In this document: positions 1 through 60,648 of the stretch, piece after piece
How the letters are laid out: every line of letters begins with the position of its first letter
How positions within the stretch are numbered: position 1 is the first letter of the stretch
Virus record (IMG/VR): IMGVR_UViG_3300020200_000030
Span: 1-60,648 of that record
Length of the DNA: 60,648 nucleotides
From: a virus
Strand: one strand, 5' to 3'
The notes under the pieces: model-generated
Told to the model about the DNA's origin: nothing
The model's database searches: none
The model's input: the letters and a program-made list of their open reading frames with translations, nothing else
Position numbers and translations under genes: made by a program

Positions 1-28
1 ACAGTTTTAGCACCTTGTTAGTGAAAAC

Positions 29-37
29 ATATATAAA
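29..37 (+). promoter_or_regulatory. TATATA late-promoter-like element
   Basis: ATATATAAA lies 32 nt (counted from the T of TATATA) before the ATG at 62. It is one of more than a dozen similar elements placed at similar distance before genes in this window. A promoter role is inferred from the recurrence. Confidence 0.45.
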
Positions 38-61
38 ATTAATGAATAAAAATAATCACAG

Positions 62-3000
62 ATGGCACAAAGTATATCAGTTTGGTCAGTTATAGATCCC
101 TTAACAGGTAGCGCTAAAGTTTATACTTCTTCACAAGCCGCATGTGATGAATTTACCCAATCTTTTTGGCCAGGTACATCTCTGGTAAGAACTGAGAATA
201 TAACAATATTAGGAGCTAATTCATGGAATCCAGATATAGAGGACCCCTGTGGTTTTTGTAATAATTTTACACAGACTGTAGAATGTTGTGATCAAAATTT
301 AGTTGGATTTTATTTAGGAGGAACTTTAGATGGAACTCCTCTACCAGGAACAAATGCTGACTCACGTTATGTTGCAGTTGCCCAAACATATGGGTCTACC
401 TATGCCAGAATTTTGCAAATAGCTCAATCTATTTCTTTTCCTTTCTGTGATCCTCCTGATCCAGGAATCTGCCCAAATGGAGTAAATGGGGCGATAGTAA
501 AAATACAAGGTTGTGTAGGACCTACAAACACTCCAACTCCTACCCCAACACCAACCCCAACTCAAACCCCAACTCAAACACAAACCCCAACTCAAACCCC
601 AACTCAAACCCCAAGTATTTCTTTAACTCCAACCGGAACTCCAACTGGAACTCCAACCGGAACCCCAACTGGAACCCCAACTGGAACCCCAACTGGAACC
701 CCGACCAGCACTCCAACCCAAACACAAACACCTAGTGTAACTCCAACCCAAACACAAACACCTAGTGTAACTCCAACCCAAACACAAACACCAACACCAA
801 CCGTAACCTCGACCCAAACACAAACTCCATCGGTAACACCAACTTCTTCGATAACCCCTACAATGACTCCAACCCCTTCACCTACTCCTTTTGCAGATCC
901 GACAGTTCTGCTAGCGGGTGCTTATACACCAGATGAATCTGTTTGGTGTGTGGGAAAAAATTTATCGGTTTTTAGCGATGGTAATTGGTCAATCTATGAT
1001 TCCTCTAACTCCGCCGTTCCTTCCAATTCACCATGGTATCTTGATACGAGATCAATTTCAATAGATACAGATAATGTAAAATGGGTAGGATGCGCGGTTT
1101 CTTCTTCTACATCTCAAGTTCTAATTTTTTCTGTAGAAGGACCATATGCAGCCACTGGATCTTCATGGAATGTAGATGAATTCAATTTGGGATCTTCCGA
1201 TTGGGAAGTACCCATAATTTATGCTAGCCCTTATGGGCAAGAAATTCTGGCGGTCATTTCACCTTTGAACGGTGGGGTTTCAGCAGGTGCCACATGTAAT
1301 CCTGGTCCAACTGGCGGGTATTTGTGGAAATACAACACACTAACACAAAACTGGAGTGAGGTTTCTCCAGGATATGTTTGGCCAACGATTAATGAAATCA
1401 GAGCCAAAGGAGAACAAGGGAAGAATTGGCATTATTATTTAGCAACTAACGATGGGCTTCAAATAATTAATTCTGGAATTCAAACACCTAATTTTCTAGA
1501 AGATGATGAGATTTTTCTACCACAGGCAAAAAAATTCAACAAATTCAATTCATCTTTAAATTCCACGAAAGTTTATTCCATTGATTTCGATGAAAATGGT
1601 AATTATTGGTTGGGAACAGAAGAAGGTATCAGTTACTGGGATGGACAAAATTTTTATAATTGGCCATCTCCTAATCCTCCAATTCCGGTCACAAAAGTCG
1701 TAGTTAGACCTTACGGTCATGTTTTTTTACGTTGTGGAAATCCCCAATCCAATCCGCCGACAACAGATGGATTTTATCATTTCAATGGTTCTTCTTTTAC
1801 TCACTTTAATTCTTCTAATTCAAATTTACCATCTGACATAATTGTAGACTTTGGTCTTGCTACCACAAAATCGATTGAAAATGGAATTACAACTTATCCA
1901 TATGATCTTTGGATTATTTCCGGTAACAACATAGTTTTATTTGATTATGTTCTTCCTCATGTTTATGGTTCAAGTAACTTTGAAGGTACGACCGGATGGA
2001 ATTTCTTGTATTATTCCCCATCTCCAACAGGAGCAACATCAAGTCGTGCACTCCTACCTAAAGTTCAAAAGTACAATTGGGTTTATCCATCGTGGCAGGG
2101 ATATGACAATTCAGATTTAATTTTGAATCATCCAGGAATGGATCCCAGAAATTTATTTCTAAACACAAATTTCAAAGCCATAGCCAGCGGGGAAGCAGGA
2201 AATCAAAATTATTGGAATTGGGGACAATTACCCACCTATGAACAAGAAGTACAGGCTCAGGAAATTCCAAATTATTCGTGGATGATTGGGGTAACCTCTA
2301 CGCCCCTATCTTCTGGAGATTCAATTGTCATCACATCCACAACCCGTTTTTCAAATTTGAATGTTGTTGGTGGCTATTCAAACGAGCAATTTATTAACTT
2401 TGGACCATCTAGCAACACTGCAGATTACATATTTGAAAATCTGAATTACTCTGGAACGACAGGAGAGATTGGATTTTTAACTTTTTATACTGACAAAGGA
2501 CAGGTTCAAGGGGTGATACCTTTCCTGGGGGGAAGAACCAGAGTTCTTGACGTCAAACCTTCATTCGATGGAAACTCCCTGATTGTAGCAGGTAAATTTA
2601 CGTCCTATTTGGAAGCTGGAAAATTTGTGTGGAACACAAGATTCCCAAATGCAGCAGATCTTACAATCACCGGTGTTACCGGACCAACTGGAGGCCCGAT
2701 TGGTTTTTCTAATTTGTCAACCCCCGGGATCACTGGTAGTTTTCCGTACCCGTGGATTTTAAACGCGCCAATCTCTGGAACCGGTGTGTACATTCCAGAT
2801 CCAGGATTGCTTTATAATGAACCTGCTTATTTTATTGCGGAAGTCGATTTTGAAATTGGGGATCAATGTAGTTATGGGGGGATTGATTTTTCAACAGAAT
2901 CTTTACGTTCTAGATTTAATTTGAAAAGATTCAGGTATTTTCCATCAATCAATTCTTCGAATAATCCTATTCCCGGACCAACCGGTTTTTATCCTCCTGG

Positions 3001-4555
3001 TATAGGAGTAAGCGGAGGAACAGAATTATCAATCTCTAAATATTCGATACGGTTGATGTCGAATTTTATCGGTGGGTATTCTACCCTCAAAAATGAATAT
3101 TCCAATGAAGGAGATTTACCATCGTCTCCTGAATTTATTTTCAGCCCAATTCAAAATAACGTTTATTTACCCAGCGCATTCGTGTTGGAAATGGATCCAG
3201 AATTTTCTTTGATTCGTGCTGGAGTAATTGGAATGACTGGCGTTGGTTCTTTTGCTGATTCATTAGTTAGTCTTCCCAATTCTCAAACTTTTTTAACAGC
3301 TGGAACTTCCACTGATGATGTTAATTTTGGAGGAATCACTATTTCACATCCCACTGGGGCAACTGGATTTTCTTATCCGTGGGTTCTACTTTCTAATTCG
3401 AATTTTGTGGGTTTAACTGGTTCATTTGTAAGCAACTATCAAAAAGACGATATTAATTATCACACCGGTTGGCACAAAACAATCAAAGCTTTCAACAACA
3501 CGGAAACTTACTTCACAACTTTCTTATTCACTGGAGATGCTGTTGTACAAGGATCCGGAAATAACGGAACTATTCCTGGATCTTCTGGAGCTCTTCAAGG
3601 TGGAATATTATCTATTTCCCCTGGTGGAAAAATTCAAGCCGAATCTTATTACGAAATTTTGCCTTCATCCTACGAAGATGTCTATGTTACAAGAATCACT
3701 GAAGTTCAGGGGACAAGAGGAAATGGTGATTATTATTTTTCTGTAAATTATCCTTTGCAACCCGGGGTAACAGGAAGCGGAAATTTAATTCAAAAAAGAA
3801 ACGTAACTGGAACTTTCATCGATTCTTTTTCCACCTTTGAACCTCCTGGACAAACTGGAACACAAAATGAATTATTTTTCACAGTTTCTCCCGATTTAAA
3901 TATTTTCATAACAGGAACGAATCAAGGTTTGACCGGTCCTACGGGTTTACCATATCCTCCTTCGAATTTTTCACCCTTTGTTTCTTTTCTAGAAAGCTTC
4001 AAACCTCCATTGGGCATAGACGAAGGAAATATCATTTCCCGTGCGGGATCGGGTGCGTGGACATGGGTGGATGTCCATAATTCGGACAACAGGCTGTATG
4101 TTCCAATTTTATCCACAGTTTTCTTTTCCAATTATTCCTCTGAAATTTATGGAAAACAAAACAACCGATGGGTACTTTCAAATTCCAGAACTGGTCAGGT
4201 AATTTTAGACGTTAAATTCACGCCATATTTTATTTACACGTTCACAGAATCAGATTATTATACTATTCAAAATACTGTCGAGGATTCGGCGGGGAATGTG
4301 TACCAAATTTCAAAACCTGCCTTCGTAGCGGTGGTTAATCAATCCATCCCCACAGCCAATGATCCAAACCCTCTTCTTGTTAATTCTGCAGATTACGGTT
4401 ATGTTGCTCCGGGTAGAGATTTTGAATCTCAATATGCAGATTTAGATAGACAAATTTTGGAAGATCAAATTGCAATCAGATCCCAGAATGTTCCGAATTA
4501 TGGATCGGGATTGAGATTAGAAGATGATCCTAATTCTACCTTCAGGGGAAACTAA
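62..4555 (+). CDS. Giant tail fibre/adhesin-like structural protein with Pro/Thr repeat stalk
   Basis: A 1497-residue protein, probably exposed on the virion tail. Residues about 1-155 form a Cys-containing N-terminal region. Residues about 156-278 are a Thr/Pro/Gln/Gly low-complexity stalk built of TPTQ and TPTG units. Residues about 280-650 contain phrases such as SIDFDENGNYWLGTEEGI, which resemble repeats of two-component-regulator-type beta-propellers. The rest is Gly/Ser/Asn-rich with scattered GPTG, as in beta-rich fibres. There is no signal peptide, as expected for an intracellularly assembled virion protein. It is the first of a run of large structural genes and ends flush against the oppositely oriented phoH. 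The start follows a TATATA element. A fibre role is inferred from composition and context; the receptor is unknown. Confidence 0.6.
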   Translation: MAQSISVWSVIDPLTGSAKVYTSSQAACDEFTQSFWPGTSLVRTENITILGANSWNPDIEDPCGFCNNFTQTVECCDQNLVGFYLGGTLDGTPLPGTNADSRYVAVAQTYGSTYARILQIAQSISFPFCDPPDPGICPNGVNGAIVKIQGCVGPTNTPTPTPTPTPTQTPTQTQTPTQTPTQTPSISLTPTGTPTGTPTGTPTGTPTGTPTGTPTSTPTQTQTPSVTPTQTQTPSVTPTQTQTPTPTVTSTQTQTPSVTPTSSITPTMTPTPSPTPFADPTVLLAGAYTPDESVWCVGKNLSVFSDGNWSIYDSSNSAVPSNSPWYLDTRSISIDTDNVKWVGCAVSSSTSQVLIFSVEGPYAATGSSWNVDEFNLGSSDWEVPIIYASPYGQEILAVISPLNGGVSAGATCNPGPTGGYLWKYNTLTQNWSEVSPGYVWPTINEIRAKGEQGKNWHYYLATNDGLQIINSGIQTPNFLEDDEIFLPQAKKFNKFNSSLNSTKVYSIDFDENGNYWLGTEEGISYWDGQNFYNWPSPNPPIPVTKVVVRPYGHVFLRCGNPQSNPPTTDGFYHFNGSSFTHFNSSNSNLPSDIIVDFGLATTKSIENGITTYPYDLWIISGNNIVLFDYVLPHVYGSSNFEGTTGWNFLYYSPSPTGATSSRALLPKVQKYNWVYPSWQGYDNSDLILNHPGMDPRNLFLNTNFKAIASGEAGNQNYWNWGQLPTYEQEVQAQEIPNYSWMIGVTSTPLSSGDSIVITSTTRFSNLNVVGGYSNEQFINFGPSSNTADYIFENLNYSGTTGEIGFLTFYTDKGQVQGVIPFLGGRTRVLDVKPSFDGNSLIVAGKFTSYLEAGKFVWNTRFPNAADLTITGVTGPTGGPIGFSNLSTPGITGSFPYPWILNAPISGTGVYIPDPGLLYNEPAYFIAEVDFEIGDQCSYGGIDFSTESLRSRFNLKRFRYFPSINSSNNPIPGPTGFYPPGIGVSGGTELSISKYSIRLMSNFIGGYSTLKNEYSNEGDLPSSPEFIFSPIQNNVYLPSAFVLEMDPEFSLIRAGVIGMTGVGSFADSLVSLPNSQTFLTAGTSTDDVNFGGITISHPTGATGFSYPWVLLSNSNFVGLTGSFVSNYQKDDINYHTGWHKTIKAFNNTETYFTTFLFTGDAVVQGSGNNGTIPGSSGALQGGILSISPGGKIQAESYYEILPSSYEDVYVTRITEVQGTRGNGDYYFSVNYPLQPGVTGSGNLIQKRNVTGTFIDSFSTFEPPGQTGTQNELFFTVSPDLNIFITGTNQGLTGPTGLPYPPSNFSPFVSFLESFKPPLGIDEGNIISRAGSGAWTWVDVHNSDNRLYVPILSTVFFSNYSSEIYGKQNNRWVLSNSRTGQVILDVKFTPYFIYTFTESDYYTIQNTVEDSAGNVYQISKPAFVAVVNQSIPTANDPNPLLVNSADYGYVAPGRDFESQYADLDRQILEDQIAIRSQNVPNYGSGLRLEDDPNSTFRGN
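526..895 (+). repeat. Pro/Thr-coding repeat tract (12-bp and 30-bp units)
   Basis: Direct repeats lie inside the first adhesin gene. About seven 12-bp units of the type ACTCCAACTGGA encode TPTG between about 628 and 705. A perfect 30-bp unit beginning CTCCAACCCA occurs at 711 and 741, with a partial third copy at 771. All units keep the reading frame. The same 12-bp unit recurs near 30545-30620 in the second large adhesin gene. Confidence 0.85.
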
Positions 4556-5257
4556 TTACTTAGGTTTTCCGTTTCCGGTTCCGCCTACAAGTTTATATTT
4601 CCATTGCTCGTACCTTCTAACAATTTCTTTAAGAATTTTACTACGAACAATGTCTTCTTCGCCGAATCTGAATTCCCCAACCCCAGAAATTCCTTGAACT
4701 AACTCAACGAATATGGGGAGTGCCACTTTTTCATAGGCAATATCGTGCTGTGTTATATCTCCAGCTACCAAAACTTTAGATCCTTCTCCAACTCTAGAAA
4801 TATACAACATGAGTTGCTTCATGTCACAATTTTGTGCCTCATCTAAAATCATCATGGACCTATCGAATGTTGCACCTCTCATGTAGGCCAAAGGTCTAAA
4901 TTCAATTGTACGCTCAGAAATTAATTGGCCAAGTTTTTCTTTGGTAATTATTTTTTCCATGGTAATAAGAAAACTTTCCATGAAAGGACTAATTTTTTCA
5001 CTTACATCTCCTGGCAAACTTCCAAGCTTTTCTCCTGATTCCTGAATTGGTTTTGTAAAAATTATTCGATCTATTTCTCCTTTCTGAACCATCTTTAAAG
5101 CCGCATAACATGCGGAGAATGTTTTAGAAGAACCTGCTGGACCCCAGCAAAATGTAATTGTATTTTTAAAAATTTTATCGCAATAACTTTTTTGTTTTTC
5201 TGTGAAATTTACTTCGTGGAAATCTCTTGAGGTAAGTTTACTTTTTGCTGCCGGCAT
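4556..5257 (-). CDS. phoH: PhoH-like P-loop ATPase
   Basis: A 233-residue single-domain PhoH-family ATPase. The Walker A motif is GPAGSSKT at residues 39-46 and the Walker B motif is MMILDEAQ at 135-142, followed by the family phrase VLVAGDITQ. PhoH-like genes are common in T4-like and marine phages; the host proteins bind ATP and are linked to RNA metabolism, but the phage role is unsettled. This is one of only two minus-strand genes here. Its stop codon abuts that of the preceding structural gene (convergent). Its start is divergent from the gene at 5311, and one TATATAT palindrome lies between the two at a similar distance from each start. The family call is firm; the biological role is open. 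Confidence 0.92.
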   Translation of the reverse strand: MPAAKSKLTSRDFHEVNFTEKQKSYCDKIFKNTITFCWGPAGSSKTFSACYAALKMVQKGEIDRIIFTKPIQESGEKLGSLPGDVSEKISPFMESFLITMEKIITKEKLGQLISERTIEFRPLAYMRGATFDRSMMILDEAQNCDMKQLMLYISRVGEGSKVLVAGDITQHDIAYEKVALPIFVELVQGISGVGEFRFGEEDIVRSKILKEIVRRYEQWKYKLVGGTGNGKPK

Positions 5258-5280
5258 ATTTTAGTGTTGTGAATTGTTTT

Positions 5281-5290
5281 GATATATATT
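5281..5290. promoter_or_regulatory. TATATAT element between divergent phoH and fibre gene
   Basis: GATATATATT sits 28 nt before the + strand ATG at 5311. Because TATATA is self-complementary, it also lies about 31 nt before the minus-strand phoH start at 5257. It could serve either or both genes. Confidence 0.45.
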
Positions 5291-5310
5291 CAAAATTAAA
5301 ATTTGAAACA

Positions 5311-6195
5311 ATGTCAACTGTCAGTACAACCTCTATTTTAGGTTCAGATTCCATTTCAGCCTCAAGAATTACGATCAATTCCAATTTTCTTCTTTTGCAA
5401 AATTGGATCAATCAGTATGTTGATGTATTTAACATAGATTCTGTCAATGGAATTTTGGATTTATCTTCTGCCTCCACTGGAAGAATTTCAGCTAAAACTG
5501 GTTTATTCGATCAAATCATAGTTCCTGTAGGAGGAACAGCATTGGCACAAATAAATTCGGCTGGTGTTGGGCAATTTGTAAGTTTGGCCACAACCACTTT
5601 AACTGCAAGTGGGTTAAGCACTTTCAACGGACCTCTAACTGCAAATGGAACATCTACATTCAATTCAACCGCAAATTTGATCGGAACTACCAATGTAAGC
5701 GGAGCTTTTAATTTATTACTTGGCGGTCATTTCGTAGGTCAGAACACTATTTATGAAGCTGGTGCAACTGCTGGGCAGCCTTTCCCTTCACCTTCTTCTG
5801 GGGGTGGGGGAAGATCTTCTTCTTCGTCTGTTCCTTATCAAATTACCGGGACTGAAGATTTAATTTATGCCCAGTGTGGGCCCGGATGGTACATGTCGGT
5901 AGGAACAACCGGTGCCTCTGGATCTGTTTTAGTTTCTGGAACAAGAATTACAATTGTTAACACTAGTGATACTGGTGGATTTTTAGCTACGGGGGTTCAA
6001 AATTCTGGAGCCTATTATACTGGATTTAATACTGAAGCTTCTTACGCTAACTTCCCTTCTGCCGGAATTACATGTGATTCAGGGAGGCCTTATCAATCTG
6101 CGATCACTTTGCAATGGGAGCCTAGAATTTCTCAGGGCACAGGAACTGAACAGGGATCTTGGATTGTACTTTCCTCCTCCAATATGACCTTCTAA
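5311..6195 (+). CDS. Small fibre-like structural protein
   Basis: A 294-residue Ser/Thr/Gly-rich protein. The reading frame is open from 5245, but the ATG at 5311 is chosen because it follows the TATATA element and avoids overlap with phoH. The N-terminus contains SRITINSNFLLLQNWI, which resembles the N-terminal N-x-N-F motifs of the collagen-like proteins at 17686 and 19171. This could be a shared attachment motif. The middle has repeated beta-strand-like phrases (LTASGLSTFNGPLTANGTSTF) typical of phage fibres, then a SPSSGGGGRSSSSS linker and a C-terminal domain of about 110 residues. It is probably a tail or baseplate fibre; no precise family is recognised. Confidence 0.55.
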   Translation: MSTVSTTSILGSDSISASRITINSNFLLLQNWINQYVDVFNIDSVNGILDLSSASTGRISAKTGLFDQIIVPVGGTALAQINSAGVGQFVSLATTTLTASGLSTFNGPLTANGTSTFNSTANLIGTTNVSGAFNLLLGGHFVGQNTIYEAGATAGQPFPSPSSGGGGRSSSSSVPYQITGTEDLIYAQCGPGWYMSVGTTGASGSVLVSGTRITIVNTSDTGGFLATGVQNSGAYYTGFNTEASYANFPSAGITCDSGRPYQSAITLQWEPRISQGTGTEQGSWIVLSSSNMTF

Positions 6196-6202
6196 TAAAA
6201 AT

Positions 6203-8419
6203 ATGGCTAAAACTCCCTTTATACGTCCATTACAGGTTCAAGGTGGTACCTTTTACGCCTTCTCTTCGGCAGCAGAAGACCTTTCTTTTACTTTTAATAA
6301 CTCAATTAATAGATTCAAGTTTTCCAAATTTGCCTTGTTGAATATTCCGGATATAGATTCTACGAATCCGCTCGGAAACACTTTGAAGTTAGAAGCACCA
6401 GACTCTGCTTTTTTAGATAAAGCTACGAATGCTCAAAAGATAATTACTAGTAACGCCAACATAAATTTTTCTCAAAGTTTCCAAAGTTATTGTTTGAATT
6501 TAGAAACAACAATTTTAAGCGGACTCAATTACGATCAATCTTTAAAACAAAACATTTCGGAAAGAGTTTTTTGGAAATGGATGAAAGAATTAGGAGGAAT
6601 CAGATTTCAACCAGCTTCTTCATCACAGGTAGTTCCGACTTTGGACCAAAATACTGTTTTGACTGTTAATGGATTGCCGGTGACACAAAAAAGATATGTT
6701 GAAGGTGATCCGACCGGAGGAACTGGTTCTTACGGATTAACTGGAGCAACATACAACAGGGTAGTTCAGTATATTGGTAATTTAGATATTGTAAATTCAG
6801 TTAAGAATAATAACAACACTTACTCAGAGGTGTATGTAATGGTTCCAACAAAAGACGGAAATACACCAACAGTTTTGTTCAAAAATGTCGTGGATCAAAA
6901 TTATCCATCTGATTTTTCATGGACCAACAACCCGCAAGATCCCTTGAATGATGAATATCTAACTGGCAGATCCTATGATGAATTGAATCCGAGTGGTTTG
7001 ACAAATTTGGCAATTTTCGACTGCGATGTTTTAGGGTCTCCCCAAGTAGAGTTCGAAAACACTTCCAATGGATCAACAGGATCTGGAAACTGGTATTCTC
7101 CCAGAGCAATTGCAGATACTTATTTCACCGATGGAACTAATCAAGGAACTAATCCTCCATTTACAGATCCTACTGCCAAAATTTTGGAAAAATCACACAA
7201 TTTATATTCCCTGGAATATGTAAGAACAAATTTGGATTCTATCGGCTTAGATTTCAATCCCAGCTCATATAAACAAATTGTGGATGACCCAGCGATTTCA
7301 ACTTTGGAGGAATTCAACGCAACTTCTTTATCACAAGATTTTTCATTCAATGCTGTTTTAATTTATTATGATGTTTATGATCCTGCAATTCCTGCCGATT
7401 CTGCCACCAACTTATATGGTGTTCTTTTCCTGGACGATGTCCAGGATACAGGAATAGGCACCTATGAAATTCCTAGATTTAAAAAATTCAAGCCAAACCC
7501 CGTTACCAAATTGAATGGTAACTCATTTGGATTGAAGTTGAACATTAAATTCGACGTAGATATAGATCAAACCGGGGTAGAACAGGCAATAAATGACTAC
7601 TCCCCCTTTTCTTTATCTATGTTCATGGATGCAATGAATGTATTGCAAGACGCTTCTGGAACTTTGAACAACACTGCTTCCATTTATGTCAATTTAGAAG
7701 ATCGAGTTGATGCTTTAGAAAATTTAGTTTTATCCTCCGATACAGTTTTTACTTTGAATTCCAGAATTACCCAACTTGAAAATACATTGGCCGCAAATCA
7801 GGCATTGTTTAATAACACTCAAGCGGTTATGGGATTAATTAATCAAAATTACGAATTGATCCGAGCAGTTGTTAATAATGAAACTTCTGTTGAAATTTCA
7901 TATAATTTGAATTTGATCAAACAGGGGCAGGGAATAATTGTTGATAGATCAATTCCTAATCAGCTGTTTATTTCTAATGACAATCAGAATTATCACGTTG
8001 GAAATAAAAATGGAACTGTAACGCTACAAAACAATTCTCCAAATACAATTCCCCTTCTCACCTTTGGCAACTACTATAAGCACGTGAACAATGGAATTCC
8101 AATCACATTGACTTCTGATCTGGTTATCCGAATTGATGATTCTGCTGTTAACTGGAAATTAGGACAGGTGTTGAGATTTTCTTTCGGGGATCAAATTATT
8201 CCAAGCAACTTTAACGTCAATTTTTTAACTAACGCAAAGGGGAAATATCCTCTACCTAATCCAACTTTAGTTCCTTATTCTACTTTGATCTTATCCATAA
8301 CTAAAACAGATTTTATGTCACAAGATTACAGACCAGTTATAGAAATTATCTGTGTAGACCCGATTAATTTGGTTTTTCAGGTGGATCAAATAGGCAGAAG
8401 TCTCACCAATAATTCGTAA
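6203..8419 (+). CDS. Putative tail/baseplate structural protein
   Basis: A 738-residue protein with no firm family recognised. It is Asn/Ser/Thr-rich, lacks a signal peptide or membrane segments, and has a short coiled-coil-like stretch in the C-terminal half (LEDRVDALENL ... NSRITQLENTLAANQ, about residues 498-535). This is followed by a beta-rich domain containing IIVDRSIPNQLFIS. It starts 8 nt after the preceding gene and is followed after 11 nt by the next large protein, so these genes are probably co-transcribed. Its place in a run of large structural genes suggests a baseplate or tail-fibre connector role. That role is inferred from context only. Confidence 0.5.
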   Translation: MAKTPFIRPLQVQGGTFYAFSSAAEDLSFTFNNSINRFKFSKFALLNIPDIDSTNPLGNTLKLEAPDSAFLDKATNAQKIITSNANINFSQSFQSYCLNLETTILSGLNYDQSLKQNISERVFWKWMKELGGIRFQPASSSQVVPTLDQNTVLTVNGLPVTQKRYVEGDPTGGTGSYGLTGATYNRVVQYIGNLDIVNSVKNNNNTYSEVYVMVPTKDGNTPTVLFKNVVDQNYPSDFSWTNNPQDPLNDEYLTGRSYDELNPSGLTNLAIFDCDVLGSPQVEFENTSNGSTGSGNWYSPRAIADTYFTDGTNQGTNPPFTDPTAKILEKSHNLYSLEYVRTNLDSIGLDFNPSSYKQIVDDPAISTLEEFNATSLSQDFSFNAVLIYYDVYDPAIPADSATNLYGVLFLDDVQDTGIGTYEIPRFKKFKPNPVTKLNGNSFGLKLNIKFDVDIDQTGVEQAINDYSPFSLSMFMDAMNVLQDASGTLNNTASIYVNLEDRVDALENLVLSSDTVFTLNSRITQLENTLAANQALFNNTQAVMGLINQNYELIRAVVNNETSVEISYNLNLIKQGQGIIVDRSIPNQLFISNDNQNYHVGNKNGTVTLQNNSPNTIPLLTFGNYYKHVNNGIPITLTSDLVIRIDDSAVNWKLGQVLRFSFGDQIIPSNFNVNFLTNAKGKYPLPNPTLVPYSTLILSITKTDFMSQDYRPVIEIICVDPINLVFQVDQIGRSLTNNS

Positions 8420-8430
8420 AATTCAAAAAC

Positions 8431-11400
8431 ATGTCAGGCACTCAAAACAGTATTAGTTCTCTAGTAGCTCAATTTCTAAGATTGCAAAAGAACGCATTGG
8501 AAATTATCAATGGGCTTAACGAGGTTGCGACCTCTACAAATCAGACAGTTCAAATTGAAATGTTGGACGAGGCAGGATTTCCAACTAATGTTAGCATTCC
8601 GGCCTATGGGTATTTAAGTTCACAAATTGAACGATTAGATAAAAACATTCAATCTTTATCCGGTTTAGGGGACAACTTTTCCACAATCAGGAATCCTGAT
8701 GGAACATATTCCCAAATTTATAAAGCAGAGCCTCTTCGTGATCCTAAACCCTTTGTTAATCTTCCGGTTCCCTCCACATTTTTAGCTAGAGACAATTGGT
8801 TTTTTGAAAGTTTTCTTTCCCCCCTGTTGTACATCAGCATAGATGTAACGGGACAACTTCCAGATGATGCCGACAGAATTTTAGTAAAAAGAATTATTGC
8901 CAACACAGAGACCGATGCACAAAAAGCTTATTTCGATGCCAATCTTAATGGAAGAAACAACATAGGTGAACAAGAATTTATTAACTCCTTGACTGATAAT
9001 GGAATTTTCTATTTTGTCGATGAAGAAATCATTCCATTACCTTTGAGAACAATTAGAAATAAAGGAAATTTCGGGGTTTTATCTTTCTACGATGATACGG
9101 TCAGTACCACAGACGCGAATGGACAGACTGTACAGGAAACAAGAAGAAATTACAAGCTAAGCTCTGTTCAGTACACCGACACGAGTACTGGGGTGACAAA
9201 CGGAAGAACTTTAGAGGTTGGGAATGTTCTCCTAACTCCAGATGGAACTAGATATGAAATTATTTCGATTAACATCAATGAAACTTCGGTTCAATTAAAA
9301 AGAACATCTGGTTATCAACCGGTCACAATTGGCCCTAATACATTGACACTTTTATCTACCCAATTTAATCCAAGATTCGTAGACGTCAATATTGGTTATA
9401 ACGAAAGACAAGGGGTATTTTTTAAAAAAATAGATGACAATTACAATATTGTTGCTTCTTCTTGGTCTCCTGGATTTGTTTTCTGGAGCAACCAATTGAG
9501 GATAAATACCACCGTAGGGATTCAAACCTTAGAACAATTTTATCTTGGATCAGTTGCCGATTTGGGTCAGCAACTTTTGGCGATGGCGAAAGAGAAAAAA
9601 ATAGCGGCAATTTCTGGATTGACCCCAGATACCCCGAGCATAGTCCCAACAAATTTTAGAGTTGTTCAAATCAACACCCAGCTGACACAATCAACGTCTG
9701 TCAAAACATTGAATGAAAAAGTTGCTTTGAAGTCAACTCTTCAAAGTGAAATTTCACAATTAGACAATTCAATTAACACAAATAGGGCTCAAATAAATTC
9801 TGCCAGCAATACCTCAGTTGCTGCGCAGGCAAGATTTGGTGCTTCTGATTCTATTTCTTCTACCGTAGGAAGTTTAACAAATACAACACAGAACACTCAG
9901 TCTTTACAGGCGAATTTAAATTCTTTAACCCAACAGAGAGCACAAAAACAACTGTTGCTGGCATCTGTTGTTACTGATATTTCATCTTTAAGTTTAACAG
10001 ATCCTGGATTGACGGCTCAGCCAAAATATAGAGTTAGGGGATTCTGGCCTATACCCCCACCTAAACAAAGCCCTGCTACAGGAAAACAAGAAGTAATTCA
10101 ATTTATAATCGAATATCGTTATTTAAGCGATTCTGGTATTGCCCCTGCAGTTCAACAAATTGAATTTTTAGACAATAACGGTCAACAAAAGACTGGAGCT
10201 TTTAGCAACTGGAACAAATATATAACCGATATCAGATCGAAAGTGTATGACTTAAACACAGGAACATATGTTTGGGCACCAGAAGCTACTGATGATGCCG
10301 ATGCAAATAATATAAATCAAGCAGATATCCCGATAACGGCTGGGGAACAAGTTGAAATTAGAATCAAAGCTGTTTCTGAAGCTGGATGGCCAGATAATCC
10401 AATCACTTCTGAATGGTCAGAGCCAATTACAGTTTCCTTCCCTGCCGATGCACAAACGGAAAGTGCAACGGTTAATTTATCCAGTAATCTTAAAGATCAA
10501 GCTCTCCTTGAAATACAGCAGGACTTATCTTCTAGAGGTATAGACTCATTACTAGCAAGACAGTTCACCAGCGGGAATAAAAATTTCCTGTTGGATGCTC
10601 CGGTAATTTCAACTGGATTCACAGATTCGGCGGGAAACCAATTGGACTTGTTTCAAGTCCTCACCGATATGCAAAATCAGATTGCTACTCTCAGAGCATT
10701 CGTTGAAAAATCTAATGGAGTTCTAGAAGTACAACTGGTTGATGAAGCTGGAAATACCGCTGTTATCACAAAAGGTCAAACACTTCTTGTAGATGGAGGA
10801 TATTACAATCAAATTTTTAGCAATCCTACCACCAGTGACGCAGGAAAAATTGCAGCTAAAATACTACAATTAAAACTGGTTAATACTGCTGCTGGAGCTT
10901 TAGAACTAGCATCATCCCTTCCTGGTGGATTAAATACACTTGCAGGAACTTCTGTATCTTCTTCTTTTCCTGAAAATTATTCCACAAATTTGAAATATGG
11001 AGAGATAGGAATTTCAATTACGTCATTAACTCCTGCCGATATTATACCACCTGGATCTACTGGTAACGCAAATAACGAGTCATTCCAAGAGTTGGGACAG
11101 GCTCCTCCCTACGCTTCCGGTAATTCTAATTCGCAGTTCATTTATCCGAGATGGAAGAGTGTTGGGCTGAACCAAGATTTATATCAGCAACCACAATCTT
11201 ATGCTAATAATTATGATTATCAAGGTAATTCAAATGGCCAACCACAAAATGGTTCCTCTTTAATTCCCTTTGATCCATCAGTTACCACCGTTCCTACTGC
11301 TTCCGGACTCAATGGTTCTGTTTGGAACGGTGGGTATACAGGGTCCACTGGAACATATGTTGCATTGGGAAATGGTACACTGAGTGAGTTTTGTATTCAT

Positions 11401-12042
11401 AAAAATCATCCAGCTTTGCTGACGGGTCAAGGACAATCATTCACAAATTTGGTTAAACCCGATTTTTCATCTGCTGGAACAGTGGTTTACCCTGCTTTCA
11501 GACAGTCCGATTATTTCTATTACGATGTTAAAACCCCAAATTATTGGTGGCAATTAGGTTATATCCCAGTTACTGATAATTTTGTAACCGGAGCCACTGC
11601 CCAAAGAGAGGACTCTATGTATCCATTTAAACTAGGATTCGAATCTAACGATGAATGGCTCATTGGTAAATATTCTTGCGGGGCTTATCTTTTTCTGGGG
11701 CCTGCAACCTCTTCTTTATTACAGGTACAAGGATCAACTTCTTTGGCCAGTCAATTTGTAGAACAAGGAATAAATAACGCAATTATAATTCCTGTTATTT
11801 ATCAATTTAGAGCAACTGACAAATTAGGATATATTGGGGGATATAATTCTGGGGGAAATCCAACGAATATTAGTTACACCAAAAAATTAGGAATAGACAT
11901 TCAGGTGAGAAACGAAAGCCCATATTCTTTCGATTTAGTTGTTTTTTCAAGTTACAAAAATGAAACTTTATCTTCTCCTAATTTTACAACTGGTGGATCC
12001 CCTAATTTAGGGACTGGCCCCAGAAGGAGAAGAAGACCATAA
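8431..12042 (+). CDS. Large structural protein with coiled coil and FN3-like region
   Basis: A 1203-residue virion-type protein. Residues about 420-515 are heptad-like and Gln/Ser/Asn-rich (LKSTLQSEISQLDNSIN ... LQANLNSLTQQRAQK), probably a coiled coil. The next region, about 530-680, has the feel of a fibronectin-III-like module (VIQFIIEYRYLSDSG ... VEIRIKAVSEAGWP). The C-terminus is beta-rich and ends in the basic tail GPRRRRRP. It lies in a structural operon between two other giant proteins. It may be a baseplate wedge or fibre-support protein; sequence similarity to a specific T4 gene product was not recognised by eye. Confidence 0.5.
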   Translation: MSGTQNSISSLVAQFLRLQKNALEIINGLNEVATSTNQTVQIEMLDEAGFPTNVSIPAYGYLSSQIERLDKNIQSLSGLGDNFSTIRNPDGTYSQIYKAEPLRDPKPFVNLPVPSTFLARDNWFFESFLSPLLYISIDVTGQLPDDADRILVKRIIANTETDAQKAYFDANLNGRNNIGEQEFINSLTDNGIFYFVDEEIIPLPLRTIRNKGNFGVLSFYDDTVSTTDANGQTVQETRRNYKLSSVQYTDTSTGVTNGRTLEVGNVLLTPDGTRYEIISININETSVQLKRTSGYQPVTIGPNTLTLLSTQFNPRFVDVNIGYNERQGVFFKKIDDNYNIVASSWSPGFVFWSNQLRINTTVGIQTLEQFYLGSVADLGQQLLAMAKEKKIAAISGLTPDTPSIVPTNFRVVQINTQLTQSTSVKTLNEKVALKSTLQSEISQLDNSINTNRAQINSASNTSVAAQARFGASDSISSTVGSLTNTTQNTQSLQANLNSLTQQRAQKQLLLASVVTDISSLSLTDPGLTAQPKYRVRGFWPIPPPKQSPATGKQEVIQFIIEYRYLSDSGIAPAVQQIEFLDNNGQQKTGAFSNWNKYITDIRSKVYDLNTGTYVWAPEATDDADANNINQADIPITAGEQVEIRIKAVSEAGWPDNPITSEWSEPITVSFPADAQTESATVNLSSNLKDQALLEIQQDLSSRGIDSLLARQFTSGNKNFLLDAPVISTGFTDSAGNQLDLFQVLTDMQNQIATLRAFVEKSNGVLEVQLVDEAGNTAVITKGQTLLVDGGYYNQIFSNPTTSDAGKIAAKILQLKLVNTAAGALELASSLPGGLNTLAGTSVSSSFPENYSTNLKYGEIGISITSLTPADIIPPGSTGNANNESFQELGQAPPYASGNSNSQFIYPRWKSVGLNQDLYQQPQSYANNYDYQGNSNGQPQNGSSLIPFDPSVTTVPTASGLNGSVWNGGYTGSTGTYVALGNGTLSEFCIHKNHPALLTGQGQSFTNLVKPDFSSAGTVVYPAFRQSDYFYYDVKTPNYWWQLGYIPVTDNFVTGATAQREDSMYPFKLGFESNDEWLIGKYSCGAYLFLGPATSSLLQVQGSTSLASQFVEQGINNAIIIPVIYQFRATDKLGYIGGYNSGGNPTNISYTKKLGIDIQVRNESPYSFDLVVFSSYKNETLSSPNFTTGGSPNLGTGPRRRRRP

Positions 12043-12061
12043 TTTTTGGATAAAATAAGAA

Positions 12062-15000
12062 ATGAGCACTCCATCTCCAACACCGACATATGTTCCCCTT
12101 TGCGAACCTCCACCAAAACTTTTTGATTCCAATTCTTCATTTGGTGTTCTAAGAACAAACCCTAAGATTTCAGGTAACATCAAAATTACTTTGGATTCGG
12201 AGGGAAGAGTTTGGTTGAATTCTCTTGATGCTAATCCAACTCTGAGTGACCAAAAGTACAAAAAATTTGAGATAAGTGGGGCAAACTCCTACGCCAAAGA
12301 TCTCCAAAGATTTTTTTCTGGTGGAAAATTTTCAGACACTTCCATAAATCCCGATTTAATTTTTCAGGTTGGAAATTTTACTGACGGCTCTACCAAACCT
12401 GTTGAAAAGTTTTCGAGTCAATATGATTTTTTTTATGGTGCCGGGGCTTCTACTTTAGTTGATCGAAATTATCCCGAAAATTTCAAATATTTTCAACCGC
12501 TTTGGATTAAAAGTGAATTGCCTGAATTTTTTGTCATCTTCAAGGTTCCAGAGCCTTTAAGTTATCCTTATTCTACCAACCAGACGTCAATCCAAAATGG
12601 GTCTCAATACAAAGTGGTTCAGGATGTTTCTTCCACACAAAATTTCAAAGTTTCTTATGGGAAGGACTCTTTGGGTAACGATTTGATTTATTCTGCCGGA
12701 CAATTTTTTACCGGAAATTCAGTTTATTCTACTTATACGGTTTTATCTGGGAGTGGAAAGATCGTTTTAATGGACGAACTTTTATTTCAACCAGAAGTGG
12801 ACGATGTTGAAAGTTATTTTAACACTAAAATTTTACCCTATTCAACAGTTATAGCAACTTTTGATTTGAGATCCAACACCAAAATTGGAAAATACATTCG
12901 ATCAATTGTCAATGATCCTGGATTCAGTCCATCCCCTGTAGATTTTTCTTTCCAATTGAATGCCTACAGCTATTTCAATGGAATAGATTTTCAAAAAGGA
13001 ATCATGACTAGAAAAGGAGAACTTTTGTTTGATTATCTCATCTCGAGCGACTCCACTCCACAGATAGATTTCGAAAATTATATCACCGATGGTTTTTCGA
13101 GGAATAAAATTATATCACCTAACATTTTGAATTTGGAATTCTTGTTTGACGACACGGATTCTGACCTTTATACGATTAATCGATATTTTGGGTGTTATGT
13201 TTCTAAAAATTGTTTGGGATCATTCAAGCTTAATGGAGATTTTTTCTTCAAGTACAAAGATTCCCCCGGAAACAATAATTTACCCAAACCAATTTTGAAC
13301 GACGTTGGCTATTTTAACTCTACCGCTAATAATTTTCAAAGTTCGACCACAGGGGTAAGGTTGTTTTATCAGGAAGCTGAAGGCTGGATCCCGGGATCAT
13401 ATGACGTTAACGTTTCAGACCCGCAAAAACTTTTTTACATTACTGACAAATTTGATCAATTTTATTCCTTAAAAAGATTTGAAAATTACAATTCAAATAC
13501 TTCAATTTGGGAAGATAACACACCACAAGCTGCTCAATTTGGGCCTTTCGAGAATCAAACTTTTGCCACCGGTTCGACTTTTGGAGCTTCTTCCGGAAAT
13601 TTGGTTATACCAAATCGAAGTGTGAATCTTTTGAACTTTACTGGACCAGGAGAAAAAATTGGGGGTTACAGTGGAATCATCCCATCAACAATTGGGCATG
13701 CTAATTCTTTTGTCGAATTTTTAATCCCTTATGATGGACCAACGCAGGTGACTTTTATCATCCAATGGGCAGGAGGGTCTAAAGGAAATTTGAGACAAAA
13801 ATATGATTTAATACAATCAAATAAACTAGGAGGTACTATCTTGGGATGGAAAGCGGGTTCATCTTACAACTCTGGAGATAATCATTATTTCAATTTAGCA
13901 GAAGGAACTACGCAACAAATTGCATCTTCTTTCTGTGAATGTGTTGAGAGTATTAGCTCGGTGGTTTGGGATTCTTCCCCTTCTCAGAATTTATCAATTA
14001 TCCGCGTTAGAAAAGGGGGAAGCGATGGAAACACCCAATTCAAAATAGGCGTATTTTCGAATTACAATTATTTTGAATCAAAGTACCAGGGCGTTTGGTC
14101 AAACACAGAATCATATAATATCGACGACATCGTTCTTTTCGATGATATTTTCTTTGTGGCACAATCCATCATTCCGTCATCTCCAAATGGGTCGAATCCA
14201 AATCCTTTAAATAATACAGATTGGGATTTATTTCAAACTTTCACTCCTTCTGGAATTTTAAAGATCTATGGTATAGATGCTTCTGAGTTAAATGGACTTT
14301 TGAATTTTCGCGGTGGATCAAATTATTTGAAATCTCGTGTTATTTTTTCCATACAGGAAGAAAATAAAATCGTTCCTGGGACTTGGATTGAGGTTGAAAG
14401 CGGAAGGGGTGTCACTGGGTCTGTTTCTAGAATAAAAGAAGTAACTAGATTTGTGGATGATCCTATTTTTTCTGGAAATTCTCAAATAACCCCGAAAATA
14501 ACGGGTTTCAGGGGATTCAATGAATTTCTTATTGCTAATTTAGAAGATGAAAATGCGATCATAGATTTAGGAACAGACGGGAATTTCAATCTTTTTGAAA
14601 TTGTGAGTTTGGAAACTGGGGTTTTCTCTTTCTTTGATTTGAAAGACTTTGATTTCGATTTCTTTTCTTCTAACTACGGAATAACACCTACTCCAGAATT
14701 TCATAGATATTTTCAATTGGTTCCAAATCAATCGGGTCAAATTAAGCCAAATGTTAAATATCTAGTTCGTCAAGGACAAATTTCTTATGATTCTTCTACC
14801 TATATTGAGGGACAATCTTTTATTGGATCTTCTTCTTCAGATTTATTTGCCGATTCTGGATATTCGACATTAGGAATTTACGCCGTAGTTCTACCTGCTA
14901 TTTTCAGTCAGGTTGGCTGGGTGGATCAAAATTACCCTTACACAATGTCGCAAATTGCGGCTGAACAAAATTTGAATTCTTTTATCGGATTTTACGGAAT

Positions 15001-17644
15001 TCAGTCCATAATAGATCCAAACCCTGCACCAAATTCTTTGAACAAACAGGAAGTTTTCAATTATGGAAAATTAACAACGGAGTATCAATATCTTCAGGAG
15101 AATTTTACAGTTTCTAGATCTAACGTGTCCAGAATTGTTCCTTTCATAAATAAGTGGGGATATCTCGGGGGAACGGACGTTAGAGGAAACATATATCGTT
15201 TGAATTCTTCTCCCGCGTTTTCGCCAACTAATTTTTCTCCAAGTTTCCAAAAGGATAAGCCAAATCCTTCTTATTTTACCCACGAGTGGTTTATTTTAGA
15301 AGGAGTTCCCATGGAATTTCCTTTGTATGGTATTTCCGAGCAAAAAAACTATCTACCCGGTAAAATTGATTTGGGCCAGGTCAGAAATGCCAACCCTAGT
15401 GCTTCTTTGTATACAACATCCTTTTTAACTGTTGAACCTACAGATTATCCGTCCCCATATGTAGATCCTAAAAACACAACAAAAGAATTTTTTACCCCTT
15501 TCTTTTACAACCCTGCAACTGGATTTTATGATTCAGTTTTCAGAGGAGTTAAAATTTCTTTGAAAAGAAGAAGTAGTAACCCAAACCCAGCCTCAGATTT
15601 GGACAAATACATTTTGAATTATAGGGGGTTTGAAGGATATAATTTTTCCTCAATTTTAAGGGTTATTCAGGAGGACTCTACCACAATCCAATCCCCGGTA
15701 ACATATGAAATCATAGAAAACACCCAACAAAAATTCGTTCTTTTTGTAACCACCGTGGTAATGAAAGATTATAGAGCTTTGCCCCTGGTAAATACCGGGG
15801 GAACTGGTGATCCTTATTTGGATTATCTTTTAATGTACAGTTTGGTGGATAAAAAGCAGAATTCGGGGATAGGATTGACCGGAGATCCTGGTCCTACTGG
15901 TTCCTTGCTTTACAAAATATCGGACACCAAATTGTCTTCGGCTTTAGATTTATCGATAACATCTTTATCTTCAGTAACAACTTTGAACAACAACAATAAT
16001 GTTTACATCATATCCAATCCAAACTATGATACCGATTTGAGAGAAGAAATTAATCTTTTTTATCCAATAGGATCTACTGGAAGTGTAGGAGGAACTGGAG
16101 CAGGTAGTTTTGTTGTTCCTAGCCAAAGTTATCTTTACCCTTGGCCGATTGGAAGATCACAAAATCTGGTTAATTTTCAGGCCATCGATTCTCCAGATTA
16201 TGTATTCCAAATTCCATTTTCGATTTCTAACCCAGTTACAATACCTGTTGGCCCGAGATCGGCATATGCCGGATATCCAGTTTTTCAGGTAGAGGGGGGA
16301 GGAAATTACTTCGATTTTATCATGAAGAGAATTTCCCTATCTCAAATTTTCGAAAGAGTAAACGTGGAGAGCCCTTACATCAAATACACGACTTACTCCT
16401 GGGATACTGCCACCAATTCAGAGATCGTTACTCAAAATGAGTTTCAAATTTCTTTGGTACAGCCAACAGCAATATTTAAATCTGAGGGGGTTTATCCAGA
16501 AAAAAGCTACGACGGTCCCCAAACTTTGAGTAGAAATAAACCTACCGGGTTTGAAATCGTAGAAGGAGGATCTCAATATGCATCCGATATTCTAAGATAT
16601 AATGGGCCATATGAACCTCTCTTCAAAAAGATTTTCAAATTCAAGGGGGATAAAAACGACACATTAGCCAGAAATACTTATGTTGATCTGAGTTTTAGAA
16701 ACTGTACTTTCGCTCCTGAACAATCTAATTTTGGAAAAATAATAAATTTGGGATTTTCGAAGGTTTCTTTGGGGCAAAATATTTTAGAAGCATCCCAAAA
16801 TTTACCCCAGGGACCAAGATATCCGCTGGTTGGTCAGACGCCAATTTCTTACAAAGATTTTTCTGTTTTTTTATCCTCATGGGATCCTGGTTATTATAAT
16901 GTTTTTTCTAACGCAAGAAATCAAAACCCTGTGGCTGGTACCAGATCAATGTTGGAATTAAAATCTTTTTTGGGATCAAAAATGATGCAAACCCCATATA
17001 CAATAACAATTTACACATTTATTACATTAGAAATTTCTAGAGAAACCGGAACTACAATAGTTCCTAATATCAACGAGGCTGCTAACACGGCAGTACCTTT
17101 GATCCAAAATATAAACCCCGAAACTTCTAATACGGGTATTGGACAGCTTGGAACTTATTTAAGTACAGTTGATTTACCCGTGTTAAACCAAAACATTTTT
17201 CCACAAGTTGAAGTTTTCTGGCAGAAAAATCCAGTTACTAACACAGTAAGCGGAATAATCAGATTGGATAGAATCTTGAGGAGATATCTTCTTAACTCTG
17301 GAATTTCCACCGTCTTTGTAAATAATATGGTTTCTGATTTTGGAGTCGGTAATCCTAACAACATAAATGATGACATAGACACTTACATCGAAAATAACAT
17401 TACCCCCATTTATGAGGGAATTTCTTTCAATCTTTTTGTAAAAAAAACCGGACAAAATTTGACATCTACCGAAATTCTGGTTAGAGGGGATTTAATTAAT
17501 CCAGATAGAGTAAGGTACGCTTATTATGCCCAGACAAATTTTCAACTGACTAAACAAACGGATTTGATTTACTCCTTCGAATACGATTTGTCTAACTCTC
17601 AAAATTATTCCATGACTTTTTCATTTAGGATACAAAAAATTTGA
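12062..17644 (+). CDS. Very large putative baseplate/tail protein
   Basis: At 1860 residues this is the largest protein in the window. It begins with a short Pro/Thr segment (MSTPSPTPTYVPLCEPPP) and continues as an Asn/Phe/Tyr/Ser-rich, beta-type protein with phrases such as YFQPLWIKSELPEFFVIFKVP near residue 150. Scattered GPTG, GSTG and GGTG triplets in the last third resemble those of the neighbouring fibre genes. No signal peptide or membrane helix is seen. Size and position between structural genes suggest a baseplate wedge, hub or fibre protein. The family is not recognised. The gene ends just before a TATATA element that begins the collagen-like gene pair. Confidence 0.5.
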   Translation: MSTPSPTPTYVPLCEPPPKLFDSNSSFGVLRTNPKISGNIKITLDSEGRVWLNSLDANPTLSDQKYKKFEISGANSYAKDLQRFFSGGKFSDTSINPDLIFQVGNFTDGSTKPVEKFSSQYDFFYGAGASTLVDRNYPENFKYFQPLWIKSELPEFFVIFKVPEPLSYPYSTNQTSIQNGSQYKVVQDVSSTQNFKVSYGKDSLGNDLIYSAGQFFTGNSVYSTYTVLSGSGKIVLMDELLFQPEVDDVESYFNTKILPYSTVIATFDLRSNTKIGKYIRSIVNDPGFSPSPVDFSFQLNAYSYFNGIDFQKGIMTRKGELLFDYLISSDSTPQIDFENYITDGFSRNKIISPNILNLEFLFDDTDSDLYTINRYFGCYVSKNCLGSFKLNGDFFFKYKDSPGNNNLPKPILNDVGYFNSTANNFQSSTTGVRLFYQEAEGWIPGSYDVNVSDPQKLFYITDKFDQFYSLKRFENYNSNTSIWEDNTPQAAQFGPFENQTFATGSTFGASSGNLVIPNRSVNLLNFTGPGEKIGGYSGIIPSTIGHANSFVEFLIPYDGPTQVTFIIQWAGGSKGNLRQKYDLIQSNKLGGTILGWKAGSSYNSGDNHYFNLAEGTTQQIASSFCECVESISSVVWDSSPSQNLSIIRVRKGGSDGNTQFKIGVFSNYNYFESKYQGVWSNTESYNIDDIVLFDDIFFVAQSIIPSSPNGSNPNPLNNTDWDLFQTFTPSGILKIYGIDASELNGLLNFRGGSNYLKSRVIFSIQEENKIVPGTWIEVESGRGVTGSVSRIKEVTRFVDDPIFSGNSQITPKITGFRGFNEFLIANLEDENAIIDLGTDGNFNLFEIVSLETGVFSFFDLKDFDFDFFSSNYGITPTPEFHRYFQLVPNQSGQIKPNVKYLVRQGQISYDSSTYIEGQSFIGSSSSDLFADSGYSTLGIYAVVLPAIFSQVGWVDQNYPYTMSQIAAEQNLNSFIGFYGIQSIIDPNPAPNSLNKQEVFNYGKLTTEYQYLQENFTVSRSNVSRIVPFINKWGYLGGTDVRGNIYRLNSSPAFSPTNFSPSFQKDKPNPSYFTHEWFILEGVPMEFPLYGISEQKNYLPGKIDLGQVRNANPSASLYTTSFLTVEPTDYPSPYVDPKNTTKEFFTPFFYNPATGFYDSVFRGVKISLKRRSSNPNPASDLDKYILNYRGFEGYNFSSILRVIQEDSTTIQSPVTYEIIENTQQKFVLFVTTVVMKDYRALPLVNTGGTGDPYLDYLLMYSLVDKKQNSGIGLTGDPGPTGSLLYKISDTKLSSALDLSITSLSSVTTLNNNNNVYIISNPNYDTDLREEINLFYPIGSTGSVGGTGAGSFVVPSQSYLYPWPIGRSQNLVNFQAIDSPDYVFQIPFSISNPVTIPVGPRSAYAGYPVFQVEGGGNYFDFIMKRISLSQIFERVNVESPYIKYTTYSWDTATNSEIVTQNEFQISLVQPTAIFKSEGVYPEKSYDGPQTLSRNKPTGFEIVEGGSQYASDILRYNGPYEPLFKKIFKFKGDKNDTLARNTYVDLSFRNCTFAPEQSNFGKIINLGFSKVSLGQNILEASQNLPQGPRYPLVGQTPISYKDFSVFLSSWDPGYYNVFSNARNQNPVAGTRSMLELKSFLGSKMMQTPYTITIYTFITLEISRETGTTIVPNINEAANTAVPLIQNINPETSNTGIGQLGTYLSTVDLPVLNQNIFPQVEVFWQKNPVTNTVSGIIRLDRILRRYLLNSGISTVFVNNMVSDFGVGNPNNINDDIDTYIENNITPIYEGISFNLFVKKTGQNLTSTEILVRGDLINPDRVRYAYYAQTNFQLTKQTDLIYSFEYDLSNSQNYSMTFSFRIQKI

Positions 17645-17658
17645 GATTCTGAAATTTA

Positions 17659-17668
17659 GAATATATAC
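17659..17668 (+). promoter_or_regulatory. TATATA late-promoter-like element
   Basis: GAATATATAC, with TATATA starting 24 nt before the ATG at 17686, fits the recurring element and spacing. Confidence 0.5.
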
Positions 17669-17685
17669 AAAAAGAACTCAAGAAC

Positions 17686-19149
17686 ATGCCTTCTCTAAAT
17701 ATTTTGACTTTAAATCAGGGGGATACCCAGGAAAATATAAGAAACAAAATAAATTCCAATTTTGATTCTTTAGTTGCCAATGGTGGTGGGCCTCAGGGAT
17801 TGCAGGGAGCCCAAGGTAAGCAGGGGCCAGTAGGTCCAGTCGGTCCAAAAGGAGATCCTGGTCAACAGGGGGTTAGAGGAACAAAATGGTTTGTTCAGGA
17901 AAATGCTCCAACCGGAGGAACTGGAGATCCAATTTTAGTGGGTGATTATTGGTTGGATTCAACAAGCGGAGATAATCTTATTTATGAATTTGGACCTTCT
18001 GGATGGTTTCAGGTTGGAGATACGTTGATAAATCAAGAAATTTTTTACACATTGACCGGGGTTTCTGGTCCGAATGGGTCTACTGCTCAGAATGCAATTC
18101 TCCTAAATTCCCCGATCCCGGAACTCCAAACCTTGGTAATTTCGGATGCAGTTCTTGACCCACCAACAGCAAATCCAACCTATTCCAAAGTTTTGATTGC
18201 TACTAATTCAACCACCAATGATGCTCCTCTTTTAGAATTTGCTAAAACAAACGCAAATGATATAGGTTTACCTGCAGATTATACAAGGCATCCCCAATTT
18301 AGATGGATGACTGCATTAGCGAATGATTACAATTTACTTTTTACAGTTCCGCAGGATACTCTAACTTTATCTTCCAAATTTTTGAATTTACAAAGTTCTG
18401 GAGTTGTCAGCATTAGTTCCAATGATGATTTGTTGATTTCTTCATCCGCATCTACTCAACTGATTTCTTCCAATTCTGTTTCCATAAATTCTACAAATAA
18501 CATAGATATAAATTCCCAAAATCTCAATGTGGATTCGACTGCCTCTACTATAAATTTGACAGGAAGATTTTCAATAGAATCTAACACATCTACGGATTTT
18601 GCAGCAATTATAACAAATCAAAATCCAAATGGGAATGGAATTTCTGTAACTGTTGGAAATTCAACCTCTTCACAAACTGTCGCCGAATTTGGAGCAAACA
18701 ATTTGTCTGTTTTCAAAGCAAGATCCGATGGTAAAGTGACTTTGTCTAAATTTGGAAATGCAGTTAGAGAAATAACTTACAATTCAAATAGATTTTCTTT
18801 TCCTGAAAATTATTGGGAAATATCAAGTTCGACAATTCCAACTGGAAATACAATATATTTCAATCCTTCTGGGGCTTACTCTGCTAATCTTGGATTTCAA
18901 TTTCAAGGAGGAACCGGAGACACGGGATCGTGGGTTGATTTTCTTGAAGAGAATGAATCAATAGAATTCAGATTCATTTGTGTTCCTGGGATTCAATATC
19001 TGGTTCGAATAAATGGAAGTACCCCCGGAACAAAGGTGGATTTTACATCTTCTAACACAATCAAAAATTTTCAGGTTACAATTATAAGATTATCAGCTGT
19101 GACTAAAATGTATTACACCGCAAATGGAGTCTCTGGTGAAATCACTTAA
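17686..19149 (+). CDS. Collagen-like tail fibre protein
   Basis: A 487-residue fibre. The N-terminus (residues 10-31, IRNKINSNFDSL) carries an N-x-N-F motif also seen in neighbouring fibre proteins. Residues about 36-68 are a run of Gly-X-Y triplets (GPQGLQGAQGKQGPVGPV and following), which in phages form short trimeric collagen-like stalks. The next segment has FVQENAPTGGTGDP ... GDYWLDSTSGD, followed by a long Ser/Asn-rich repetitive beta region (SSNSVSINSTNNIDINSQN) suggestive of a beta-helix, then a C-terminal globular domain. The following gene is a paralogue with the same architecture. The call of a virion fibre is well supported; its receptor is unknown. Confidence 0.7.
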   Translation: MPSLNILTLNQGDTQENIRNKINSNFDSLVANGGGPQGLQGAQGKQGPVGPVGPKGDPGQQGVRGTKWFVQENAPTGGTGDPILVGDYWLDSTSGDNLIYEFGPSGWFQVGDTLINQEIFYTLTGVSGPNGSTAQNAILLNSPIPELQTLVISDAVLDPPTANPTYSKVLIATNSTTNDAPLLEFAKTNANDIGLPADYTRHPQFRWMTALANDYNLLFTVPQDTLTLSSKFLNLQSSGVVSISSNDDLLISSSASTQLISSNSVSINSTNNIDINSQNLNVDSTASTINLTGRFSIESNTSTDFAAIITNQNPNGNGISVTVGNSTSSQTVAEFGANNLSVFKARSDGKVTLSKFGNAVREITYNSNRFSFPENYWEISSSTIPTGNTIYFNPSGAYSANLGFQFQGGTGDTGSWVDFLEENESIEFRFICVPGIQYLVRINGSTPGTKVDFTSSNTIKNFQVTIIRLSAVTKMYYTANGVSGEIT

Positions 19150-19170
19150 GGAATTTATTTTTCAATAAAC

Positions 19171-21237
19171 ATGACATTCAACACTAAGTATATTTTACCT
19201 GGAGATGATGCACAAGAAATAATCTTCAAAACAAATTTTAACTTTGAACAAGTTTTTTTCTCGGGGGTTGGTTCAAATGGTCCGGTTGGTCTCATAGGAC
19301 CCACAGGAATAATAGGGCAAGTTGGAAATGATGGAACTATTGGAGAATTGGGATTGTCCGCATCCAAATGGAATTTTTCCTTTTTACCACCAGTTACTGG
19401 GAATTCAAAGCCTGGAGATTACTGGGTTAATACTGGGCCAACATCTGGTTTTTCTATTTTCGAATTCCAAAATTCTTCCCCATTCTGGGTGGATTCTGGA
19501 TTTGATTTGTTACAAAATTCAGTTTGGAATTATGTTATAGGAGTTTCTGGTCCTGGTGGGATCGAAGATAAAACAGCTATTGGATTTGCAACAGGACCAT
19601 CTGGGAATACTTTTGTTTTCTCCGATTATAATTTTAGCAATATTTCCTTACAACTCCAGAAACAGAGGGCCAATCCCACTGGTTCTAAATTTTTGATCGG
19701 AACAGATGGAACCAGACCTTTGTTGTCTTTTGGAAAAACATCTTCACTATCCAATTCTTTGCCCCAATTTTCTTGGGAAGACAATTCACCAACGAACTAC
19801 AATTTGAAATTTGAATCCCCACAGAATCTACAAATTTCTTCAAAAGGATTAGGTTTGACAGCAGGAGCATCCGGTGGATCTGTTAGTTCGAATCGAATAA
19901 CTCTAAGTACAGCAAACAACATTCAAATTACAAATGGGAGTCTTGAAATAAATTCACCATTATTTCAAATTAATTCGCCCAACTTGAAATGGGACGGTTC
20001 TAAATTTTCTGGTTTTTATAAAACGACAATCGGTGGAACTGGGTCAGGCTTTTCTTGTAATAATTCATCTGGACCTGGATTCAAAGTACAGATTGACGGA
20101 ACTGGTGCTACTTCTGGAACTAAAATTGCTTCACTTATCTCTGAAGAAACTATCACTTGTTATGAGTTCTTACTTGATAATACGGGTATAGGTTCCACAA
20201 TATACGGATATACTGATTGTGATAATACACCACAAACCATTTTTGTTGGTGCTAATACTTACGTTGTAGTCTGTTCTATAACAACACCATATAGAATTTC
20301 AGGAGCTGCAGGTATTGCACCCGTACAATTGAATTCTTGCGGGTTGGCTTCTATCCCATTGAAAATATTTGAATCAAGAGGTGTTGGATTCAATGTGGCA
20401 GGCGGGGTAATGAAAGGACAAGGAACCTCAGGATCCGGATTCCAAGGTAAAGGTTTATGGGTAAATAAGGTTGGTTTTATAAGTAATGTACCATGGAACA
20501 CAACTTTTTCTAACACTTATCCTCTTGGTAATCAATCCCAAACCAACAACTACATGTTACTTGATTTGAATTCCTCTTCCCCCGATACGATTTGTATAGA
20601 TGGATCACCAAGTGTGGCTTATAATAGTTCTAATCGTAATACTTGGACTCCCATCGCGGATTCTAGAAGAAAAAGGGTATATCTACGTTTGACTGATTTT
20701 TCTGGAATTTGGGAACCTTCTTCTACCCGGACTTTTACGGTTTTACTTTTAAACGAAGATTTCAGTTTTGGTGGAATACAAACTGTATATGCTGGGGGAA
20801 TATCTACTGTTCCAATTTGGGATTCGGGAGATCAGGCTAAAGCAGAAGGAGTCAAAGGATGTAGAAAATTAAGGCTGACTTTTATCAACGATAGTCAAAT
20901 TTTTTGGGAGGCATTCAACGAAGTTTGTATTTGCTGGAATGTTTATAATCCAGGACCCGCTGCACTTAATTTTTCTTATGAAAATTGTTCAGGGGGTACA
21001 GGAGCAGTAAGTCTTGGAGCTTATCAAACTTCTTCAAATATTCTTTCTTATCAAAGATTAGGTGCAACTGGTGGCCAATTTTCACAAACTGGATTAAATG
21101 TTTGGAAAGGAGATTTCATTCCTCAAACTGGCTGTGTCTCTTCTGCAACAACATCTGGATTTATACCATATAGACAAACACAACTGGTGGTAAGAAACAG
21201 CAACCCAGTTTTAGGAGGTGGCGGAATTGGTAGTTAA
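19171..21237 (+). CDS. Collagen-like tail fibre protein, paralogue of preceding gene
   Basis: A 688-residue protein repeating the plan of the upstream gene: an N-terminal N-x-N-F motif (FKTNFNFEQVFFSG), a Gly-X-Y tract (GPVGLIGPTGIIGQVGNDG) near residues 33-57, a SKWNFSFLPP ... GDYWVNTGPTSG segment matching the equivalent phrase of its neighbour, and a Ser/Asn-rich beta-helix-like middle. The C-terminal half, about 320-688, is unrelated to the neighbour and contains many Cys residues (CYEFLLDNTG, CICWNVYNPGP, NCSGGTG). The pattern fits duplication followed by exchange of the distal, receptor-facing part. Distal specificity is inference. Confidence 0.68.
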   Translation: MTFNTKYILPGDDAQEIIFKTNFNFEQVFFSGVGSNGPVGLIGPTGIIGQVGNDGTIGELGLSASKWNFSFLPPVTGNSKPGDYWVNTGPTSGFSIFEFQNSSPFWVDSGFDLLQNSVWNYVIGVSGPGGIEDKTAIGFATGPSGNTFVFSDYNFSNISLQLQKQRANPTGSKFLIGTDGTRPLLSFGKTSSLSNSLPQFSWEDNSPTNYNLKFESPQNLQISSKGLGLTAGASGGSVSSNRITLSTANNIQITNGSLEINSPLFQINSPNLKWDGSKFSGFYKTTIGGTGSGFSCNNSSGPGFKVQIDGTGATSGTKIASLISEETITCYEFLLDNTGIGSTIYGYTDCDNTPQTIFVGANTYVVVCSITTPYRISGAAGIAPVQLNSCGLASIPLKIFESRGVGFNVAGGVMKGQGTSGSGFQGKGLWVNKVGFISNVPWNTTFSNTYPLGNQSQTNNYMLLDLNSSSPDTICIDGSPSVAYNSSNRNTWTPIADSRRKRVYLRLTDFSGIWEPSSTRTFTVLLLNEDFSFGGIQTVYAGGISTVPIWDSGDQAKAEGVKGCRKLRLTFINDSQIFWEAFNEVCICWNVYNPGPAALNFSYENCSGGTGAVSLGAYQTSSNILSYQRLGATGGQFSQTGLNVWKGDFIPQTGCVSSATTSGFIPYRQTQLVVRNSNPVLGGGGIGS

Positions 21238-21246
21238 TTTTTTGTT

Positions 21247-21678
21247 GTGGAAAATTTTTTCTATGAAGAAGGAAAGGAATTCAGATATCAGATAGGGGAG
21301 GTAAGCACCACGCGGCCCTGGCCCATGCTAACTTACGCGTCCGTCAAAGAATTTTTATTGGATCCTGATTGTCAGCAAATTTTTTCTAAATATCAAAACG
21401 TCTATATTTACGGACATTTTCTGTGGAAAAATTTTCAGACGTGGGATCTTGATTTGGGTTTGGCCTGTGATTTTGATATCGCGGATTGGTCACGAATTTC
21501 TTCAGATCTCCACAAGCTTTACAATCTGGCTCTAAATAGACACTGTCTTCTCGTGGATATCACTGTTTCACATCTCAATGTTGCCTGTCTTTTACCAACC
21601 AAATCCGATCTAGTTGAAAATAATCGAAACACCCCAGCTTCTGAATGGAAATTTCCCAGAATTAGTCCGCCCCTGTAG
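21247..21678 (+). CDS. Putative minimal nucleotidyltransferase-fold protein
   Basis: A 143-residue protein starting with GTG at 21247, nine nt after the fibre gene. The segment VYIYGHFLWKNFQTWDLDLGL has the spacing of the Pol-beta-superfamily signature, in which a Gly-x turn is followed by D-x-D. A later VDITVSH could supply the third acidic residue. The canonical GS is replaced by GH, so activity is uncertain. It begins a run of small genes between the fibre cluster and the membrane coiled-coil protein. Alternative: a structural or unknown protein that only mimics the motif. Confidence 0.4.
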   Translation: MENFFYEEGKEFRYQIGEVSTTRPWPMLTYASVKEFLLDPDCQQIFSKYQNVYIYGHFLWKNFQTWDLDLGLACDFDIADWSRISSDLHKLYNLALNRHCLLVDITVSHLNVACLLPTKSDLVENNRNTPASEWKFPRISPPL

Positions 21679-21714
21679 GGAAAATATTCCCATAAATATG
21701 TAAAAATAAGCAGA

Positions 21715-21960
21715 ATGGAAAAAAAGATAGGAGACACGATTCAAGTTTTTGATTATAGGGATTCCCCACGAACTGCACAAAAAACTTCCCTCTTATTTGG
21801 TGAGCATTTGGTTATGATCGATTTTTCTGAAGTTGATTTACATGATAAAATCATTAAAAGGATAGCAAATTCTGAAAAAAATCCTTTGATCAATTTTCTG
21901 ACAGTTTCTGATTTTTTAAGTCAGACCGAACTAGAATTTATTCAGATCCAGAATTACTGA
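21715..21960 (+). CDS. Small hypothetical protein
   Basis: An 81-residue acidic protein of unknown function with no signal peptide or membrane helix. Its end, PLINFLTVSDFLSQTELEFI, is amphipathic and contains F-L-x-x-S-D-F-L, faintly like the F-x-x-F peptides of the cargo candidates but at the C-terminus. It follows the putative nucleotidyltransferase-fold gene by 36 nt and precedes a TATATA element. Coding is supported by position and strand; no family recognised. Confidence 0.45.
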   Translation: MEKKIGDTIQVFDYRDSPRTAQKTSLLFGEHLVMIDFSEVDLHDKIIKRIANSEKNPLINFLTVSDFLSQTELEFIQIQNY

Positions 21961-21988
21961 TCCCGTAGTTCGTTTTTTTCTGGAGTGA

Positions 21989-21996
21989 ATATATAC
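21989..21996 (+). promoter_or_regulatory. TATATA late-promoter-like element
   Basis: ATATATAC, with TATATA at 21990, lies 26 nt before the ATG at 22016. It is placed like the other copies and begins a three-gene cluster. Confidence 0.45.
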
Positions 21997-22015
21997 ATAG
22001 GATTTAAATTTTTTT

Positions 22016-22273
22016 ATGCAAACCCCGCCTGTTACCCAAGATGAAATGATCTCGACAAAAGATCTAAAAATAAAATTCTTTAGAGTGTTAGAAGACATGT
22101 CTATTGTGAATGGTAAAACCAAGAATCTTGAAACGGAGGCTGAACATCTCCTGACCAAACTTGAAAATTTAAGAAATTCAGAAAAAGATTTTACAAATTA
22201 TAATCCCAGAAGTGGATTCATTAATTATTATTTGACGAAAGATTTAAACACTGTACCTGTCTTTATTTTATAA
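22016..22273 (+). CDS. Small coiled-coil protein, paralogue of next gene
   Basis: An 85-residue protein with a heptad-like centre (ETEAEHLLTKLENLRNSEKDF) that matches the equivalent stretch of the next gene (NQKAESLINHLEDLRSQEQNF), indicating a tandem duplication. The C-terminal part (NYYLTKDLNTVPVFIL) is hydrophobic but short. No family is recognised. Position immediately before the membrane-anchored coiled-coil gene suggests the three products may act together. Confidence 0.5.
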   Translation: MQTPPVTQDEMISTKDLKIKFFRVLEDMSIVNGKTKNLETEAEHLLTKLENLRNSEKDFTNYNPRSGFINYYLTKDLNTVPVFIL

Positions 22274-22284
22274 AAAACCAAATC

Positions 22285-22521
22285 ATGTTAAACGAAAACG
22301 AAATCCAAGAAGCAAAAAAATTAATACAAGAATTTGGCCAAATCAAAGACCAAATCCATCTTGCGGAAGAACAAATGTCAAGTTTAAACCAAAAAGCAGA
22401 ATCGTTGATTAATCATCTGGAAGATCTTAGATCTCAAGAACAAAATTTTGTAGAGAGTCTTAAAAAAAAATATGGACCAGGAAAATTAAACCCACTCACC
22501 CTCAATTATGAAAAATATTGA
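22285..22521 (+). CDS. Small coiled-coil protein, paralogue of preceding gene
   Basis: A 78-residue, almost entirely helical charged protein (EIQEAKKLIQEFGQIKDQIH ...), probably a coiled coil. It shares the E-x-L-x-x-x-L-E-x-L-R-x-x-E-x-x-F pattern with the upstream gene. Its end overlaps the start of the next gene by 14 nt, which suggests translational coupling. Function unknown. Confidence 0.55.
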   Translation: MLNENEIQEAKKLIQEFGQIKDQIHLAEEQMSSLNQKAESLINHLEDLRSQEQNFVESLKKKYGPGKLNPLTLNYEKY

Positions 22522-23341
22522 TTACAAATTGCGAATAATTGTTGGTTTATCCGCCACAATTTTGATTTTTATTTTAGCATTAATTTGGAATCTAAAGGAA
22601 TTAAAAGAATCCAAAGAAGAGGCAGATAGACACAAAAGAAATTACGCCGCTATTCAAGATTCTGTGGTGATAATTTCCTCCGAAAATGAAACTTTGTTGG
22701 CACAAAGACTTTCTTTGGAATTTTACTATGAAGAGTTAAGATCGGAAAATTTGGATTTAATTCAAAAATTGGATGTTGAAAAAAGAAAAAAAACCAAAGT
22801 GGTCATCCAAACTGTTGTTGAATATCGGGATTCTTCAATCTACGTCCCGGTGATATCCAGGTTCAACCAAAAAACCCCCGAATTGTATTTTTCGTATAAA
22901 CCTACTTTGAAGGGAAAAAATTATTTGTCCATAGAAGGAATTTTACCTTATTCTATTACATACGACACCTCGAAGATTTTGATGGATTCTCTTCGATTGG
23001 GCTGGAGAATAATTCCCAAAATTAACACAGAATCTGCACATCTGAAAATAAATCAAAAAATTGACCTCATAACAGGATTGGTTAGAGATCCTAAATCTGG
23101 TAAACTTTATGTTAGAGCCTCTACTGATTTCCCGGGGATTTCTTTTGCGGAATTAAATTCGATTAATTTATTAGACGACGGGGAATCCAAGAGGGCTTTG
23201 AGGAATTCAAGAAAACCTTTCGGGATAGGGTTTGGCCTTGGATTAGGTTTGACATCTGGACCTGGGGGTTTTGTAGGAATGGGTCCTAATGTTGTGATTG
23301 GGGTCACTTATTCCCCTAAATTTCTTCAATTCGGCAAATAA
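22508..23341 (+). CDS. Membrane-anchored coiled-coil protein, possible spanin-like or envelope protein
   Basis: A 277-residue protein with one N-terminal membrane segment (about residues 9-27, IIVGLSATILIFILALIW) followed directly by a charged coiled coil (about 28-100, LKELKESKEEADRHKRN ...). It continues into a domain predicted to lie outside the inner membrane and a Gly-rich C-terminus (FGIGFGLGLGLTSGPGGF ... VVIGVTYSP) like an outer-membrane beta-barrel strand pair. N-terminal anchor plus periplasmic coiled coil is the layout of inner-membrane spanins, which disrupt the outer membrane at lysis. No holin or endolysin lies next to it, so the spanin idea is inference. A host-envelope or superinfection role is an alternative. 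Confidence 0.5.
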   Translation: MKNIDYKLRIIVGLSATILIFILALIWNLKELKESKEEADRHKRNYAAIQDSVVIISSENETLLAQRLSLEFYYEELRSENLDLIQKLDVEKRKKTKVVIQTVVEYRDSSIYVPVISRFNQKTPELYFSYKPTLKGKNYLSIEGILPYSITYDTSKILMDSLRLGWRIIPKINTESAHLKINQKIDLITGLVRDPKSGKLYVRASTDFPGISFAELNSINLLDDGESKRALRNSRKPFGIGFGLGLGLTSGPGGFVGMGPNVVIGVTYSPKFLQFGK

Positions 23342-23350
23342 AATTACAAA

Positions 23351-25873
23351 ATGGCATACACCACAACTTCTAAATACATACAGCTAACTCCTTATCTGGT
23401 GTTGGAATACATGTATGCTGCTCAACCAAATCCACAAACTTACAATGTTAACACCGGGGGAGGAAATCCGACAGTGGGATTCAACAAGTTGATTAATGGG
23501 ATTTTAGAATACAAAGGATCACCGACCAACGAAGTTCAAATTTTCAATTTGAACCAAAATTATGTCACAACACAAAACACCGCCCTGAACAATGTGGTAA
23601 AAACTTCGGAAAATTCTTTTATACCTCTAAATCCTAATTTGATTGTTCCTTACAACGATTTTAATCCCAAGCTGACACCTACCGCCAACCTGGAAATTTC
23701 TTTTCCAGATAATATTTCAGTTGTATACGACACGGTGAGATATCACATTTTGCAAGGATATAATTTGGAAAACATAGATGGTCTAATCATATCCATATCC
23801 TATTTGGATCAGGATTTATCCTATGTTACTTTCTCGCAAATTGAGATAAGCTCGGGTACAGCACAAAATTACACCTTAGATCCCAACCCTTTAACAATAG
23901 GTTCAAATATTTACGACAAATATTTTCAAATTTTAGTTCCATCTTTGGTTGACATGAACAACCAATATGCAGCAGCCTCTTATCCAAATAAACCGAACAC
24001 ACTAGCTGGAAAAACATCGAGAAGTGGAAGGGGCTATGTTACCGGTTCACCCATGAGAATTTCGGTGTGGCAAATAGATGATACAACACAAGTCAATGGA
24101 TATGATCAATATGGATCCACTTTATATGCAACTTTATCTTTGGAATCGGAGGATCCATTTTTCAACGTTGGGGCTTACATAGGTTCTGCCCGGAACGGCG
24201 ATTATTTCGAATACTTCGCCACTGATTCGGGTGGATTCATCGAAAATTTCATTCTTTTTCAAAATTCTATCGGTAACCAATATTATATCGATCATAAAGT
24301 TGAAACTTTGGAACAAATTGGTGCATCTTTTATTGTTACCAACAATTTTTCAACCATACAAACTACTGCATTTGATGTTCCCCTTCTGTATAGACCCATT
24401 GTTAGATACCCATCCGTTGCATCAGGATTTACCTTGAGTTACACAATGACCTTGGTTAATTCGGTTGATCAGTCACGACTGGTAAGAAATGCCTCTTTCA
24501 CTTCTTTGGATACTGGTAGATATGGACCAGAAATTGCACCACTTCAACTTTCAGTTTTTCCTCAAACCCAAAAAATTTACAATAAACTAGCAAATCAGTC
24601 CTCAATTTCGGTTCCCGCCAACACTCTTGTTCCAAGAGAAACTATCAAATATCAAAATGTTTTTGTTGAAAATAACACGGTGAATTTGACTATGTCCAAT
24701 TTATCCGTGAAAGGATTCACAATCGACCAGGCAGACGGGGGGGTTACTCAAACAATATCCTATGGGCTAGGACAGGCTTACATTCGTATTTCTCCGTTTG
24801 ATAATTTCTACAAGTTCACTTTTTACAAAAGAAATGCAAACGGAACTATGGATTTGTTAGATCTCACTTCCTCTGGAACCTTCAAGTTGGTTTTCATCGA
24901 CAACAAGAACAATAAATTATTTGCCCCTTCAATAGTTGGAAATAATTTGGCAAATGCTGCAAAGGGTGAACTAGCATTCAAGGTAGATGAAAGTTTGGCA
25001 AATCAAATTTTAACCTTCACCAACCGAAGATTTTATGTTTCTAACCAGCCAGTGGTTGCCCAAAGTAGTAAAGAAAGTCAAACTCCTCTTTTTTCTAAAC
25101 TGTCATCTGTGAAGGAAAGATTTGCCAAGAAATCCCTTTCTGCCTCTGATTCTATACAAGACATTCAATTGGCTGGTCGAGGTTCAACAAAAGATAACTC
25201 GCAAGGAACAGCAAGAATTTCCGGGTCTTCCTCTTCTGTTCTATATTATGGAAATTGGTTGAAGGATAACGAGCCTATCCCTGCTTTATTTTCTTCCTTT
25301 GATACTTCAGGGTCTTCTACTCCTATCGTACCATCTCCATCTTCTTTCCAAACCTCAGGAAGTAAATTGACACCAATACAAAGTTATTGGCAACAGTTTC
25401 AAAGTTCTCAGGCGGGAGCGACCGGAATCTCTGGTATTTCATCTGGCGGGGTACAGCCTGCAAGAGCCCTGGATATTATGGGTATAGCAGCATTCAAAGC
25501 GGCTATAGCTTCCGATGTTCAGGGAAAGGTTGATTCTGGATGGGCATCTTCCCAAATTATCGATTATTTTCTAAATCCTTCTTCCGTAGGATTTAAATTG
25601 TATTCCGGAATTACGAAACAAATATTTACAGATGCCGTATCTGGACTTTTTGGATCTTACGGAGTATCTGGTCAGCTATTCATGGATGAATTAGCTGCAT
25701 ATGGAAACACCCAAGGCGGTTTGGACACCGGAGGTCCTGCCGCTCAAGGAGGAAGCAATGCAAATCAAAGCGGATCTGATTCGGGAAGTCCAAATCGTCC
25801 AACTTTTCCTTCTGGTGGAGGTAGCACAAACACAAGACCACCTTCTGGTGGATATAGACCAAGAGGAAATTGA
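23351..25873 (+). CDS. Structural protein with Gly/Ser-rich C-terminus
   Basis: An 840-residue virion-type protein beginning MAYTTTSKYIQLTPYLVLEY, followed by a beta-rich body of about 580 residues. From about residue 590 the sequence becomes Ser/Gly-rich (SGSSSSVLYYGNW, SGSSTPIVPSPSSF) and includes a short helical segment (ALDIMGIAAFKAAIASDVQG). It ends in a Gly/Asn/Pro/Arg-rich tail (GGGSTNTRPPSGGYRPRGN). It lies just before the tail-tube-like gene, so a baseplate or tail-associated role is likely. No specific T4 counterpart is recognised. Confidence 0.52.
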   Translation: MAYTTTSKYIQLTPYLVLEYMYAAQPNPQTYNVNTGGGNPTVGFNKLINGILEYKGSPTNEVQIFNLNQNYVTTQNTALNNVVKTSENSFIPLNPNLIVPYNDFNPKLTPTANLEISFPDNISVVYDTVRYHILQGYNLENIDGLIISISYLDQDLSYVTFSQIEISSGTAQNYTLDPNPLTIGSNIYDKYFQILVPSLVDMNNQYAAASYPNKPNTLAGKTSRSGRGYVTGSPMRISVWQIDDTTQVNGYDQYGSTLYATLSLESEDPFFNVGAYIGSARNGDYFEYFATDSGGFIENFILFQNSIGNQYYIDHKVETLEQIGASFIVTNNFSTIQTTAFDVPLLYRPIVRYPSVASGFTLSYTMTLVNSVDQSRLVRNASFTSLDTGRYGPEIAPLQLSVFPQTQKIYNKLANQSSISVPANTLVPRETIKYQNVFVENNTVNLTMSNLSVKGFTIDQADGGVTQTISYGLGQAYIRISPFDNFYKFTFYKRNANGTMDLLDLTSSGTFKLVFIDNKNNKLFAPSIVGNNLANAAKGELAFKVDESLANQILTFTNRRFYVSNQPVVAQSSKESQTPLFSKLSSVKERFAKKSLSASDSIQDIQLAGRGSTKDNSQGTARISGSSSSVLYYGNWLKDNEPIPALFSSFDTSGSSTPIVPSPSSFQTSGSKLTPIQSYWQQFQSSQAGATGISGISSGGVQPARALDIMGIAAFKAAIASDVQGKVDSGWASSQIIDYFLNPSSVGFKLYSGITKQIFTDAVSGLFGSYGVSGQLFMDELAAYGNTQGGLDTGGPAAQGGSNANQSGSDSGSPNRPTFPSGGGSTNTRPPSGGYRPRGN

Positions 25874-25892
25874 TAAAAATGATTTTGATTGA

Positions 25893-26450
25893 ATGGCAAT
25901 TTTAAACGCAAGATCCAATTCTTTTTATTTCAATTTTCCGAAGGGTTTTTTTCCACTTTCCGTGGAAAATAGATGGATAGATTATTTGAAAAAACAACCA
26001 ACTCCTTACGACACAATCACTTCTTACATGAACAGCAGCATACAATCGGTGGGATTTCCTACTTTGACTGCCGGACTAGTTTCACAAACAAAAAATCTAG
26101 GAAAGGAAATCAATTATCAAAGTGCCACTCCCGTTCAGGATCTTTTCTCTAGGGATTTTGATGTCACATTTAGAATTGGTGAGGGATTTTCGAATTATTT
26201 TATCATGTTGGAAACAGTTCTCGATAAATTAGCATTTCAAAATGATAACATTTTCACCCCTGTTTTACCATTAAGAATTTTAAATAATGAGGGGGGAATT
26301 GTTGTTTCTGTTCTTTTCAAAGAGGTTACTCTAACCGGGGTTGGAACAATAAACCTAAATTACACAAATAACTCCCCTTCTGTTAACACTTTTACGGTTG
26401 GATTTAAATGTAATTATTTGAGTTTTGATTACGAGGTTTCTAGAACCTAG
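25893..26450 (+). CDS. Tail tube (gp19/gp54-like) protein
   Basis: A 185-residue protein. The C-terminal phrase [20 protein letters not shown] followed by [15 protein letters not shown] matches the pattern ending T4 gp19-type tail-tube proteins, where a beta strand (LQLDWDSNNEIQTFEVTL) is followed by a tyrosine-rich end. The N-terminus ([13 protein letters not shown]) and the mid-region [20 protein letters not shown] also fit a tube-domain beta barrel. It could be the main tube protein or a tube initiator such as gp54/gp48, which share the fold. It lies between large structural genes. Assignment rests on motif resemblance, not alignment. Confidence 0.55.
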
Positions 26451-26453
26451 ATA

Positions 26454-26461
26454 GATATATA
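26454..26461 (+). promoter_or_regulatory. GATATATA late-promoter-like element
   Basis: An exact GATATATA with TATATA starting 21 nt before the ATG of the giant adhesin at 26477. Confidence 0.55.
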
Positions 26462-26476
26462 GAAAAAAAACATCGA

Positions 26477-29400
26477 ATGTCAACATCGAGACCATTTGCC
26501 TATAATGCCGGTGGAACAGGAAATAGGATTCCAGGAACTTTACAAATAGGAACTTTGTCCGTTGGTGGTACGGCAGACGCATACACTTATCAATCCCCAG
26601 GTGGTTTGAAATGGTGGAACGGGCCGGACGAGGAATTAGGTTGGATATTAGCCAACCCTGTTCCTTCAGAAACTCAGCCTACCATTGTGGTGTTGGGCCC
26701 TAAAATAAATCCTAAAGGTTGGTCTATCGATACAGACAATACTACTTATCCCGAGGGAATAACAGGAGAGATTACGGGTCCAGGTCAGACTGCGGATGGA
26801 TTTATTTATTATGACGTGCGAATTACGGGATCTTCGGCTGGAGATGGGCAGGCAAAAATTGTTCTTGCCACCAATCCTTCTCCGGTTTCTGCTTCTTCTG
26901 GACAGAAATGGACCCTTACGGCCACTTTATCTTTGCAATCCGGAACTCTTCCTTTGAATAATAGTGTTTTTGTTGAGCTCCAAGAGATGAGCAATGCTAC
27001 AGAAGGACCATCCTCCCAATCACTTGCGAACAAAGTTTCAAATTCAAACCTACAACAACCTGTAGAATATTATGTTATTAGGCAGCTCACCGGAGTTTCA
27101 ACAAATGCAATCAGAGGGGAAATTTCGATTTCCTTGCCTGCATTCGACGAATGCGATTTCACAATTAGAATTGCAGCACCAACATTTGGCTTATCTGTGT
27201 TAGCGGGGGTTGGATTCAACCAGGCATCCACTTATTCTGAATTCATATCCCTGCTCGAGAGATCAACCGGTCAAGTTTTCGGAGACAATGGTGACGCAGC
27301 CGTTCTGTACATGAATTCCAACAATTTGTGGTCCACATATAATCCAGCACAACAAGAAAATTTAATTGTTTCATTGGATGCTGCCAATTACTCTTCTTAT
27401 CCCCAAGCCGGTTCAACCTGGTTTAATTTGGTTGCTGACCAACAGGGGATTCCTTCGGCAAGTTTAGTTAATTCTCCATCTTGGTCTTCTGAAAATGGAG
27501 GGCAATTTAGATTCACTGATTCATCTAATCAAAAAGCCTTTTTAAATTCCACAATTGAATCTACTGAGGGATGGAGTTTGGAATCTTGGTTTTATCTGGA
27601 AACCGATTTGCAAGGAAAGAATACTTCATTAATAACATCATGGGAACTTGGTGATGATGTGCCTTTCCAGCTGGGAACTTGTGTAAATCACCCTGGTGAA
27701 CATACTGGAACGTTAGATGTAGGTATAAGAGTGGAAAATGTGTGGTATACCTCCGCGTCCAATTTTACTCCCGAAACTGGAAGGTGGTATCATGTGGTTG
27801 GAACATTTGATGGATTCACTCTCAGACTTTTTGTAGATGGAGTTCAACAGAATGTTAATGTTGTTCCAAATGAAACGGAATTTTCCCTGTTTGAAACTAA
27901 AGTTAATATAGGTTCTGACGCTTCCCAATCATCTGCAGACCCTGCAAATTATTTGAATGGAAAAATCGCTTTGACTAGAATTTATGGTAGGGCTTTGACG
28001 CCAGAAGCTGTTTTGGAAAACTTCAATGCCAACACAATTCGTTTTTCTAATTTGGTTCTTTCCTCGTATGTTGATTCTGGGTCTATAATTTTCACCTATA
28101 CTTTGCAGGATATTGTTCCGCAGAAAGCCAACATAGAGGTAAACTTCAAACACCAAATGACTTTAAGTGGAAATCCTCTCGAGATTACATCCACTTTGAT
28201 TTTGTATGCCGGACAAACTAGTGCATCGATCAGATATGAAGCCAACTGGGATGGGGCTACCGCTGGGAATTTATCAAATGCCGGTACTTTATCCGTTCTA
28301 TCTATAACTTCCAACGAGCAAATTGTGTACACGGTTGATGCATTAAACGCAACCACAGATGCAGCTCCAACACCTCCCGCGGGTCTTCCTTATGCTTCTC
28401 CTATTTTAGTTTCACAGACACCCACTCCCTATGCAACTCCTACACCAACACCAACAACTTGTTCTAATCCAACCACCTGTTTTGCCTGGACTTACTCTAA
28501 CGTGAGTAATGCAACTGTAAGTGTTGTTGGATGTGATTGTTCGCAAACGATCGAAAATATTGAAATAGACGAGGCCGACACGGTTACTTTTTATTCTCCT
28601 TTTCAGCCAACTTTTTCGTCGGGAACTTATGGAGAAAATACCAGCACAACCCCAGCTAATAATTTTGGATATTTTCCAGAAAATGCTGATAACAGATTAT
28701 GTGCGTGGATTTGGACTAGACCAGATCAGGGAAGACAGGGAAGACTTTACTATACCTCCGGAACCGGGGTTCAAACTTTTAATATTAATATACAGCCGGG
28801 ACAAGTACGTCAAATTTGTTATTCTTATCTCGTTTATTCCAGTGACCTTTATATTTATCCCGGAAATTCCGCAACTCCTTCTTGGTCGCAGGGAAATATT
28901 CTTCGATGCTCAAACTTTGCAACGACACAATGTGGTCTGAATTGTAATTGTTATAAGTGGGATACCACATCAACAGGACCAGTGATGGGAGCATCTGCCC
29001 CCTTCATAGTCTATTATACGTCATGTAACAACGAAGACACCACATTGTATTCTCAGGTAATCGATAAAGATACTCAAGGATCAATTTGTTCCTATGCCTT
29101 GCTTCGGATGGAACAACCAGATGGGGGAGGAGCACCAGTCCCATTCGAATATGCTTTCACCAATGCAGTTAATACCAATCCCACTTTCCCCGCAGGTGGA
29201 AGTGGAGCCCAGGGATTCAACATAAATGCTTCACCGTGTAATGAAGAGTATTATGCCTCATATCCAGTTTCCCCGTCGAACATTTACAGTATTTCTGCTT
29301 CAACCCTGGCTGCAACTGGAGGGATGATCGACTTCCAAATTAGATTCAGCGTAAATGGTTCTTTCCCAACAACAGTTAGTTCGAACACAAATCGAATTGA

Positions 29401-31408
29401 GATACAATTCTCAACAGCAACTCCTGGAACTTTGGGAGGTTTTTGTACAGGCCAAACTGTTGGGAATGCAATTTGGGTTCTTATTGGAACAGGAAATGAT
29501 TACCAAGGTCTAGATGTTTGGTATAATTTCAAGGTTACATCAATATCGTCAGACTCAGTAGGAGGTGTATCTACCAAATACACGTTTGGGGTTGGTTTTA
29601 TGTCTTCATCTGAAGCCCAACAATCATCAAGAAATGTTGCGGGAATAACAATAACATCTGGATTAACCACAAACCTTGGAAATTTAACTGGATGGGATTT
29701 TTTAACTTGGGATGAACCAAATTCAAACGTTGATCCAGGATATATTACTTCTTTTTCAGGAGGATCATGGAACGTTTTTGACAGATTGACACCGCAAATT
29801 TGGATTAACCCCCAAACTACAGACGAAGGAGATGCCATACAAAGTCAATTTCAACTTAGAGATTATATCTGGCTAAGATGGGAAAGTGGAGGAGATTATA
29901 ATTACCAATTATTGAGAATCTGGCAGCCAACTCCTATTCTAAATCCTTCTACTCAAGTCACCGAATATTTTACTCAGTATCAGTTTGGCCCAGTAGCAGG
30001 AATTGTCCCGGAAACTACTGTTACTCTTCTTCCTGCAGGAGTTCCCTACTGGGATACAGTTTGTCAATCAAGCTTTGAGCCTTCTCCAACTCCTATAAGA
30101 GTAACGCCTACACCAACTCTTACCCCGCTTGATAGAACTTGTAATTGTTGGAAGGTTGATGTTACTCCTGGTACAGATGTTAGAATACAATACATGGATT
30201 GTATAACTGGTCAAACCATAAATTTGAATGCCCGAAGATATCCGACGATGATCTGCGCTAATGGATCTTGGACACCTCCCACAATAACCGGTGTTAGTTT
30301 TAGTCAAACCTGTTCCAATTGTTGTTTAAACAATGGAGACTGTAGACCTCCAGCTCCAACCCCATCTAACACCCCCACAATTTCTTTAACCCCGACAAAT
30401 ACACCAACATGTACCCCGACCAGCACCGAATTTGTGCCATTATCATCAACACCTACAGAAACACCCACACCAACTCCTACGCCTACTCAAACCAGTACTA
30501 ATACGCCGACTCCTACCCAAACCCCGACAGTAACTCCTACCCAAACTCCAACTGGAACTCCAACTGGAACTCCAACTGGAACTCCAACTGGAACTCCAAC
30601 TGGAACTCCAACCCCAACACCATCTCAATCTTTCGTGTTCACCTGTGGTACTTCTACTGTTTCTGATATAGATGGCAATGTGTACCAAACCGTTCTTCTA
30701 GGGTCTGCTTGTTGGATGAAATCAAATCTTAGAACTTCTAGATACAATGACGGAACAACTATCGCATATGTTGCTCCAGCATCCTGGAATATAACCACCA
30801 TTACCCCTCAGTACACATCAGCGAGCGGTACTGGTGGAACAGAGAGAGAAGGGAATTTTTACAATTGGTATGCTCTTACCGGGCCTTCTGGGCAAACCCC
30901 CGGTCAAAGTATATGTCCATCCGGTTGGAGAGTTGCTACACTGTCAGATTTCAACACCATGTTTGCTTATTTCGGGAATGGCGGAACCGGTAGTGCAAGT
31001 ATCCCTCAGGCTGAGAGATATGCTTATACAAATGCTCCCGGTGTCACGTTTACGACTAACAACCCCCTTATACAAGCTACGTTTGGATATCAAAATTTTA
31101 GGCCTAGTCCCCAGTCGACTTGTGCTGGGCTATGGGATTATGTTGATGGGTACGGAACCGCGCAACAATCAGGTAACATATTCACCTGTGGAAATACAGA
31201 TTTTTCTTCTCAGGTTACAGGAGCTATCACCCAAAACGGTACAATATTCGGGCCTTTTTGGAGTGATTACCATTGGACCTTCGACGGGGAATATCCAAAC
31301 AACAATCAAGATAGAGCTGTTTTTGCGGGATGGCATGACGACAACAACATCTATTATTTTGCCGCTGGTCCAGGTTACGGAGGCACTTGTAGATGTGTTA
31401 AAATATAA
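26477..31408 (+). CDS. Giant adhesin with LamG-like and FISUMP domains
   Basis: A 1643-residue protein. Residues about 295-520 form a LamG/concanavalin-like jelly roll ([18 protein letters not shown] ... [12 protein letters not shown] ... [10 protein letters not shown]), a fold that often binds carbohydrate. A small Pro/Thr linker lies near 648-662. It is followed by Cys-rich modules in which C-x-C-[YW]-K and a later Y-x-x-C recur (near [10 protein letters not shown] and [10 protein letters not shown]). Residues about 1292-1385 are a TPTQ/TPTG stalk. Residues about 1388-1643 match a FISUMP domain ([51 protein letters not shown]), a family common in Bacteroidota surface proteins. This is probably a receptor-binding tail fibre with a host-derived tip. 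Confidence 0.72.
30352..30630 (+). repeat. Pro/Thr-coding repeat tract in the FISUMP adhesin
   Basis: In-frame repeats encode PTPTPTQT and TPTG units. About five near-perfect copies of the 12-bp unit ACTCCAACTGGA run from about 30545 to 30607. The same unit occurs in the adhesin gene at 62-4555. The tract separates the Cys-rich body from the C-terminal FISUMP domain. Confidence 0.85.
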
Positions 31409-31418
31409 AAAAAATATC

Positions 31419-31664
31419 ATGAAAAAATTCTCAGAACTGACAAAGATAAACGAAATGAAGTATGGACAGCCCATGTACGGTGAAAACGACTTCAAACAAC
31501 ATCGTAAAAATTTGCTGGTTGCTGCCTCTGGCAACGATCAGCGGGTTTTAAATGATATTGTCGATTGTTTAACAGACGAACAGATGGAAAAGTGCTACTC
31601 CAAACTTCTCAAGGTTTATAATTACACGGGAAAAGTTGGAGAGGCAGTACCTCCTACTGTCTAA
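31419..31664 (+). CDS. Small protein with capsid-targeting-like N-terminus
   Basis: An 81-residue protein; the ATG at 31419 is chosen although the frame is open from 30834, where it shadows the adhesin. The start MKKFSELTKINE followed by MKYG fits the shared N-terminal pattern (F near residue 4, [LI]-x-E near residue 12) seen in several genes between 37.9 and 48.8 kb and resembles T4 capsid-targeting peptides. The remainder (LLVAASGNDQRVLNDIVDCL ...) is a small helical domain of unknown function. A head-cargo role is inference. Confidence 0.5.
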   Translation: MKKFSELTKINEMKYGQPMYGENDFKQHRKNLLVAASGNDQRVLNDIVDCLTDEQMEKCYSKLLKVYNYTGKVGEAVPPTV

Positions 31665-31677
31665 TTTTTGTCGAAGG

Positions 31678-32007
31678 ATGTTGGGTTTGATTGATATCCA
31701 ATATGGATTTGATCCCTCCGGCAATCCCTTGTCTTTTGCTTTAAATCCAAAACATGTGGGATCGGTTTATACGGGTCCTACTGGATTTTACATTTTTCTG
31801 AACGCGGTGAATACCAATATTTCACTAAATGATAAAAATTATTCCACCAAAATTTTTTTTAATTCCCCCAATTCGAATGTCGCACAGTCGATGGAGAACG
31901 AGTGGATTTCTGCAACAAATTCTTTGATTGTAGAACCTCAGATTGTGAAATTAAATTTTTCCTCTCAGGGGTGTACATTCGAACAAACAATTGTTTTTTC
32001 TCCGTGA
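31678..32007 (+). CDS. Hypothetical protein, possibly virion-related
   Basis: A 109-residue protein starting at ATG 31678; upstream in-frame TTG codons would overlap the preceding gene. Beta-rich with IQYGFDPSGNPLSF, VYTGPTGFYIFLNAVN and LNFSSQGCTFEQTIVF. No family is recognised. The GPTG phrase and its place after the adhesin resemble structural genes. Its TGA stop overlaps the GTG start of the next gene (GTGA), so the two are probably translationally coupled. Confidence 0.45.
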   Translation: MLGLIDIQYGFDPSGNPLSFALNPKHVGSVYTGPTGFYIFLNAVNTNISLNDKNYSTKIFFNSPNSNVAQSMENEWISATNSLIVEPQIVKLNFSSQGCTFEQTIVFSP

Positions 32008-32333
32008 AAAAAATTATTATTTGTTACACGGCGGCACAAACCGCCCGAAAGTTAATTTTTTCTTCGAACGATTTAACCCAATGTTTTGCTGCCCGGGATA
32101 ATTGTATTTTGTATTTTAATACGATTTTCTCGTTGGAAGTATTGGACCCAGATTTTAAATATTACGGTACATACGTACAATTCACGAAAATGAATCAAGG
32201 TTACAATTTATATTTTCAAATTTTACAATCTTTGTCGGGGATTTTCACGGACCCAAAAAAACCGGAAGCAATTTTAGATTTTACTTCCGATGATGAGGTT
32301 GGATTATCGATCGGAAATATGGTTTCATTTTAA
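32004..32333 (+). CDS. Hypothetical protein coupled to preceding gene
   Basis: A 109-residue protein starting at GTG 32004, overlapping the stop of the upstream gene by four bases. Sequence begins MKKIIICYTAAQTARKLIF; ends with acidic LDFTSDDEVGLSIGNMVSF. No signal peptide or recognisable domain. The longer in-frame start at 31902 would overlap the previous gene by about 100 nt and is less likely. Function unknown; small structural or assembly role possible from position only. Confidence 0.42.
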   Translation: MKKIIICYTAAQTARKLIFSSNDLTQCFAARDNCILYFNTIFSLEVLDPDFKYYGTYVQFTKMNQGYNLYFQILQSLSGIFTDPKKPEAILDFTSDDEVGLSIGNMVSF

Positions 32334-32337
32334 ATTC

Positions 32338-32349
32338 GAATATATAAAT
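32338..32349 (+). promoter_or_regulatory. TATATA late-promoter-like element
   Basis: GAATATATAAAT, with TATATA starting 26 nt before the ATG at 32367, also contains TATAAAT, close to the T4 late box TATAAATA. Confidence 0.5.
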
Positions 32350-32366
32350 TCTAAAAATTCAAATTT

Positions 32367-33047
32367 ATGACTTATCTTGGGATAGATTTTTCCCTAAATT
32401 CTCCATCTTGTTGTGTTTTGAATCAAAATAAATTTTTTTGGGTTAGCGTTACCCGATCTGATAAAAATTTAAAATCCTTGTCAAAATCTGCAGATAAACC
32501 CTATGCAGTTTTATCGAAATTTGAAAATTTCGAATTAGATGTTTTGGAAAAAAGGGTAATGCCAGATGATTATTCCGAAAAGGAAAGAGTTAAAATTGAT
32601 TATTTTTTAGAACTTGTTGATTTTTTCTGGGAAAAAATAAAAAATCACGTTGAATCCGGCCAAACAAAAATTGCAATGGAGGGATTAAGTTTCGCGTCCA
32701 ATGGTAATGCCTTGATTGATATTTCAATGGCAACCTCCTTGATGAGAGAAAGAATTGTGAAAAATATTGGAAGTGATAATTTCCACGTTTTTTCTCCAAC
32801 TGCTGTTAAAAAATTTGCATTCAAAGGAAACGCCAAGAAGGATGAACTTTATCTTTCATTGTGTGGGCATGAACTTCCAGAAACAAATTTGAACGAATTC
32901 ACTAAAACCCTTCGAATGTATCAATCCCAATGGATAACCCCGGCTAAAAGTGTAAATAAACCAGTGGATGATCTGGTTGACGCCACCTGGATTTGTCTGA
33001 AGTTATTTCAGGACATGAAATCAGTAAAATCAAACGATGAAATTTAA
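32367..33047 (+). CDS. RuvC-like Holliday junction resolvase (RNase H fold)
   Basis: A 226-residue nuclease-like protein. LGIDFSLNSPS at the N-terminus gives the first catalytic Asp (D7) of RuvC/RNase-H-fold resolvases. IAMEGLSFASNGN provides a Glu (E105) in the second acidic motif, and VDDLVDATW near the C-terminus gives D201, D202 and D205. These acidic residues bind two metals that cut branched DNA. In T4 this job is done by endonuclease VII (gp49), of a different fold, so this could replace it in resolving recombination intermediates before packaging. It begins the recombination block and overlaps the next gene by 11 nt. The fold call is good; substrate is inferred. Confidence 0.75.
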   Translation: MTYLGIDFSLNSPSCCVLNQNKFFWVSVTRSDKNLKSLSKSADKPYAVLSKFENFELDVLEKRVMPDDYSEKERVKIDYFLELVDFFWEKIKNHVESGQTKIAMEGLSFASNGNALIDISMATSLMRERIVKNIGSDNFHVFSPTAVKKFAFKGNAKKDELYLSLCGHELPETNLNEFTKTLRMYQSQWITPAKSVNKPVDDLVDATWICLKLFQDMKSVKSNDEI

Positions 33048-33501
33048 ATTCATTTCTCATCGGGGAAATTTGGCAGGACCGATGCCAGAATTCGAAAATA
33101 GACCAGATTATATTGACAATGCTTTGGATCTTGGATTTGATGTCGAGGTAGATCTATGGTCCTATGATAATAAATTTTTCTTGGGCCATGATGAGGGAAA
33201 ACATTCGGTTGATTTGGGCTGGCTGATTCAAAGAGAAAAAGGATTGTGGATTCACGTTAAAAACGAGGACGCCTTGATTCAAATGATGAAAACGGACTTG
33301 CACTATTTCTGTCACGAATCCGATCTGGCAACCTTGACCAGCCGTGGGTTTGTTTGGGTTTATCCAGGAAGACAGCCCATCCCCGGCTCAATCGCAGTTT
33401 TGCCGGAGGTTCATCACGATCCAATCGATTCATGTCATGGAATATGTTCGGATCTTATAGCCGAATACAAATTAAAAAAAGAAAAAAATAAGGATATATA
33501 A
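33037..33501 (+). CDS. Glycerophosphodiester phosphodiesterase-like (GDPD) protein
   Basis: A 154-residue protein starting ISHRGN at residues 6-11, the hallmark His-Arg-Gly of GDPD/PI-PLC-like TIM barrels, followed by YIDNALDLGFDVEVDLW (Glu and Asp of the metal site) and FFLGHDEG (second His). GDPD enzymes hydrolyse glycerophosphodiesters. The protein is shorter than the roughly 230-300 residues usual for cellular members, so it may be a reduced barrel with altered activity. It overlaps the resolvase gene by 11 nt, indicating co-translation. What a phage uses it for is unknown; lipid or teichoic/glycan-linked phosphodiesters are possible. Confidence 0.68.
   Translation: MKFKFISHRGNLAGPMPEFENRPDYIDNALDLGFDVEVDLWSYDNKFFLGHDEGKHSVDLGWLIQREKGLWIHVKNEDALIQMMKTDLHYFCHESDLATLTSRGFVWVYPGRQPIPGSIAVLPEVHHDPIDSCHGICSDLIAEYKLKKEKNKDI
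33493..33500 (+). promoter_or_regulatory. GATATATA element before gp32 gene
   Basis: An exact GATATATA, but TATATA starts 75 nt before the gp32 ATG, farther than usual. It would give a leader of roughly 60-70 nt, which might hold gp32 translational control as in T4; no structure is evident by eye. Confidence 0.4.
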
Positions 33502-33569
33502 GAAAATTAAAGGAAACTTTTCATTTTGAACGCAATTAAACACACAAATAAAAAAAAACTTAAAAAATT

Positions 33570-34550
33570 ATGAGCAACTTGGACATCTTCAATTTAGATT
33601 TGGAAAATTTTGTAACAAAAACAAATGAGAAAGGAGGTAAGGAATCTGAATTCTACAAGCCCTACCCCGAAAATGGAAAAGATGGAGTTTACAAGGCACT
33701 GGTGAGATTCGTTCCGAATATCTCGGATCCTGCTAAATCCAAAATCCACAAGTACTACGTGTATCTGACCGATCCCTCCACAGGTGATGGATTTTCGGTC
33801 GACTGCCCATCAACGGTGGGAAAAAAATCAATTTTAAAAGACATCTTTTGGAAATTGAAGAATTCTCATTCGGCAGCAGATCAAGAATTGGCAAAAGGAT
33901 TCGGCCGCAAGGAAGATTACTATGCCTTGATTCAAATTGTACAGGACAAAAACAATCCTGACTTGGAAGGCAAAATTATGATTTTCAAATTTGGTAAGAA
34001 GCTCAACGAAATGTTGGAAGCCCAGTTAAAACCAGAATATGGAGATCCTTGTAATCCATTCGATCTTTTTAGCGGAAAACTTTTTTCTATCCAATCCCGT
34101 AAAGTTGGCGAATGGAACAACTACGATCTCTGTTCTTTCGTCGGAGATAAATGTGCCATTGAAATTGACGGAAAGAAAATGAAGAAAAATCAGGAAGACA
34201 TGGGGGCAATCACCGCCTATTTGGAATCTGGACCTTCGAATCTCACAGCCTTCGAGTACAAAGATTGGGACGATGATTTGACCGAAAAAGTAATGGCGGT
34301 TGTTCGAAACACAGTTCCAGACGGAAGATTGGTTAATGAAATTTTAGGAGGAGTTAATAAATCTACTCATTCCCCCTCTAGGTCAGAGATCCCTGCCCAA
34401 TCATCTTCTTTGTACGAAGAAGCAACTTCAACCAGAGTAGGTTCAGTTCCGGACGAAGAACCGGCAGCAAAGGCATCAAAGGCAGGTCTGAAAAGACCAG
34501 CAGCACCGACAAATGCTTCTTCTTTGGATGACCTATACGCAGATCTTTAA
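33570..34550 (+). CDS. 32: gp32-like single-stranded DNA-binding protein
   Basis: A 326-residue homologue of T4 gp32 (301 residues), which coats ssDNA in replication and recombination and recruits partners. Recognisable parts are the N-terminal region, the core with YKALVRFVPNISDP, SKIHKYYVYLTDP and CPSTVGKKSILKDIFWKLKN, and FKFGKKLNEMLEAQ followed by PFDLFSGKLFSIQSRKVGEW. The C-terminal tail is acidic (LDDLYADL), as in gp32, where it binds other replication proteins. The four-ligand zinc site of T4 is not evident. The gene stands alone between a long leader and a strong terminator, consistent with separate high expression. Confidence 0.9.
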   Translation: MSNLDIFNLDLENFVTKTNEKGGKESEFYKPYPENGKDGVYKALVRFVPNISDPAKSKIHKYYVYLTDPSTGDGFSVDCPSTVGKKSILKDIFWKLKNSHSAADQELAKGFGRKEDYYALIQIVQDKNNPDLEGKIMIFKFGKKLNEMLEAQLKPEYGDPCNPFDLFSGKLFSIQSRKVGEWNNYDLCSFVGDKCAIEIDGKKMKKNQEDMGAITAYLESGPSNLTAFEYKDWDDDLTEKVMAVVRNTVPDGRLVNEILGGVNKSTHSPSRSEIPAQSSSLYEEATSTRVGSVPDEEPAAKASKAGLKRPAAPTNASSLDDLYADL

Positions 34551-34574
34551 TTCGCATGCTTAAATTAAAACCAC

Positions 34575-34600
34575 AAGGGGAGGGAAACCTCCCCTTTTTT
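34575..34600 (+). terminator. Rho-independent terminator after gp32
   Basis: A perfect 9-bp GC-rich stem (AAGGGGAGG / CCTCCCCTT) with a GAAA tetraloop, followed by TTTTTT. It ends the gp32 transcription unit. Confidence 0.92.
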
Positions 34601-34608
34601 GTCAAACT

Positions 34609-35673
34609 ATGGAACTCGCCAAAATAGAAAATCTAGTCGAAACTGTTCTCAGAAAATCCTTTCCTGGAGATTCTGCCAGACAAAAAATTTACCTGGCCGG
34701 CAACAGAATCAATTTTTCTTGTCCTTACTGTGGAGACAGTTCAACGGGAAGGAAAAAGAGAGGAAACTTTTATCTGACCACTTTGTGTTATAAGTGTTAT
34801 AATGGGGGATGTGGTATTTTTAAAGATGGCTATGCTTTCTTTACAGATTTTGAAGTTCTGTCTGAGCTGAATCCTGAAGATAGAAGAGAAATCCTTAAGA
34901 TCGTCAAGGAAAGTAAAGAAAAAAGAAAAACACATTATGGGGATGTTGATATTTCAATGTTGTTTGAAATCGACTTCAAAAAATGTGTTATCCCCAGAAA
35001 TGTTTTAATACAACGTTTGAATTTGGAAAATGTTGAGGGTTCTTCAATCGCCGGATATTTAAAAAGAAGAAATCAAGTTCTTGACCACAGGTTCGCATGG
35101 GATCCGGCGGAGGAAAGACTTTTCCTTTTCAATTTGACCAAAGATGAAGAAATTTTAGGTCTTCAGGTCAGATCCATGTCCAAATCAACCAGGGCTTCTA
35201 AATATTACACCTACAAGTTGAGCGGGATCTGGGAGAAAATGATGGGCGAGACCAACCCTGAATTTTTAATGGAATGTGGTAAGATAGATCCTATCTCCCA
35301 TGTTTTTGGAATAGGTCGAATTTCATTCGATCGTACGATCACAATTTTTGAGGGCCCAATGGATTCTTGGTTCTGGGAAAATTCGGTTGGTCTTTGTTCG
35401 ATAGAAAACAAATTTCCATTTGAATTTGAAGACATCAGATTTTGGTACGATTGGGATAAAGCAGGAAGAACAAAATCTTTGGAAATGCTCACCAAAGGAA
35501 ATTTGGTTTTCAACTGGAGAAAATTTTTAGAAGATCACAACCTACCCCTGGACAAAAAGTGGGATTTAAACGATCTGGTGAATTATCTTCGTTTGAAGAA
35601 ATTGAAGATCAGAAGATTTGAAGATTATTTCACAAAAGAAACTTTAGATCTAACATACTTCATGGAGGTTTAA
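34609..35673 (+). CDS. 61: gp61-like DNA primase
   Basis: A 354-residue T4 gp61-type primase that makes RNA primers with the gp41 helicase. The zinc finger has C38 and C41 (CPYC) and C60, C63, C68 (CYKCYNGGC). A Toprim-type core follows, with ITIFEGPMDSWFWENS giving the conserved Glu-Gly and FWYDWDKAGR giving the D-x-D. The length is close to T4 gp61 (342). It starts right after the gp32 terminator and is followed after 2 nt by a small gene and then uvsY and uvsW, so it heads a replication/recombination operon. No gp41 helicase gene is in the window. Confidence 0.9.
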   Translation: MELAKIENLVETVLRKSFPGDSARQKIYLAGNRINFSCPYCGDSSTGRKKRGNFYLTTLCYKCYNGGCGIFKDGYAFFTDFEVLSELNPEDRREILKIVKESKEKRKTHYGDVDISMLFEIDFKKCVIPRNVLIQRLNLENVEGSSIAGYLKRRNQVLDHRFAWDPAEERLFLFNLTKDEEILGLQVRSMSKSTRASKYYTYKLSGIWEKMMGETNPEFLMECGKIDPISHVFGIGRISFDRTITIFEGPMDSWFWENSVGLCSIENKFPFEFEDIRFWYDWDKAGRTKSLEMLTKGNLVFNWRKFLEDHNLPLDKKWDLNDLVNYLRLKKLKIRRFEDYFTKETLDLTYFMEV

Positions 35674-35675
35674 AC

Positions 35676-35885
35676 ATGTTCTTACACGATTATAATCCTG
35701 AGAAGCCACCAAAAAAACAAAATGGGCTGAAATTTCCTATCACCCTCCATGAGGTCGATGAACTACATTCTTTGAATGTGATCGAAGATCTAGCATCTTA
35801 CGAAGAACCTAAATTGAAACAAAAGAAGTCGATCCCAGTAGATTTAAATAGAAAGAAAAAAAATAACAGAAATCAATTATTCTAA
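35676..35885 (+). CDS. Small hypothetical basic protein
   Basis: A 69-residue protein between primase and uvsY, separated by only 2 nt on each side. A GGAGG-like sequence (ATGGAGGTTTAAAC) precedes its ATG, one of the few good Shine-Dalgarno-like sites in the window. Sequence: FLHDYNPEKPPKKQNGLKF at the start, basic RKKKNNRNQLF at the end. No family recognised. The operon position suggests a replication or recombination accessory. Confidence 0.5.
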   Translation: MFLHDYNPEKPPKKQNGLKFPITLHEVDELHSLNVIEDLASYEEPKLKQKKSIPVDLNRKKKNNRNQLF

Positions 35886-35887
35886 AA

Positions 35888-36325
35888 GTGGCAGATACAG
35901 ATTTTCACAAAGTTTTCGAATCGGAAAGAGCCGAATGGAGAGAAAAAATCCAGGTTATTTCTTTAAGTTTGAAGAACATCAGAACTGTGGCAGAGGCACA
36001 AATCGAACTTTTTAGCACCAGACAAATTTTGATCGAGTACAGCTTCAAACTGGCATCGATCATTTCCAAGCTTTCATCAAGAGAAAGACAAGAAAGGGCA
36101 AAAAAGTTGAAGGAATACCAGGAAAACAAAGATATCAGGTATGGTAGCAATGAAACCAAAACTCTAATCGAAGGAGATCTTGCCGAGATAACACAAAAAA
36201 TAGAACTCGTAGAAGGACACCGTAAATTCATGGATCAGACTGTTCAAACTGTTGACCACATGCTATATGGGATAAAACAAAGAGTTTCTTTGGAAGAATA
36301 TCTGAGAGGAAGCACAATAAAATAA
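35888..36325 (+). CDS. uvsY: UvsY-like recombination mediator
   Basis: A 145-residue helical protein starting at GTG 35888. Size (T4 UvsY 137), place directly upstream of uvsW and the mid-region RYGSNETKTLIEGDLAEITQ ... LVEGHRKFMDQTVQTVDHM match UvsY, which loads the UvsX recombinase onto gp32-coated ssDNA. Heptad-like Leu/Ile spacing fits its hexameric assembly. The corresponding UvsX recombinase is not in the window. Call rests on pattern and synteny. Confidence 0.75.
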   Translation: MADTDFHKVFESERAEWREKIQVISLSLKNIRTVAEAQIELFSTRQILIEYSFKLASIISKLSSRERQERAKKLKEYQENKDIRYGSNETKTLIEGDLAEITQKIELVEGHRKFMDQTVQTVDHMLYGIKQRVSLEEYLRGSTIK

Positions 36326-36337
36326 TTTCACCTGAGC

Positions 36338-37861
36338 ATGTTGAAGTTTACAGTTTCCGAAGATCGCCAGTGGCTCATCATGAGCAATCTTGTCACGGAA
36401 GTAGAAAAAAGACAAATTGAGATTTCTCTAACAAGAAAAGTTCACAATTGGTTTTTCCATCCTCTGGTCAAGAAAAAAATCTGGGATGGAAACATTTGTT
36501 TTGTAGAAAAAAAAGGTTTGGTTTGGAGAGTTCCGATAGGTCTATGGATGGAGATCTTTAACATAGGAAAAGAATTCGGATATGAAGTTCAGATAGAAGG
36601 CCTGGATTCATTGCTACTTTCAGATCTGACTTTGGAGGAATTCCAAAATTGGGTGAACGAATTTTTTGAAAACAAAGAAATAAAACCAAGGGACTATCAG
36701 ATTGAGGCCGCCTGGAAGATCGTCAAATATCGTTATTCGGTTTCTGAGATAGCAACTTCATCTGGTAAAACACTCATTGCCTTCATGATTTTGACTTTTC
36801 TAAAATCTAGGAATTTGATTCGAAAATTCCTGATGGTGGTTCCCAGCACCAATCTTGTTTTTCAAGGAAACGACGACTTTTTGGATTATGGGATCGGGGA
36901 ACTTGGAGTAAAGATACAACAGATAGGTGGGGGTAGCAAGATAAGAGAAGGCTGTGACATTATCATCGGAACATTTCAGTCTTTGGTGAAACAAGAACAA
37001 GATTTCTTTGAGGGCATAGACGCCGTTTTTGTGGATGAGGCCCATCACACTAATTCTATGTCCATCAAGAAAATCATGTCGAAATGTATGGGGACCGGGT
37101 GGCGTTTTGGACTAACCGGGACTCTTACCAAGAGGGGAACGGCAGACCATCTTACGATCCAGCAATTTTTAGGTCCGGTCATTGTGGAGATATCCCCCGA
37201 CTTTTTGTTCCAAAACAAACACGCTACTCCGGTGGCAATCAAAGTTGTGATGCTCGACTGGTTAGATTCTGAAATCAAGGACAAACTAGCCCAGCTTAAA
37301 TTCACCTCCCAAAATTTAGAAGGAACAGAAATTTACAACATTGAAAGAAAGATGGTGGTGGAAAGCGAAAAGAGACTTGCCTACATCGTGGATTTTGTGG
37401 CCAAAACTTCTAAAAATTCTTTGGTTCTTTTTCAATCCGTTAAGGACGAATATGGAAAACAAATTTGGAATCGTCTGAGAGAACTAGATTCCTCGAAAGA
37501 GGTTTTCTATGTGGACGGCGACACGGATGAAAAATTGAGGGAAGAGTACAAATCCAGAATGGGGGATGGAGAAAATAAAATCCTTGTTGCCACTTTCGGA
37601 ACCTTTGCCACCGGTATTTCCATCAATAACCTTCACAACATTTTTCTGGTAGAATCCTACAAGAGCGAGATTCTGATCAAGCAAAGTCTCGGCAGAGGTA
37701 TGAGGTTGATGGAGGGAAAGGAGAAGGTGAATGTCATCGATTTTGTGGATGATTTTTCCTCCCCAAAATACACAAATTATTTAATGAAACACGGGCAGGC
37801 AAGAATTGAAATTTACAAAAACGAAAAATTCAAGTACCAAATTTTCAAGGTAAAGCTGTAA
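36338..37861 (+). CDS. uvsW: UvsW-like DNA/RNA helicase
   Basis: A 507-residue superfamily 2 helicase like T4 UvsW (503), which unwinds R-loops and branch-migrates recombination intermediates, helping the switch from origin- to recombination-dependent replication. An N-terminal UvsW-specific domain of about 110 residues is followed by KPRDYQIEAAW (Q-like motif), Walker A ATSSGKT at 139-145, DEAH at 233-236, GLTGTL (motif III) and C-terminal motifs LVATFGTFATGISI and QSLGRGMR. The gene is in tandem with uvsY, as in T4. Complete and apparently intact. Confidence 0.93.
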   Translation: MLKFTVSEDRQWLIMSNLVTEVEKRQIEISLTRKVHNWFFHPLVKKKIWDGNICFVEKKGLVWRVPIGLWMEIFNIGKEFGYEVQIEGLDSLLLSDLTLEEFQNWVNEFFENKEIKPRDYQIEAAWKIVKYRYSVSEIATSSGKTLIAFMILTFLKSRNLIRKFLMVVPSTNLVFQGNDDFLDYGIGELGVKIQQIGGGSKIREGCDIIIGTFQSLVKQEQDFFEGIDAVFVDEAHHTNSMSIKKIMSKCMGTGWRFGLTGTLTKRGTADHLTIQQFLGPVIVEISPDFLFQNKHATPVAIKVVMLDWLDSEIKDKLAQLKFTSQNLEGTEIYNIERKMVVESEKRLAYIVDFVAKTSKNSLVLFQSVKDEYGKQIWNRLRELDSSKEVFYVDGDTDEKLREEYKSRMGDGENKILVATFGTFATGISINNLHNIFLVESYKSEILIKQSLGRGMRLMEGKEKVNVIDFVDDFSSPKYTNYLMKHGQARIEIYKNEKFKYQIFKVKL

Positions 37862-37870
37862 TCGAAAGAA

Positions 37871-37878
37871 GATATATA
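37871..37878 (+). promoter_or_regulatory. GATATATA late-promoter-like element
   Basis: An exact GATATATA with TATATA starting 24 nt before the ATG at 37897; it starts the accessory late block. Confidence 0.55.
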
Positions 37879-37896
37879 GGTAAAATTAAATTTGGT

Positions 37897-38379
37897 ATGC
37901 CTCCATTACTTAAATTCGATGAATTCAATTTCATAAACGAAAATTCAACCCGGAAAAAATGGGAAGATTTGGAAGCTAGAATTAGAGCCAAAGTTCCCGA
38001 AATAGGTGGGGAAACTTGGAGAGGATCCTCGAGCTGGACGGATGCCAGTATAGACAACCCGGAAGGAGCTCTAGGAAGAATTTTGGGTGGTATTGGAATT
38101 GGTCTCTCAAAGGCTGGCAAAGCAATTTTTGGTGCCATTGGAGATAAATTTAATTCGGGTTCAAAAGGCGAAGAGGAAGCTTTCAGCCGGTGGGGTGAAA
38201 ATATCCAGTCCAGCGGTAAGAACAAACAAAAAGATTATGAAGATTTTTACACCAAATCCATTTACTCCGGCAAAGAAACTTTCGGTCCTGATTTTGATGT
38301 TGAAAAACCCAGAACCAGAGAACAGAGAAAATACCGAGATTATCTTAGAAGATCAAGATCATATTTTGACATAGACTAA
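37897..38379 (+). CDS. Putative head cargo protein with capsid-targeting-like N-terminus
   Basis: A 160-residue protein of unknown family. It starts MPPLLKFDEFNFINE then NSTRKK, which fits a targeting peptide (F-D-x-F) ending in an I-x-E site comparable to the [LI]-x-E cut by the T4 gp21 prohead protease. After that comes a charged region, a Gly-rich hydrophobic stretch (LGRILGGIGIGLSKAGKAIF, about residues 65-90) that could be an amphipathic or membrane-active helix, and a strongly basic end (RTREQRKYRDYLRRSRSYF). Basic, small internal proteins are typical of T4 heads. Preceded by a late-type element; the next gene starts one base after its stop. Confidence 0.5.
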   Translation: MPPLLKFDEFNFINENSTRKKWEDLEARIRAKVPEIGGETWRGSSSWTDASIDNPEGALGRILGGIGIGLSKAGKAIFGAIGDKFNSGSKGEEEAFSRWGENIQSSGKNKQKDYEDFYTKSIYSGKETFGPDFDVEKPRTREQRKYRDYLRRSRSYFDID

Positions 38380-39318
38380 ATGATTGCTAATTTTAACCAA
38401 TTTATGAGATTAAACGAAGGCGGATCTGCCATCAAATCCTCACGTAGAATTCGAGAGGACGAAGCACAGTCCACACTGGACCACATCGAATCAACTTTAT
38501 TTCCCCTTTTAGGTGGTGGTAATTTCGATGAAGATTTTTTGCTCATCGGAAGTATTGGAAAAAAGAAAAATCCGGAAGATGACTCGGGAGACGTTGATTT
38601 AGGTATTTCAAAGGAATTTCTTGTGGATCAAATGGGTTCTACACCCGAAAATGTTCTGGTAGATTTGGAACAATATTTGAAATCAGAATTACCAGAATTT
38701 CTTGGATTTGAACCCGAAATGAAGTTAATGAAGGGATTGGGTGTACTTTCTATCGGATGGCCTATTGGAGGAGAGCCTGAAAGAGGTATTGTTCAGCTCG
38801 ACCTTATTCCTCTATCCGATATGGATTGGGCAAGGTTTATTTATTACTCTCCAGACTATCGTCTGGACGAATCTGTTTACAAATCTGCCCATAGAAATTG
38901 GCTATTTCAGGCCATTCTTTCCTCTTTGAAAGAGGTAGAAAGTGTGGACGATGATGGAAATATCATGGATTACGAAGGTTATGTTTTGAGATTAAGCGAA
39001 GGAATTTTCAAATCAAAAAAATCATATCGTGGAATCAAAAAACCCAGACTTTCCCGGCCACAAACCATAGAAGGAACAGCCCAATTTATTACCAACGATC
39101 CAAAAGAGGCAGTAGAACTTATGTTTGGGCCAGGAATTAGACCCGATCAAGTAAAAACATTCGAAGATGCCTGGTCCCAAGTTACTTCTCTCAATTATGT
39201 TTATAACGATAGATTTCCAGAAATCATGGAAGACTTTGTCAGATATCTAGAAAATGCTAAATTACCAATTCCCTCCGAGGTACAGGCAAAACAAAATTTG
39301 GTGCCAGATGATGTTTGA
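38380..39318 (+). CDS. Pol-beta-superfamily nucleotidyltransferase with capsid-targeting-like N-terminus
   Basis: A 312-residue protein. The start MIANFNQFMRLNE then GG matches the targeting peptide with an L-N-E/G cleavage-like site. The nucleotidyltransferase signature follows: GS at 57-58 (LLIGSIGKKK), D71 and D73 (SGDVDLG), and a third acidic residue D141 (IVQLDLIPL). Next is DWARFIYYSPDYR and a basic SAHRN, a pattern seen in phage nucleotidyltransferase-like proteins. Such enzymes transfer a nucleotide to RNA, a protein or a small molecule; the target here is unknown. It overlaps the next gene by 11 nt and belongs to a cassette with the ligase/NMNAT fusion. T4 injects Alt in a comparable way, but similarity of role is inference. 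Confidence 0.65.
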   Translation: MIANFNQFMRLNEGGSAIKSSRRIREDEAQSTLDHIESTLFPLLGGGNFDEDFLLIGSIGKKKNPEDDSGDVDLGISKEFLVDQMGSTPENVLVDLEQYLKSELPEFLGFEPEMKLMKGLGVLSIGWPIGGEPERGIVQLDLIPLSDMDWARFIYYSPDYRLDESVYKSAHRNWLFQAILSSLKEVESVDDDGNIMDYEGYVLRLSEGIFKSKKSYRGIKKPRLSRPQTIEGTAQFITNDPKEAVELMFGPGIRPDQVKTFEDAWSQVTSLNYVYNDRFPEIMEDFVRYLENAKLPIPSEVQAKQNLVPDDV

Positions 39319-39736
39319 TCCTTTGTACACGGCCTTGGATTTTTTCCTTGATGGCGATTCCCCCCAGGCGGTCGTCAGAGATGGAAAGTTGGTGCTGTTC
39401 AAAACAGAAAACGGTTCTTCTGGTTTAATTATCAAAACAAAACACGGGGACAGAAAAATCGTGTTGAACAACGAGGTAATTTACACTTTGGAAAAAAAGG
39501 TCTTCGAATTGATTGATTTCGAAAATTTTGATCCTCCAGGAATTCAGATTTACCTTCCTAAACTTATTTTGGCTTGGAATTCTCCTTTACAGTTAAAATC
39601 AAAGATCTTTGTTAGAAAAATTATCGAAGGAATTAGTCAGGTTATTCATTTGGATCTGGTTGAAGATTTAAACAAAGAAATGGAAAAGGCGTTTGGGATA
39701 TTTACATTTGTAAAGGATCTCCCATTAAATAAATAA
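39308..39736 (+). CDS. Hypothetical protein in nucleotidyltransferase-ligase cassette
   Basis: A 142-residue protein. The frame is open from 39254, but the tandem ATGATG at 39308 overlaps the stop of the nucleotidyltransferase gene and is the likely start by coupling. Beta-rich N-terminal half (GKLVLFKTENGSSGLIIKTK, KIVLNNEVIYTLEKKVF), then a helical half (SKIFVRKIIEGISQVIHLDL). No catalytic motif is recognised. Three nt separate it from the RNA ligase/NMNAT fusion gene, so it may be a partner of one of the enzymes. Confidence 0.5.
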   Translation: MMFDPLYTALDFFLDGDSPQAVVRDGKLVLFKTENGSSGLIIKTKHGDRKIVLNNEVIYTLEKKVFELIDFENFDPPGIQIYLPKLILAWNSPLQLKSKIFVRKIIEGISQVIHLDLVEDLNKEMEKAFGIFTFVKDLPLNK

Positions 39737-39739
39737 ATT

Positions 39740-41653
39740 ATGGCAGGAATTAATCACCTATATGATATGTACAATAAGAAAGGAGCGGAGTTTACTCAAT
39801 CTCTCTTTTCTCAATTTGTTACCATCAACGAAAAGATGGATGGGTCTGCCTTTTGTTTTGAAAGAGATCTGGACACTGGAAAATTTAATTTTTATCGTAG
39901 AGATCAAAGAAATCCCATAACATTGGTCGACAGGACGTTGATGAAGTATTATGAAAAACCAATCCAGTACATCGAATCCTTGCCTCCTGATATTTTAGAG
40001 AAAATTCCAAGAGGATGGAGATTCGGTTTTGAATATTTTGCCAACACAAGTCCGGTTGAAATTGTTTACGATAGAATTCCCAAGAATCACCTCATTCTTT
40101 CTTTTGTCCACAAAATGGATTTACACGGAAAGATTGCCAAAACAATTCAACAAAAAGACAAGTTGGATACCTGGGCAGATCTTCTCGGAGTGGAAAGAAG
40201 TCCAATCATTTTCCAAGGATATCTGAATGAAACACAAAAAGAGCAGCTGACCGAATTTTTGGCAACCCCATTTCCACAGTTGGTTTCCCGTTTTCAAACA
40301 CAGAGTTTTGTTAGATTCATCATTTCTGTTTTGAATCCAAAATTGAAATCATCCGCCCTGAACGATGATTTAGATAAAGACGTCGAAGGAGTGGTATTCA
40401 GATTTGGAGAACCAAACTCGGAGAACGAAACTGTGCTGGCCAAAATGGTAGATCCACTGTTCACCGATTTAGCCAAAACTAAATATCAAGAAAAGAAGGA
40501 TAAAAAGCCTTCTGATTTTCTTGGGATCACACTTTTGGACGTCATGAATTTTATCCTTCAACAAGGTGTAGATTCTTTCGAGGTTGAAGGTCAGGGGGAA
40601 GACGAAAGATATATTTCTTTCATTTCTGATGTTTTTGCTAAATTTTTGGATGAAAATTCCGATAAATATAAAGGGACAGACTTTGAAGAACCTGATTATT
40701 TGAAGAAGCCCGAGTTCAGGTTGAATCGGGATTTAATCAGGGATCGTAGGGTTGCTAAATTTGTCGAAGAAGACGAGGCATACGAGTCACTGTACAAGCT
40801 GATGTTAAATTCATTCAGAAAACTTAAAACCCGTGCTTCTGGCATTGTTACCTCTGGAACTCTGGCCCAGCTAAATTTGCTAATTCAAGAAATTAAAGAT
40901 CATATCGAACGTCCTAAAAAAGCAGTCAACGAATCAGAATTTGTTAGTTTTTTGGATTTTCAAAAGGATTCAAAGCCCAATGTCCAATATGTGTTGGAAG
41001 AAAGCGAGGATTCAGAGAAGAACGAGAATCCTTTACTTTCATTCGATGATTTCATTTCAAAATTAGAAAGCATCGACCAACACTCAAATAAAGGAGAAGA
41101 GCCGTTGGTTGAGAAGGAAGAAGACAAAAAGATCAACGTTATTGTGGGTCGTTTTCAGCCTTTCCATTTGGGTCATCTGAATATGGCTAAAAAATTACAC
41201 GAGAAAAATAAATTACCTTCTTTTGTGATCGTTGTTTATCCGGGACACAATAAGAGCGGAAAATCCCCATTTGGCGAGCAAACAATAAATCAGTACATGG
41301 ATGCTGTGGTGAAAGAACATGGTGATGTGTTAAAAGACTACATGATTGTTCCAAGGGGTTTGTTGGGATCTGCGGTGAATAAATTGGTTGAGATGGGATT
41401 TGAACCTCATCTTGTTGGTGCAGGTGAAGATCGACAGGACGATTATGCCAAACAGATGGAATACATCAAAAAAACAGAGTTGTTTGATAAATTACCGGAA
41501 GGATTCAAATTGGTTGAAACACCAAGAAGCACATCTGCCACAGAGGTGAGATCTAAATTGGAAGAAGAAGATTATTCCTCATTGAAAAAGATGCTTCCAA
41601 AATCGGTTCTCAATTTATATTCGGGTTTGGTCTCAGAGCTGAAAAAAAAATAG
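39740..41653 (+). CDS. RNA-ligase-like / NMN adenylyltransferase-like fusion protein
   Basis: A 637-residue two-domain protein. Residues about 25-270 look like an ATP-dependent RNA ligase: K32 in EKMDGS (motif I, covalent nucleotidyl-lysine), WRFGFEYF (motif III), VEGVVFRF (motif IV) and LAKMVDP (motif V). Residues about 469-637 look like a NadM-type cytidylyltransferase-like domain: GRFQPFHLGHL (HxGH motif), VYPGHNKSGKSPF and STSATEVR at 597-604 (the I-S-x-T/A-x-V-R motif). NMNATs make NAD+ from NMN and ATP. Between them, SFDDFISKLE (434-443) resembles the targeting peptide of the neighbours. The fusion suggests RNA repair linked to NAD or adenylate chemistry; this is inference. Confidence 0.75.
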   Translation: MAGINHLYDMYNKKGAEFTQSLFSQFVTINEKMDGSAFCFERDLDTGKFNFYRRDQRNPITLVDRTLMKYYEKPIQYIESLPPDILEKIPRGWRFGFEYFANTSPVEIVYDRIPKNHLILSFVHKMDLHGKIAKTIQQKDKLDTWADLLGVERSPIIFQGYLNETQKEQLTEFLATPFPQLVSRFQTQSFVRFIISVLNPKLKSSALNDDLDKDVEGVVFRFGEPNSENETVLAKMVDPLFTDLAKTKYQEKKDKKPSDFLGITLLDVMNFILQQGVDSFEVEGQGEDERYISFISDVFAKFLDENSDKYKGTDFEEPDYLKKPEFRLNRDLIRDRRVAKFVEEDEAYESLYKLMLNSFRKLKTRASGIVTSGTLAQLNLLIQEIKDHIERPKKAVNESEFVSFLDFQKDSKPNVQYVLEESEDSEKNENPLLSFDDFISKLESIDQHSNKGEEPLVEKEEDKKINVIVGRFQPFHLGHLNMAKKLHEKNKLPSFVIVVYPGHNKSGKSPFGEQTINQYMDAVVKEHGDVLKDYMIVPRGLLGSAVNKLVEMGFEPHLVGAGEDRQDDYAKQMEYIKKTELFDKLPEGFKLVETPRSTSATEVRSKLEEEDYSSLKKMLPKSVLNLYSGLVSELKKK

Positions 41654-41660
41654 ATATATA
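41653..41660 (+). promoter_or_regulatory. GATATATA late-promoter-like element
   Basis: An exact GATATATA overlapping the end of the ligase fusion gene, with TATATA starting 23 nt before the GTG at 41678. Confidence 0.55.
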
Positions 41661-41677
41661 CACAAAAAAGATCCACT

Positions 41678-42211
41678 GTGAAAAATTTATTCAATTATAC
41701 AGATTTTCTATCCAAAAATTTGAACGAGGCCGATGGCTTTGGAACTATGCCCTTCTTGCTTAAAAAAGAAGGTGATGTTTATTACTATTTTTTCCAATTG
41801 GAAAGAGAAAAAGAAGACCCAGAGGGATTTTGTCTTATGATTGGTAAGTATTCACAATACGAGTCGATGGATGGACCTAAAAATTCATATGCTGTTTTGA
41901 ATATCAACAAAATTGGAACAGAAGTTATTGAAGACATAGCCATCAACAAGGGAAGCTTGCCAGAAAAAAACAAAGTTTCTTTCAAATTATCCGGGGGTGA
42001 ACTCTCAAGATTATTCGAACAAATTGGAAAGTGTATTTCCAGCTACCTGGAGAAAAATCCAAAAATCATCAGAATGGTTGACGAAATGAATTTTAACTTG
42101 GATATCAAGAACTATGGAGCATATTCTAAATCTCTGCTTTCTTTTGCTTTAGGAGAAGATTGGCACATGCAAGATGGATCGTCAAAAAAGATTTACCTTT
42201 GGAATCGATAA
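41678..42211 (+). CDS. Putative head cargo protein with capsid-targeting-like N-terminus
   Basis: A 177-residue protein starting with GTG at 41678. The first residues MKNLFNYTDFLSKNLNE then ADG match the shared peptide and end in L-N-E/A, very like T4 internal-protein cleavage sites. The rest (EGDVYYYFFQLEREKEDPEG ..., SFKLSGGELSRLFEQIGKCI) is an alpha/beta domain without a recognised family; its LGEDWHMQDGSSKKIYLWN end is distinctive. Late-type element just upstream. Function unknown; packaging with DNA is inferred. Confidence 0.52.
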   Translation: MKNLFNYTDFLSKNLNEADGFGTMPFLLKKEGDVYYYFFQLEREKEDPEGFCLMIGKYSQYESMDGPKNSYAVLNINKIGTEVIEDIAINKGSLPEKNKVSFKLSGGELSRLFEQIGKCISSYLEKNPKIIRMVDEMNFNLDIKNYGAYSKSLLSFALGEDWHMQDGSSKKIYLWNR

Positions 42212-42288
42212 AAAAATCGAACTTATGCATCCAAAAATGGGAACTTTTTAGAATTTTTGATCTAAAATAAAACAAAAAACCAATTATC

Positions 42289-42465
42289 ATGCAAACATTT
42301 GAAGCAATCAAATCTTTGGTAGAAACAGTTGAAACTGATTATGTGAAATTTTCAGTTAAAGGCAATATGTCTGCTGGCACCCGTGTTAGACAGTCTTTGC
42401 AAGAACTGAAAAAACTGGCTCAGCAACTTAGGCTTGAAATCCAAGAGGAAAAAAACAAAGCGTAA
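42289..42465 (+). CDS. Histone H1-like (Hc1-type) small DNA-binding protein
   Basis: A 58-residue protein beginning MQTFEAIKSLVETVETDY, with the family core KGNMSAGTRVRQSLQELKK, AQQLRLEIQEEKNKA. This resembles the Hc1/histone-H1-like proteins encoded by many Bacteroidota (K-G-N-x-x-A-G-T-R-x-R). Those bind DNA and may compact or organise it. The gene is short, bounded by an upstream A-rich leader and a perfect terminator 19 nt downstream, so it is a discrete unit. In a phage it could help condense the genome or modulate host transcription. Host acquisition is likely but not shown. Confidence 0.72.
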   Translation: MQTFEAIKSLVETVETDYVKFSVKGNMSAGTRVRQSLQELKKLAQQLRLEIQEEKNKA

Positions 42466-42483
42466 TTTCTTTCTACTAATTAT

Positions 42484-42512
42484 AAAGGCAACTTTAAGAG
42501 TTGCCTTTTTTT
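42484..42512 (+). terminator. Rho-independent terminator after histone-like gene
   Basis: A perfect 10-bp stem AAAGGCAACT / AGTTGCCTTT with a 5-nt loop and a run of T residues. Confidence 0.92.
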
Positions 42513-42533
42513 GTGCTTTGTGATTTTATAAAA

Positions 42534-42541
42534 GATATATA
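42534..42541 (+). promoter_or_regulatory. GATATATA late-promoter-like element
   Basis: An exact GATATATA directly after the terminator. TATATA starts 79 nt before the next ATG (42615), giving a longer leader than usual. Confidence 0.5.
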
Positions 42542-42614
42542 GATCGAAAGATTTGTATTTCTTGGAGAAACAAAAATTAGAAGAAAAGTAAAAAAAACAT
42601 CTAAATAAATTTTT

Positions 42615-42821
42615 ATGCCATACTACATCGCAAGAGTACAATTCGAATCTGGTGAAACCAAGAAAAATGGAGATCCTGTCATGTCCAAAGGAGAATTTTT
42701 GGTCGAGGCAGAATCCGTTCTGGAAGTTGAACACAAAGTTGCCCAACACCTCGAGGGTGTTTCCGGATTTTTTGAAACAATCCAAATTTCAAAATCCAAA
42801 GTCGAAGCAGTGATTTCGTGA
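42615..42821 (+). CDS. DUF4494-like small protein
   Basis: A 68-residue protein: YYIARVQFESGETKKNGDPV then GEFLVEAESVLEVEHKVAQH and ETIQISKSKVEAVIS. This is the pattern of the DUF4494 family of Bacteroidota and their phages (a beta strand, a basic turn, a Leu-Val-Glu-Ala strand, then a helix), although it covers only about half the usual length of roughly 150 residues. Function is unknown for the family. It opens a transcription unit after a terminator and a late-type element. Family call is tentative. Confidence 0.5.
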   Translation: MPYYIARVQFESGETKKNGDPVMSKGEFLVEAESVLEVEHKVAQHLEGVSGFFETIQISKSKVEAVIS

Positions 42822-42835
42822 AATAATTCAATGGA

Positions 42836-43435
42836 ATGAAAAGAAAGAACCCGTCTCTTACCTCAAGCTACAAACCACCAAAATCTGCCAAGAAAATTCC
42901 TTCGGGAGATACGGGTTTCAAGATTGTGGATAAGGCTTTCAAACAAAGCAATGAGGCGGAGACGAGTTCTTATATGCCACCACAATCCCCAATTGCTATC
43001 CAGCCCGGAGACAAGGGATTCGAAATTGTGGGAAAGGCATACAACAAGTGGCTTTGGACTTTTCCCGAGTGGAAAAAGAAATCTTCTAAAATCATCAATC
43101 CGAATGCCAATTGGGGATTGAATGCAAAGCCTATGACCCCGGCGGAGATGAAGAAGAAAATGAAAAACCTTTATCTAAAAGAGGAGGATACATCTAGAGA
43201 GATTCTCAAAGGTGGTCTTGGGGATAATCTCACAATTTTAGATTTAGCAAAAAAACACACCGGATCTCTTGACCACGATTTATCTGGTGTTGTAGATTAC
43301 CTAACCAGACAATTGGTCGATGGAGTTTTTGTTGAGATGGAACACACGGATTCCCCACAAAAAGCAAGAGAGATAGCAATGGATCACCTATTTGAAGATC
43401 CGAACTATTACATTAAATTAAAAAAAATCGAATAA
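42836..43435 (+). CDS. Protein with N-terminal duplication and DUF5661-like C-terminus
   Basis: A 199-residue protein. The N-terminal half holds a duplicated unit of about 37 residues: SSYKPPKSAKKIPSGDTGFK and SSYMPPQSPIAIQPGDKGFE, each followed by IVxKA[FY]. The C-terminus (VDGVFVEMEHTDSPQKAREI, AMDHLFEDPNYYIKLKKIE) strongly resembles DUF5661, found in many phages (V-E-x-E-H-T ... A-x-D-H-L-x-E-D-P-x-Y-Y-x-K-L). DUF5661 is of unknown function and often sits near head genes. Start ATG 42836 is used; ATG 42831 is out of frame. Part of a run of three closely spaced genes. Confidence 0.6.
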   Translation: MKRKNPSLTSSYKPPKSAKKIPSGDTGFKIVDKAFKQSNEAETSSYMPPQSPIAIQPGDKGFEIVGKAYNKWLWTFPEWKKKSSKIINPNANWGLNAKPMTPAEMKKKMKNLYLKEEDTSREILKGGLGDNLTILDLAKKHTGSLDHDLSGVVDYLTRQLVDGVFVEMEHTDSPQKAREIAMDHLFEDPNYYIKLKKIE

Positions 43436-43439
43436 TAAA

Positions 43440-44132
43440 ATGCCAGCAGTTTCAAAAGCACAACAAGCAATAATGGGCCAGGCCTGGGCCTTAAGATCTG
43501 GATCTCTCAAATTGAAAGATATAGATTCAAGATATAGGAAGATAGTTAAGGATATAGCCGATGGAGAAATGTCGGATAGGGAACTTGAAAAGTTCGCCTC
43601 TACAAAAACAAAAAGACTTCCGCATTACGTGAAAGAAACTTTTGAATATGATGACTATGAAGCAGTGGATGAGGATTCAATCAAATCCAAAACTCAATAT
43701 TACAAACCAGGTGAAAAAATTCGTGTTTTGAATGTTACTTACCCAGAATGGTATTCACCTGCCAAGGGGTTCGAGAACGTTAAAGTAGGAGATGTTCTTA
43801 CCATTACAGACGTTGGACAAAATGTAGTTGGTCACGTTTATTTCACCGATTTTAACGATGACTATGGATTGAGTATCGAGGATATTGAAATGCTTACTGG
43901 TAAAGTTCAAGAATCTGAATCTTTATACGAAAAGGGAATCCCGGTAGCTGGGGCAACATCTCCTTTAATTGGTTCAAAGAAAATACCAACTTTCACACCC
44001 GGTCTCAATGTTGGTGGTGGGATCAAACCAATTACCCCACATTTGAACCCCGACGTGACCAAACCAAAGGGGAAAAAGAAAATGTCACATCTGGCAGACT
44101 ATCGAGATTATATTGCCACCAAAAAATCTTAA
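43440..44132 (+). CDS. DUF3008-like protein
   Basis: A 230-residue protein starting MPAVSKAQQAIMGQAWALRS, the signature of the DUF3008 family found in T4-like phages (MPxxSKAQxxxM). The first 65 residues form this domain and end in LPHYVKE/TFEYD. The middle is an SH3-like beta region (KTQYYKPGEKIRVLNVTYPE ... GDVLTITDVGQN). The C-terminus SHLADYRDYIATKKS resembles the F-x-x-F ... targeting peptides but at the other end. Function unknown. Four nt after the previous gene. Confidence 0.6.
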   Translation: MPAVSKAQQAIMGQAWALRSGSLKLKDIDSRYRKIVKDIADGEMSDRELEKFASTKTKRLPHYVKETFEYDDYEAVDEDSIKSKTQYYKPGEKIRVLNVTYPEWYSPAKGFENVKVGDVLTITDVGQNVVGHVYFTDFNDDYGLSIEDIEMLTGKVQESESLYEKGIPVAGATSPLIGSKKIPTFTPGLNVGGGIKPITPHLNPDVTKPKGKKKMSHLADYRDYIATKKS

Positions 44133-44135
44133 TTG

Positions 44136-44552
44136 ATGCTCCATCACCTTTTGGAATTCAAAAAATACGATCCTAGGTTAGAATACAAAACCGATACCAG
44201 GAGAGATATTTCTTTGGATGACATCAGAAAATCCGGAGCATATAGAAATATTATTGATTTAGGATTTGAAGAGGAACACTCTCACCAACAGGAATTGAAT
44301 AACACCTTGAAATTTGTTAGGATAAAACACAAACAAAGAGAAAGGGGACACGGCGATGTTTTTTATACGGTTCATCCAAGTGGAATTGTCAGAAGGTACA
44401 ATCCAGAAAAATCACACGAAATTCCAGAAGGAGGGGGAAATGACATCCGAAGATTTCCTAGACCCTTTAAAACTTTGAAGGATTATAACAGGGCTTTACA
44501 ATATCTTTTTAATTATCTCAGAAGAAAAGAATTGAGAAACGATTACAGATAG
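44136..44552 (+). CDS. Hypothetical protein with targeting-like N-terminus
   Basis: A 138-residue protein; ATG 44136 is preferred to the TTG at 44133. It begins MLHHLLEFKKYDPRLE, loosely like the shared peptide (L-L-x-F ... R-L-E), then a charged alpha/beta domain with HGDVFYTVHPSGIVRRYNPE and a basic C-terminus (YLFNYLRRKELRNDYR). No family recognised. The weak motif match means the cargo idea is less certain here than for its neighbours. Confidence 0.45.
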   Translation: MLHHLLEFKKYDPRLEYKTDTRRDISLDDIRKSGAYRNIIDLGFEEEHSHQQELNNTLKFVRIKHKQRERGHGDVFYTVHPSGIVRRYNPEKSHEIPEGGGNDIRRFPRPFKTLKDYNRALQYLFNYLRRKELRNDYR

Positions 44553-44562
44553 AATACTTCAA

Positions 44563-44572
44563 AATATATAAT
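44563..44572 (+). promoter_or_regulatory. TATATA late-promoter-like element
   Basis: AATATATAAT with TATATA starting 45 nt before the GTG at 44610; slightly farther than the usual 20-32 nt. Confidence 0.4.
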
Positions 44573-44609
44573 CAATCGTTCATACCTATAAAATTAAAAA
44601 ATATAGCCA

Positions 44610-46379
44610 GTGAAACATATCAAAAATTTTACAATTTTTCTTTTCGAATCTGAAGAATTCACTAAAGAGGACTATTTGAACTTTAAACAATATACAAATA
44701 ATAGCAAGAAAGGGATTCCGTCAACAAAGGAACAAATGGAAGCAATGAGAAAATATCATAGAATGAAGCGTAAAGGTTTGGATCCAATTGACCCTTTCCG
44801 AGAAAAGAAGGGGGAAAAAGAAGAATTCACGGAAGAAGATCGCCGAAACTTTCAGGAATATATTAAGAAGATTTATGCTAAACCAAGATTAGAACCAACG
44901 CAAAAAGAAAGAGAAGCATATAATAAATATAGTAGGCAAAAAAGAATATTGGGTCATTCTCCTTTTAAAAGACAAGAAGAAGAATTCACGGAAGAAGATT
45001 ACCGAAACTTTAAGGAATATAATAGGAAGATTTATGCTAAACCAAAATTAGAACCAACGCAAAAAGAAAGAGAAGCATATAATAAATATAATAGGATCAG
45101 AACGAAAGGATTGGATCCAATTGCTCCTTTTCGAAGAAAAGAAGAAGAATTTACGGAAGAAGATTACCGAAACTATCGGGAATATAGTAGGAAGTATCAA
45201 TCTAACCGAATCAACACTAAACCAAGATTAGAACCAACTCAAAAAGAAAGAGAAGCATATAATAAATATCAAAGGCAACGAAAAATATCGAATCCAATTG
45301 CTCCTCTTAAAAAACAAGAAGAAGAATTCACGGAAGAAGATTACCGAAACTTTAAGGAATATAATAAGAAGATTAATGCTAAACCAAGATTAGAACCAAC
45401 GCAAAAAGAAAAAGAAGCATATAATAAATATAATAGGATCAGAACGAAAGGATTGGATCCAATTGCTCCTTTTCGAAGAAAAGAAGAAGAATTTACGGAA
45501 GAAGATTACCGAAACTATCAGGAATATAATAGGAAGATTAACGCTAAACCAAAATTAGAACCAACGCAAAAAGAAAGAGAAGCATATAATAAATATTATA
45601 GGATACGGAGATTATCGGGTCTTCCTTCTATTAAAGGACAAGAAGAAGAATTCACGGAAGAGGAATACCGAAACTATCAGGAATATAATAAGAAGGTTAA
45701 TGCTAAACCAAGATTAGAACCAACTCAAAAAGAAAAAGAAGCATATAATAAATATCAAAGAATGCTCACGAGAGGATTGGATCCAACTGCTGCTTTCACA
45801 GGAAAAATTAGAATTATAACAGCAACCGGGGATTGGTCAAAATTAACGCTAGATGGAAGCCCTTTGTTTTTGTCCCATGCTAACACTTATTTTGTAACAT
45901 TCTACAAAAATCCCACAAAAGAAATGATAAAGAGACTCCTTGGGGATAGTGACCAGCCGTTTACTTGTGACCCAAAGGAAGCAAGTCAGGAAATTTTTGG
46001 TGGGGATTTTCCGTACATCAATAAAAAAGAGGGATTGATATTTGCTGCAGATCCTAAATATTCTCCAGCAGATTATGAAAATGAATTGGTTCGAACAGCG
46101 AAAACCATATGTGAAAACCCAGACGAAAACGAAAATATGGATGGGGAATATGCTTTAAATATTTTAGAGAATGGCTGGGAAAACTTCACACCTGAACACA
46201 TTAACCACTTGATTTTGCTTGCTAGTGAAAGTGCAAAAAAACCATCCGCGTATAATATCTTTTCTAAGGATGATATAAAAAGAATTGATCTTTTTTTGAA
46301 ATTTGCTAAATATAATTTAAAAGGTCAACCATTAAAATTAATGGATCCTAGAATAGAAATTAAATTCAAAGTAGTTTAA
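44610..46379 (+). CDS. Seven-repeat protein with targeting-like N-terminus
   Basis: A 589-residue protein starting with GTG. The N-terminus MKHIKNFTIFLFE then SEEF fits the shared peptide with an L-F-E site. Seven tandem units of about 53-59 residues follow (residues about 15-398). Each starts E-E-F-T-E-E-D-Y-R-N and contains AKPRLEPTQKEREAYNKY, then a basic linker such as RIRTKGLDPIAPFRR. The first unit is divergent and the others are nearly identical. Units are highly charged and helical with Tyr at regular spacing. A unique C-terminal domain (about 400-589, IITATGDWSKLTLDGSPLF ...) has no recognised family. It may be an internal scaffold or DNA-binding cargo; function unknown. Confidence 0.6.
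   Translation: MKHIKNFTIFLFESEEFTKEDYLNFKQYTNNSKKGIPSTKEQMEAMRKYHRMKRKGLDPIDPFREKKGEKEEFTEEDRRNFQEYIKKIYAKPRLEPTQKEREAYNKYSRQKRILGHSPFKRQEEEFTEEDYRNFKEYNRKIYAKPKLEPTQKEREAYNKYNRIRTKGLDPIAPFRRKEEEFTEEDYRNYREYSRKYQSNRINTKPRLEPTQKEREAYNKYQRQRKISNPIAPLKKQEEEFTEEDYRNFKEYNKKINAKPRLEPTQKEKEAYNKYNRIRTKGLDPIAPFRRKEEEFTEEDYRNYQEYNRKINAKPKLEPTQKEREAYNKYYRIRRLSGLPSIKGQEEEFTEEEYRNYQEYNKKVNAKPRLEPTQKEKEAYNKYQRMLTRGLDPTAAFTGKIRIITATGDWSKLTLDGSPLFLSHANTYFVTFYKNPTKEMIKRLLGDSDQPFTCDPKEASQEIFGGDFPYINKKEGLIFAADPKYSPADYENELVRTAKTICENPDENENMDGEYALNILENGWENFTPEHINHLILLASESAKKPSAYNIFSKDDIKRIDLFLKFAKYNLKGQPLKLMDPRIEIKFKVV
44652..45800 (+). repeat. Tandem coding repeats, about 161-176 bp period, seven units
   Basis: Units marked by GAATT[CT]AC at about 44656, 44822, 44982, 45147, 45323, 45488 and 45649. 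The long near-identity at DNA level of units 2-7 indicates recent duplication or gene conversion. Copy number could vary between relatives. Confidence 0.88.
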
Positions 46380-46389
46380 ATTAAAAAAT

Positions 46390-46629
46390 ATGAGTTGCGG
46401 CTGCGATCAAAACCAATCATTCGAGAGACAACCAGTTCACAATCCTTTATTGGATTATGATAATCCTAATTCTTTGAACGGGAGAAGAATTTTACATAGT
46501 AATGGTACAGCATTGGAAATCATATCTCCAATTTTGAATCAAAATGATAAAAGATTGATAGGGTTCACAACCAGAAATTCATCGGGGAAATTACTTAGAA
46601 TTTTTGCCGAAGATGTAGTTAGAATTTAA
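46390..46629 (+). CDS. Small Cys-motif protein, paralogue A
   Basis: A 79-residue protein starting MSCGCDQNQSF. The N-terminal C-x-C is followed by a beta domain: GRRILHSNGTALEIISPILN and GKLLRIFAEDVVRI. It is a tandem paralogue of the gene at 46685, sharing C-G-C near the N-terminus, the H-S-x-G-x-x-L-x-I-x-S-P-I core and the R-I-F-A-[EK]-D-V end. No family recognised. The C-x-C might bind metal or be lipidated only with a signal peptide, which is absent. Confidence 0.55.
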   Translation: MSCGCDQNQSFERQPVHNPLLDYDNPNSLNGRRILHSNGTALEIISPILNQNDKRLIGFTTRNSSGKLLRIFAEDVVRI

Positions 46630-46653
46630 TTTGAAATTTTATTTTGAGTGAAC

Positions 46654-46661
46654 GATATATA
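46654..46661 (+). promoter_or_regulatory. GATATATA late-promoter-like element
   Basis: An exact GATATATA with TATATA starting 29 nt before the ATG at 46685, lying between the two paralogues. Confidence 0.55.
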
Positions 46662-46684
46662 GATAAATTTTAAACAAACATAAT

Positions 46685-46921
46685 ATGGGCTGCGGCTGTA
46701 ATCAAATGAATCACGAACAAGGAGCACAAATGGTTTCTTCGAACCATGAAATAATTCATGATGAATTAACCGGAAAAAATATCAGACATTCTACCGGAAA
46801 GATTTTAACCATCTCTTCGCCGATTAGAGACATAAATGGTGATATTATAGGATATATAACCAATAACCAAGAAGGAAAGGTTATTCGCATTTTCGCAAAA
46901 GATGTGTCAGAAGTTCTTTAA
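46685..46921 (+). CDS. Small Cys-motif protein, paralogue B
   Basis: A 78-residue protein starting MGCGCNQMNHEQGA, paralogous to the gene at 46390. Conserved core: IRHSTGKILTISSPIRDING and GKVIRIFAKDVSEVL. Each copy appears to have its own leader, and this one has a late-type promoter element. Function unknown. The paired arrangement suggests duplication with retention, perhaps for partner-specific roles. Confidence 0.55.
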   Translation: MGCGCNQMNHEQGAQMVSSNHEIIHDELTGKNIRHSTGKILTISSPIRDINGDIIGYITNNQEGKVIRIFAKDVSEVL

Positions 46922-46935
46922 AAAAAATTGAAATT

Positions 46936-47394
46936 ATGTTTTTTCCAACCGGCAAAACCACACAAGGACACACAGTAGTTTGTTTATGTTGCTGTGACGA
47001 CCTTCCTTATCATGAATCTAAAAACAATTCTCCGGAAGAAATTTTAGAATCTCTCTGTGAGTGGATGGTTGAAAATTCATATTGTACCGAAAATTGGCAG
47101 GTAGAAAATTACGTTCGTGAATGTGGTTATCCGAAATACAAGATGGAGGAGAGCGAAGGGGGAATGGCTAGTTTGAACTCAACCCCGGGGATGGGACCGG
47201 TGACACCACCAACAGGTCCAGGAACAAATGTAAATTTTTACGATGCCTCCAAGCAAGGATCTGGAGATAAATTTGACACTTTAACGGTAGGAACAAATTC
47301 TTCAACAATAAAATCTAAAGGAAAAAAACCAAGAAAAAGAATTATTCAATCATTTTCTGACTTTTTGGAAACAACTAAGAAATTTCAAAATTAA
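46936..47394 (+). CDS. Cys-rich protein with C-terminal targeting-like peptide
   Basis: A 152-residue protein. The N-terminus has VVCLCCCDDLPYHES and further Cys residues (C40s-70s region), suggesting a metal-binding domain. The middle is a Gly/Pro/Thr-rich linker (GMGPVTPPTGPG, GSGDKF), a style found in T4-like head-associated proteins. The end IIQSFSDFLETTKKFQN resembles the N-terminal F-x-x-F peptides but is C-terminal. Function unknown; an association with the prohead is inference from this peptide and the neighbours. Confidence 0.5.
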   Translation: MFFPTGKTTQGHTVVCLCCCDDLPYHESKNNSPEEILESLCEWMVENSYCTENWQVENYVRECGYPKYKMEESEGGMASLNSTPGMGPVTPPTGPGTNVNFYDASKQGSGDKFDTLTVGTNSSTIKSKGKKPRKRIIQSFSDFLETTKKFQN

Positions 47395-47398
47395 AAAA

Positions 47399-47408
47399 GA
47401 TATATATA
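47399..47408 (+). promoter_or_regulatory. GATATATATA late-promoter-like element
   Basis: GATATATATA with TATATA starting 21 nt before the ATG at 47422. Confidence 0.55.
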
Positions 47409-47421
47409 AAAAAACCCACAG

Positions 47422-48807
47422 ATGAAAAACAAAATTTTAAACTTCGACCAATTTTCTTCGATATATGAATCTGAATTTTATATTAAAGAATCTGAATCTT
47501 CTGGAAGTAAAATAGACATAGGGCTTGATGATCTAGCGGTTAGTTCTGAACAAATAGCTGATGTAATGGCAGAGCTCGATCCTAAAGCAATTAAAGAAAG
47601 TGGGACAGGTATTAGTGCATACGGTTCAATTAAACCGGGAGAAAAAGGAGACAGGGTTAAATGGCTTCAAGGAATACTTGGATTTGAAGGTAAAGATGTA
47701 GATGGGGATTTTGGGCCAAAAACAATAAAAGCCGTTAAAGATTTTCAAAAAAATAATAAACTCACTGTAGATGGAAAAGTTGGTGTCCAAACTTTGCAAA
47801 AAATGGTTGATGTTTTGAAAGTTCCCACTGAAAAACAAAGTGAAATAAATAAATTGTTAGAAGATTTAAGGGCAAAAATGCCTCCGGAATTGTTAGCTCT
47901 TTACGAAGTTTACATCGTTAATACGGATAAATCCGGAAATAATAAAAAAATAATTTTAATACCAAAAAAAGGTGCTCAAGAAAAAGTACAAGCAGCAAGA
48001 GAAAGTGGTATGGCAGAAGGATTAAAATTGTTACTTGAGGGGGTTAAATATGCTGGCAAGGCAATTATTTGGACTGGAGCCGCTATTGTTCTAGTTACTT
48101 TAGAAACAGCTAATGCTATGATATCCGGAATCACTGCTATTTCTAAAATGGTATTGGGTGGAGCTGCTTATGTTGCAGGTGTAGCAGTTCAGGGACTTAT
48201 GGAATTCGGAAAATGGATTGCTAGCGTGGGAGAAAAAGCTTGGGAGGGCCTCAAAGATGCATCTACAGAAATTTGGAAAGGTGTATGTGATGCTGTTACA
48301 CTTCTTGGTAAAGCATCTCTCAAAATTGTATATGGCTTTATACAAGGAGCCCAAGCCGTTGCTTATACACTCGCTGGTGTTGCATTAACAATTTTCCAAG
48401 CAGCAGCTAACACGTTTGATGCAGCCGTCAAAGGTGTAATCTCAGCTGCAAAAGAAGTAAAAACTTTTGTAGTAAACGCAGTTAAAGCAATTGGTGATGG
48501 AATCACAAAGGTGAAGGAGACACTAAAAGCAGGTTTTCAATATGCTGTTGATGTTACAAAGAAAGCTTTGCAAGGGGCTATTCAAGGGGTTAAGAATTTT
48601 GGAAAAAGCGTTGTTGCAGCAACAGAAAGAGCTTACAGCGGGGCTGTTAGCTGGCTATCATCTATGTATGAAAAAGGAAAGAAATTCTTTGAATCTACTA
48701 TGTATGAAGTCTATGGTTCAGAATTCTTAAACGAAAATCGTCATTTAATAGAATTTGGAGAACTTGAGTTTTCTTTATTATCTGATGACTTGGATTGGAG
48801 ATTGTAA
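47422..48807 (+). CDS. Peptidoglycan-binding protein with long hydrophobic helical region and targeting-like N-terminus
   Basis: A 461-residue protein. It starts MKNKILNFDQFSSIYE then SEF, matching the shared peptide with an I-Y-E site. Residues about 69-135 are a PG_binding_1 domain (GEKGDRVKWLQGILG, DVDGDFGPKTIKAVKDFQKN, LTVDGKVGVQTLQKM). Residues about 206-425 are Ala/Gly/Val-rich, with long hydrophobic or amphipathic helices (IIWTGAAIVLVTLETANAM, MVLGGAAYVAGVAVQGLMEF) in apolin-like or tape-measure-like style. No lytic catalytic motif is seen. A protein that is packaged, binds peptidoglycan and inserts in membranes could form a DNA-ejection conduit, as the ejected proteins of other phages do. 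That role is inference. Confidence 0.62.
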   Translation: MKNKILNFDQFSSIYESEFYIKESESSGSKIDIGLDDLAVSSEQIADVMAELDPKAIKESGTGISAYGSIKPGEKGDRVKWLQGILGFEGKDVDGDFGPKTIKAVKDFQKNNKLTVDGKVGVQTLQKMVDVLKVPTEKQSEINKLLEDLRAKMPPELLALYEVYIVNTDKSGNNKKIILIPKKGAQEKVQAARESGMAEGLKLLLEGVKYAGKAIIWTGAAIVLVTLETANAMISGITAISKMVLGGAAYVAGVAVQGLMEFGKWIASVGEKAWEGLKDASTEIWKGVCDAVTLLGKASLKIVYGFIQGAQAVAYTLAGVALTIFQAAANTFDAAVKGVISAAKEVKTFVVNAVKAIGDGITKVKETLKAGFQYAVDVTKKALQGAIQGVKNFGKSVVAATERAYSGAVSWLSSMYEKGKKFFESTMYEVYGSEFLNENRHLIEFGELEFSLLSDDLDWRL

Positions 48808-48831
48808 AAATCAAACTTTCACTTATTTCAA

Positions 48832-48860
48832 AAACCAGATCGTTAGGTCTGGTTTTTTTT
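48832..48860 (+). terminator. Rho-independent terminator
   Basis: An 8-bp stem AAACCAGA / TCTGGTTT with an 8-nt loop, followed by a run of eight T residues. It ends the accessory block before the hsp20 control region. Confidence 0.9.
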
Positions 48861-48876
48861 GTTGGTACTAAGACTT

Positions 48877-48974
48877 CGACAAAATTGTTGAATTTATCTG
48901 TCCTGCATAGAATTCCCTTTTATTAATGTCTTGACAAATTGTCACCTTTTTTTTAAAAAATAAGACAAATTGTC
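48877..48974 (+). promoter_or_regulatory. Cluster of palindromic operator-like sites upstream of hsp20
   Basis: Two perfect palindromes, TGACAAATTGTCA (48932-48944) and GACAAATTGTC (48964-48974), are 31 bp apart centre to centre. A third, imperfect copy, CGACAAAATTGTTG (48877-48890), lies 54 bp further up. The spacings are near whole helical turns. A Bacteroidota-type promoter-like pair, TTG at 48970-48972 and TAAATTTTG at 48991-48999 (18-bp gap), overlaps the downstream site. This suggests control of hsp20 by a repressor or activator not identified here. Confidence 0.6.
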
Positions 48975-49017
48975 GAAAATTAATGTGGAATAAATTTTGG
49001 AACAAAATTCGATTATT

Positions 49018-49038
49018 AAATGTTAAAAAATAACATTT
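49018..49038 (+). promoter_or_regulatory. Hairpin touching the hsp20 start codon, possible RNA thermometer
   Basis: A perfect 8-bp AT-rich stem, AAATGTTA / TAACATTT, with an AAAAA loop ends immediately before the ATG at 49039. Weak stems that cover translation starts are used as heat-melting switches in some small heat shock genes. Stability and function are untested. Confidence 0.45.
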
Positions 49039-49395
49039 ATGAACAAATACCGTTTTTATCACCCTCTTGAGATGATGGATAGAATCTTATCCAACGATCT
49101 CGGTTTAGTTGATTCTGTAGATTACCAGGTCAACGAACAAGAAAATTCTTTGGAAGCCGAATTTAAAGTTCCAGGATTCGCCCAAAAAGAAATCTCATTG
49201 GAAGTAACTGATAACGTACTTCTGGTGGAGGCGAAATCCGAAACCAATAAATGGTCCAACGGATTTTCTAAAAAATACAAATTGCCGGAGAATGTGGATG
49301 GGTCTAAAATGGAGGCCAAATTAGAAAACGGCATTCTTTCTCTAAGAATCCCGAAGAAAAAGCAGGCTATCTCAAAGAAAATCGCGGTCCTCTAA
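49039..49395 (+). CDS. Small heat shock protein (Hsp20/alpha-crystallin family)
   Basis: A 118-residue small heat shock protein, an ATP-independent holdase that keeps unfolding proteins soluble. It is almost all alpha-crystallin domain: EAEFKVPGFAQKEISLEVTD, LLVEAKSETN, KYKLPENVDGSKMEAKLENG and ILSLRIPKKK, the last two forming the A-x-L-x-N-G-[IV]-L-x-[IL]-x-[IV]-P hallmark. The N-terminal arm is short (about 30 residues) and there is a C-terminal I-A-V-L, an I-x-V-like oligomerisation motif. Small Hsps occur in several T4-like phages. The gene stands alone between terminators, with operators and a hairpin before it. Confidence 0.88.
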   Translation: MNKYRFYHPLEMMDRILSNDLGLVDSVDYQVNEQENSLEAEFKVPGFAQKEISLEVTDNVLLVEAKSETNKWSNGFSKKYKLPENVDGSKMEAKLENGILSLRIPKKKQAISKKIAVL

Positions 49396-49420
49396 CCCTA
49401 AATATTCGGCAATTTCACAA

Positions 49421-49451
49421 AAGCTCGTTCGAATTTGAACGGGCTTTTTTA
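49421..49451 (+). terminator. Rho-independent terminator after hsp20
   Basis: A 10-bp stem AAGCTCGTTC / GAACGGGCTT (one G-T pair) with a 6-nt loop and a T-rich tail. Confidence 0.9.
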
Positions 49452-49462
49452 TTTTTAGGCAA

Positions 49463-49864
49463 ATGGAAAGACTGATCCAAGAAGATTATCTTTATAATCC
49501 GTGGAAAATGATGGTTTGTTGTATTCTTCTAAATCAAACAACCAACCAGCAGGTAAGAAAAATTTTAGATCCTTTATTTATTTTAATACCCGATCCCATT
49601 TCTGCTTCACAAATGGAGCCAGAGAAAATCTCAGAAATTATTCTAAGCACCGGATTTTCTTCTGTTAAAAGTCAGAGGATCGTGAACATGAGTAAAAAAT
49701 GGGTGGAAGGATTTGATTCGGTTTTGGAACTTCCTGGTGTTGGCAGATATGCGTCAGATTCTTGGAAAATTTTTGTTGATAAAAATCTCAGCATCCAGGT
49801 GACAGACAAAAAGCTTCAGGCCTATTTGGATTCCGTTTTGGCGTTCCCTGAAAGTGTCTCGTGA
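49463..49864 (+). CDS. MBD4-like HhH-GPD DNA glycosylase
   Basis: A 133-residue base-excision repair glycosylase. The start LIQEDYLYNPWKMMVCCILL NQTT resembles the catalytic domain of MBD4, a G:T and G:U mismatch glycosylase. The helix-hairpin-helix is LPGVGRYA at residues 90-97, followed by SDSWKIF and the catalytic-Asp region QVTDKKL with D115. The EndoIII lyase Lys is replaced (GRY), so a monofunctional glycosylase is expected. Length equals a minimal HhH-GPD domain. The gene overlaps the end of the minus-strand gene by 43 bp (convergent). It may protect the phage genome from deamination; substrate not tested. Confidence 0.75.
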   Translation: MERLIQEDYLYNPWKMMVCCILLNQTTNQQVRKILDPLFILIPDPISASQMEPEKISEIILSTGFSSVKSQRIVNMSKKWVEGFDSVLELPGVGRYASDSWKIFVDKNLSIQVTDKKLQAYLDSVLAFPESVS

Positions 49865-50148
49865 ATTCTCTGTTTGACGTACTTTAAAATTTTCTTCGAA
49901 TTCTTGTGATCTTTGGCGAGTACCTTTTGGAATTCTTCTTCCTCCGCCAATTCATCAAGGTAAGAGTATAAATCAGTGGTGTTGTAAAGATCGTCTACAA
50001 CCCTGGGCATTTGTGTGTAGGCGGGGCGGTAATTTCTAGAATTTACATTGTCTTTGTACCATTCCCCGGGTACTGCCACGCTACCTGGAGCGAAGGCGCT
50101 CCAGTTTTCTGAAACGAAATTTCCGAAACTTTTAAGATTGTCCAACAT
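49822..50148 (-). CDS. Putative small protein with targeting-like N-terminus, minus strand
   Basis: A 108-residue protein on the minus strand beginning MLDNLKSFGNFVSE then NWSAF. S-F-x-x-F-V-S-E closely resembles the T4 internal-protein start (Y-Q-E-F-I-A-E). The rest is a helical charged domain (TDLYSYLDELAEEEEFQKV, HKNSKKILKYVKQRIHETLS). It overlaps the glycosylase gene tail to tail and has a TATATA element just before its ATG, shared with the polymerase gene. No family recognised. A head-cargo role is inference. Confidence 0.5.
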   Translation of the reverse strand: MLDNLKSFGNFVSENWSAFAPGSVAVPGEWYKDNVNSRNYRPAYTQMPRVVDDLYNTTDLYSYLDELAEEEEFQKVLAKDHKNSKKILKYVKQRIHETLSGNAKTESK

Positions 50149-50153
50149 AAGTG

Positions 50154-50160
50154 TATATAT
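50154..50160. promoter_or_regulatory. TATATAT element before polymerase and minus-strand gene
   Basis: TATATA starts 25 nt before the polymerase ATG at 50179, the usual spacing. The reverse-strand ATG (50148) lies only about 11 nt away on the other side, so use in that direction would give an almost leaderless mRNA. Confidence 0.45.
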
Positions 50161-50178
50161 CCATTCAGGATTTCATTT

Positions 50179-51582
50179 ATGATAGTAGATATTGAAAATA
50201 AAGGTGAAGAACTTAAAATTTCGACCTTTACAGAAGAAGGTGGAATCAAATTCATTAACGTTCCAATTCCACCAGAGGAAAGATTTGTATGGCAAATTTG
50301 TTCGCACAGTGATAGGGACCGGGATAAAACTTGGAAAAATTGGGAAGGATCCTCAATCAAAAAGCACAAAAATACGAAGTACGACAAATATCGAATTTTA
50401 CAATTGCTCGAAGAGGCAGATCCAGAACTAACCAAGCCTCTCTGGGAATTCCAAACACCCAAAAAATTCTTTGTGGATATTGAGGTCGAAATGACCGACG
50501 AGATGAAAGATTCTTTGGATACAGAGAAGGCAAAAAATAAAATTTTGTCCATCGGGATAGCCACAGATAAATGCAAATTGATTGTCCTGGGGCTGGATGA
50601 TTTGGACGCCGAACAACAAGGATTGATCTACCAACAGGTCAACGAGTATTTACAACAAACAGGAGACACCTGGGACTTTAAGTACAAAAAGTTTGAGTCT
50701 GAATACGACATGCTTTACACCTTCTTCAAGGATATAGCATCCAAAATGTCAGTCATCACAGGTTGGAACTGGTTTGGTTATGACTGGCCTTATCTTATCA
50801 ATCGGGCGAAGAGGCTTGGGATAGATCCTAAGATCATTTCTCCGAGTGGTTATTTGATTGGTCAAAATCAACTTCCAGCCCACATTCTCATGGTTGACTA
50901 TCTTGAAATTTACAAGAAGTGGGATAGGGTAATAAAAATCAAAGAAAGCAATCGTTTGGATTATGTTGCAGAAAAAGCAACCGGATTGAAAAAAATCCAT
51001 TATGAGGGAACACTCCGAACCCTTTACCAATCGGATTTCACCAAATTCATTTTTTACAACGCAATTGACTGTGCACTGGTTCATTACATCGACAAGAAAT
51101 TAAAGACGATGTTGACCTTCTTTAAAATAGCGAATTTAAACGGGGTTGAGATCAATAGGGCTTTGTCCCCAGTTTGGTCTACCGAGGTGATGATGATGAG
51201 AAAATTTCTTGATCGAAAACAGGTTTTTGTGCAAACAAGAAAGGATGAAAATCACGTCAAATTTGCTGGTGCATATGTCAAAGATCCAATTGTTGGATTG
51301 CACGAATGGGTAGCATGTTATGACTTCGCTTCTCTGTACCCCAACACGATCGTGCAGTGGGGAATCTCGCCCGAGGTTTATAAAGGTAAAAATTTATTGG
51401 ACACAAAAGAAAGTTGGATCAAAACTTCCTCCGGAGCTGTGTTTGGAGGAGACGATGAAGATCCGATTTTGAAGTCGATCATTAAGGACCTGTATGCCAA
51501 AAGAAGACAGGCCAAGGATAAGATGTTAAAACTTCAAATAGAAATCGACCAGTTGGAGAAACAATTAAAAAAATTAACGTAA
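50179..51582 (+). CDS. 43: gp43-type DNA polymerase, N-terminal part only (exonuclease and motif A)
   Basis: A 467-residue family B polymerase fragment. The 3'-5' exonuclease motifs are present: FFVDIEVE (Exo I), ITGWNWFGYDWPYLINR (Exo II), FIFYNAIDCALVHYID (Exo III). Polymerase motif A is CYDFASLYPNT. The protein ends soon after KDLYAKRRQAKDKM in a charged helix (LQIEIDQLEKQLKKLT) with a clean stop, before motif B (Lys-rich O-helix) and motif C (D-T-D). T4 gp43 is 898 residues. A separate gene for the palm/thumb is not in the window. Split gene 43 (43A/43B) is known in some Aeromonas T4-like phages, so a two-piece enzyme is likely; a truncated pseudogene is the alternative. Confidence 0.85.
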   Translation: MIVDIENKGEELKISTFTEEGGIKFINVPIPPEERFVWQICSHSDRDRDKTWKNWEGSSIKKHKNTKYDKYRILQLLEEADPELTKPLWEFQTPKKFFVDIEVEMTDEMKDSLDTEKAKNKILSIGIATDKCKLIVLGLDDLDAEQQGLIYQQVNEYLQQTGDTWDFKYKKFESEYDMLYTFFKDIASKMSVITGWNWFGYDWPYLINRAKRLGIDPKIISPSGYLIGQNQLPAHILMVDYLEIYKKWDRVIKIKESNRLDYVAEKATGLKKIHYEGTLRTLYQSDFTKFIFYNAIDCALVHYIDKKLKTMLTFFKIANLNGVEINRALSPVWSTEVMMMRKFLDRKQVFVQTRKDENHVKFAGAYVKDPIVGLHEWVACYDFASLYPNTIVQWGISPEVYKGKNLLDTKESWIKTSSGAVFGGDDEDPILKSIIKDLYAKRRQAKDKMLKLQIEIDQLEKQLKKLT

Positions 51583-51742
51583 GAATTCCACATCAGACCC
51601 CAAGTTTCTAGGTCGGGCTTGATATATAAAATCCAATGGGAAAAAGAATGATTTATTTGATTGCAAACCTGTCTAGTGGGAAAGATGTACTATCAAATTA
51701 GAAGTAATTATAACACCGAATACAGAAAAATTTAAAAGAAAA
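51583..51742 (+). other. Short non-coding gap after polymerase fragment
   Basis: 160 bp with a GATATATA element at 51621-51628. A 21-codon frame (ATG 51636 to TAG) follows the element but has no recognisable product. A weak inverted pair (AGACC / GGTCG near 51594-51615) is too poor to call a terminator. No intron or endonuclease feature recognised. Confidence 0.4.
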
Positions 51743-52231
51743 ATGGAGAATAAGAATTTTCAACAATGTGCACAGATTGATGTCAATAACGACTATCAAG
51801 ATTTAAGAGAAAAAGGAAATGATGCTTTAGAACTAATCTATAACATGCAGAAATCGATCCAAGAAGAAGTATATGGATACAACTTTGAAGAGATCCGGTC
51901 TTCAATTGGAAAGTTAAAAGAATTTATTGATTGGAACGAGGAAGCAATCCGAGACGAGGACAGGGAAATGCAAAATGCTCTTACCGGAATCCACACTTAT
52001 CCTTCCTGTTGGAAGCCTTGGAAATCAAAACACAAAGAAGCAATGGCAAGATCCCTTTCGGATTTAACTGAAGAGGAATTGAAAGAACTTAGATATGAAT
52101 GGATAGACAAGTTACATTTCATAATGAATGAAGCCATTGCAATTGGATTAACCCCTGAAATGATTACTAACTACTATGTTGCTAAGAATAAGCATAACGT
52201 AGAGAGACAAAATAGACCAGGCGGATATTAA
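51743..52231 (+). CDS. Hypothetical helical protein
   Basis: A 162-residue acidic helical protein of unknown family ([58 protein letters not shown]). It lies between the polymerase fragment and nrdB. A GATATATA element lies about 115 nt upstream. No signal peptide or membrane segment. An insertion next to the polymerase break is possible but it does not look like a homing endonuclease. Confidence 0.5.
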
Positions 52232-52274
52232 TTTACTAAATCTTACTCAAAACATAAAAATAAATAGAAACCCT

Positions 52275-53258
52275 ATGATGGAAGAATATTCGTTACCAGA
52301 ACCGATCCTACAAGAAAATCCAGATCGATTTGTCATTTTCCCAATTCAACACGATGAACTTTGGTCTCAGTATAAGAATCAAATGGCATGCATTTGGACT
52401 GCCGAAGAAATTGATCTTTCTTCAGATCTGGATCATTGGAGAAACGAATTGAACGAGGATGAAAAACATTTCATCAAACACGTTTTGGCCTTCTTCGCAG
52501 CTTCGGATGGAATCGTGAATGAAAATTTGGCAGAGAACTTTGTCAGAGAAGTTCAATACACGGAAGCAAAATTTTTCTACGGGTTTCAAATCATGATGGA
52601 AAACATTCACTCTGAAACCTATTCTTTGTTGATTGATACCTATATTTCTGACCCCCAGGAAAAGCACCGTCTATTTCACGCCATTGAAACTATTCCTGCC
52701 GTGAAGAAAAAAGCAGATTGGGCGCTGAAATGGATTAACTCGCCGCATTTTCAAGAGAGATTGATTGCTTTTGCTGCAGTAGAAGGAATTTTCTTTTCTG
52801 GATCTTTCTGTTCAATCTTTTGGTTGAAGAAAAGAGGTCTGATGCCAGGTCTTTCTTTTTCCAATGAACTAATTTCACGGGACGAGGGACTGCACTGTGA
52901 CTTCGCTGTTCTTCTTCACAATAAATATCTTTCAAACAAAGTTTCGGAAGAGAGAATCAAGGAAATTATTGTCAGCGCCTTGGCCATCGAAAAAGAATTT
53001 ATTTTAGAATCTCTTCCGGTGAGACTGATTGGAATGAACTCTGATCTTATGAGTCAATACCTGGAATTTGTAACAGATAGACTTTTGGTTTCTTTGGGAT
53101 GTTCGAAGGTATATGGGTCGGAAAATCCATTTGACTTCATGACCAACATTTCTTTACAGGGTAAAACCAACTTCTTTGAAAAAAGAGTGGCTGAATATCA
53201 GAAGGCGGGAGTTCTCAATGCATCATCCGATGCTTTTGATTTGGATGTAGATTTCTAA
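52275..53258 (+). CDS. nrdB: Ribonucleotide reductase small subunit NrdB (class Ia)
   Basis: A 327-residue R2 subunit supplying the diferric-tyrosyl radical for dNTP synthesis. Visible metal and radical motifs: [54 protein letters not shown] followed by [11 protein letters not shown] (radical Tyr), [10 protein letters not shown], and [12 protein letters not shown]. The last part of the sequence ([20 protein letters not shown]) includes the tail that carries the radical path to R1. It resembles eukaryotic-type R2 more than E. coli NrdB. Tandem ATGATG start. It precedes nrdA by 15 nt. Confidence 0.95.
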
Positions 53259-53273
53259 AAAAAATTCATAAAA

Positions 53274-54461
53274 ATGTTTGTAAAAAAGAGAGATGGTTCG
53301 AAAGAAGCAGTCAGATTTGATAAAATCTCAAATCGGATTCGAAAGGTAACCTATGGATTAAATTCTGACTTCGTAGATGCTATGGAGATAGCACAAAAAG
53401 TTATTGCCGGTATTTATGATGGAATTTCAACTTGGGAACTGGATAATTTAGCAGCAGAAACAGCTGCTTCTTTGATTCCACGACATCCAGACTACTCCAT
53501 CTTGGCTTCTAGAATAGCGGTTTCAAGATTGCACAAATCTACAAAGAAAAAATTCTCGGAAACTATCCAGGATTTGTTTTCCTACATCGATCCCGAAACC
53601 GGATTGGAATCTGGTTTGATCTCCGAAGAAACCTATCGGGTGGTGATGGAACATAAAGACACTTTGGATTCAGCCATTATTCACGATCGGGATTTTAATT
53701 TCGAATATTTTGGTTTTAAAACACTCGAGAAAAGTTACCTTCTCAAGATGCTCGGCAAACCGGCAGAAACCCCTCAACACATGTACATGAGAGTAGCGGT
53801 TGGAATTTGGGGGGATGACATCAAAAACACGATTAAGACCTACGAGTTGCTTTCAAATCACATGATGACTCACGCAACTCCGACACTTTTTAACGCCGGA
53901 ACGAAAAAGCCTCAATTGTCTTCCTGTTTCTTGTTAACCATGTCGGAAGATTCTATCCCCGGAATTTACAAAACTCTTTCCGACGTTGCCTTGATTTCTC
54001 AGCATGCCGGGGGAATTGGTTTGGCAATTCACAATGTTAGAGCAACAGATTCTTACATCAGAGGAACAAATGGTAAATCAAATGGGATTATACCTATGCT
54101 TAGAGTTTATAATGAAACCGCTAGGTATGTTGACCAATGTTTTGTTGGTGAAACTTTGATTAAAATGGAAGGCGGATTCTCTAGAATTGATGAAATATAT
54201 CCTGGGGATTTTGTTATCTCTTCAGATGGTAATAAACACGAGGTAATTCAAAATTTGGATTACCCCATTGGAGATAAAAATTTAATATCAGTTCAAACGG
54301 AAGATGGAGAAAACATAGTAACAGAAGATCATCTTTTTTTAGTTGTTAGAAACGGATCATCTATTGACAATTTAGAAGAAAAGTTATCTATGGGAATTGT
54401 AGAAGCAGAGTGGATTGAGGCAAAAAAATTAACGGATAGCGATATTTTACTAAAAATGTAA
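53274..54461 (+). CDS. nrdA: NrdA N-terminal half fused to split-intein N-terminal fragment
   Basis: A 395-residue protein. Residues 1-288 are the N-terminal part of class Ia ribonucleotide reductase large subunit: ATP-cone ([18 protein letters not shown]), SCFLL (active-site Cys), [13 protein letters not shown] and [12 protein letters not shown]. At C289 the sequence switches to an intein start: [10 protein letters not shown] (block A, catalytic Cys1), PGDFVIS, and [13 protein letters not shown] (block B with T-x-x-H), ending after 107 residues at a stop. The rest of NrdA is in the next gene. The C-terminal intein half lies there too, so the enzyme is meant to be rejoined in trans or to assemble as two chains. 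Confidence 0.93.
54138..54461 (+). other. Split intein N-fragment in nrdA
   Basis: 107 codons from the block A Cys to the stop. Cys1 and the TxxH motif are present. Inserted between the Q of VDQ and GGGKRKG, a highly conserved part of class Ia R1. No homing endonuclease motif is seen. Confidence 0.88.
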
Positions 54462-54493
54462 AATTATTTCAAAGTAAAAATAAAATTCATAAA

Positions 54494-54688
54494 ATGGCAA
54501 ACATCTTTTTACATCACCCTCTACAGGATGGAGAGCTCCATGAGGAATCATCTGTACTTTCTGTCTCTAAATTGAAATTCAATAAGGTAACAAAAGTAGA
54601 AAAAATATCAGGTAGGGAAGGAAAAGTTTACGATCTGCGAATTTCTGAGATTCCTAATTACTCTACGAATGTATCAATTGTTCACAAT
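54494..54688 (+). other. Split intein C-fragment in nrdA
   Basis: 65 codons from a new ATG to the C-terminal His-Asn (VSIVHN). Block F is GKVYDLRISEIPNYSTN. The next residue, extein position +1, is Gly rather than the Cys/Ser/Thr needed for normal splicing. Confidence 0.85.
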
Positions 54689-56290
54689 GGGGGTGGAAAG
54701 AGAAAGGGAAGCTTCGCCATTTATCTAGAACCTTGGCATGCTGATGTTGAAGATTTTCTGGACTTAAGAAAAAATACAGGTAAAGAAGAAAGAAGAGCCA
54801 GAGATTTGTTTTTGGCTTTGTGGATTCCCGATTTATTTATGGAGAGGGTTCACGAGGATTCTACCTGGTCTTTGTTTTCTCCATCCGAAGTTCCCAATTT
54901 ACATGAAAAATTTGGAAAGGAATTCAATGCCGCTTATTTGGAAGCAGAAGAGGCTGGGAAGGCCAGAAAAACAATTAAGGCCCGGGATTTGTGGGGCAAG
55001 ATTTTGGATTCACAAATTGAAACCGGAACCCCATATATTTTGTATAAGGATGCGGCCAACAGGAAATCCAACCAACAAAATTTAGGTACAATCAAATCTT
55101 CTAATTTGTGCACAGAAATTATAGAATATGCCAGTAAAGACGAAACTGCAGTTTGTAACTTGGCTTCGATCGCGGTGAATAAGTTTCTGAAATCTACAGA
55201 CGCAAGAACCTCCAAGATTGCCAGAAAAAAATGCGAGGTAGATCACGAATTGCTTTACAATGTTGCCTACCAAACAACATTAAATTTGAACAAGGTAATT
55301 GATGTTAATTTTTATCCAACCCCAGAAACTAAAAATTCGAATTTCAGACACCGCCCAATTGGCATTGGAATTCAGGGTTTAGCTGATCTTTTTGCCATTA
55401 TGGGATTGCCATTTACATCTCCAGAGGCAAGAAAAATCAACTCTGAAATTTTTGAAACCATTTACTTCGCTTCTATGTCTGCTTCTGTGGATTTGGCTAA
55501 GAAAGAAGGTCATTATGAGAGTTTTCCTGGATCTCCTCTTTGCCAAGGCAAATTCCAATTTAACCTCTGGGACGTTACAGATTCCGAACTTTCTGGTAGA
55601 TGGGACTGGGATAAATTGAGAAAATCTGTGATGAAACACGGATCCAGAAATTCTTTGCTTCTGGCACCCATGCCAACCGCGAGCACAGCTCAAATTATGG
55701 GAAACAATGAAGCATTTGAACCTTTTACCTCCAATATTTATACAAGAAGAACCCTGTCGGGAGAATTTATCATCATCAACAAATATCTTGTGAAAGATCT
55801 AATCAATTTGGGTCTTTGGAATGAAGATGTTAAAAATTTGATTATCATCCACAAAGGATCTGTTCAAAACATTCCAAACATCCCCGATGACATCAAGGAG
55901 GTTTACAAAACGGTTTGGGAAATCAAACAGAAAGATCTTATTGAGATGTCTGCAGAAAGAGGTAGATTCATTTGTCAATCCCAATCTCTCAACCTTTTCA
56001 TTGAAGGTGTTAACGCTGCCAAATTAACTGCCGCCCATTTCCATTCTTGGAAATTGGGTTTGAAAACTGGCATGTATTATCTTCGCACTAAGTCCGCTGT
56101 AGACGCCATGACTGGACTTGGGATAGACGTTTCTAAATATCAGACAATACCAAAAAAAGAAGAGCCCAAAGTTTTCAAAAAGACTTTGGAAACCCCAAAT
56201 GAAGAATTACAAGTTCTGGCCAACCAAACTTTAGAAGATTTAAGTTGTAGTTTGGACAACCCAGATGATTGTATCGCCTGTGGATCTTAA
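54494..56290 (+). CDS. nrdA: Split-intein C-terminal fragment fused to NrdA C-terminal half
   Basis: A 598-residue protein. Residues 1-65 are the intein C-fragment ending VSIVHN. From residue 66, GGGKRKGSFAIYLEPWH continues NrdA, with NLCTE and VCNLAS (active-site Asn/Cys/Glu and redox Cys), LLAPMPTASTAQIMGNNEAF and a C-terminal CIACGS (redox C-x-x-C). Exteins together are 288 + 533 = 821 residues, a full-length R1. The gene is in another frame from the first half and is separated by 32 nt with its own leader (AAATTCATAAA before ATG), like the leader before the first half. The split is real, not a sequencing frameshift, since both intein halves are complete. Confidence 0.93.
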   Translation: MANIFLHHPLQDGELHEESSVLSVSKLKFNKVTKVEKISGREGKVYDLRISEIPNYSTNVSIVHNGGGKRKGSFAIYLEPWHADVEDFLDLRKNTGKEERRARDLFLALWIPDLFMERVHEDSTWSLFSPSEVPNLHEKFGKEFNAAYLEAEEAGKARKTIKARDLWGKILDSQIETGTPYILYKDAANRKSNQQNLGTIKSSNLCTEIIEYASKDETAVCNLASIAVNKFLKSTDARTSKIARKKCEVDHELLYNVAYQTTLNLNKVIDVNFYPTPETKNSNFRHRPIGIGIQGLADLFAIMGLPFTSPEARKINSEIFETIYFASMSASVDLAKKEGHYESFPGSPLCQGKFQFNLWDVTDSELSGRWDWDKLRKSVMKHGSRNSLLLAPMPTASTAQIMGNNEAFEPFTSNIYTRRTLSGEFIIINKYLVKDLINLGLWNEDVKNLIIIHKGSVQNIPNIPDDIKEVYKTVWEIKQKDLIEMSAERGRFICQSQSLNLFIEGVNAAKLTAAHFHSWKLGLKTGMYYLRTKSAVDAMTGLGIDVSKYQTIPKKEEPKVFKKTLETPNEELQVLANQTLEDLSCSLDNPDDCIACGS

Positions 56291-56311
56291 TTTTACATTT
56301 TAATAAAAACC

Positions 56312-56530
56312 ATGACAAATATTTTAATCTTTAACACCAAAAAACACACCCTCCAGGTAGAATCTGAATCACGACATCTAAGAGGAGTGTACTCTGAAAT
56401 CATGACCATTCAACTTTCTCAAGCCCATTACAATTTTTATGAGGTTTATCAAGAAAGCCAAGATTCAAGAAGAGTTCCCCTTTTCAGATTCCCAATTCAA
56501 AATACGATTATTAAATATGAGCACAGTTAA
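56312..56530 (+). CDS. Small hypothetical protein
   Basis: A 72-residue protein between nrdA and adk: ILIFNTKKHTLQVESESRHL at the start, QLSQAHYNFYEVYQESQDSR in the middle. No family is recognised, no signal peptide. Its end overlaps the adk start by 14 nt (adk ATG at 56517), which suggests translational coupling to the kinase and a role in the nucleotide pathway or just close packing. Confidence 0.5.
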   Translation: MTNILIFNTKKHTLQVESESRHLRGVYSEIMTIQLSQAHYNFYEVYQESQDSRRVPLFRFPIQNTIIKYEHS

Positions 56531-57158
56531 AAAATTCGACGAATTTGTCCACCTTCACGAAAGAGAGCTTCCTGATTTTCAGGGCAAGATCTTAGTAATC
56601 ATGGGCCCTCCTGGATCCGGGAAAGGGACCTTCTCAAAAAGACTTTCTGAAAAAGAAGGTTACAATCATATTTCTACTGGGGATTTGATTCGAAAATCGA
56701 AGGACCCAGAATTAAAAGCGAAGATTGCAAAGGGCGAGTATATTGACGATGGAACGATGGTATCAATGCTCAGAAAAGAACTTAAAAAGTTAGATCCTGG
56801 AATGGGAATCATTCTCGACGGATTTCCTAGAACGGTTAAACAGGCTGGAATGTTGGACTCTTTGCTCGGTAAAATGGGATTAGGTCTAAGCCACACAATC
56901 TATTTGGATTTGGACGAAAAAACCGCTACGGATAGGATTTTATCCAGAGCCGAAAAAGAAAATCGTGAGGATGACAAAGATCCAGAGGTAATTAAAAAAA
57001 GATTCCAAACCTACACGGAAAAAACTGCTCCTCTGATCGATCTGTACACCAAAAGCAGAAAATTGAAAAAATTCGACTCTGGTGTAGGAATAGATCGTTT
57101 ATACAAAAAAATTGTGAACCAACTGAATCTCAAAAAAACCGATTCTAAAACAAATTAA
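56517..57158 (+). CDS. adk: Adenylate kinase with capsid-targeting-like N-terminal extension
   Basis: A 213-residue nucleoside monophosphate kinase. The P-loop GPPGSGKGT is at residues 30-38, about 23 residues later than in ordinary adenylate kinases. The extension MSTVKKFDEFVHLHE then RELPDFQG matches the targeting peptide with an L-H-E site. NMP-binding ISTGDLIRK, IILDGFPRT, and RAEKENREDDKDPEVIKKRF (short LID, no zinc fingers) follow. Adk interconverts ATP+AMP and 2 ADP. The frame is open upstream from 56439, but 56517 is the natural start. Packaging into the head would be unusual for an adenylate kinase; it is inferred from the peptide. Confidence 0.85.
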   Translation: MSTVKKFDEFVHLHERELPDFQGKILVIMGPPGSGKGTFSKRLSEKEGYNHISTGDLIRKSKDPELKAKIAKGEYIDDGTMVSMLRKELKKLDPGMGIILDGFPRTVKQAGMLDSLLGKMGLGLSHTIYLDLDEKTATDRILSRAEKENREDDKDPEVIKKRFQTYTEKTAPLIDLYTKSRKLKKFDSGVGIDRLYKKIVNQLNLKKTDSKTN

Positions 57159-57191
57159 AAGAAACAGGTCAACCTGAATCACATTTAATTT

Positions 57192-57872
57192 ATGTCAAAA
57201 TACAAGGTAGATTTACTGACGGGATTTGTAGAAAACTTCGAAGAAGAAATTCATCTGAAGAATAAAATCGAAATGTCACATTTTAGCCAGGTTGGTAAAA
57301 TAGGAATACAGCTCGAAAATTATTTGTTTAAAATTGGGATGGATCTCAAGCCAACAAAATTGGCGGCAGGACCCAATCCAACTTTACATGTCAAATTTCG
57401 AAGAAAGCTTTCTGATTCATTCCTGGCGGAAACCCTAATTGGATTCTTCGTTGAAAGTGGAATAAAATTCAAACAGCACCTTCATTCTGGATCCTTTCCT
57501 TTATTCACTGTAAAGAATGATACGGTCCCAGAACTTTTGGAAGGGATTGGATATTCTTTATTTTCCATTTATTCGCCGAGTTCTAATGGATTTCTCGGAA
57601 TAAAGTTGGAAATATTAACAACAAATCAAATTGTGAAAATTTTGGATTCGAAATTGGCAAATTTAACTTTGTTGATTTGGACTGGACGAACTTTAAAAAA
57701 ATCATCCTTTGCAAATACTCAAAACATACCAGAGGAAAATAGTTCGGATTTCTTGGACCTTGAACTGGTTTCCGAATCAAAATCAAATCCCATCCGTATA
57801 AAGGCGAACTTTACCAAATCTAGTCTTCTGGGTTACACGTTGGAGAAAATTTTAGAAATTCAGAAAATCTGA
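57192..57872 (+). CDS. Hypothetical protein
   Basis: A 226-residue protein without a recognised domain. It is alpha/beta with FEEEIHLKNKIEMSHFSQVG, GPNPTLHVKFRRKLSDSF and a Ser-rich acidic middle (IPEENSSDFLDLELVSESKS). No signal peptide or membrane helix. It lies between adk and a glycosyltransferase gene and is followed by a GATATAAA-type element, so it ends a unit. Function unknown. Confidence 0.5.
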   Translation: MSKYKVDLLTGFVENFEEEIHLKNKIEMSHFSQVGKIGIQLENYLFKIGMDLKPTKLAAGPNPTLHVKFRRKLSDSFLAETLIGFFVESGIKFKQHLHSGSFPLFTVKNDTVPELLEGIGYSLFSIYSPSSNGFLGIKLEILTTNQIVKILDSKLANLTLLIWTGRTLKKSSFANTQNIPEENSSDFLDLELVSESKSNPIRIKANFTKSSLLGYTLEKILEIQKI

Positions 57873-57890
57873 AATTTTTTCAAAAAATTA

Positions 57891-57899
57891 GATATAAAA
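57891..57899 (+). promoter_or_regulatory. GATATAAAA late-promoter-like element
   Basis: GATATAAAA, 22 nt before the ATG at 57913. It is a variant of the recurring element with TATAAA as in T4 late promoters. Confidence 0.42.
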
Positions 57900-57912
57900 A
57901 GAAAGTTTTTTT

Positions 57913-59160
57913 ATGTCTAAATCCACAAAGAATAAACCAAAATCCAAAAAATCTCCATCTAAATCACTAACTTCTTTAACGGGTTTACCCCACAAACAAA
58001 AGTTCACCTTTTGTTTGGTCATGATCGTCAAAGACGAAGGTGACACAATTCGCAAATGTCTTGAAAGAGTTGCACCTTATATTTCCTATTGGGTAATCTG
58101 TGATACTGGTTCTCGGGACAATACCATTTCTGAGATCAGGAGTACCATGGAAGAATTAAATATCCCGGGCGAACTCCATGAAAGACCTTGGGTTAATTTC
58201 GAAGTTAATCGAACAGAAAGTTTGGAATTATCCTATGGAAAGTGTGATTATCGATGGATTATTGATGCCGATGATTTATTTGAAAATTTAAATCCAGGAA
58301 CAAATCCCTTTTCAGATTTACCAGACGGAGTAGACTGCTTTCAAATTCAATACAAGTTGAATTCTTTGCAGTACTACCGGGCTCAAATTGTGAAGTCTGA
58401 CCAAAATTGGGTTTACAAAGGGGTTCTTCACGAATATTTAGATTTGCCTGGAAAACAACCTTTATATCAGGCACAAATCCCCAACGACAGATGTTTGGTG
58501 AACGCCAATATCTCCCCGTTAAAAAGAGCTTCTTCTTTGGAAGAAAAGTACTCTAAAGACGCTGAAATTTTGGAGAAAGCTTTAAAGGAGGATCCCACCA
58601 ATACCAGATACATGTTTTATCTCGCCCAAAGTTATCGGGATTCAAACCAAAACCTAAAGTCTCTACAAGCCTATGAAAAAAGAGCCAACGCTGGGGGATG
58701 GCCAGAAGAGATCTACTACTCTTTGTACATGATTGGAAGGTTGAAAGAAAAACTCGGGAGACATCCGGACGAGGTCATTCAGGCCTATTCTAAAGCTTGG
58801 GAATTCAGACCAGAAAGACTTGAGGCGGTATTTCACTGTATGAGAAAATTGAGGGAGCAAAATCGGTTTGTGTTGTCTTTCACCTATGGTACGATGGCCA
58901 TGAAGAATCCAGGAACCGGAGACATCCTATTTATCGAACCAGAAATTTGGCAATGGAGGTTGTTGGACGAATTTTCTTTGGCTGCCTATCACACTGGAAA
59001 TCCGGAAATTTCCTACGAAAAAATGAAACAAGTTACCGAAATGCCTTTTTTCGGATCATTTCATCCAGGGGAAAAAGAAAGAATCCTCAGAAATTTAGAA
59101 AACTTCAAAAAGGCAGCAGCCATGAAGCTAAATTCACAAAATCAACCGGCTTCAGCATAA
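57913..59160 (+). CDS. Family 2 glycosyltransferase with C-terminal TPR-like region
   Basis: A 415-residue protein with a basic N-terminal stretch (KSTKNKPKSKKSPSKS) and a GT-A core: LVMIVKDEGDTIRKCLERV (donor-binding strand), ICDTGSRDNT, and the D-x-D motif IDADD at 117-121, giving metal and nucleotide-sugar binding. VYKGVLHEYL follows. Residues about 205-400 hold TPR-like helical repeats (EILEKALKEDPTNTRYMFYL, AQSYRDSNQNLKSLQAYEKR). T4 uses glycosyltransferases to modify its DNA; this type more often sugars proteins or glycans. Target unknown: phage DNA, a capsid protein or the host surface. Confidence 0.8.
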   Translation: MSKSTKNKPKSKKSPSKSLTSLTGLPHKQKFTFCLVMIVKDEGDTIRKCLERVAPYISYWVICDTGSRDNTISEIRSTMEELNIPGELHERPWVNFEVNRTESLELSYGKCDYRWIIDADDLFENLNPGTNPFSDLPDGVDCFQIQYKLNSLQYYRAQIVKSDQNWVYKGVLHEYLDLPGKQPLYQAQIPNDRCLVNANISPLKRASSLEEKYSKDAEILEKALKEDPTNTRYMFYLAQSYRDSNQNLKSLQAYEKRANAGGWPEEIYYSLYMIGRLKEKLGRHPDEVIQAYSKAWEFRPERLEAVFHCMRKLREQNRFVLSFTYGTMAMKNPGTGDILFIEPEIWQWRLLDEFSLAAYHTGNPEISYEKMKQVTEMPFFGSFHPGEKERILRNLENFKKAAAMKLNSQNQPASA

Positions 59161-59170
59161 AAGAAAAAAG

Positions 59171-59566
59171 ATGGAAGTGCTCTCGATGTATCCTGTTAAA
59201 AAGTCAGATCTTGGCTTCCATGGAAATTTGTTCGGCGGTCAGTTGCTGAAATGGATTGATGCTGCTGCTGCTGGATATGCCATGCAGCTGTGTGATTCTC
59301 CAAGAATGGTAACTGTGTCCATAGATAAATGCTTTTTCGAAAGGCCTGCAAAAGAAGGTCAACTTTTAAAAATTTATGGAAATCCGGCTGAAATCGGCAC
59401 AACGTCGGTTACAATTTATATCGAGGCAAGAGCACACAACGTGTACACTGGAGATCAGAAAGTAATTCTTAGAACAAACATCAAATTTGTGAGGATTGAC
59501 GAGGAAGGAAACCCAATCCCTATCTCGGAACGATCAAAAACCCGTATTTCGGAAAAAATAAAATAA
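59171..59566 (+). CDS. Acyl-CoA thioesterase-like hotdog protein
   Basis: A 131-residue single-hotdog protein. DLGFHGNLFGGQLLKWIDAA resembles the YciA/ACOT active-site motif (N-x-x-G-G-x-x-[LM]-x-x-[ILM]-D), followed by helix AAAGYAMQLCD, strand MVTVSIDKCFFERPAKEG and a C-terminal R-T-N-I-K-F-V-R-I-D-E strand. Such enzymes hydrolyse acyl-CoA. Eleven nt after the glycosyltransferase gene, so co-transcribed. Acyl-CoA thioesterases are uncommon in phages; a role in host lipid metabolism is possible but unsupported. Confidence 0.78.
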   Translation: MEVLSMYPVKKSDLGFHGNLFGGQLLKWIDAAAAGYAMQLCDSPRMVTVSIDKCFFERPAKEGQLLKIYGNPAEIGTTSVTIYIEARAHNVYTGDQKVILRTNIKFVRIDEEGNPIPISERSKTRISEKIK

Positions 59567-59596
59567 TTTTCACAAATCTAAAAATAAAAAATTAAA

Positions 59597-60028
59597 ATGA
59601 AACAATTACTTATAATCCTGCTTGTTCTACTTAGCTCAATGTCATTCGCCCAAAAACCTATGGTTGGTTTTACCCAAGAAGAAATCAAACATCGAAATAG
59701 ACTTGAATTTAAAATAACCGAATGGGATGTGATTAGACAGGATGAATATTGGGTAATGTACACTGCTAGCCCTTACCTTGATATGACCACATTTTATTTC
59801 TTTAGATATGGTGGGACAAAAAACTTTTTAGCCAGCCACTCAACAAAAGATGACGATGTTGCGGTTAGGTTGTACCAAAGTATTATGAAATCTCATCACG
59901 ATTTGGGGGATAATAAATTTTTAAGTAAAGAAAATAATTTAATATGTGAGTATAATTTTTATAAAGAAACAAGTACACATAATTTCATTTATTTCACATC
60001 TGAGGGTAAAAATATTTTTAAGAATTAA
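59597..60028 (+). CDS. Secreted hypothetical protein with signal peptide
   Basis: A 143-residue protein with a classic Sec signal peptide at residues 1-19 (MKQLLIILLVLLSSMSFAQ, cleavage likely after FAQ/A). The mature part is KPMVGFTQEEIKHRNRLEFK ... ASPYLDMTTFYFF, about 124 residues, with no recognised domain. Exported phage proteins may act on the host envelope, for instance in superinfection exclusion or receptor masking. This is inference only. It lacks a C-terminal membrane anchor. Confidence 0.62.
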   Translation: MKQLLIILLVLLSSMSFAQKPMVGFTQEEIKHRNRLEFKITEWDVIRQDEYWVMYTASPYLDMTTFYFFRYGGTKNFLASHSTKDDDVAVRLYQSIMKSHHDLGDNKFLSKENNLICEYNFYKETSTHNFIYFTSEGKNIFKN

Positions 60029-60068
60029 ACAAAACACTTATTTGAAATTTTTTTGTTGAAAAGAAGAA

Positions 60069-60074
60069 TATATA
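60069..60074 (+). promoter_or_regulatory. TATATA late-promoter-like element
   Basis: GAATATATAAG, TATATA 10 nt before the ATG at 60079. It is closer to the start than usual. Confidence 0.38.
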
Positions 60075-60078
60075 AGTT

Positions 60079-60648
60079 ATGCAAATACCCGATCCAGAAT
60101 TGTGGTCAAAGATCCACAACCAAAAAGTTTTCGAGATTGTTAATTTCGAAAGATTCAATTATCACATAGATAACAATCTTTCACTTTCTGAGAGCGTCTT
60201 CAGAATTGGTTCAGAATCATGGTTTCAGATGATCAATGAGGCCAGAGAACTTTGGGAAAACAACGTTTTGAATTTTAATGAGGATGAACTATTTTTTCTG
60301 GAGTCAGATCTAGGTAAAAGAGATTTTTTCGAAGGTGTTGAAGTTTGGCTTGACGTTCCATTTCTAGAAGAAGACCTACACGAGGCGGAATATAGAGGGA
60401 GAAAAGTAAATCTCAATAGACCTTTCAGAACTTCCGGAGGTCCTAGAAAATTTGGTGTTTACACAAAAAATGAATCCGGAAAAGTTGTTTTAGTTAGATT
60501 TGGACAGCCAGGAATGAGGGTGAGAAACGACGACCCTAAACGGTCAAGGTCATTCAGAGCCAGACACGGATGTGATAACCCTGGCCCAAAATGGAAACCT
60601 AGATATTGGTCCTGTAATGTTGCCAGATATCGCAAACTTCTGGGCATA
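60079..60648 (+). CDS. Conserved phage protein with FRARHxCDNPGPK motif (partial)
   Basis: At least 190 residues, running off the end of the window. The N-terminal half is an acidic alpha/beta region (MINEARELWENNVLNFNEDE). The C-terminal half, from about residue 110, reads GGPRKFGVYTKNESGKVVLV, RFGQPGMRVRNDDPKRSRSF and RARHGCDNPGPKWKPRYWSC, a very conserved phrase found in many large marine and T4-like phage proteins of unknown function, here with Cys residues placed as in a small metal site. No function can be assigned. The 3' end is missing. Confidence 0.62.
   Translation, partial: MQIPDPELWSKIHNQKVFEIVNFERFNYHIDNNLSLSESVFRIGSESWFQMINEARELWENNVLNFNEDELFFLESDLGKRDFFEGVEVWLDVPFLEEDLHEAEYRGRKVNLNRPFRTSGGPRKFGVYTKNESGKVVLVRFGQPGMRVRNDDPKRSRSFRARHGCDNPGPKWKPRYWSCNVARYRKLLGI

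Follow-up and report, generated by a model that had tools for sequence, protein, structure and literature searches.

Phage T4 repairs host-broken tRNA with an RNA-ligase-based system made up of Rnl1 and Pnkp, and the phage enzymes known to counter anticodon nucleases by repairing RNA are produced after infection. Among phage nucleotidyltransferases (NTases), those of the RlaP family are predicted to refill the nucleotides lost at broken tRNA ends ahead of ligation (PMC7824862). The head of T4 has its own import route: gp21 cleaves after L/I-X-E, and targeting requires only about ten residues (PMC9026906); six residues are removed from T4 Alt, at ITE (PMC5694885). Here we describe a viral gene that appears to bring these two themes together. 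It lies in a 60,648-nt stretch of viral DNA, which we call the window, and we think it somewhat probable that its product is a virion-borne Pol-beta NTase, probably template-independent, that acts in an RNA-end-repair module with the RNA ligase encoded downstream.

The gene (38380-39318, plus strand, like its motifs and the neighbouring genes described below) encodes a 312-aa precursor and was assigned from the reading of the open reading frame, a family alignment and a profile tie to Pol-beta NTases. The frame is open and contains the GS...SGDxD...VQxD series that the sequence-only reading had described. It is a genuine gene under purifying selection, with a dN/dS of 0.096 against an 84%-identical ortholog on a 219-kb contig (L014). 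The GS motif, GSIGKK (residues 57-62; 38548-38565), is followed by SGDVD (residues 69-73; 38584-38598), which supplies the first two predicted catalytic aspartates, D71 and D73, both invariant in 26 members, and then by VQLD (residues 138-141; 38791-38802) with the third, D141. Because seven residues in window numbering (G57, G60, G70, D71, D73, Q139 and D141) are invariant across the 26-member family alignment, the pattern is not a chance one; S58 and K61 are at least 90% conserved.

Relatives were gathered by tblastn and a pattern scan of viral contigs and of cultured jumbo and T4-like phages. They were found at 54 loci on viral contigs, including several near-duplicates, and in Lak megaphages, Sinorhizobium phage Phosso (two copies), Agrobacterium phage Atu_ph07, Pseudomonas phage PA5oct and its kin, and Flavobacterium phage immuto. 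A scan of genome contigs with the single protein as sole query detected no cellular homologues. Direct family scans of the protein alone produced no significant match in Pfam, PHROGs, NCBIfam, PADLOC or PDB sequences, and the Pfam scan gave no match to a Pol-beta family. The family profile, when aligned by hhalign with a second phage group typified by the N-terminal domain of immuto gp088, matched at 96.7% (E 3.7e-10, 200 columns), superposing the GS motif, the DxD and the third Asp; VQLD falls on the third-Asp region of that group. Comparisons with unrelated controls gave 2.6% and 0.1%. Two members of the gp088-type group score above the NTP_transf_2 (PF01909) cut-off and show sub-threshold matches to DNA_pol_B_palm, Polbeta and MTPAP. 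The sequence-only reading had taken the residues as a Pol-beta pattern, and profile comparison, by way of one intermediate group, supports placing the family in that superfamily. The enzyme class is ordinary, and what is out of the ordinary is that the family was previously unrecognised and that its product is probably packaged.

Other assignments for the protein were tried and rejected. One short PDB profile match to a UPF0358 protein (E 0.006) fell outside the motifs and disappeared with a larger alignment. At E 10 no PADLOC family was hit, models of CBASS CD-NTases and other known defence NTases included. Membership in RlaP (PF10127) was likewise dropped, with no Pfam match at E 1 or better and an hhalign probability of 0.3% against a single RlaP sequence.

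Ahead of the enzyme domain, the protein begins with MIANFNQFMRLNE (38380-38418), a 13-residue stretch that ends LNE/GG and precedes GGSAIK. We consider it a putative capsid-targeting tag on the grounds of the relatives' sites, the enrichment of such tags and the T4 gp21 motif, and we predict a prohead-protease cut after E13. To score tags, the pattern F..F.{1,8}E was counted in the first 22 residues and in internal stretches. It occurs at 5 of 54 N-termini in the window, compared with 14 of 775 internal stretches (p 0.006), and at 24 of 379 N-termini in the 219-kb relative, compared with 44 of 2273 (p 9e-6). Sites were counted over 31 non-redundant family members bearing the GG motif. The initiator methionine directly precedes this motif in 12 of the 31, and an upstream extension is present in the other 19, one of which (L017) has a fused ligase domain as its extension. 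Every extended member has Glu immediately before GG (19/19), and 17 of the 19 have Leu or Ile at P3. The extensions vary in length and sequence among relatives, and the family tree implies at least six switches of tag state, so common descent alone does not account for the shared Glu. The untagged homologues (Lak, immuto, Phosso, Atu_ph07, PA5oct) begin M-(G/S)G, and methionine aminopeptidase, given its general specificity, should likewise mature them to GG or SG. Tagged and untagged enzymes should therefore reach one common mature N-terminus, and the GG terminus may be important for activity. The targeting peptide with an L-N-E/G site that had been proposed from the letters alone thus holds up as what looks like a T4-type head-targeting propeptide, putative in the window phage, and mass spectrometry (MS) of an NTase homolog in PA5oct and of a partner enzyme in S-SM1 adds to this.

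In PA5oct, the untagged family member gp253 is annotated as structural by ESI-MS/MS, and over a further 40 kb of the PA5oct genome only three genes carry the MS mark. Ribonucleotide reductase is on the PA5oct list as well, which leaves room for contamination. The cytidyltransferase T4-GC190 of cyanophage S-SM1 was detected in virions (PMC3037559), as was the cytidylyltransferase of S-CREM2 (PMC10665884). The S-SM1 protein starts MKKFSAFLNE/A, and the gene before it, T4-GC71, encodes DUF6267. A virion location is therefore supported by MS in relatives, for one homolog of the NTase and for one tagged partner enzyme.

Head genes (gp21-type protease and Gp23) are absent from the window and its near contigs, and searches of the nearest contigs for PF03420, T4 head proteins and portal returned no match. 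A contig bearing a 65%-identical ortholog of the window's ligase gene (G004, L080) has a Gp23 fragment at its edge. L102 holds a relative of this capsid gene (98% identity over the searched stretch), just downstream of a head-maturation protease (PF03420, 29.9 bits against a cut-off of 27; phrog_207, E 2.7e-36). The capsid sequences from L102-like loci, 38 in number, carry LNE/SA near the N-terminus, at the expected end of the propeptide. We also observed that the L102 protease (L102:3697-5721) is fused to a scaffold-like region of repeated, L-x-E-rich YSEYLAENLD units; this part contains 20 [LI]xE sites, compared with 8 in shuffles.

The NTase gene sits among other tagged genes. A 160-aa tagged protein that has no Pfam match (MPPLLKFDEFNFINEN...; 37897-38379) ends directly before the NTase start. 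Downstream, a small ORF whose start was set from its ortholog (39308-39736) separates the NTase from a 637-aa fusion (39740-41653), in which motifs, Pfam and profile comparison identify an RNA-ligase-like domain and a C-terminal HIGH-type nucleotidyltransferase. A 177-aa protein, read from its sequence as tagged (MKNLFNYTDFLSKNLNE/A...), follows at 41678-42211. The fusion has KMDG at about 39833-39844, a tag-like joining stretch, PLLSFDDFISKLES, and GRFQPFHLGH in the HIGH part. Ligase motifs I (KxDG), IV (EGxV) and V (KxxD) are represented by K32, D34, E216, G217, V219, K235 and D238, all invariant. Against Pfam RNA_ligase (cut-off 27), the window domain scores 23.2 bits and a 65%-identical ortholog (L081) 29.1 bits; the product of 39740-41653 is thus a putative ATP-dependent RNA-ligase-like protein. 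In PDB, the ligase-like group profiles matched no RNA ligase by sequence, and the match between the two ligase-like alignments is confined to the surroundings of KxDG (77%). The HIGH domain scores 25.2 bits for CTP_transf_like (cut-off 21), and its profile matches NMN adenylyltransferase (NMNAT) structures in PDB by sequence.

Among relatives, the NTase is fused in both orders to DUF6267, which retains KxDG and EGxV and is not mentioned in the literature searched. Elsewhere it adjoins two other RNA-ligase-like groups, the window's included, often with a HIGH enzyme as well. Its partners, fused or adjacent, thus comprise three kinds of RNA-ligase-like protein. The junction between ligase and NTase in L017/L018 reads SLNE/GGNA, as if the fusion polypeptide were cut in the head, and L045 unites ligase-like, NTase and HIGH domains in a single 940-aa protein. 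At least ten switches of ligase type occur along the NTase tree, which signals a functional pairing. About ten NTase loci have no ligase in the fetched range (Lak, Phosso copy 1 and kin, L024, L052 and L063). With the same profiles, no further ligase-like or HIGH gene came up in those parts of the 219-kb relative that were fetched, or in immuto's first 100 kb. In immuto, gp088 (L009:6908-9631; 907 aa) sits directly downstream of the NTase homolog and combines a HIGH enzyme with a second Pol-beta NTase; its C-terminal stretch has an HExxH-like motif. In S-PM2 (L089:4986-6765), DUF6267 and the cytidyltransferase are split across two annotated genes in NC_006820, and the S-PM2 record LN828717 gives an unbroken alignment across the DUF6267 region, so that the two records differ by a frameshift or in their sequencing.

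Other features of these genomes deserve mention in their own right. The large subunit of ribonucleotide reductase is seemingly split into two ORFs (53274-54461 and 54494-56290) within an intein-like stretch, and the second ORF reads ...STNVSIVHN/GGG; this may be a split intein, or one that a small insertion has interrupted. An adenylate kinase (56439-57158; PF00406, E 4e-35) has a tag-like N-terminus at an internal Met, MSTVKKFDEFVHLHE/R, and is possibly a packaged nucleotide kinase. A tagged 589-aa protein (44610-46379) contains about seven degenerate repeats (EEFTEEDYRNFKEYNRK...PTQKEREAYNKY). Two very large proteins (62-4555 and 26477-31408) contain long runs that include TPTGTPTG, perhaps linkers in tail-associated proteins. 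In the 219-kb relative, ARAGORN predicts a tmRNA gene (L073:15910-16347), with a tRNA-Ser close by.

In the mechanism we favor, the tag would carry the NTase precursor into the prohead, where a gp21-type prohead protease would cleave after LNE and leave a mature enzyme starting GGSAIK inside the head. This enzyme would be ejected together with the phage DNA, and NTase and ligase would then refill 3' nucleotides lost from RNA so that the ends could be sealed. The RNA is most likely tRNA cut by host defence nucleases. We infer both the cutting and delivery in the window phage and the RNA substrate, tRNA being the specific RNA that we have in mind. More tentatively, and with some doubt, we propose that the capsids of T4-like and jumbo phages hold a pre-made RNA repair kit and that the prohead protease bares the required Gly-Gly only in finished heads, which would place repair at the moment of DNA entry, ahead of the translation of any phage gene. 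The proposed members of this kit, as part of the same joint reading, are the Pol-beta NTase, the RNA ligase and the NMNAT-like enzyme.

The enzyme might instead be an ordinary cytoplasmic repair NTase whose N-terminal extension is no packaging signal. Untagged relatives do exist, but we consider this unlikely given the Glu and L/I site statistics among relatives, the same LNE site in the relatives' capsid proteins, the genome-wide tag enrichment and the tagged partner found in S-SM1 virions. If the protein is packaged, it could also serve host takeover, nucleotidylating a host protein or small molecule early, with Alt-like timing, while the link to ligases is incidental. The tag and the virion evidence suit any early effector, and protein nucleotidylyltransferases are found among the Pol-beta NTases. 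However, a protein modifier hardly explains three kinds of ligase-like partner and at least ten ligase-type changes on the tree, and we find this account improbable. The sequence-only reading had offered Alt as its functional model; the repeated fusion and adjacency to ligases point to RNA end repair, and that model is probably wrong. From the substrates it had listed, the ligase linkage singles out tRNA as the most likely, with a host protein or a small molecule less so.

In another account, the NTase and ligase would mend or join entering phage DNA, in the manner of Pol-beta/ligase gap repair. Pol-beta enzymes and ATP-dependent ligases act on DNA too, and replication and recombination genes are close by. 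However, RNA_ligase (PF09414) is the sole ligase family matched, and DUF6267 keeps general ligase motifs that are neutral between RNA and DNA; repair of DNA ends or gaps has little probability in our estimate. A last account centers on NAD: the NMNAT-like HIGH domain would be the central enzyme and would regenerate NAD+ to offset NAD-depleting defence, with the NTase and ligase engaged in NAD- or ADP-ribose-linked chemistry. It draws on the match of the HIGH domain to NMN adenylyltransferases, on immuto-type loci that pair the NTase with the second NTase-HIGH protein and have no ligase in range, and on a gene annotated as NAD synthetase nearby in immuto. At many NTase loci that do have a ligase, no HIGH domain is detectable, and we regard an NAD-centered module as very improbable.

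Should virion-borne repair be borne out, the viral DNA could bring a repair kit into the cell ahead of new protein synthesis, and the enzyme would already be in place when anticodon-nuclease defences act, before translation is shut down. A possible function would follow for DUF6267, as well as for the virion-located cyanophage cytidyltransferase.

How does the locus compare with described systems? Like T4 Alt and IPI-III, the window NTase has a short N-terminal propeptide ending in L/I-X-E, cut by gp21 in T4 and predicted to be cut here, but Alt is an ADP-ribosyltransferase, whereas the window protein is a Pol-beta-type NTase that has no Pfam ADP-ribosyltransferase match. T4-like cyanophages pair DUF6267 (T4-GC71) with a cytidyltransferase (T4-GC190), the same type of ligase-like and HIGH pair; unlike the window, the cyanophage and Melnitz loci examined yielded no Pol-beta NTase of the window type. 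With RlaP, the window NTase shares the Pol-beta superfamily, a phage origin and a genomic association with RNA ligases. RlaP is a separate gene in Atu_ph07, Lak-A2 and T4, the first two of which also carry a member of the window family, and many members of the window family, in contrast to RlaP, are capsid-tagged. The T4 gene (L095, NC_000866, about 56041-56445, minus strand) scores above the curated cut-off for PF10127. We propose an RNA-end-repair NTase because the window family follows the genomic logic of RlaP, though it is a different family, and our best reading by analogy is that the enzyme works like RlaP without being RlaP. Compared with T4 Rnl1/Pnkp, the window module has different kinds of ligase, an additional NTase and HIGH enzyme, and a probable place in the phage head.

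Follow-up and report, generated by a model that had tools for sequence, protein, structure and literature searches.

The gene at positions 39740..41653 of the window (the whole 60,648-nucleotide stretch that was analyzed, a 60.6-kb record of a T4-like phage) encodes a 637-aa protein in which an RNA ligase-type domain is fused to a HIGH-superfamily nucleotidyltransferase (HIGH-NTase) domain. Among its relatives, decay of the ligase lysine goes hand in hand with decay of the HIGH motif, and intact copies are associated with a neighboring gene for a Pol-beta-fold nucleotidyltransferase. A three-enzyme module (ligase, HIGH-NTase, and Pol-beta-fold enzyme) is well supported. As a whole, we tentatively read the fusion as a virion-carried enzyme that may process nucleic acid ends together with its Pol-beta-fold partner. 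The initial annotation of this gene did not include the partner, the joint decay, the capsid-targeting-like motifs, or the presence of the pair in further phages. In the literature searched, which took in parts of two surveys, no paper described such a ligase-HIGH fusion.

The gene has an ATG start, and between positions 36338 and 42508 all features given here are on the + strand. The AF2 model of the protein (pLDDT, 79.6) shows two well-folded parts and a disordered linker (aa 391-463; 40910..41128), in which residues 394-461 are mostly below 50 (394-403 and 412-461). The N-terminal half (aa 1-390; 39740..40909), delimited by PF09414, Foldseek, and alignments, consists of a covalent nucleotidyltransferase core of the RNA_ligase type (aa 27-235) followed by a helical extension. 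In the window protein, the Pfam match to RNA_ligase (PF09414, aa 27-235; E 8.7e-5; 23.2 bits) lies under the 27-bit cut-off, which several fusion homologues pass (e.g., 29.9 bits). No DNA-ligase profile in Pfam was matched by the fusion. The best PDB match of this half was T4 Rnl2 (2hvr, E 6.7e-8; 1s68, TM-score normalized to the target 0.55).

The C-terminal domain (aa 464-637; 41129..41650) was assigned to PF01467 and has an NMNAT-like fold. Its CTP_transf_like match (aa 468-508; E 2e-5) is over the Pfam cut-off, and among 49 homologues, 39 match this family and 28 match RNA_ligase on their own at E ≤ 1e-3. NMNAT structures were reached by a profile built from these 49 homologues and by Foldseek, with archaeal NMNAT as the match (4yp5, E 6.8e-6; 1f9a, target-normalized TM-score 0.69). 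Thus, the NadM-like C terminus proposed in the initial annotation is right as to fold and superfamily only, including HxGH; the cut-offs of NMNAT equivalogs were far from reached, and the closest phage families are the "cytidyltransferase" PHROGs 3041 and 395. The archaeal NadM proteins (4yp5, 1ej2, and 1f9a) share the fold and HxGH with the fusion; in contrast to them, its HMMER alignment spans only the first ~55 residues and there is no consistent NadV partner. A full-length structural match was present in BFVD (A0A6J5NWC5 of an uncultured Caudovirales phage; 623 aa; E 5.5e-55; 31% identity), a protein named solely after its own cytidyltransferase-like domain.

The catalytic motifs are in place in both halves. 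On the ligase side, these are motif I (E31-K32-M-D34-G35, in EKMDGS at aa 31-36, with the K32 codon at 39833-39835), motif III (E98), motif IV (E216-G217), and motif V (K235). Where T4 Rnl2 has a second lysine in motif V, the window protein has V237 (AKMV versus IKCK, compared by eye). The HIGH half contains G470-RFQPFH-L-GH479 (GRFQPFHLGH encoded at 41147-41176), K505-SGKSPF, G560-AGEDR565, and S597-TSATEVR604. The motif residues correspond to invariant or near-invariant alignment columns. The signatures named in the initial annotation (the four ligase motifs, the GRFQPFHLGH stretch, and STSATEVR) were all recovered, together with an Rnl2-like predicted fold; KSGKSPF and GAGEDR come in addition. 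Of the checks that it had proposed, structure prediction found both domains in the order described, and so did the profile search, with the ligase match of the window protein under the cut-off. We regard the domain folds and intact motifs as practically certain. T4 Rnl2 (rnlB; PF09414) resembles the ligase half in its catalytic fold and in motifs I, III, IV, and (apart from the second lysine) V, and its gene likewise lies among head genes, beside hoc-inh-uvsW. The window protein differs from it in its weak profile match, the lack of pairwise similarity, and the fusion to a HIGH-NTase.

The fusion is widespread. At least 263 relatives were found in IMG/VR, and 75 of the best 80 retrieved were full-length fusions. 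The carriers are large T4-like phages from fresh and marine waters, many of them on contigs of 100-430 kb. The full-length copy in one huge phage of 462 kb is divergent (33.5% identity), whereas the copies in four huge-phage records of 635-735 kb are ligase only and are missing the motif I lysine. In related loci (L068 7001-9616; L090 2387-5167), one phage has a long, 871-aa version of the fusion, and uvsW is split by an insert resembling an intein or homing element.

Both active-site signatures are kept in 64 of the 77 full-length members that were aligned. With more than 260 relatives, this argues that the fusion did not arise by chance. The initial annotation had named the loss of key residues as a reason to reject its reading. 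The window protein keeps these residues, and such loss is seen in a minority of the members: 13 members lost the HIGH motif, and 10 of these lost the motif I lysine too, which is retained in 67. The lysine was lost in no member with an intact HIGH motif, and the reverse combination was found in three. Defective members carry ENLDG or EMLNG at motif I and FNNGH, FNNGD, FTLGH, or FDNLD at the HIGH motif; since the replacements differ between lineages, several losses are suggested. When the tree is rooted at its midpoint, the defective lineages branch off as a basal grade.

The Pol-beta-fold protein is encoded upstream of the fusion (38380..39318; GSIG..GDVDLG..QLDLIP). It has the hG[GS]x9-13Dh[DE]h catalytic signature and the corresponding fold in an AF2 model (pLDDT, 89.7) with low confidence for the leader and high confidence for the remainder. 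Its Foldseek matches included Pol beta/lambda, TdT, OAS, and CutA; the best E value was modest (2.6e-3), and nearly all of the matches listed were nucleotidyltransferases of the Pol-beta fold. An identity as RlaP was considered and dropped, since no Pfam or NCBIfam model matched at the thresholds used. The gene is present in 62 of the 64 intact loci and in none of the 13 defective ones. It was also not found elsewhere in the whole records behind the defective loci, save for one marginal match of 57 residues. We attempted to count repeated co-losses of this gene on the tree, but the defective lineages are basal under midpoint rooting, so independence is unsupported and the tie to the Pol-beta-fold gene could reflect a single gain. 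The result is an association, not proof of repeated co-loss. The RlaP-RNA ligase repair systems reported for jumbo phages place a Pol-beta nucleotidyltransferase beside an ATP-dependent RNA ligase (PMC7824862). The window locus differs in that its Pol-beta-fold protein is not RlaP by profile, a HIGH-NTase is added, and the proteins are likely packaged.

A leader-bearing gene (37897..38379) occurs in 61 of the 64 intact loci but is missing from every defective one. A conserved 160-aa gene directly upstream of the fusion (39254..39736) is retained in most defective loci too, and a leader-bearing downstream gene (41678..42211) is conserved near the fusion. The uvsW helicase gene (36338..37861) marks the T4-like context (24-rnlB-hoc-inh-uvsW-uvsY in T4), and a single-stranded-DNA-binding protein, UvsY, and UvsW are encoded upstream of the fusion. 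In a consensus scan, a terminator-like hairpin was detected downstream of the unit (42484..42508), with a count not above shuffles. Promoter and terminator scans gave counts no higher than shuffles, and the T4 late promoter TATAAATA occurred once, below the chance expectation of 3.7 sites.

Several proteins of this region start with a sequence that resembles T4 capsid-targeting leaders. In the T4 IPIII leader, residues 4 and 7 target the head and residues 8 and 10 govern cleavage, with gp21 cleaving after L/I-x-E (PMC9026906). The leaders of the window region match the spacing of residues 4 and 7 ([F/Y]xx[F]), and the pattern h-x(1,2)-[FY]xx[FY] was found at 3.24% in the first 12 positions versus 0.50% internally, a 6.5-fold enrichment. 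A predicted N-terminal leader with an L/I-x-E cleavage site (arrow) is present in the Pol-beta-fold protein (MIANFNQFMRLNE↓GG; aa 1-13, 38380..38418, LxE↓G site) and in the neighbors at 37897 (LLKFDEFNFINE↓N), 41678 (LFNYTDFLSKNLNE↓AD), and 47422; leaders of neighboring proteins also include IANFNQFMRLNE↓GG and ILNFDQFSSIYE↓SE. The leader pattern [FY]xxF[IL]xE and the cleavage logic are shared with T4 IPI-IPIII and Alt. The putative cargo of the window differs in including Pol-beta-fold and adenylate-kinase enzymes.

The fusion has no targeting leader at its N terminus (MAGINHLYDMY...). Its capsid-targeting-like motif, NPLLSFDDFISKLES, is internal, lies in the linker (aa 430-444; 41027..41071), and is without the canonical L/I-x-E site. 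It scored 18.7 against a leader profile; the leaders themselves averaged 15.3, and none of the 155,088 internal 15-mers from other ORFs exceeded 16.8. The 230 leaders behind this profile came from the same loci as the test, the pattern used to choose them contained the FxxF core, and de-duplication of related ORFs was crude; the score is therefore a sign of resemblance rather than of function. In 63 of the 77 members, part of the linker ranks within the top 0.1% of the background, which is mostly not so in the defective ones; the motif is thus conserved in active members and weaker or absent in defective members.

A gp21-type (S77) prohead protease (PF03420) was detected in 14 of 17 related records, a count that concerns a region outside what the window itself covers, and it was not found in the record of the nearest relative (G010). 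As independent support, the HIGH-NTases of the cyanophages syn9 (gp184), Syn33, and S-SM1 (annotated start further upstream) begin with MKKFSAFL(T/S/N)E↓A, and that of P-SSM2 with MKSFSQFLTE↓T. One such protein, T4-GC190, was among 41 proteins detected in purified S-SM1 virions (PMC3037559). By analogy, the fusion and its partners are probably packaged in the phage head, the published virion detection being that of the cyanophage relative T4-GC190 only.

More was noted on leader-bearing ORFs. A capsid-targeting-like leader (MSTVKKFDEFVHLHE↓RE) begins at an internal start in the frame of an adenylate kinase (window 56439-57158; NCBIfam E 2e-48), and this enzyme is possibly packaged as well. A 589-aa protein (window 44610-46379) contains about seven degenerate repeats (EEFTEEDYRNFKEYNRK...KPRLEPTQKEREAYNKY) and belongs to no family. 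The 461-aa protein with the leader at 47422 (window 47422-48807) has a peptidoglycan-binding-like stretch (NCBIfam SleB-type) and long hydrophobic segments. Beside the defective fusion of the 462-kb huge phage, a 421-aa protein with a leader (L009 4704-5969; MKFLKSYEEFLNENLILEGG) shows the ligase-like motifs EKLDG and SEGIVF but matches no Pfam family.

The pairing of a ligase-like protein with a HIGH-NTase recurs in other phages. In X1 (Xanthomonas) and Bhz51 (Stenotrophomonas), a Pol-beta-like ORF, a further ORF, a ligase-like ORF (motifs KxDG and EGV(V/I)), and a stand-alone HIGH gene follow each other in the same order as in the window. The HIGH protein is homologous to the window domain (hhalign 99.2%, E 2e-19), but profile comparison revealed no significant homology between the Pol-beta-like ORF and the window Pol-beta-fold protein. 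In cyanophages, T4-GC190 belongs to the same HIGH-NTase family as the fusion C terminus (PHROGs 395 and 3041; BLASTP E 1e-6). Like the fusion, it has a capsid-targeting-like motif ahead of the domain and a ligase-like neighbor, and it is virion associated in S-SM1. It is usually a separate gene with the leader at its own N terminus, whereas the window domain makes up the C-terminal half of a fusion protein whose linker contains the motif.

The ligase-like neighbor of T4-GC190 is T4-GC71 (Pfam DUF6267, PF19782), which has relatives in 471 phage records and, like the window ligase, shows KxDG, QxD, EGxV, and K motifs. DUF6267 lies directly before T4-GC190 in 7 of 11 cyanophages inspected (S-PM2, S-WAM2, Syn33, S-RSM4, syn9, S-CAM3, and S-SM1, but not S-SSM7, S-CRM01, P-TIM68, or S-CREM2). 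In S-PM2, ligase motifs IV and V are in frame inside the annotated cytidyltransferase, ahead of its HIGH domain, and a 591-aa S-PM2 protein in BFVD matches the fusion. Profile comparison (hhalign for DUF6267) detected no sequence homology of the window ligase to T4 Rnl2, DUF6267, or the X1/Bhz51 ligase-like ORFs. Therefore, the ligase link across phages rests on motifs, fold, and gene order, and the recurrence may be convergent.

In an alignment of DUF6267 from eight cyanophages, KxDGA, EGxV, and K are invariant, as in covalent nucleotidyltransferases; Pfam gives no function for this family. The S-PM2 genes p141 and p142 (L130 2526-4305) look like one ligase-HIGH fusion split by a frame change, with KWDGAP in p141 and EGFV and VKIVD, then GRFNPPTTGH, in p142. 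Genes just upstream of the ligase-like gene (L132 1168, L135 1317, L144 947, L014 1123, and L015 1297) contain a loose D-x-V...SxK pattern similar to PD-(D/E)XK nucleases. The idea that a nuclease-like gene regularly precedes the pair was nevertheless discarded, as the motif is loose and BLAST linked solely two cyanophages.

RNA ligase-family enzymes act by AMP-lysine chemistry, HIGH-family enzymes move the nucleotidyl group of an NTP onto a phosphate, and Pol-beta-fold enzymes add nucleotides. Together with the likely packaging, this makes end processing at the start of infection the simplest joint reading. The fusion would then be a bifunctional nucleotidyl-transfer enzyme: its ligase-type domain would load AMP from ATP onto K32 and pass it to a nucleic acid end, and its HIGH domain would carry out the NTP-to-phosphate transfer typical of its family. 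It would share a pathway with the upstream Pol-beta-fold enzyme, in which nucleotides would be added or replaced at an end and the end would be activated and sealed. Packaged by T4-type capsid-targeting motifs, the proteins would enter the cell along with the DNA and might act at the onset of infection, either on RNA of host or phage that is damaged or on the ends of the incoming DNA. We slightly favor a nucleic acid end as the substrate; if so, RNA rather than DNA is our guess, with the balance somewhat on its side. RNA repair, as raised in the initial annotation, is a possible role. Several findings count against the joint reading. A canonical Rnl2 (E ~1e-26) is encoded elsewhere in most of the same phages, often with a further RNA_ligase member, so general RNA sealing is already provided. 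The missing second lysine of motif V, the internal position of the capsid-targeting-like motif in the fusion, the basal grade of the defective lineages, and the negative profile comparisons of the ligase and Pol-beta-fold proteins also weigh against it. Given the separate Rnl2, the fusion probably serves a particular purpose or acts at a particular time.

Until now, an RNA ligase gene near the T4 head genes and a "cytidyltransferase" in cyanophage virions have both lacked an explanation. Joining them as one recurring pair, fused or adjacent, whose active sites are tracked by the gene of a third enzyme makes them a testable system. This suggests a function class for DUF6267 and for T4-GC190, a conserved gene of cyanophages, and it suggests that phages may inject nucleic acid end enzymes ahead of their own gene expression.

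Gap filling, end processing, and nick sealing of the incoming genome by a head-packaged DNA-repair kit, for example after UV damage in water, is an alternative reading. A Pol-beta-fold enzyme plus a ligase follows the logic of short-patch DNA repair, the gene adjoins uvsW and uvsY, and the cyanophage relatives come from sunlit water. However, the nearest ligase folds are RNA ligases, no DNA-ligase profile matched, and to our knowledge the HIGH domain has no role in DNA repair. We consider this reading unlikely, though the best of the alternatives. Rather less probable is a head-packaged end-repair kit of all three enzymes, carried by T4-like phages from cyanophages to huge phages, in which the HIGH domain directly adenylylates 5'-phosphate ends for the ligase. 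By analogy, this would be the same chemistry as the conversion of NMN to NAD; we know of no HIGH enzyme that performs it on such ends.

We would give a similarly low rank to modification, in which AMP-lysine and HIGH chemistry feed one conjugation pathway by which host RNA or protein would be tagged with nucleotides or small groups. Both fusion domains are nucleotidyl transferases; T4 Alt and ModB use NAD, and T4 packages and ejects Alt. A reported precedent from T4 is the attachment of RNA to protein by an ADP-ribosyltransferase (PMC10468400). The fusion, however, is without an ADP-ribosyltransferase domain.

The initial annotation had hinted at a tie of the fusion to NAD metabolism, and a role in NAD salvage or against NADases would make the C terminus an NMN adenylyltransferase that rebuilds NAD+ (NARP2-like, with NadV/NAMPT), the ligase being a passenger or a user of the pathway. 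The NMNAT-like fold, HxGH, and a C-terminal [ST]xxxxR-type motif are in line with this. Of 14 records with an intact fusion, five encode NAMPT, including two (G013 and G014) where the fusion was the sole CTP_transf_like protein found. But the window protein reached 24.3 bits with the NMNAT equivalog TIGR01527 (cut-off, 181.2), and the other NMNAT models in NCBIfam were far below their cut-offs. NAMPT is absent from the other nine records, some of the records being fragments, and is present in all five long huge-phage records with a defective or absent HIGH domain; the distribution thus runs opposite to the prediction. In addition, according to a survey, every NadM phage also has NadV (PMC9503650). 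NAD salvage would also leave the Pol-beta-fold tie and the recurrent ligase pairing unaccounted for. The equivalog scores and the NadV distribution weaken it as the main function: NMN is a possible substrate of the HIGH domain, but it is unlikely that the fusion exists for NAD synthesis, and we rank this reading just below modification. Nothing positive was found for the suggested role in NAD-capped RNA or against NADases, and the proposed counter-defense link found no counterpart among the PADLOC defense families, none of which matched.

Equally improbable is a mainly structural inner-head or assembly protein with leftover enzyme folds, as the defective versions would illustrate: about one-sixth of the members and the ligase-only forms of huge phages keep fold and position without catalytic residues, and a HIGH-domain relative is a virion protein, but most members retain both active sites and activity tracks the adjacent enzyme gene.

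Two further observations concern other genes. In the related phages L117, L118, and L119, an APS-kinase-type kinase is encoded beside a HIGH-NTase of 118-134 aa (GRWQPLHxGH), a separate pair. In the window, the N-terminal ~65 residues of a ribonucleotide-reductase-like ORF (54494-56290), ending in ...NVSIVHNGGG, resemble the end of an intein (SVSKLKFNKVTKVEKI...YDLRI).
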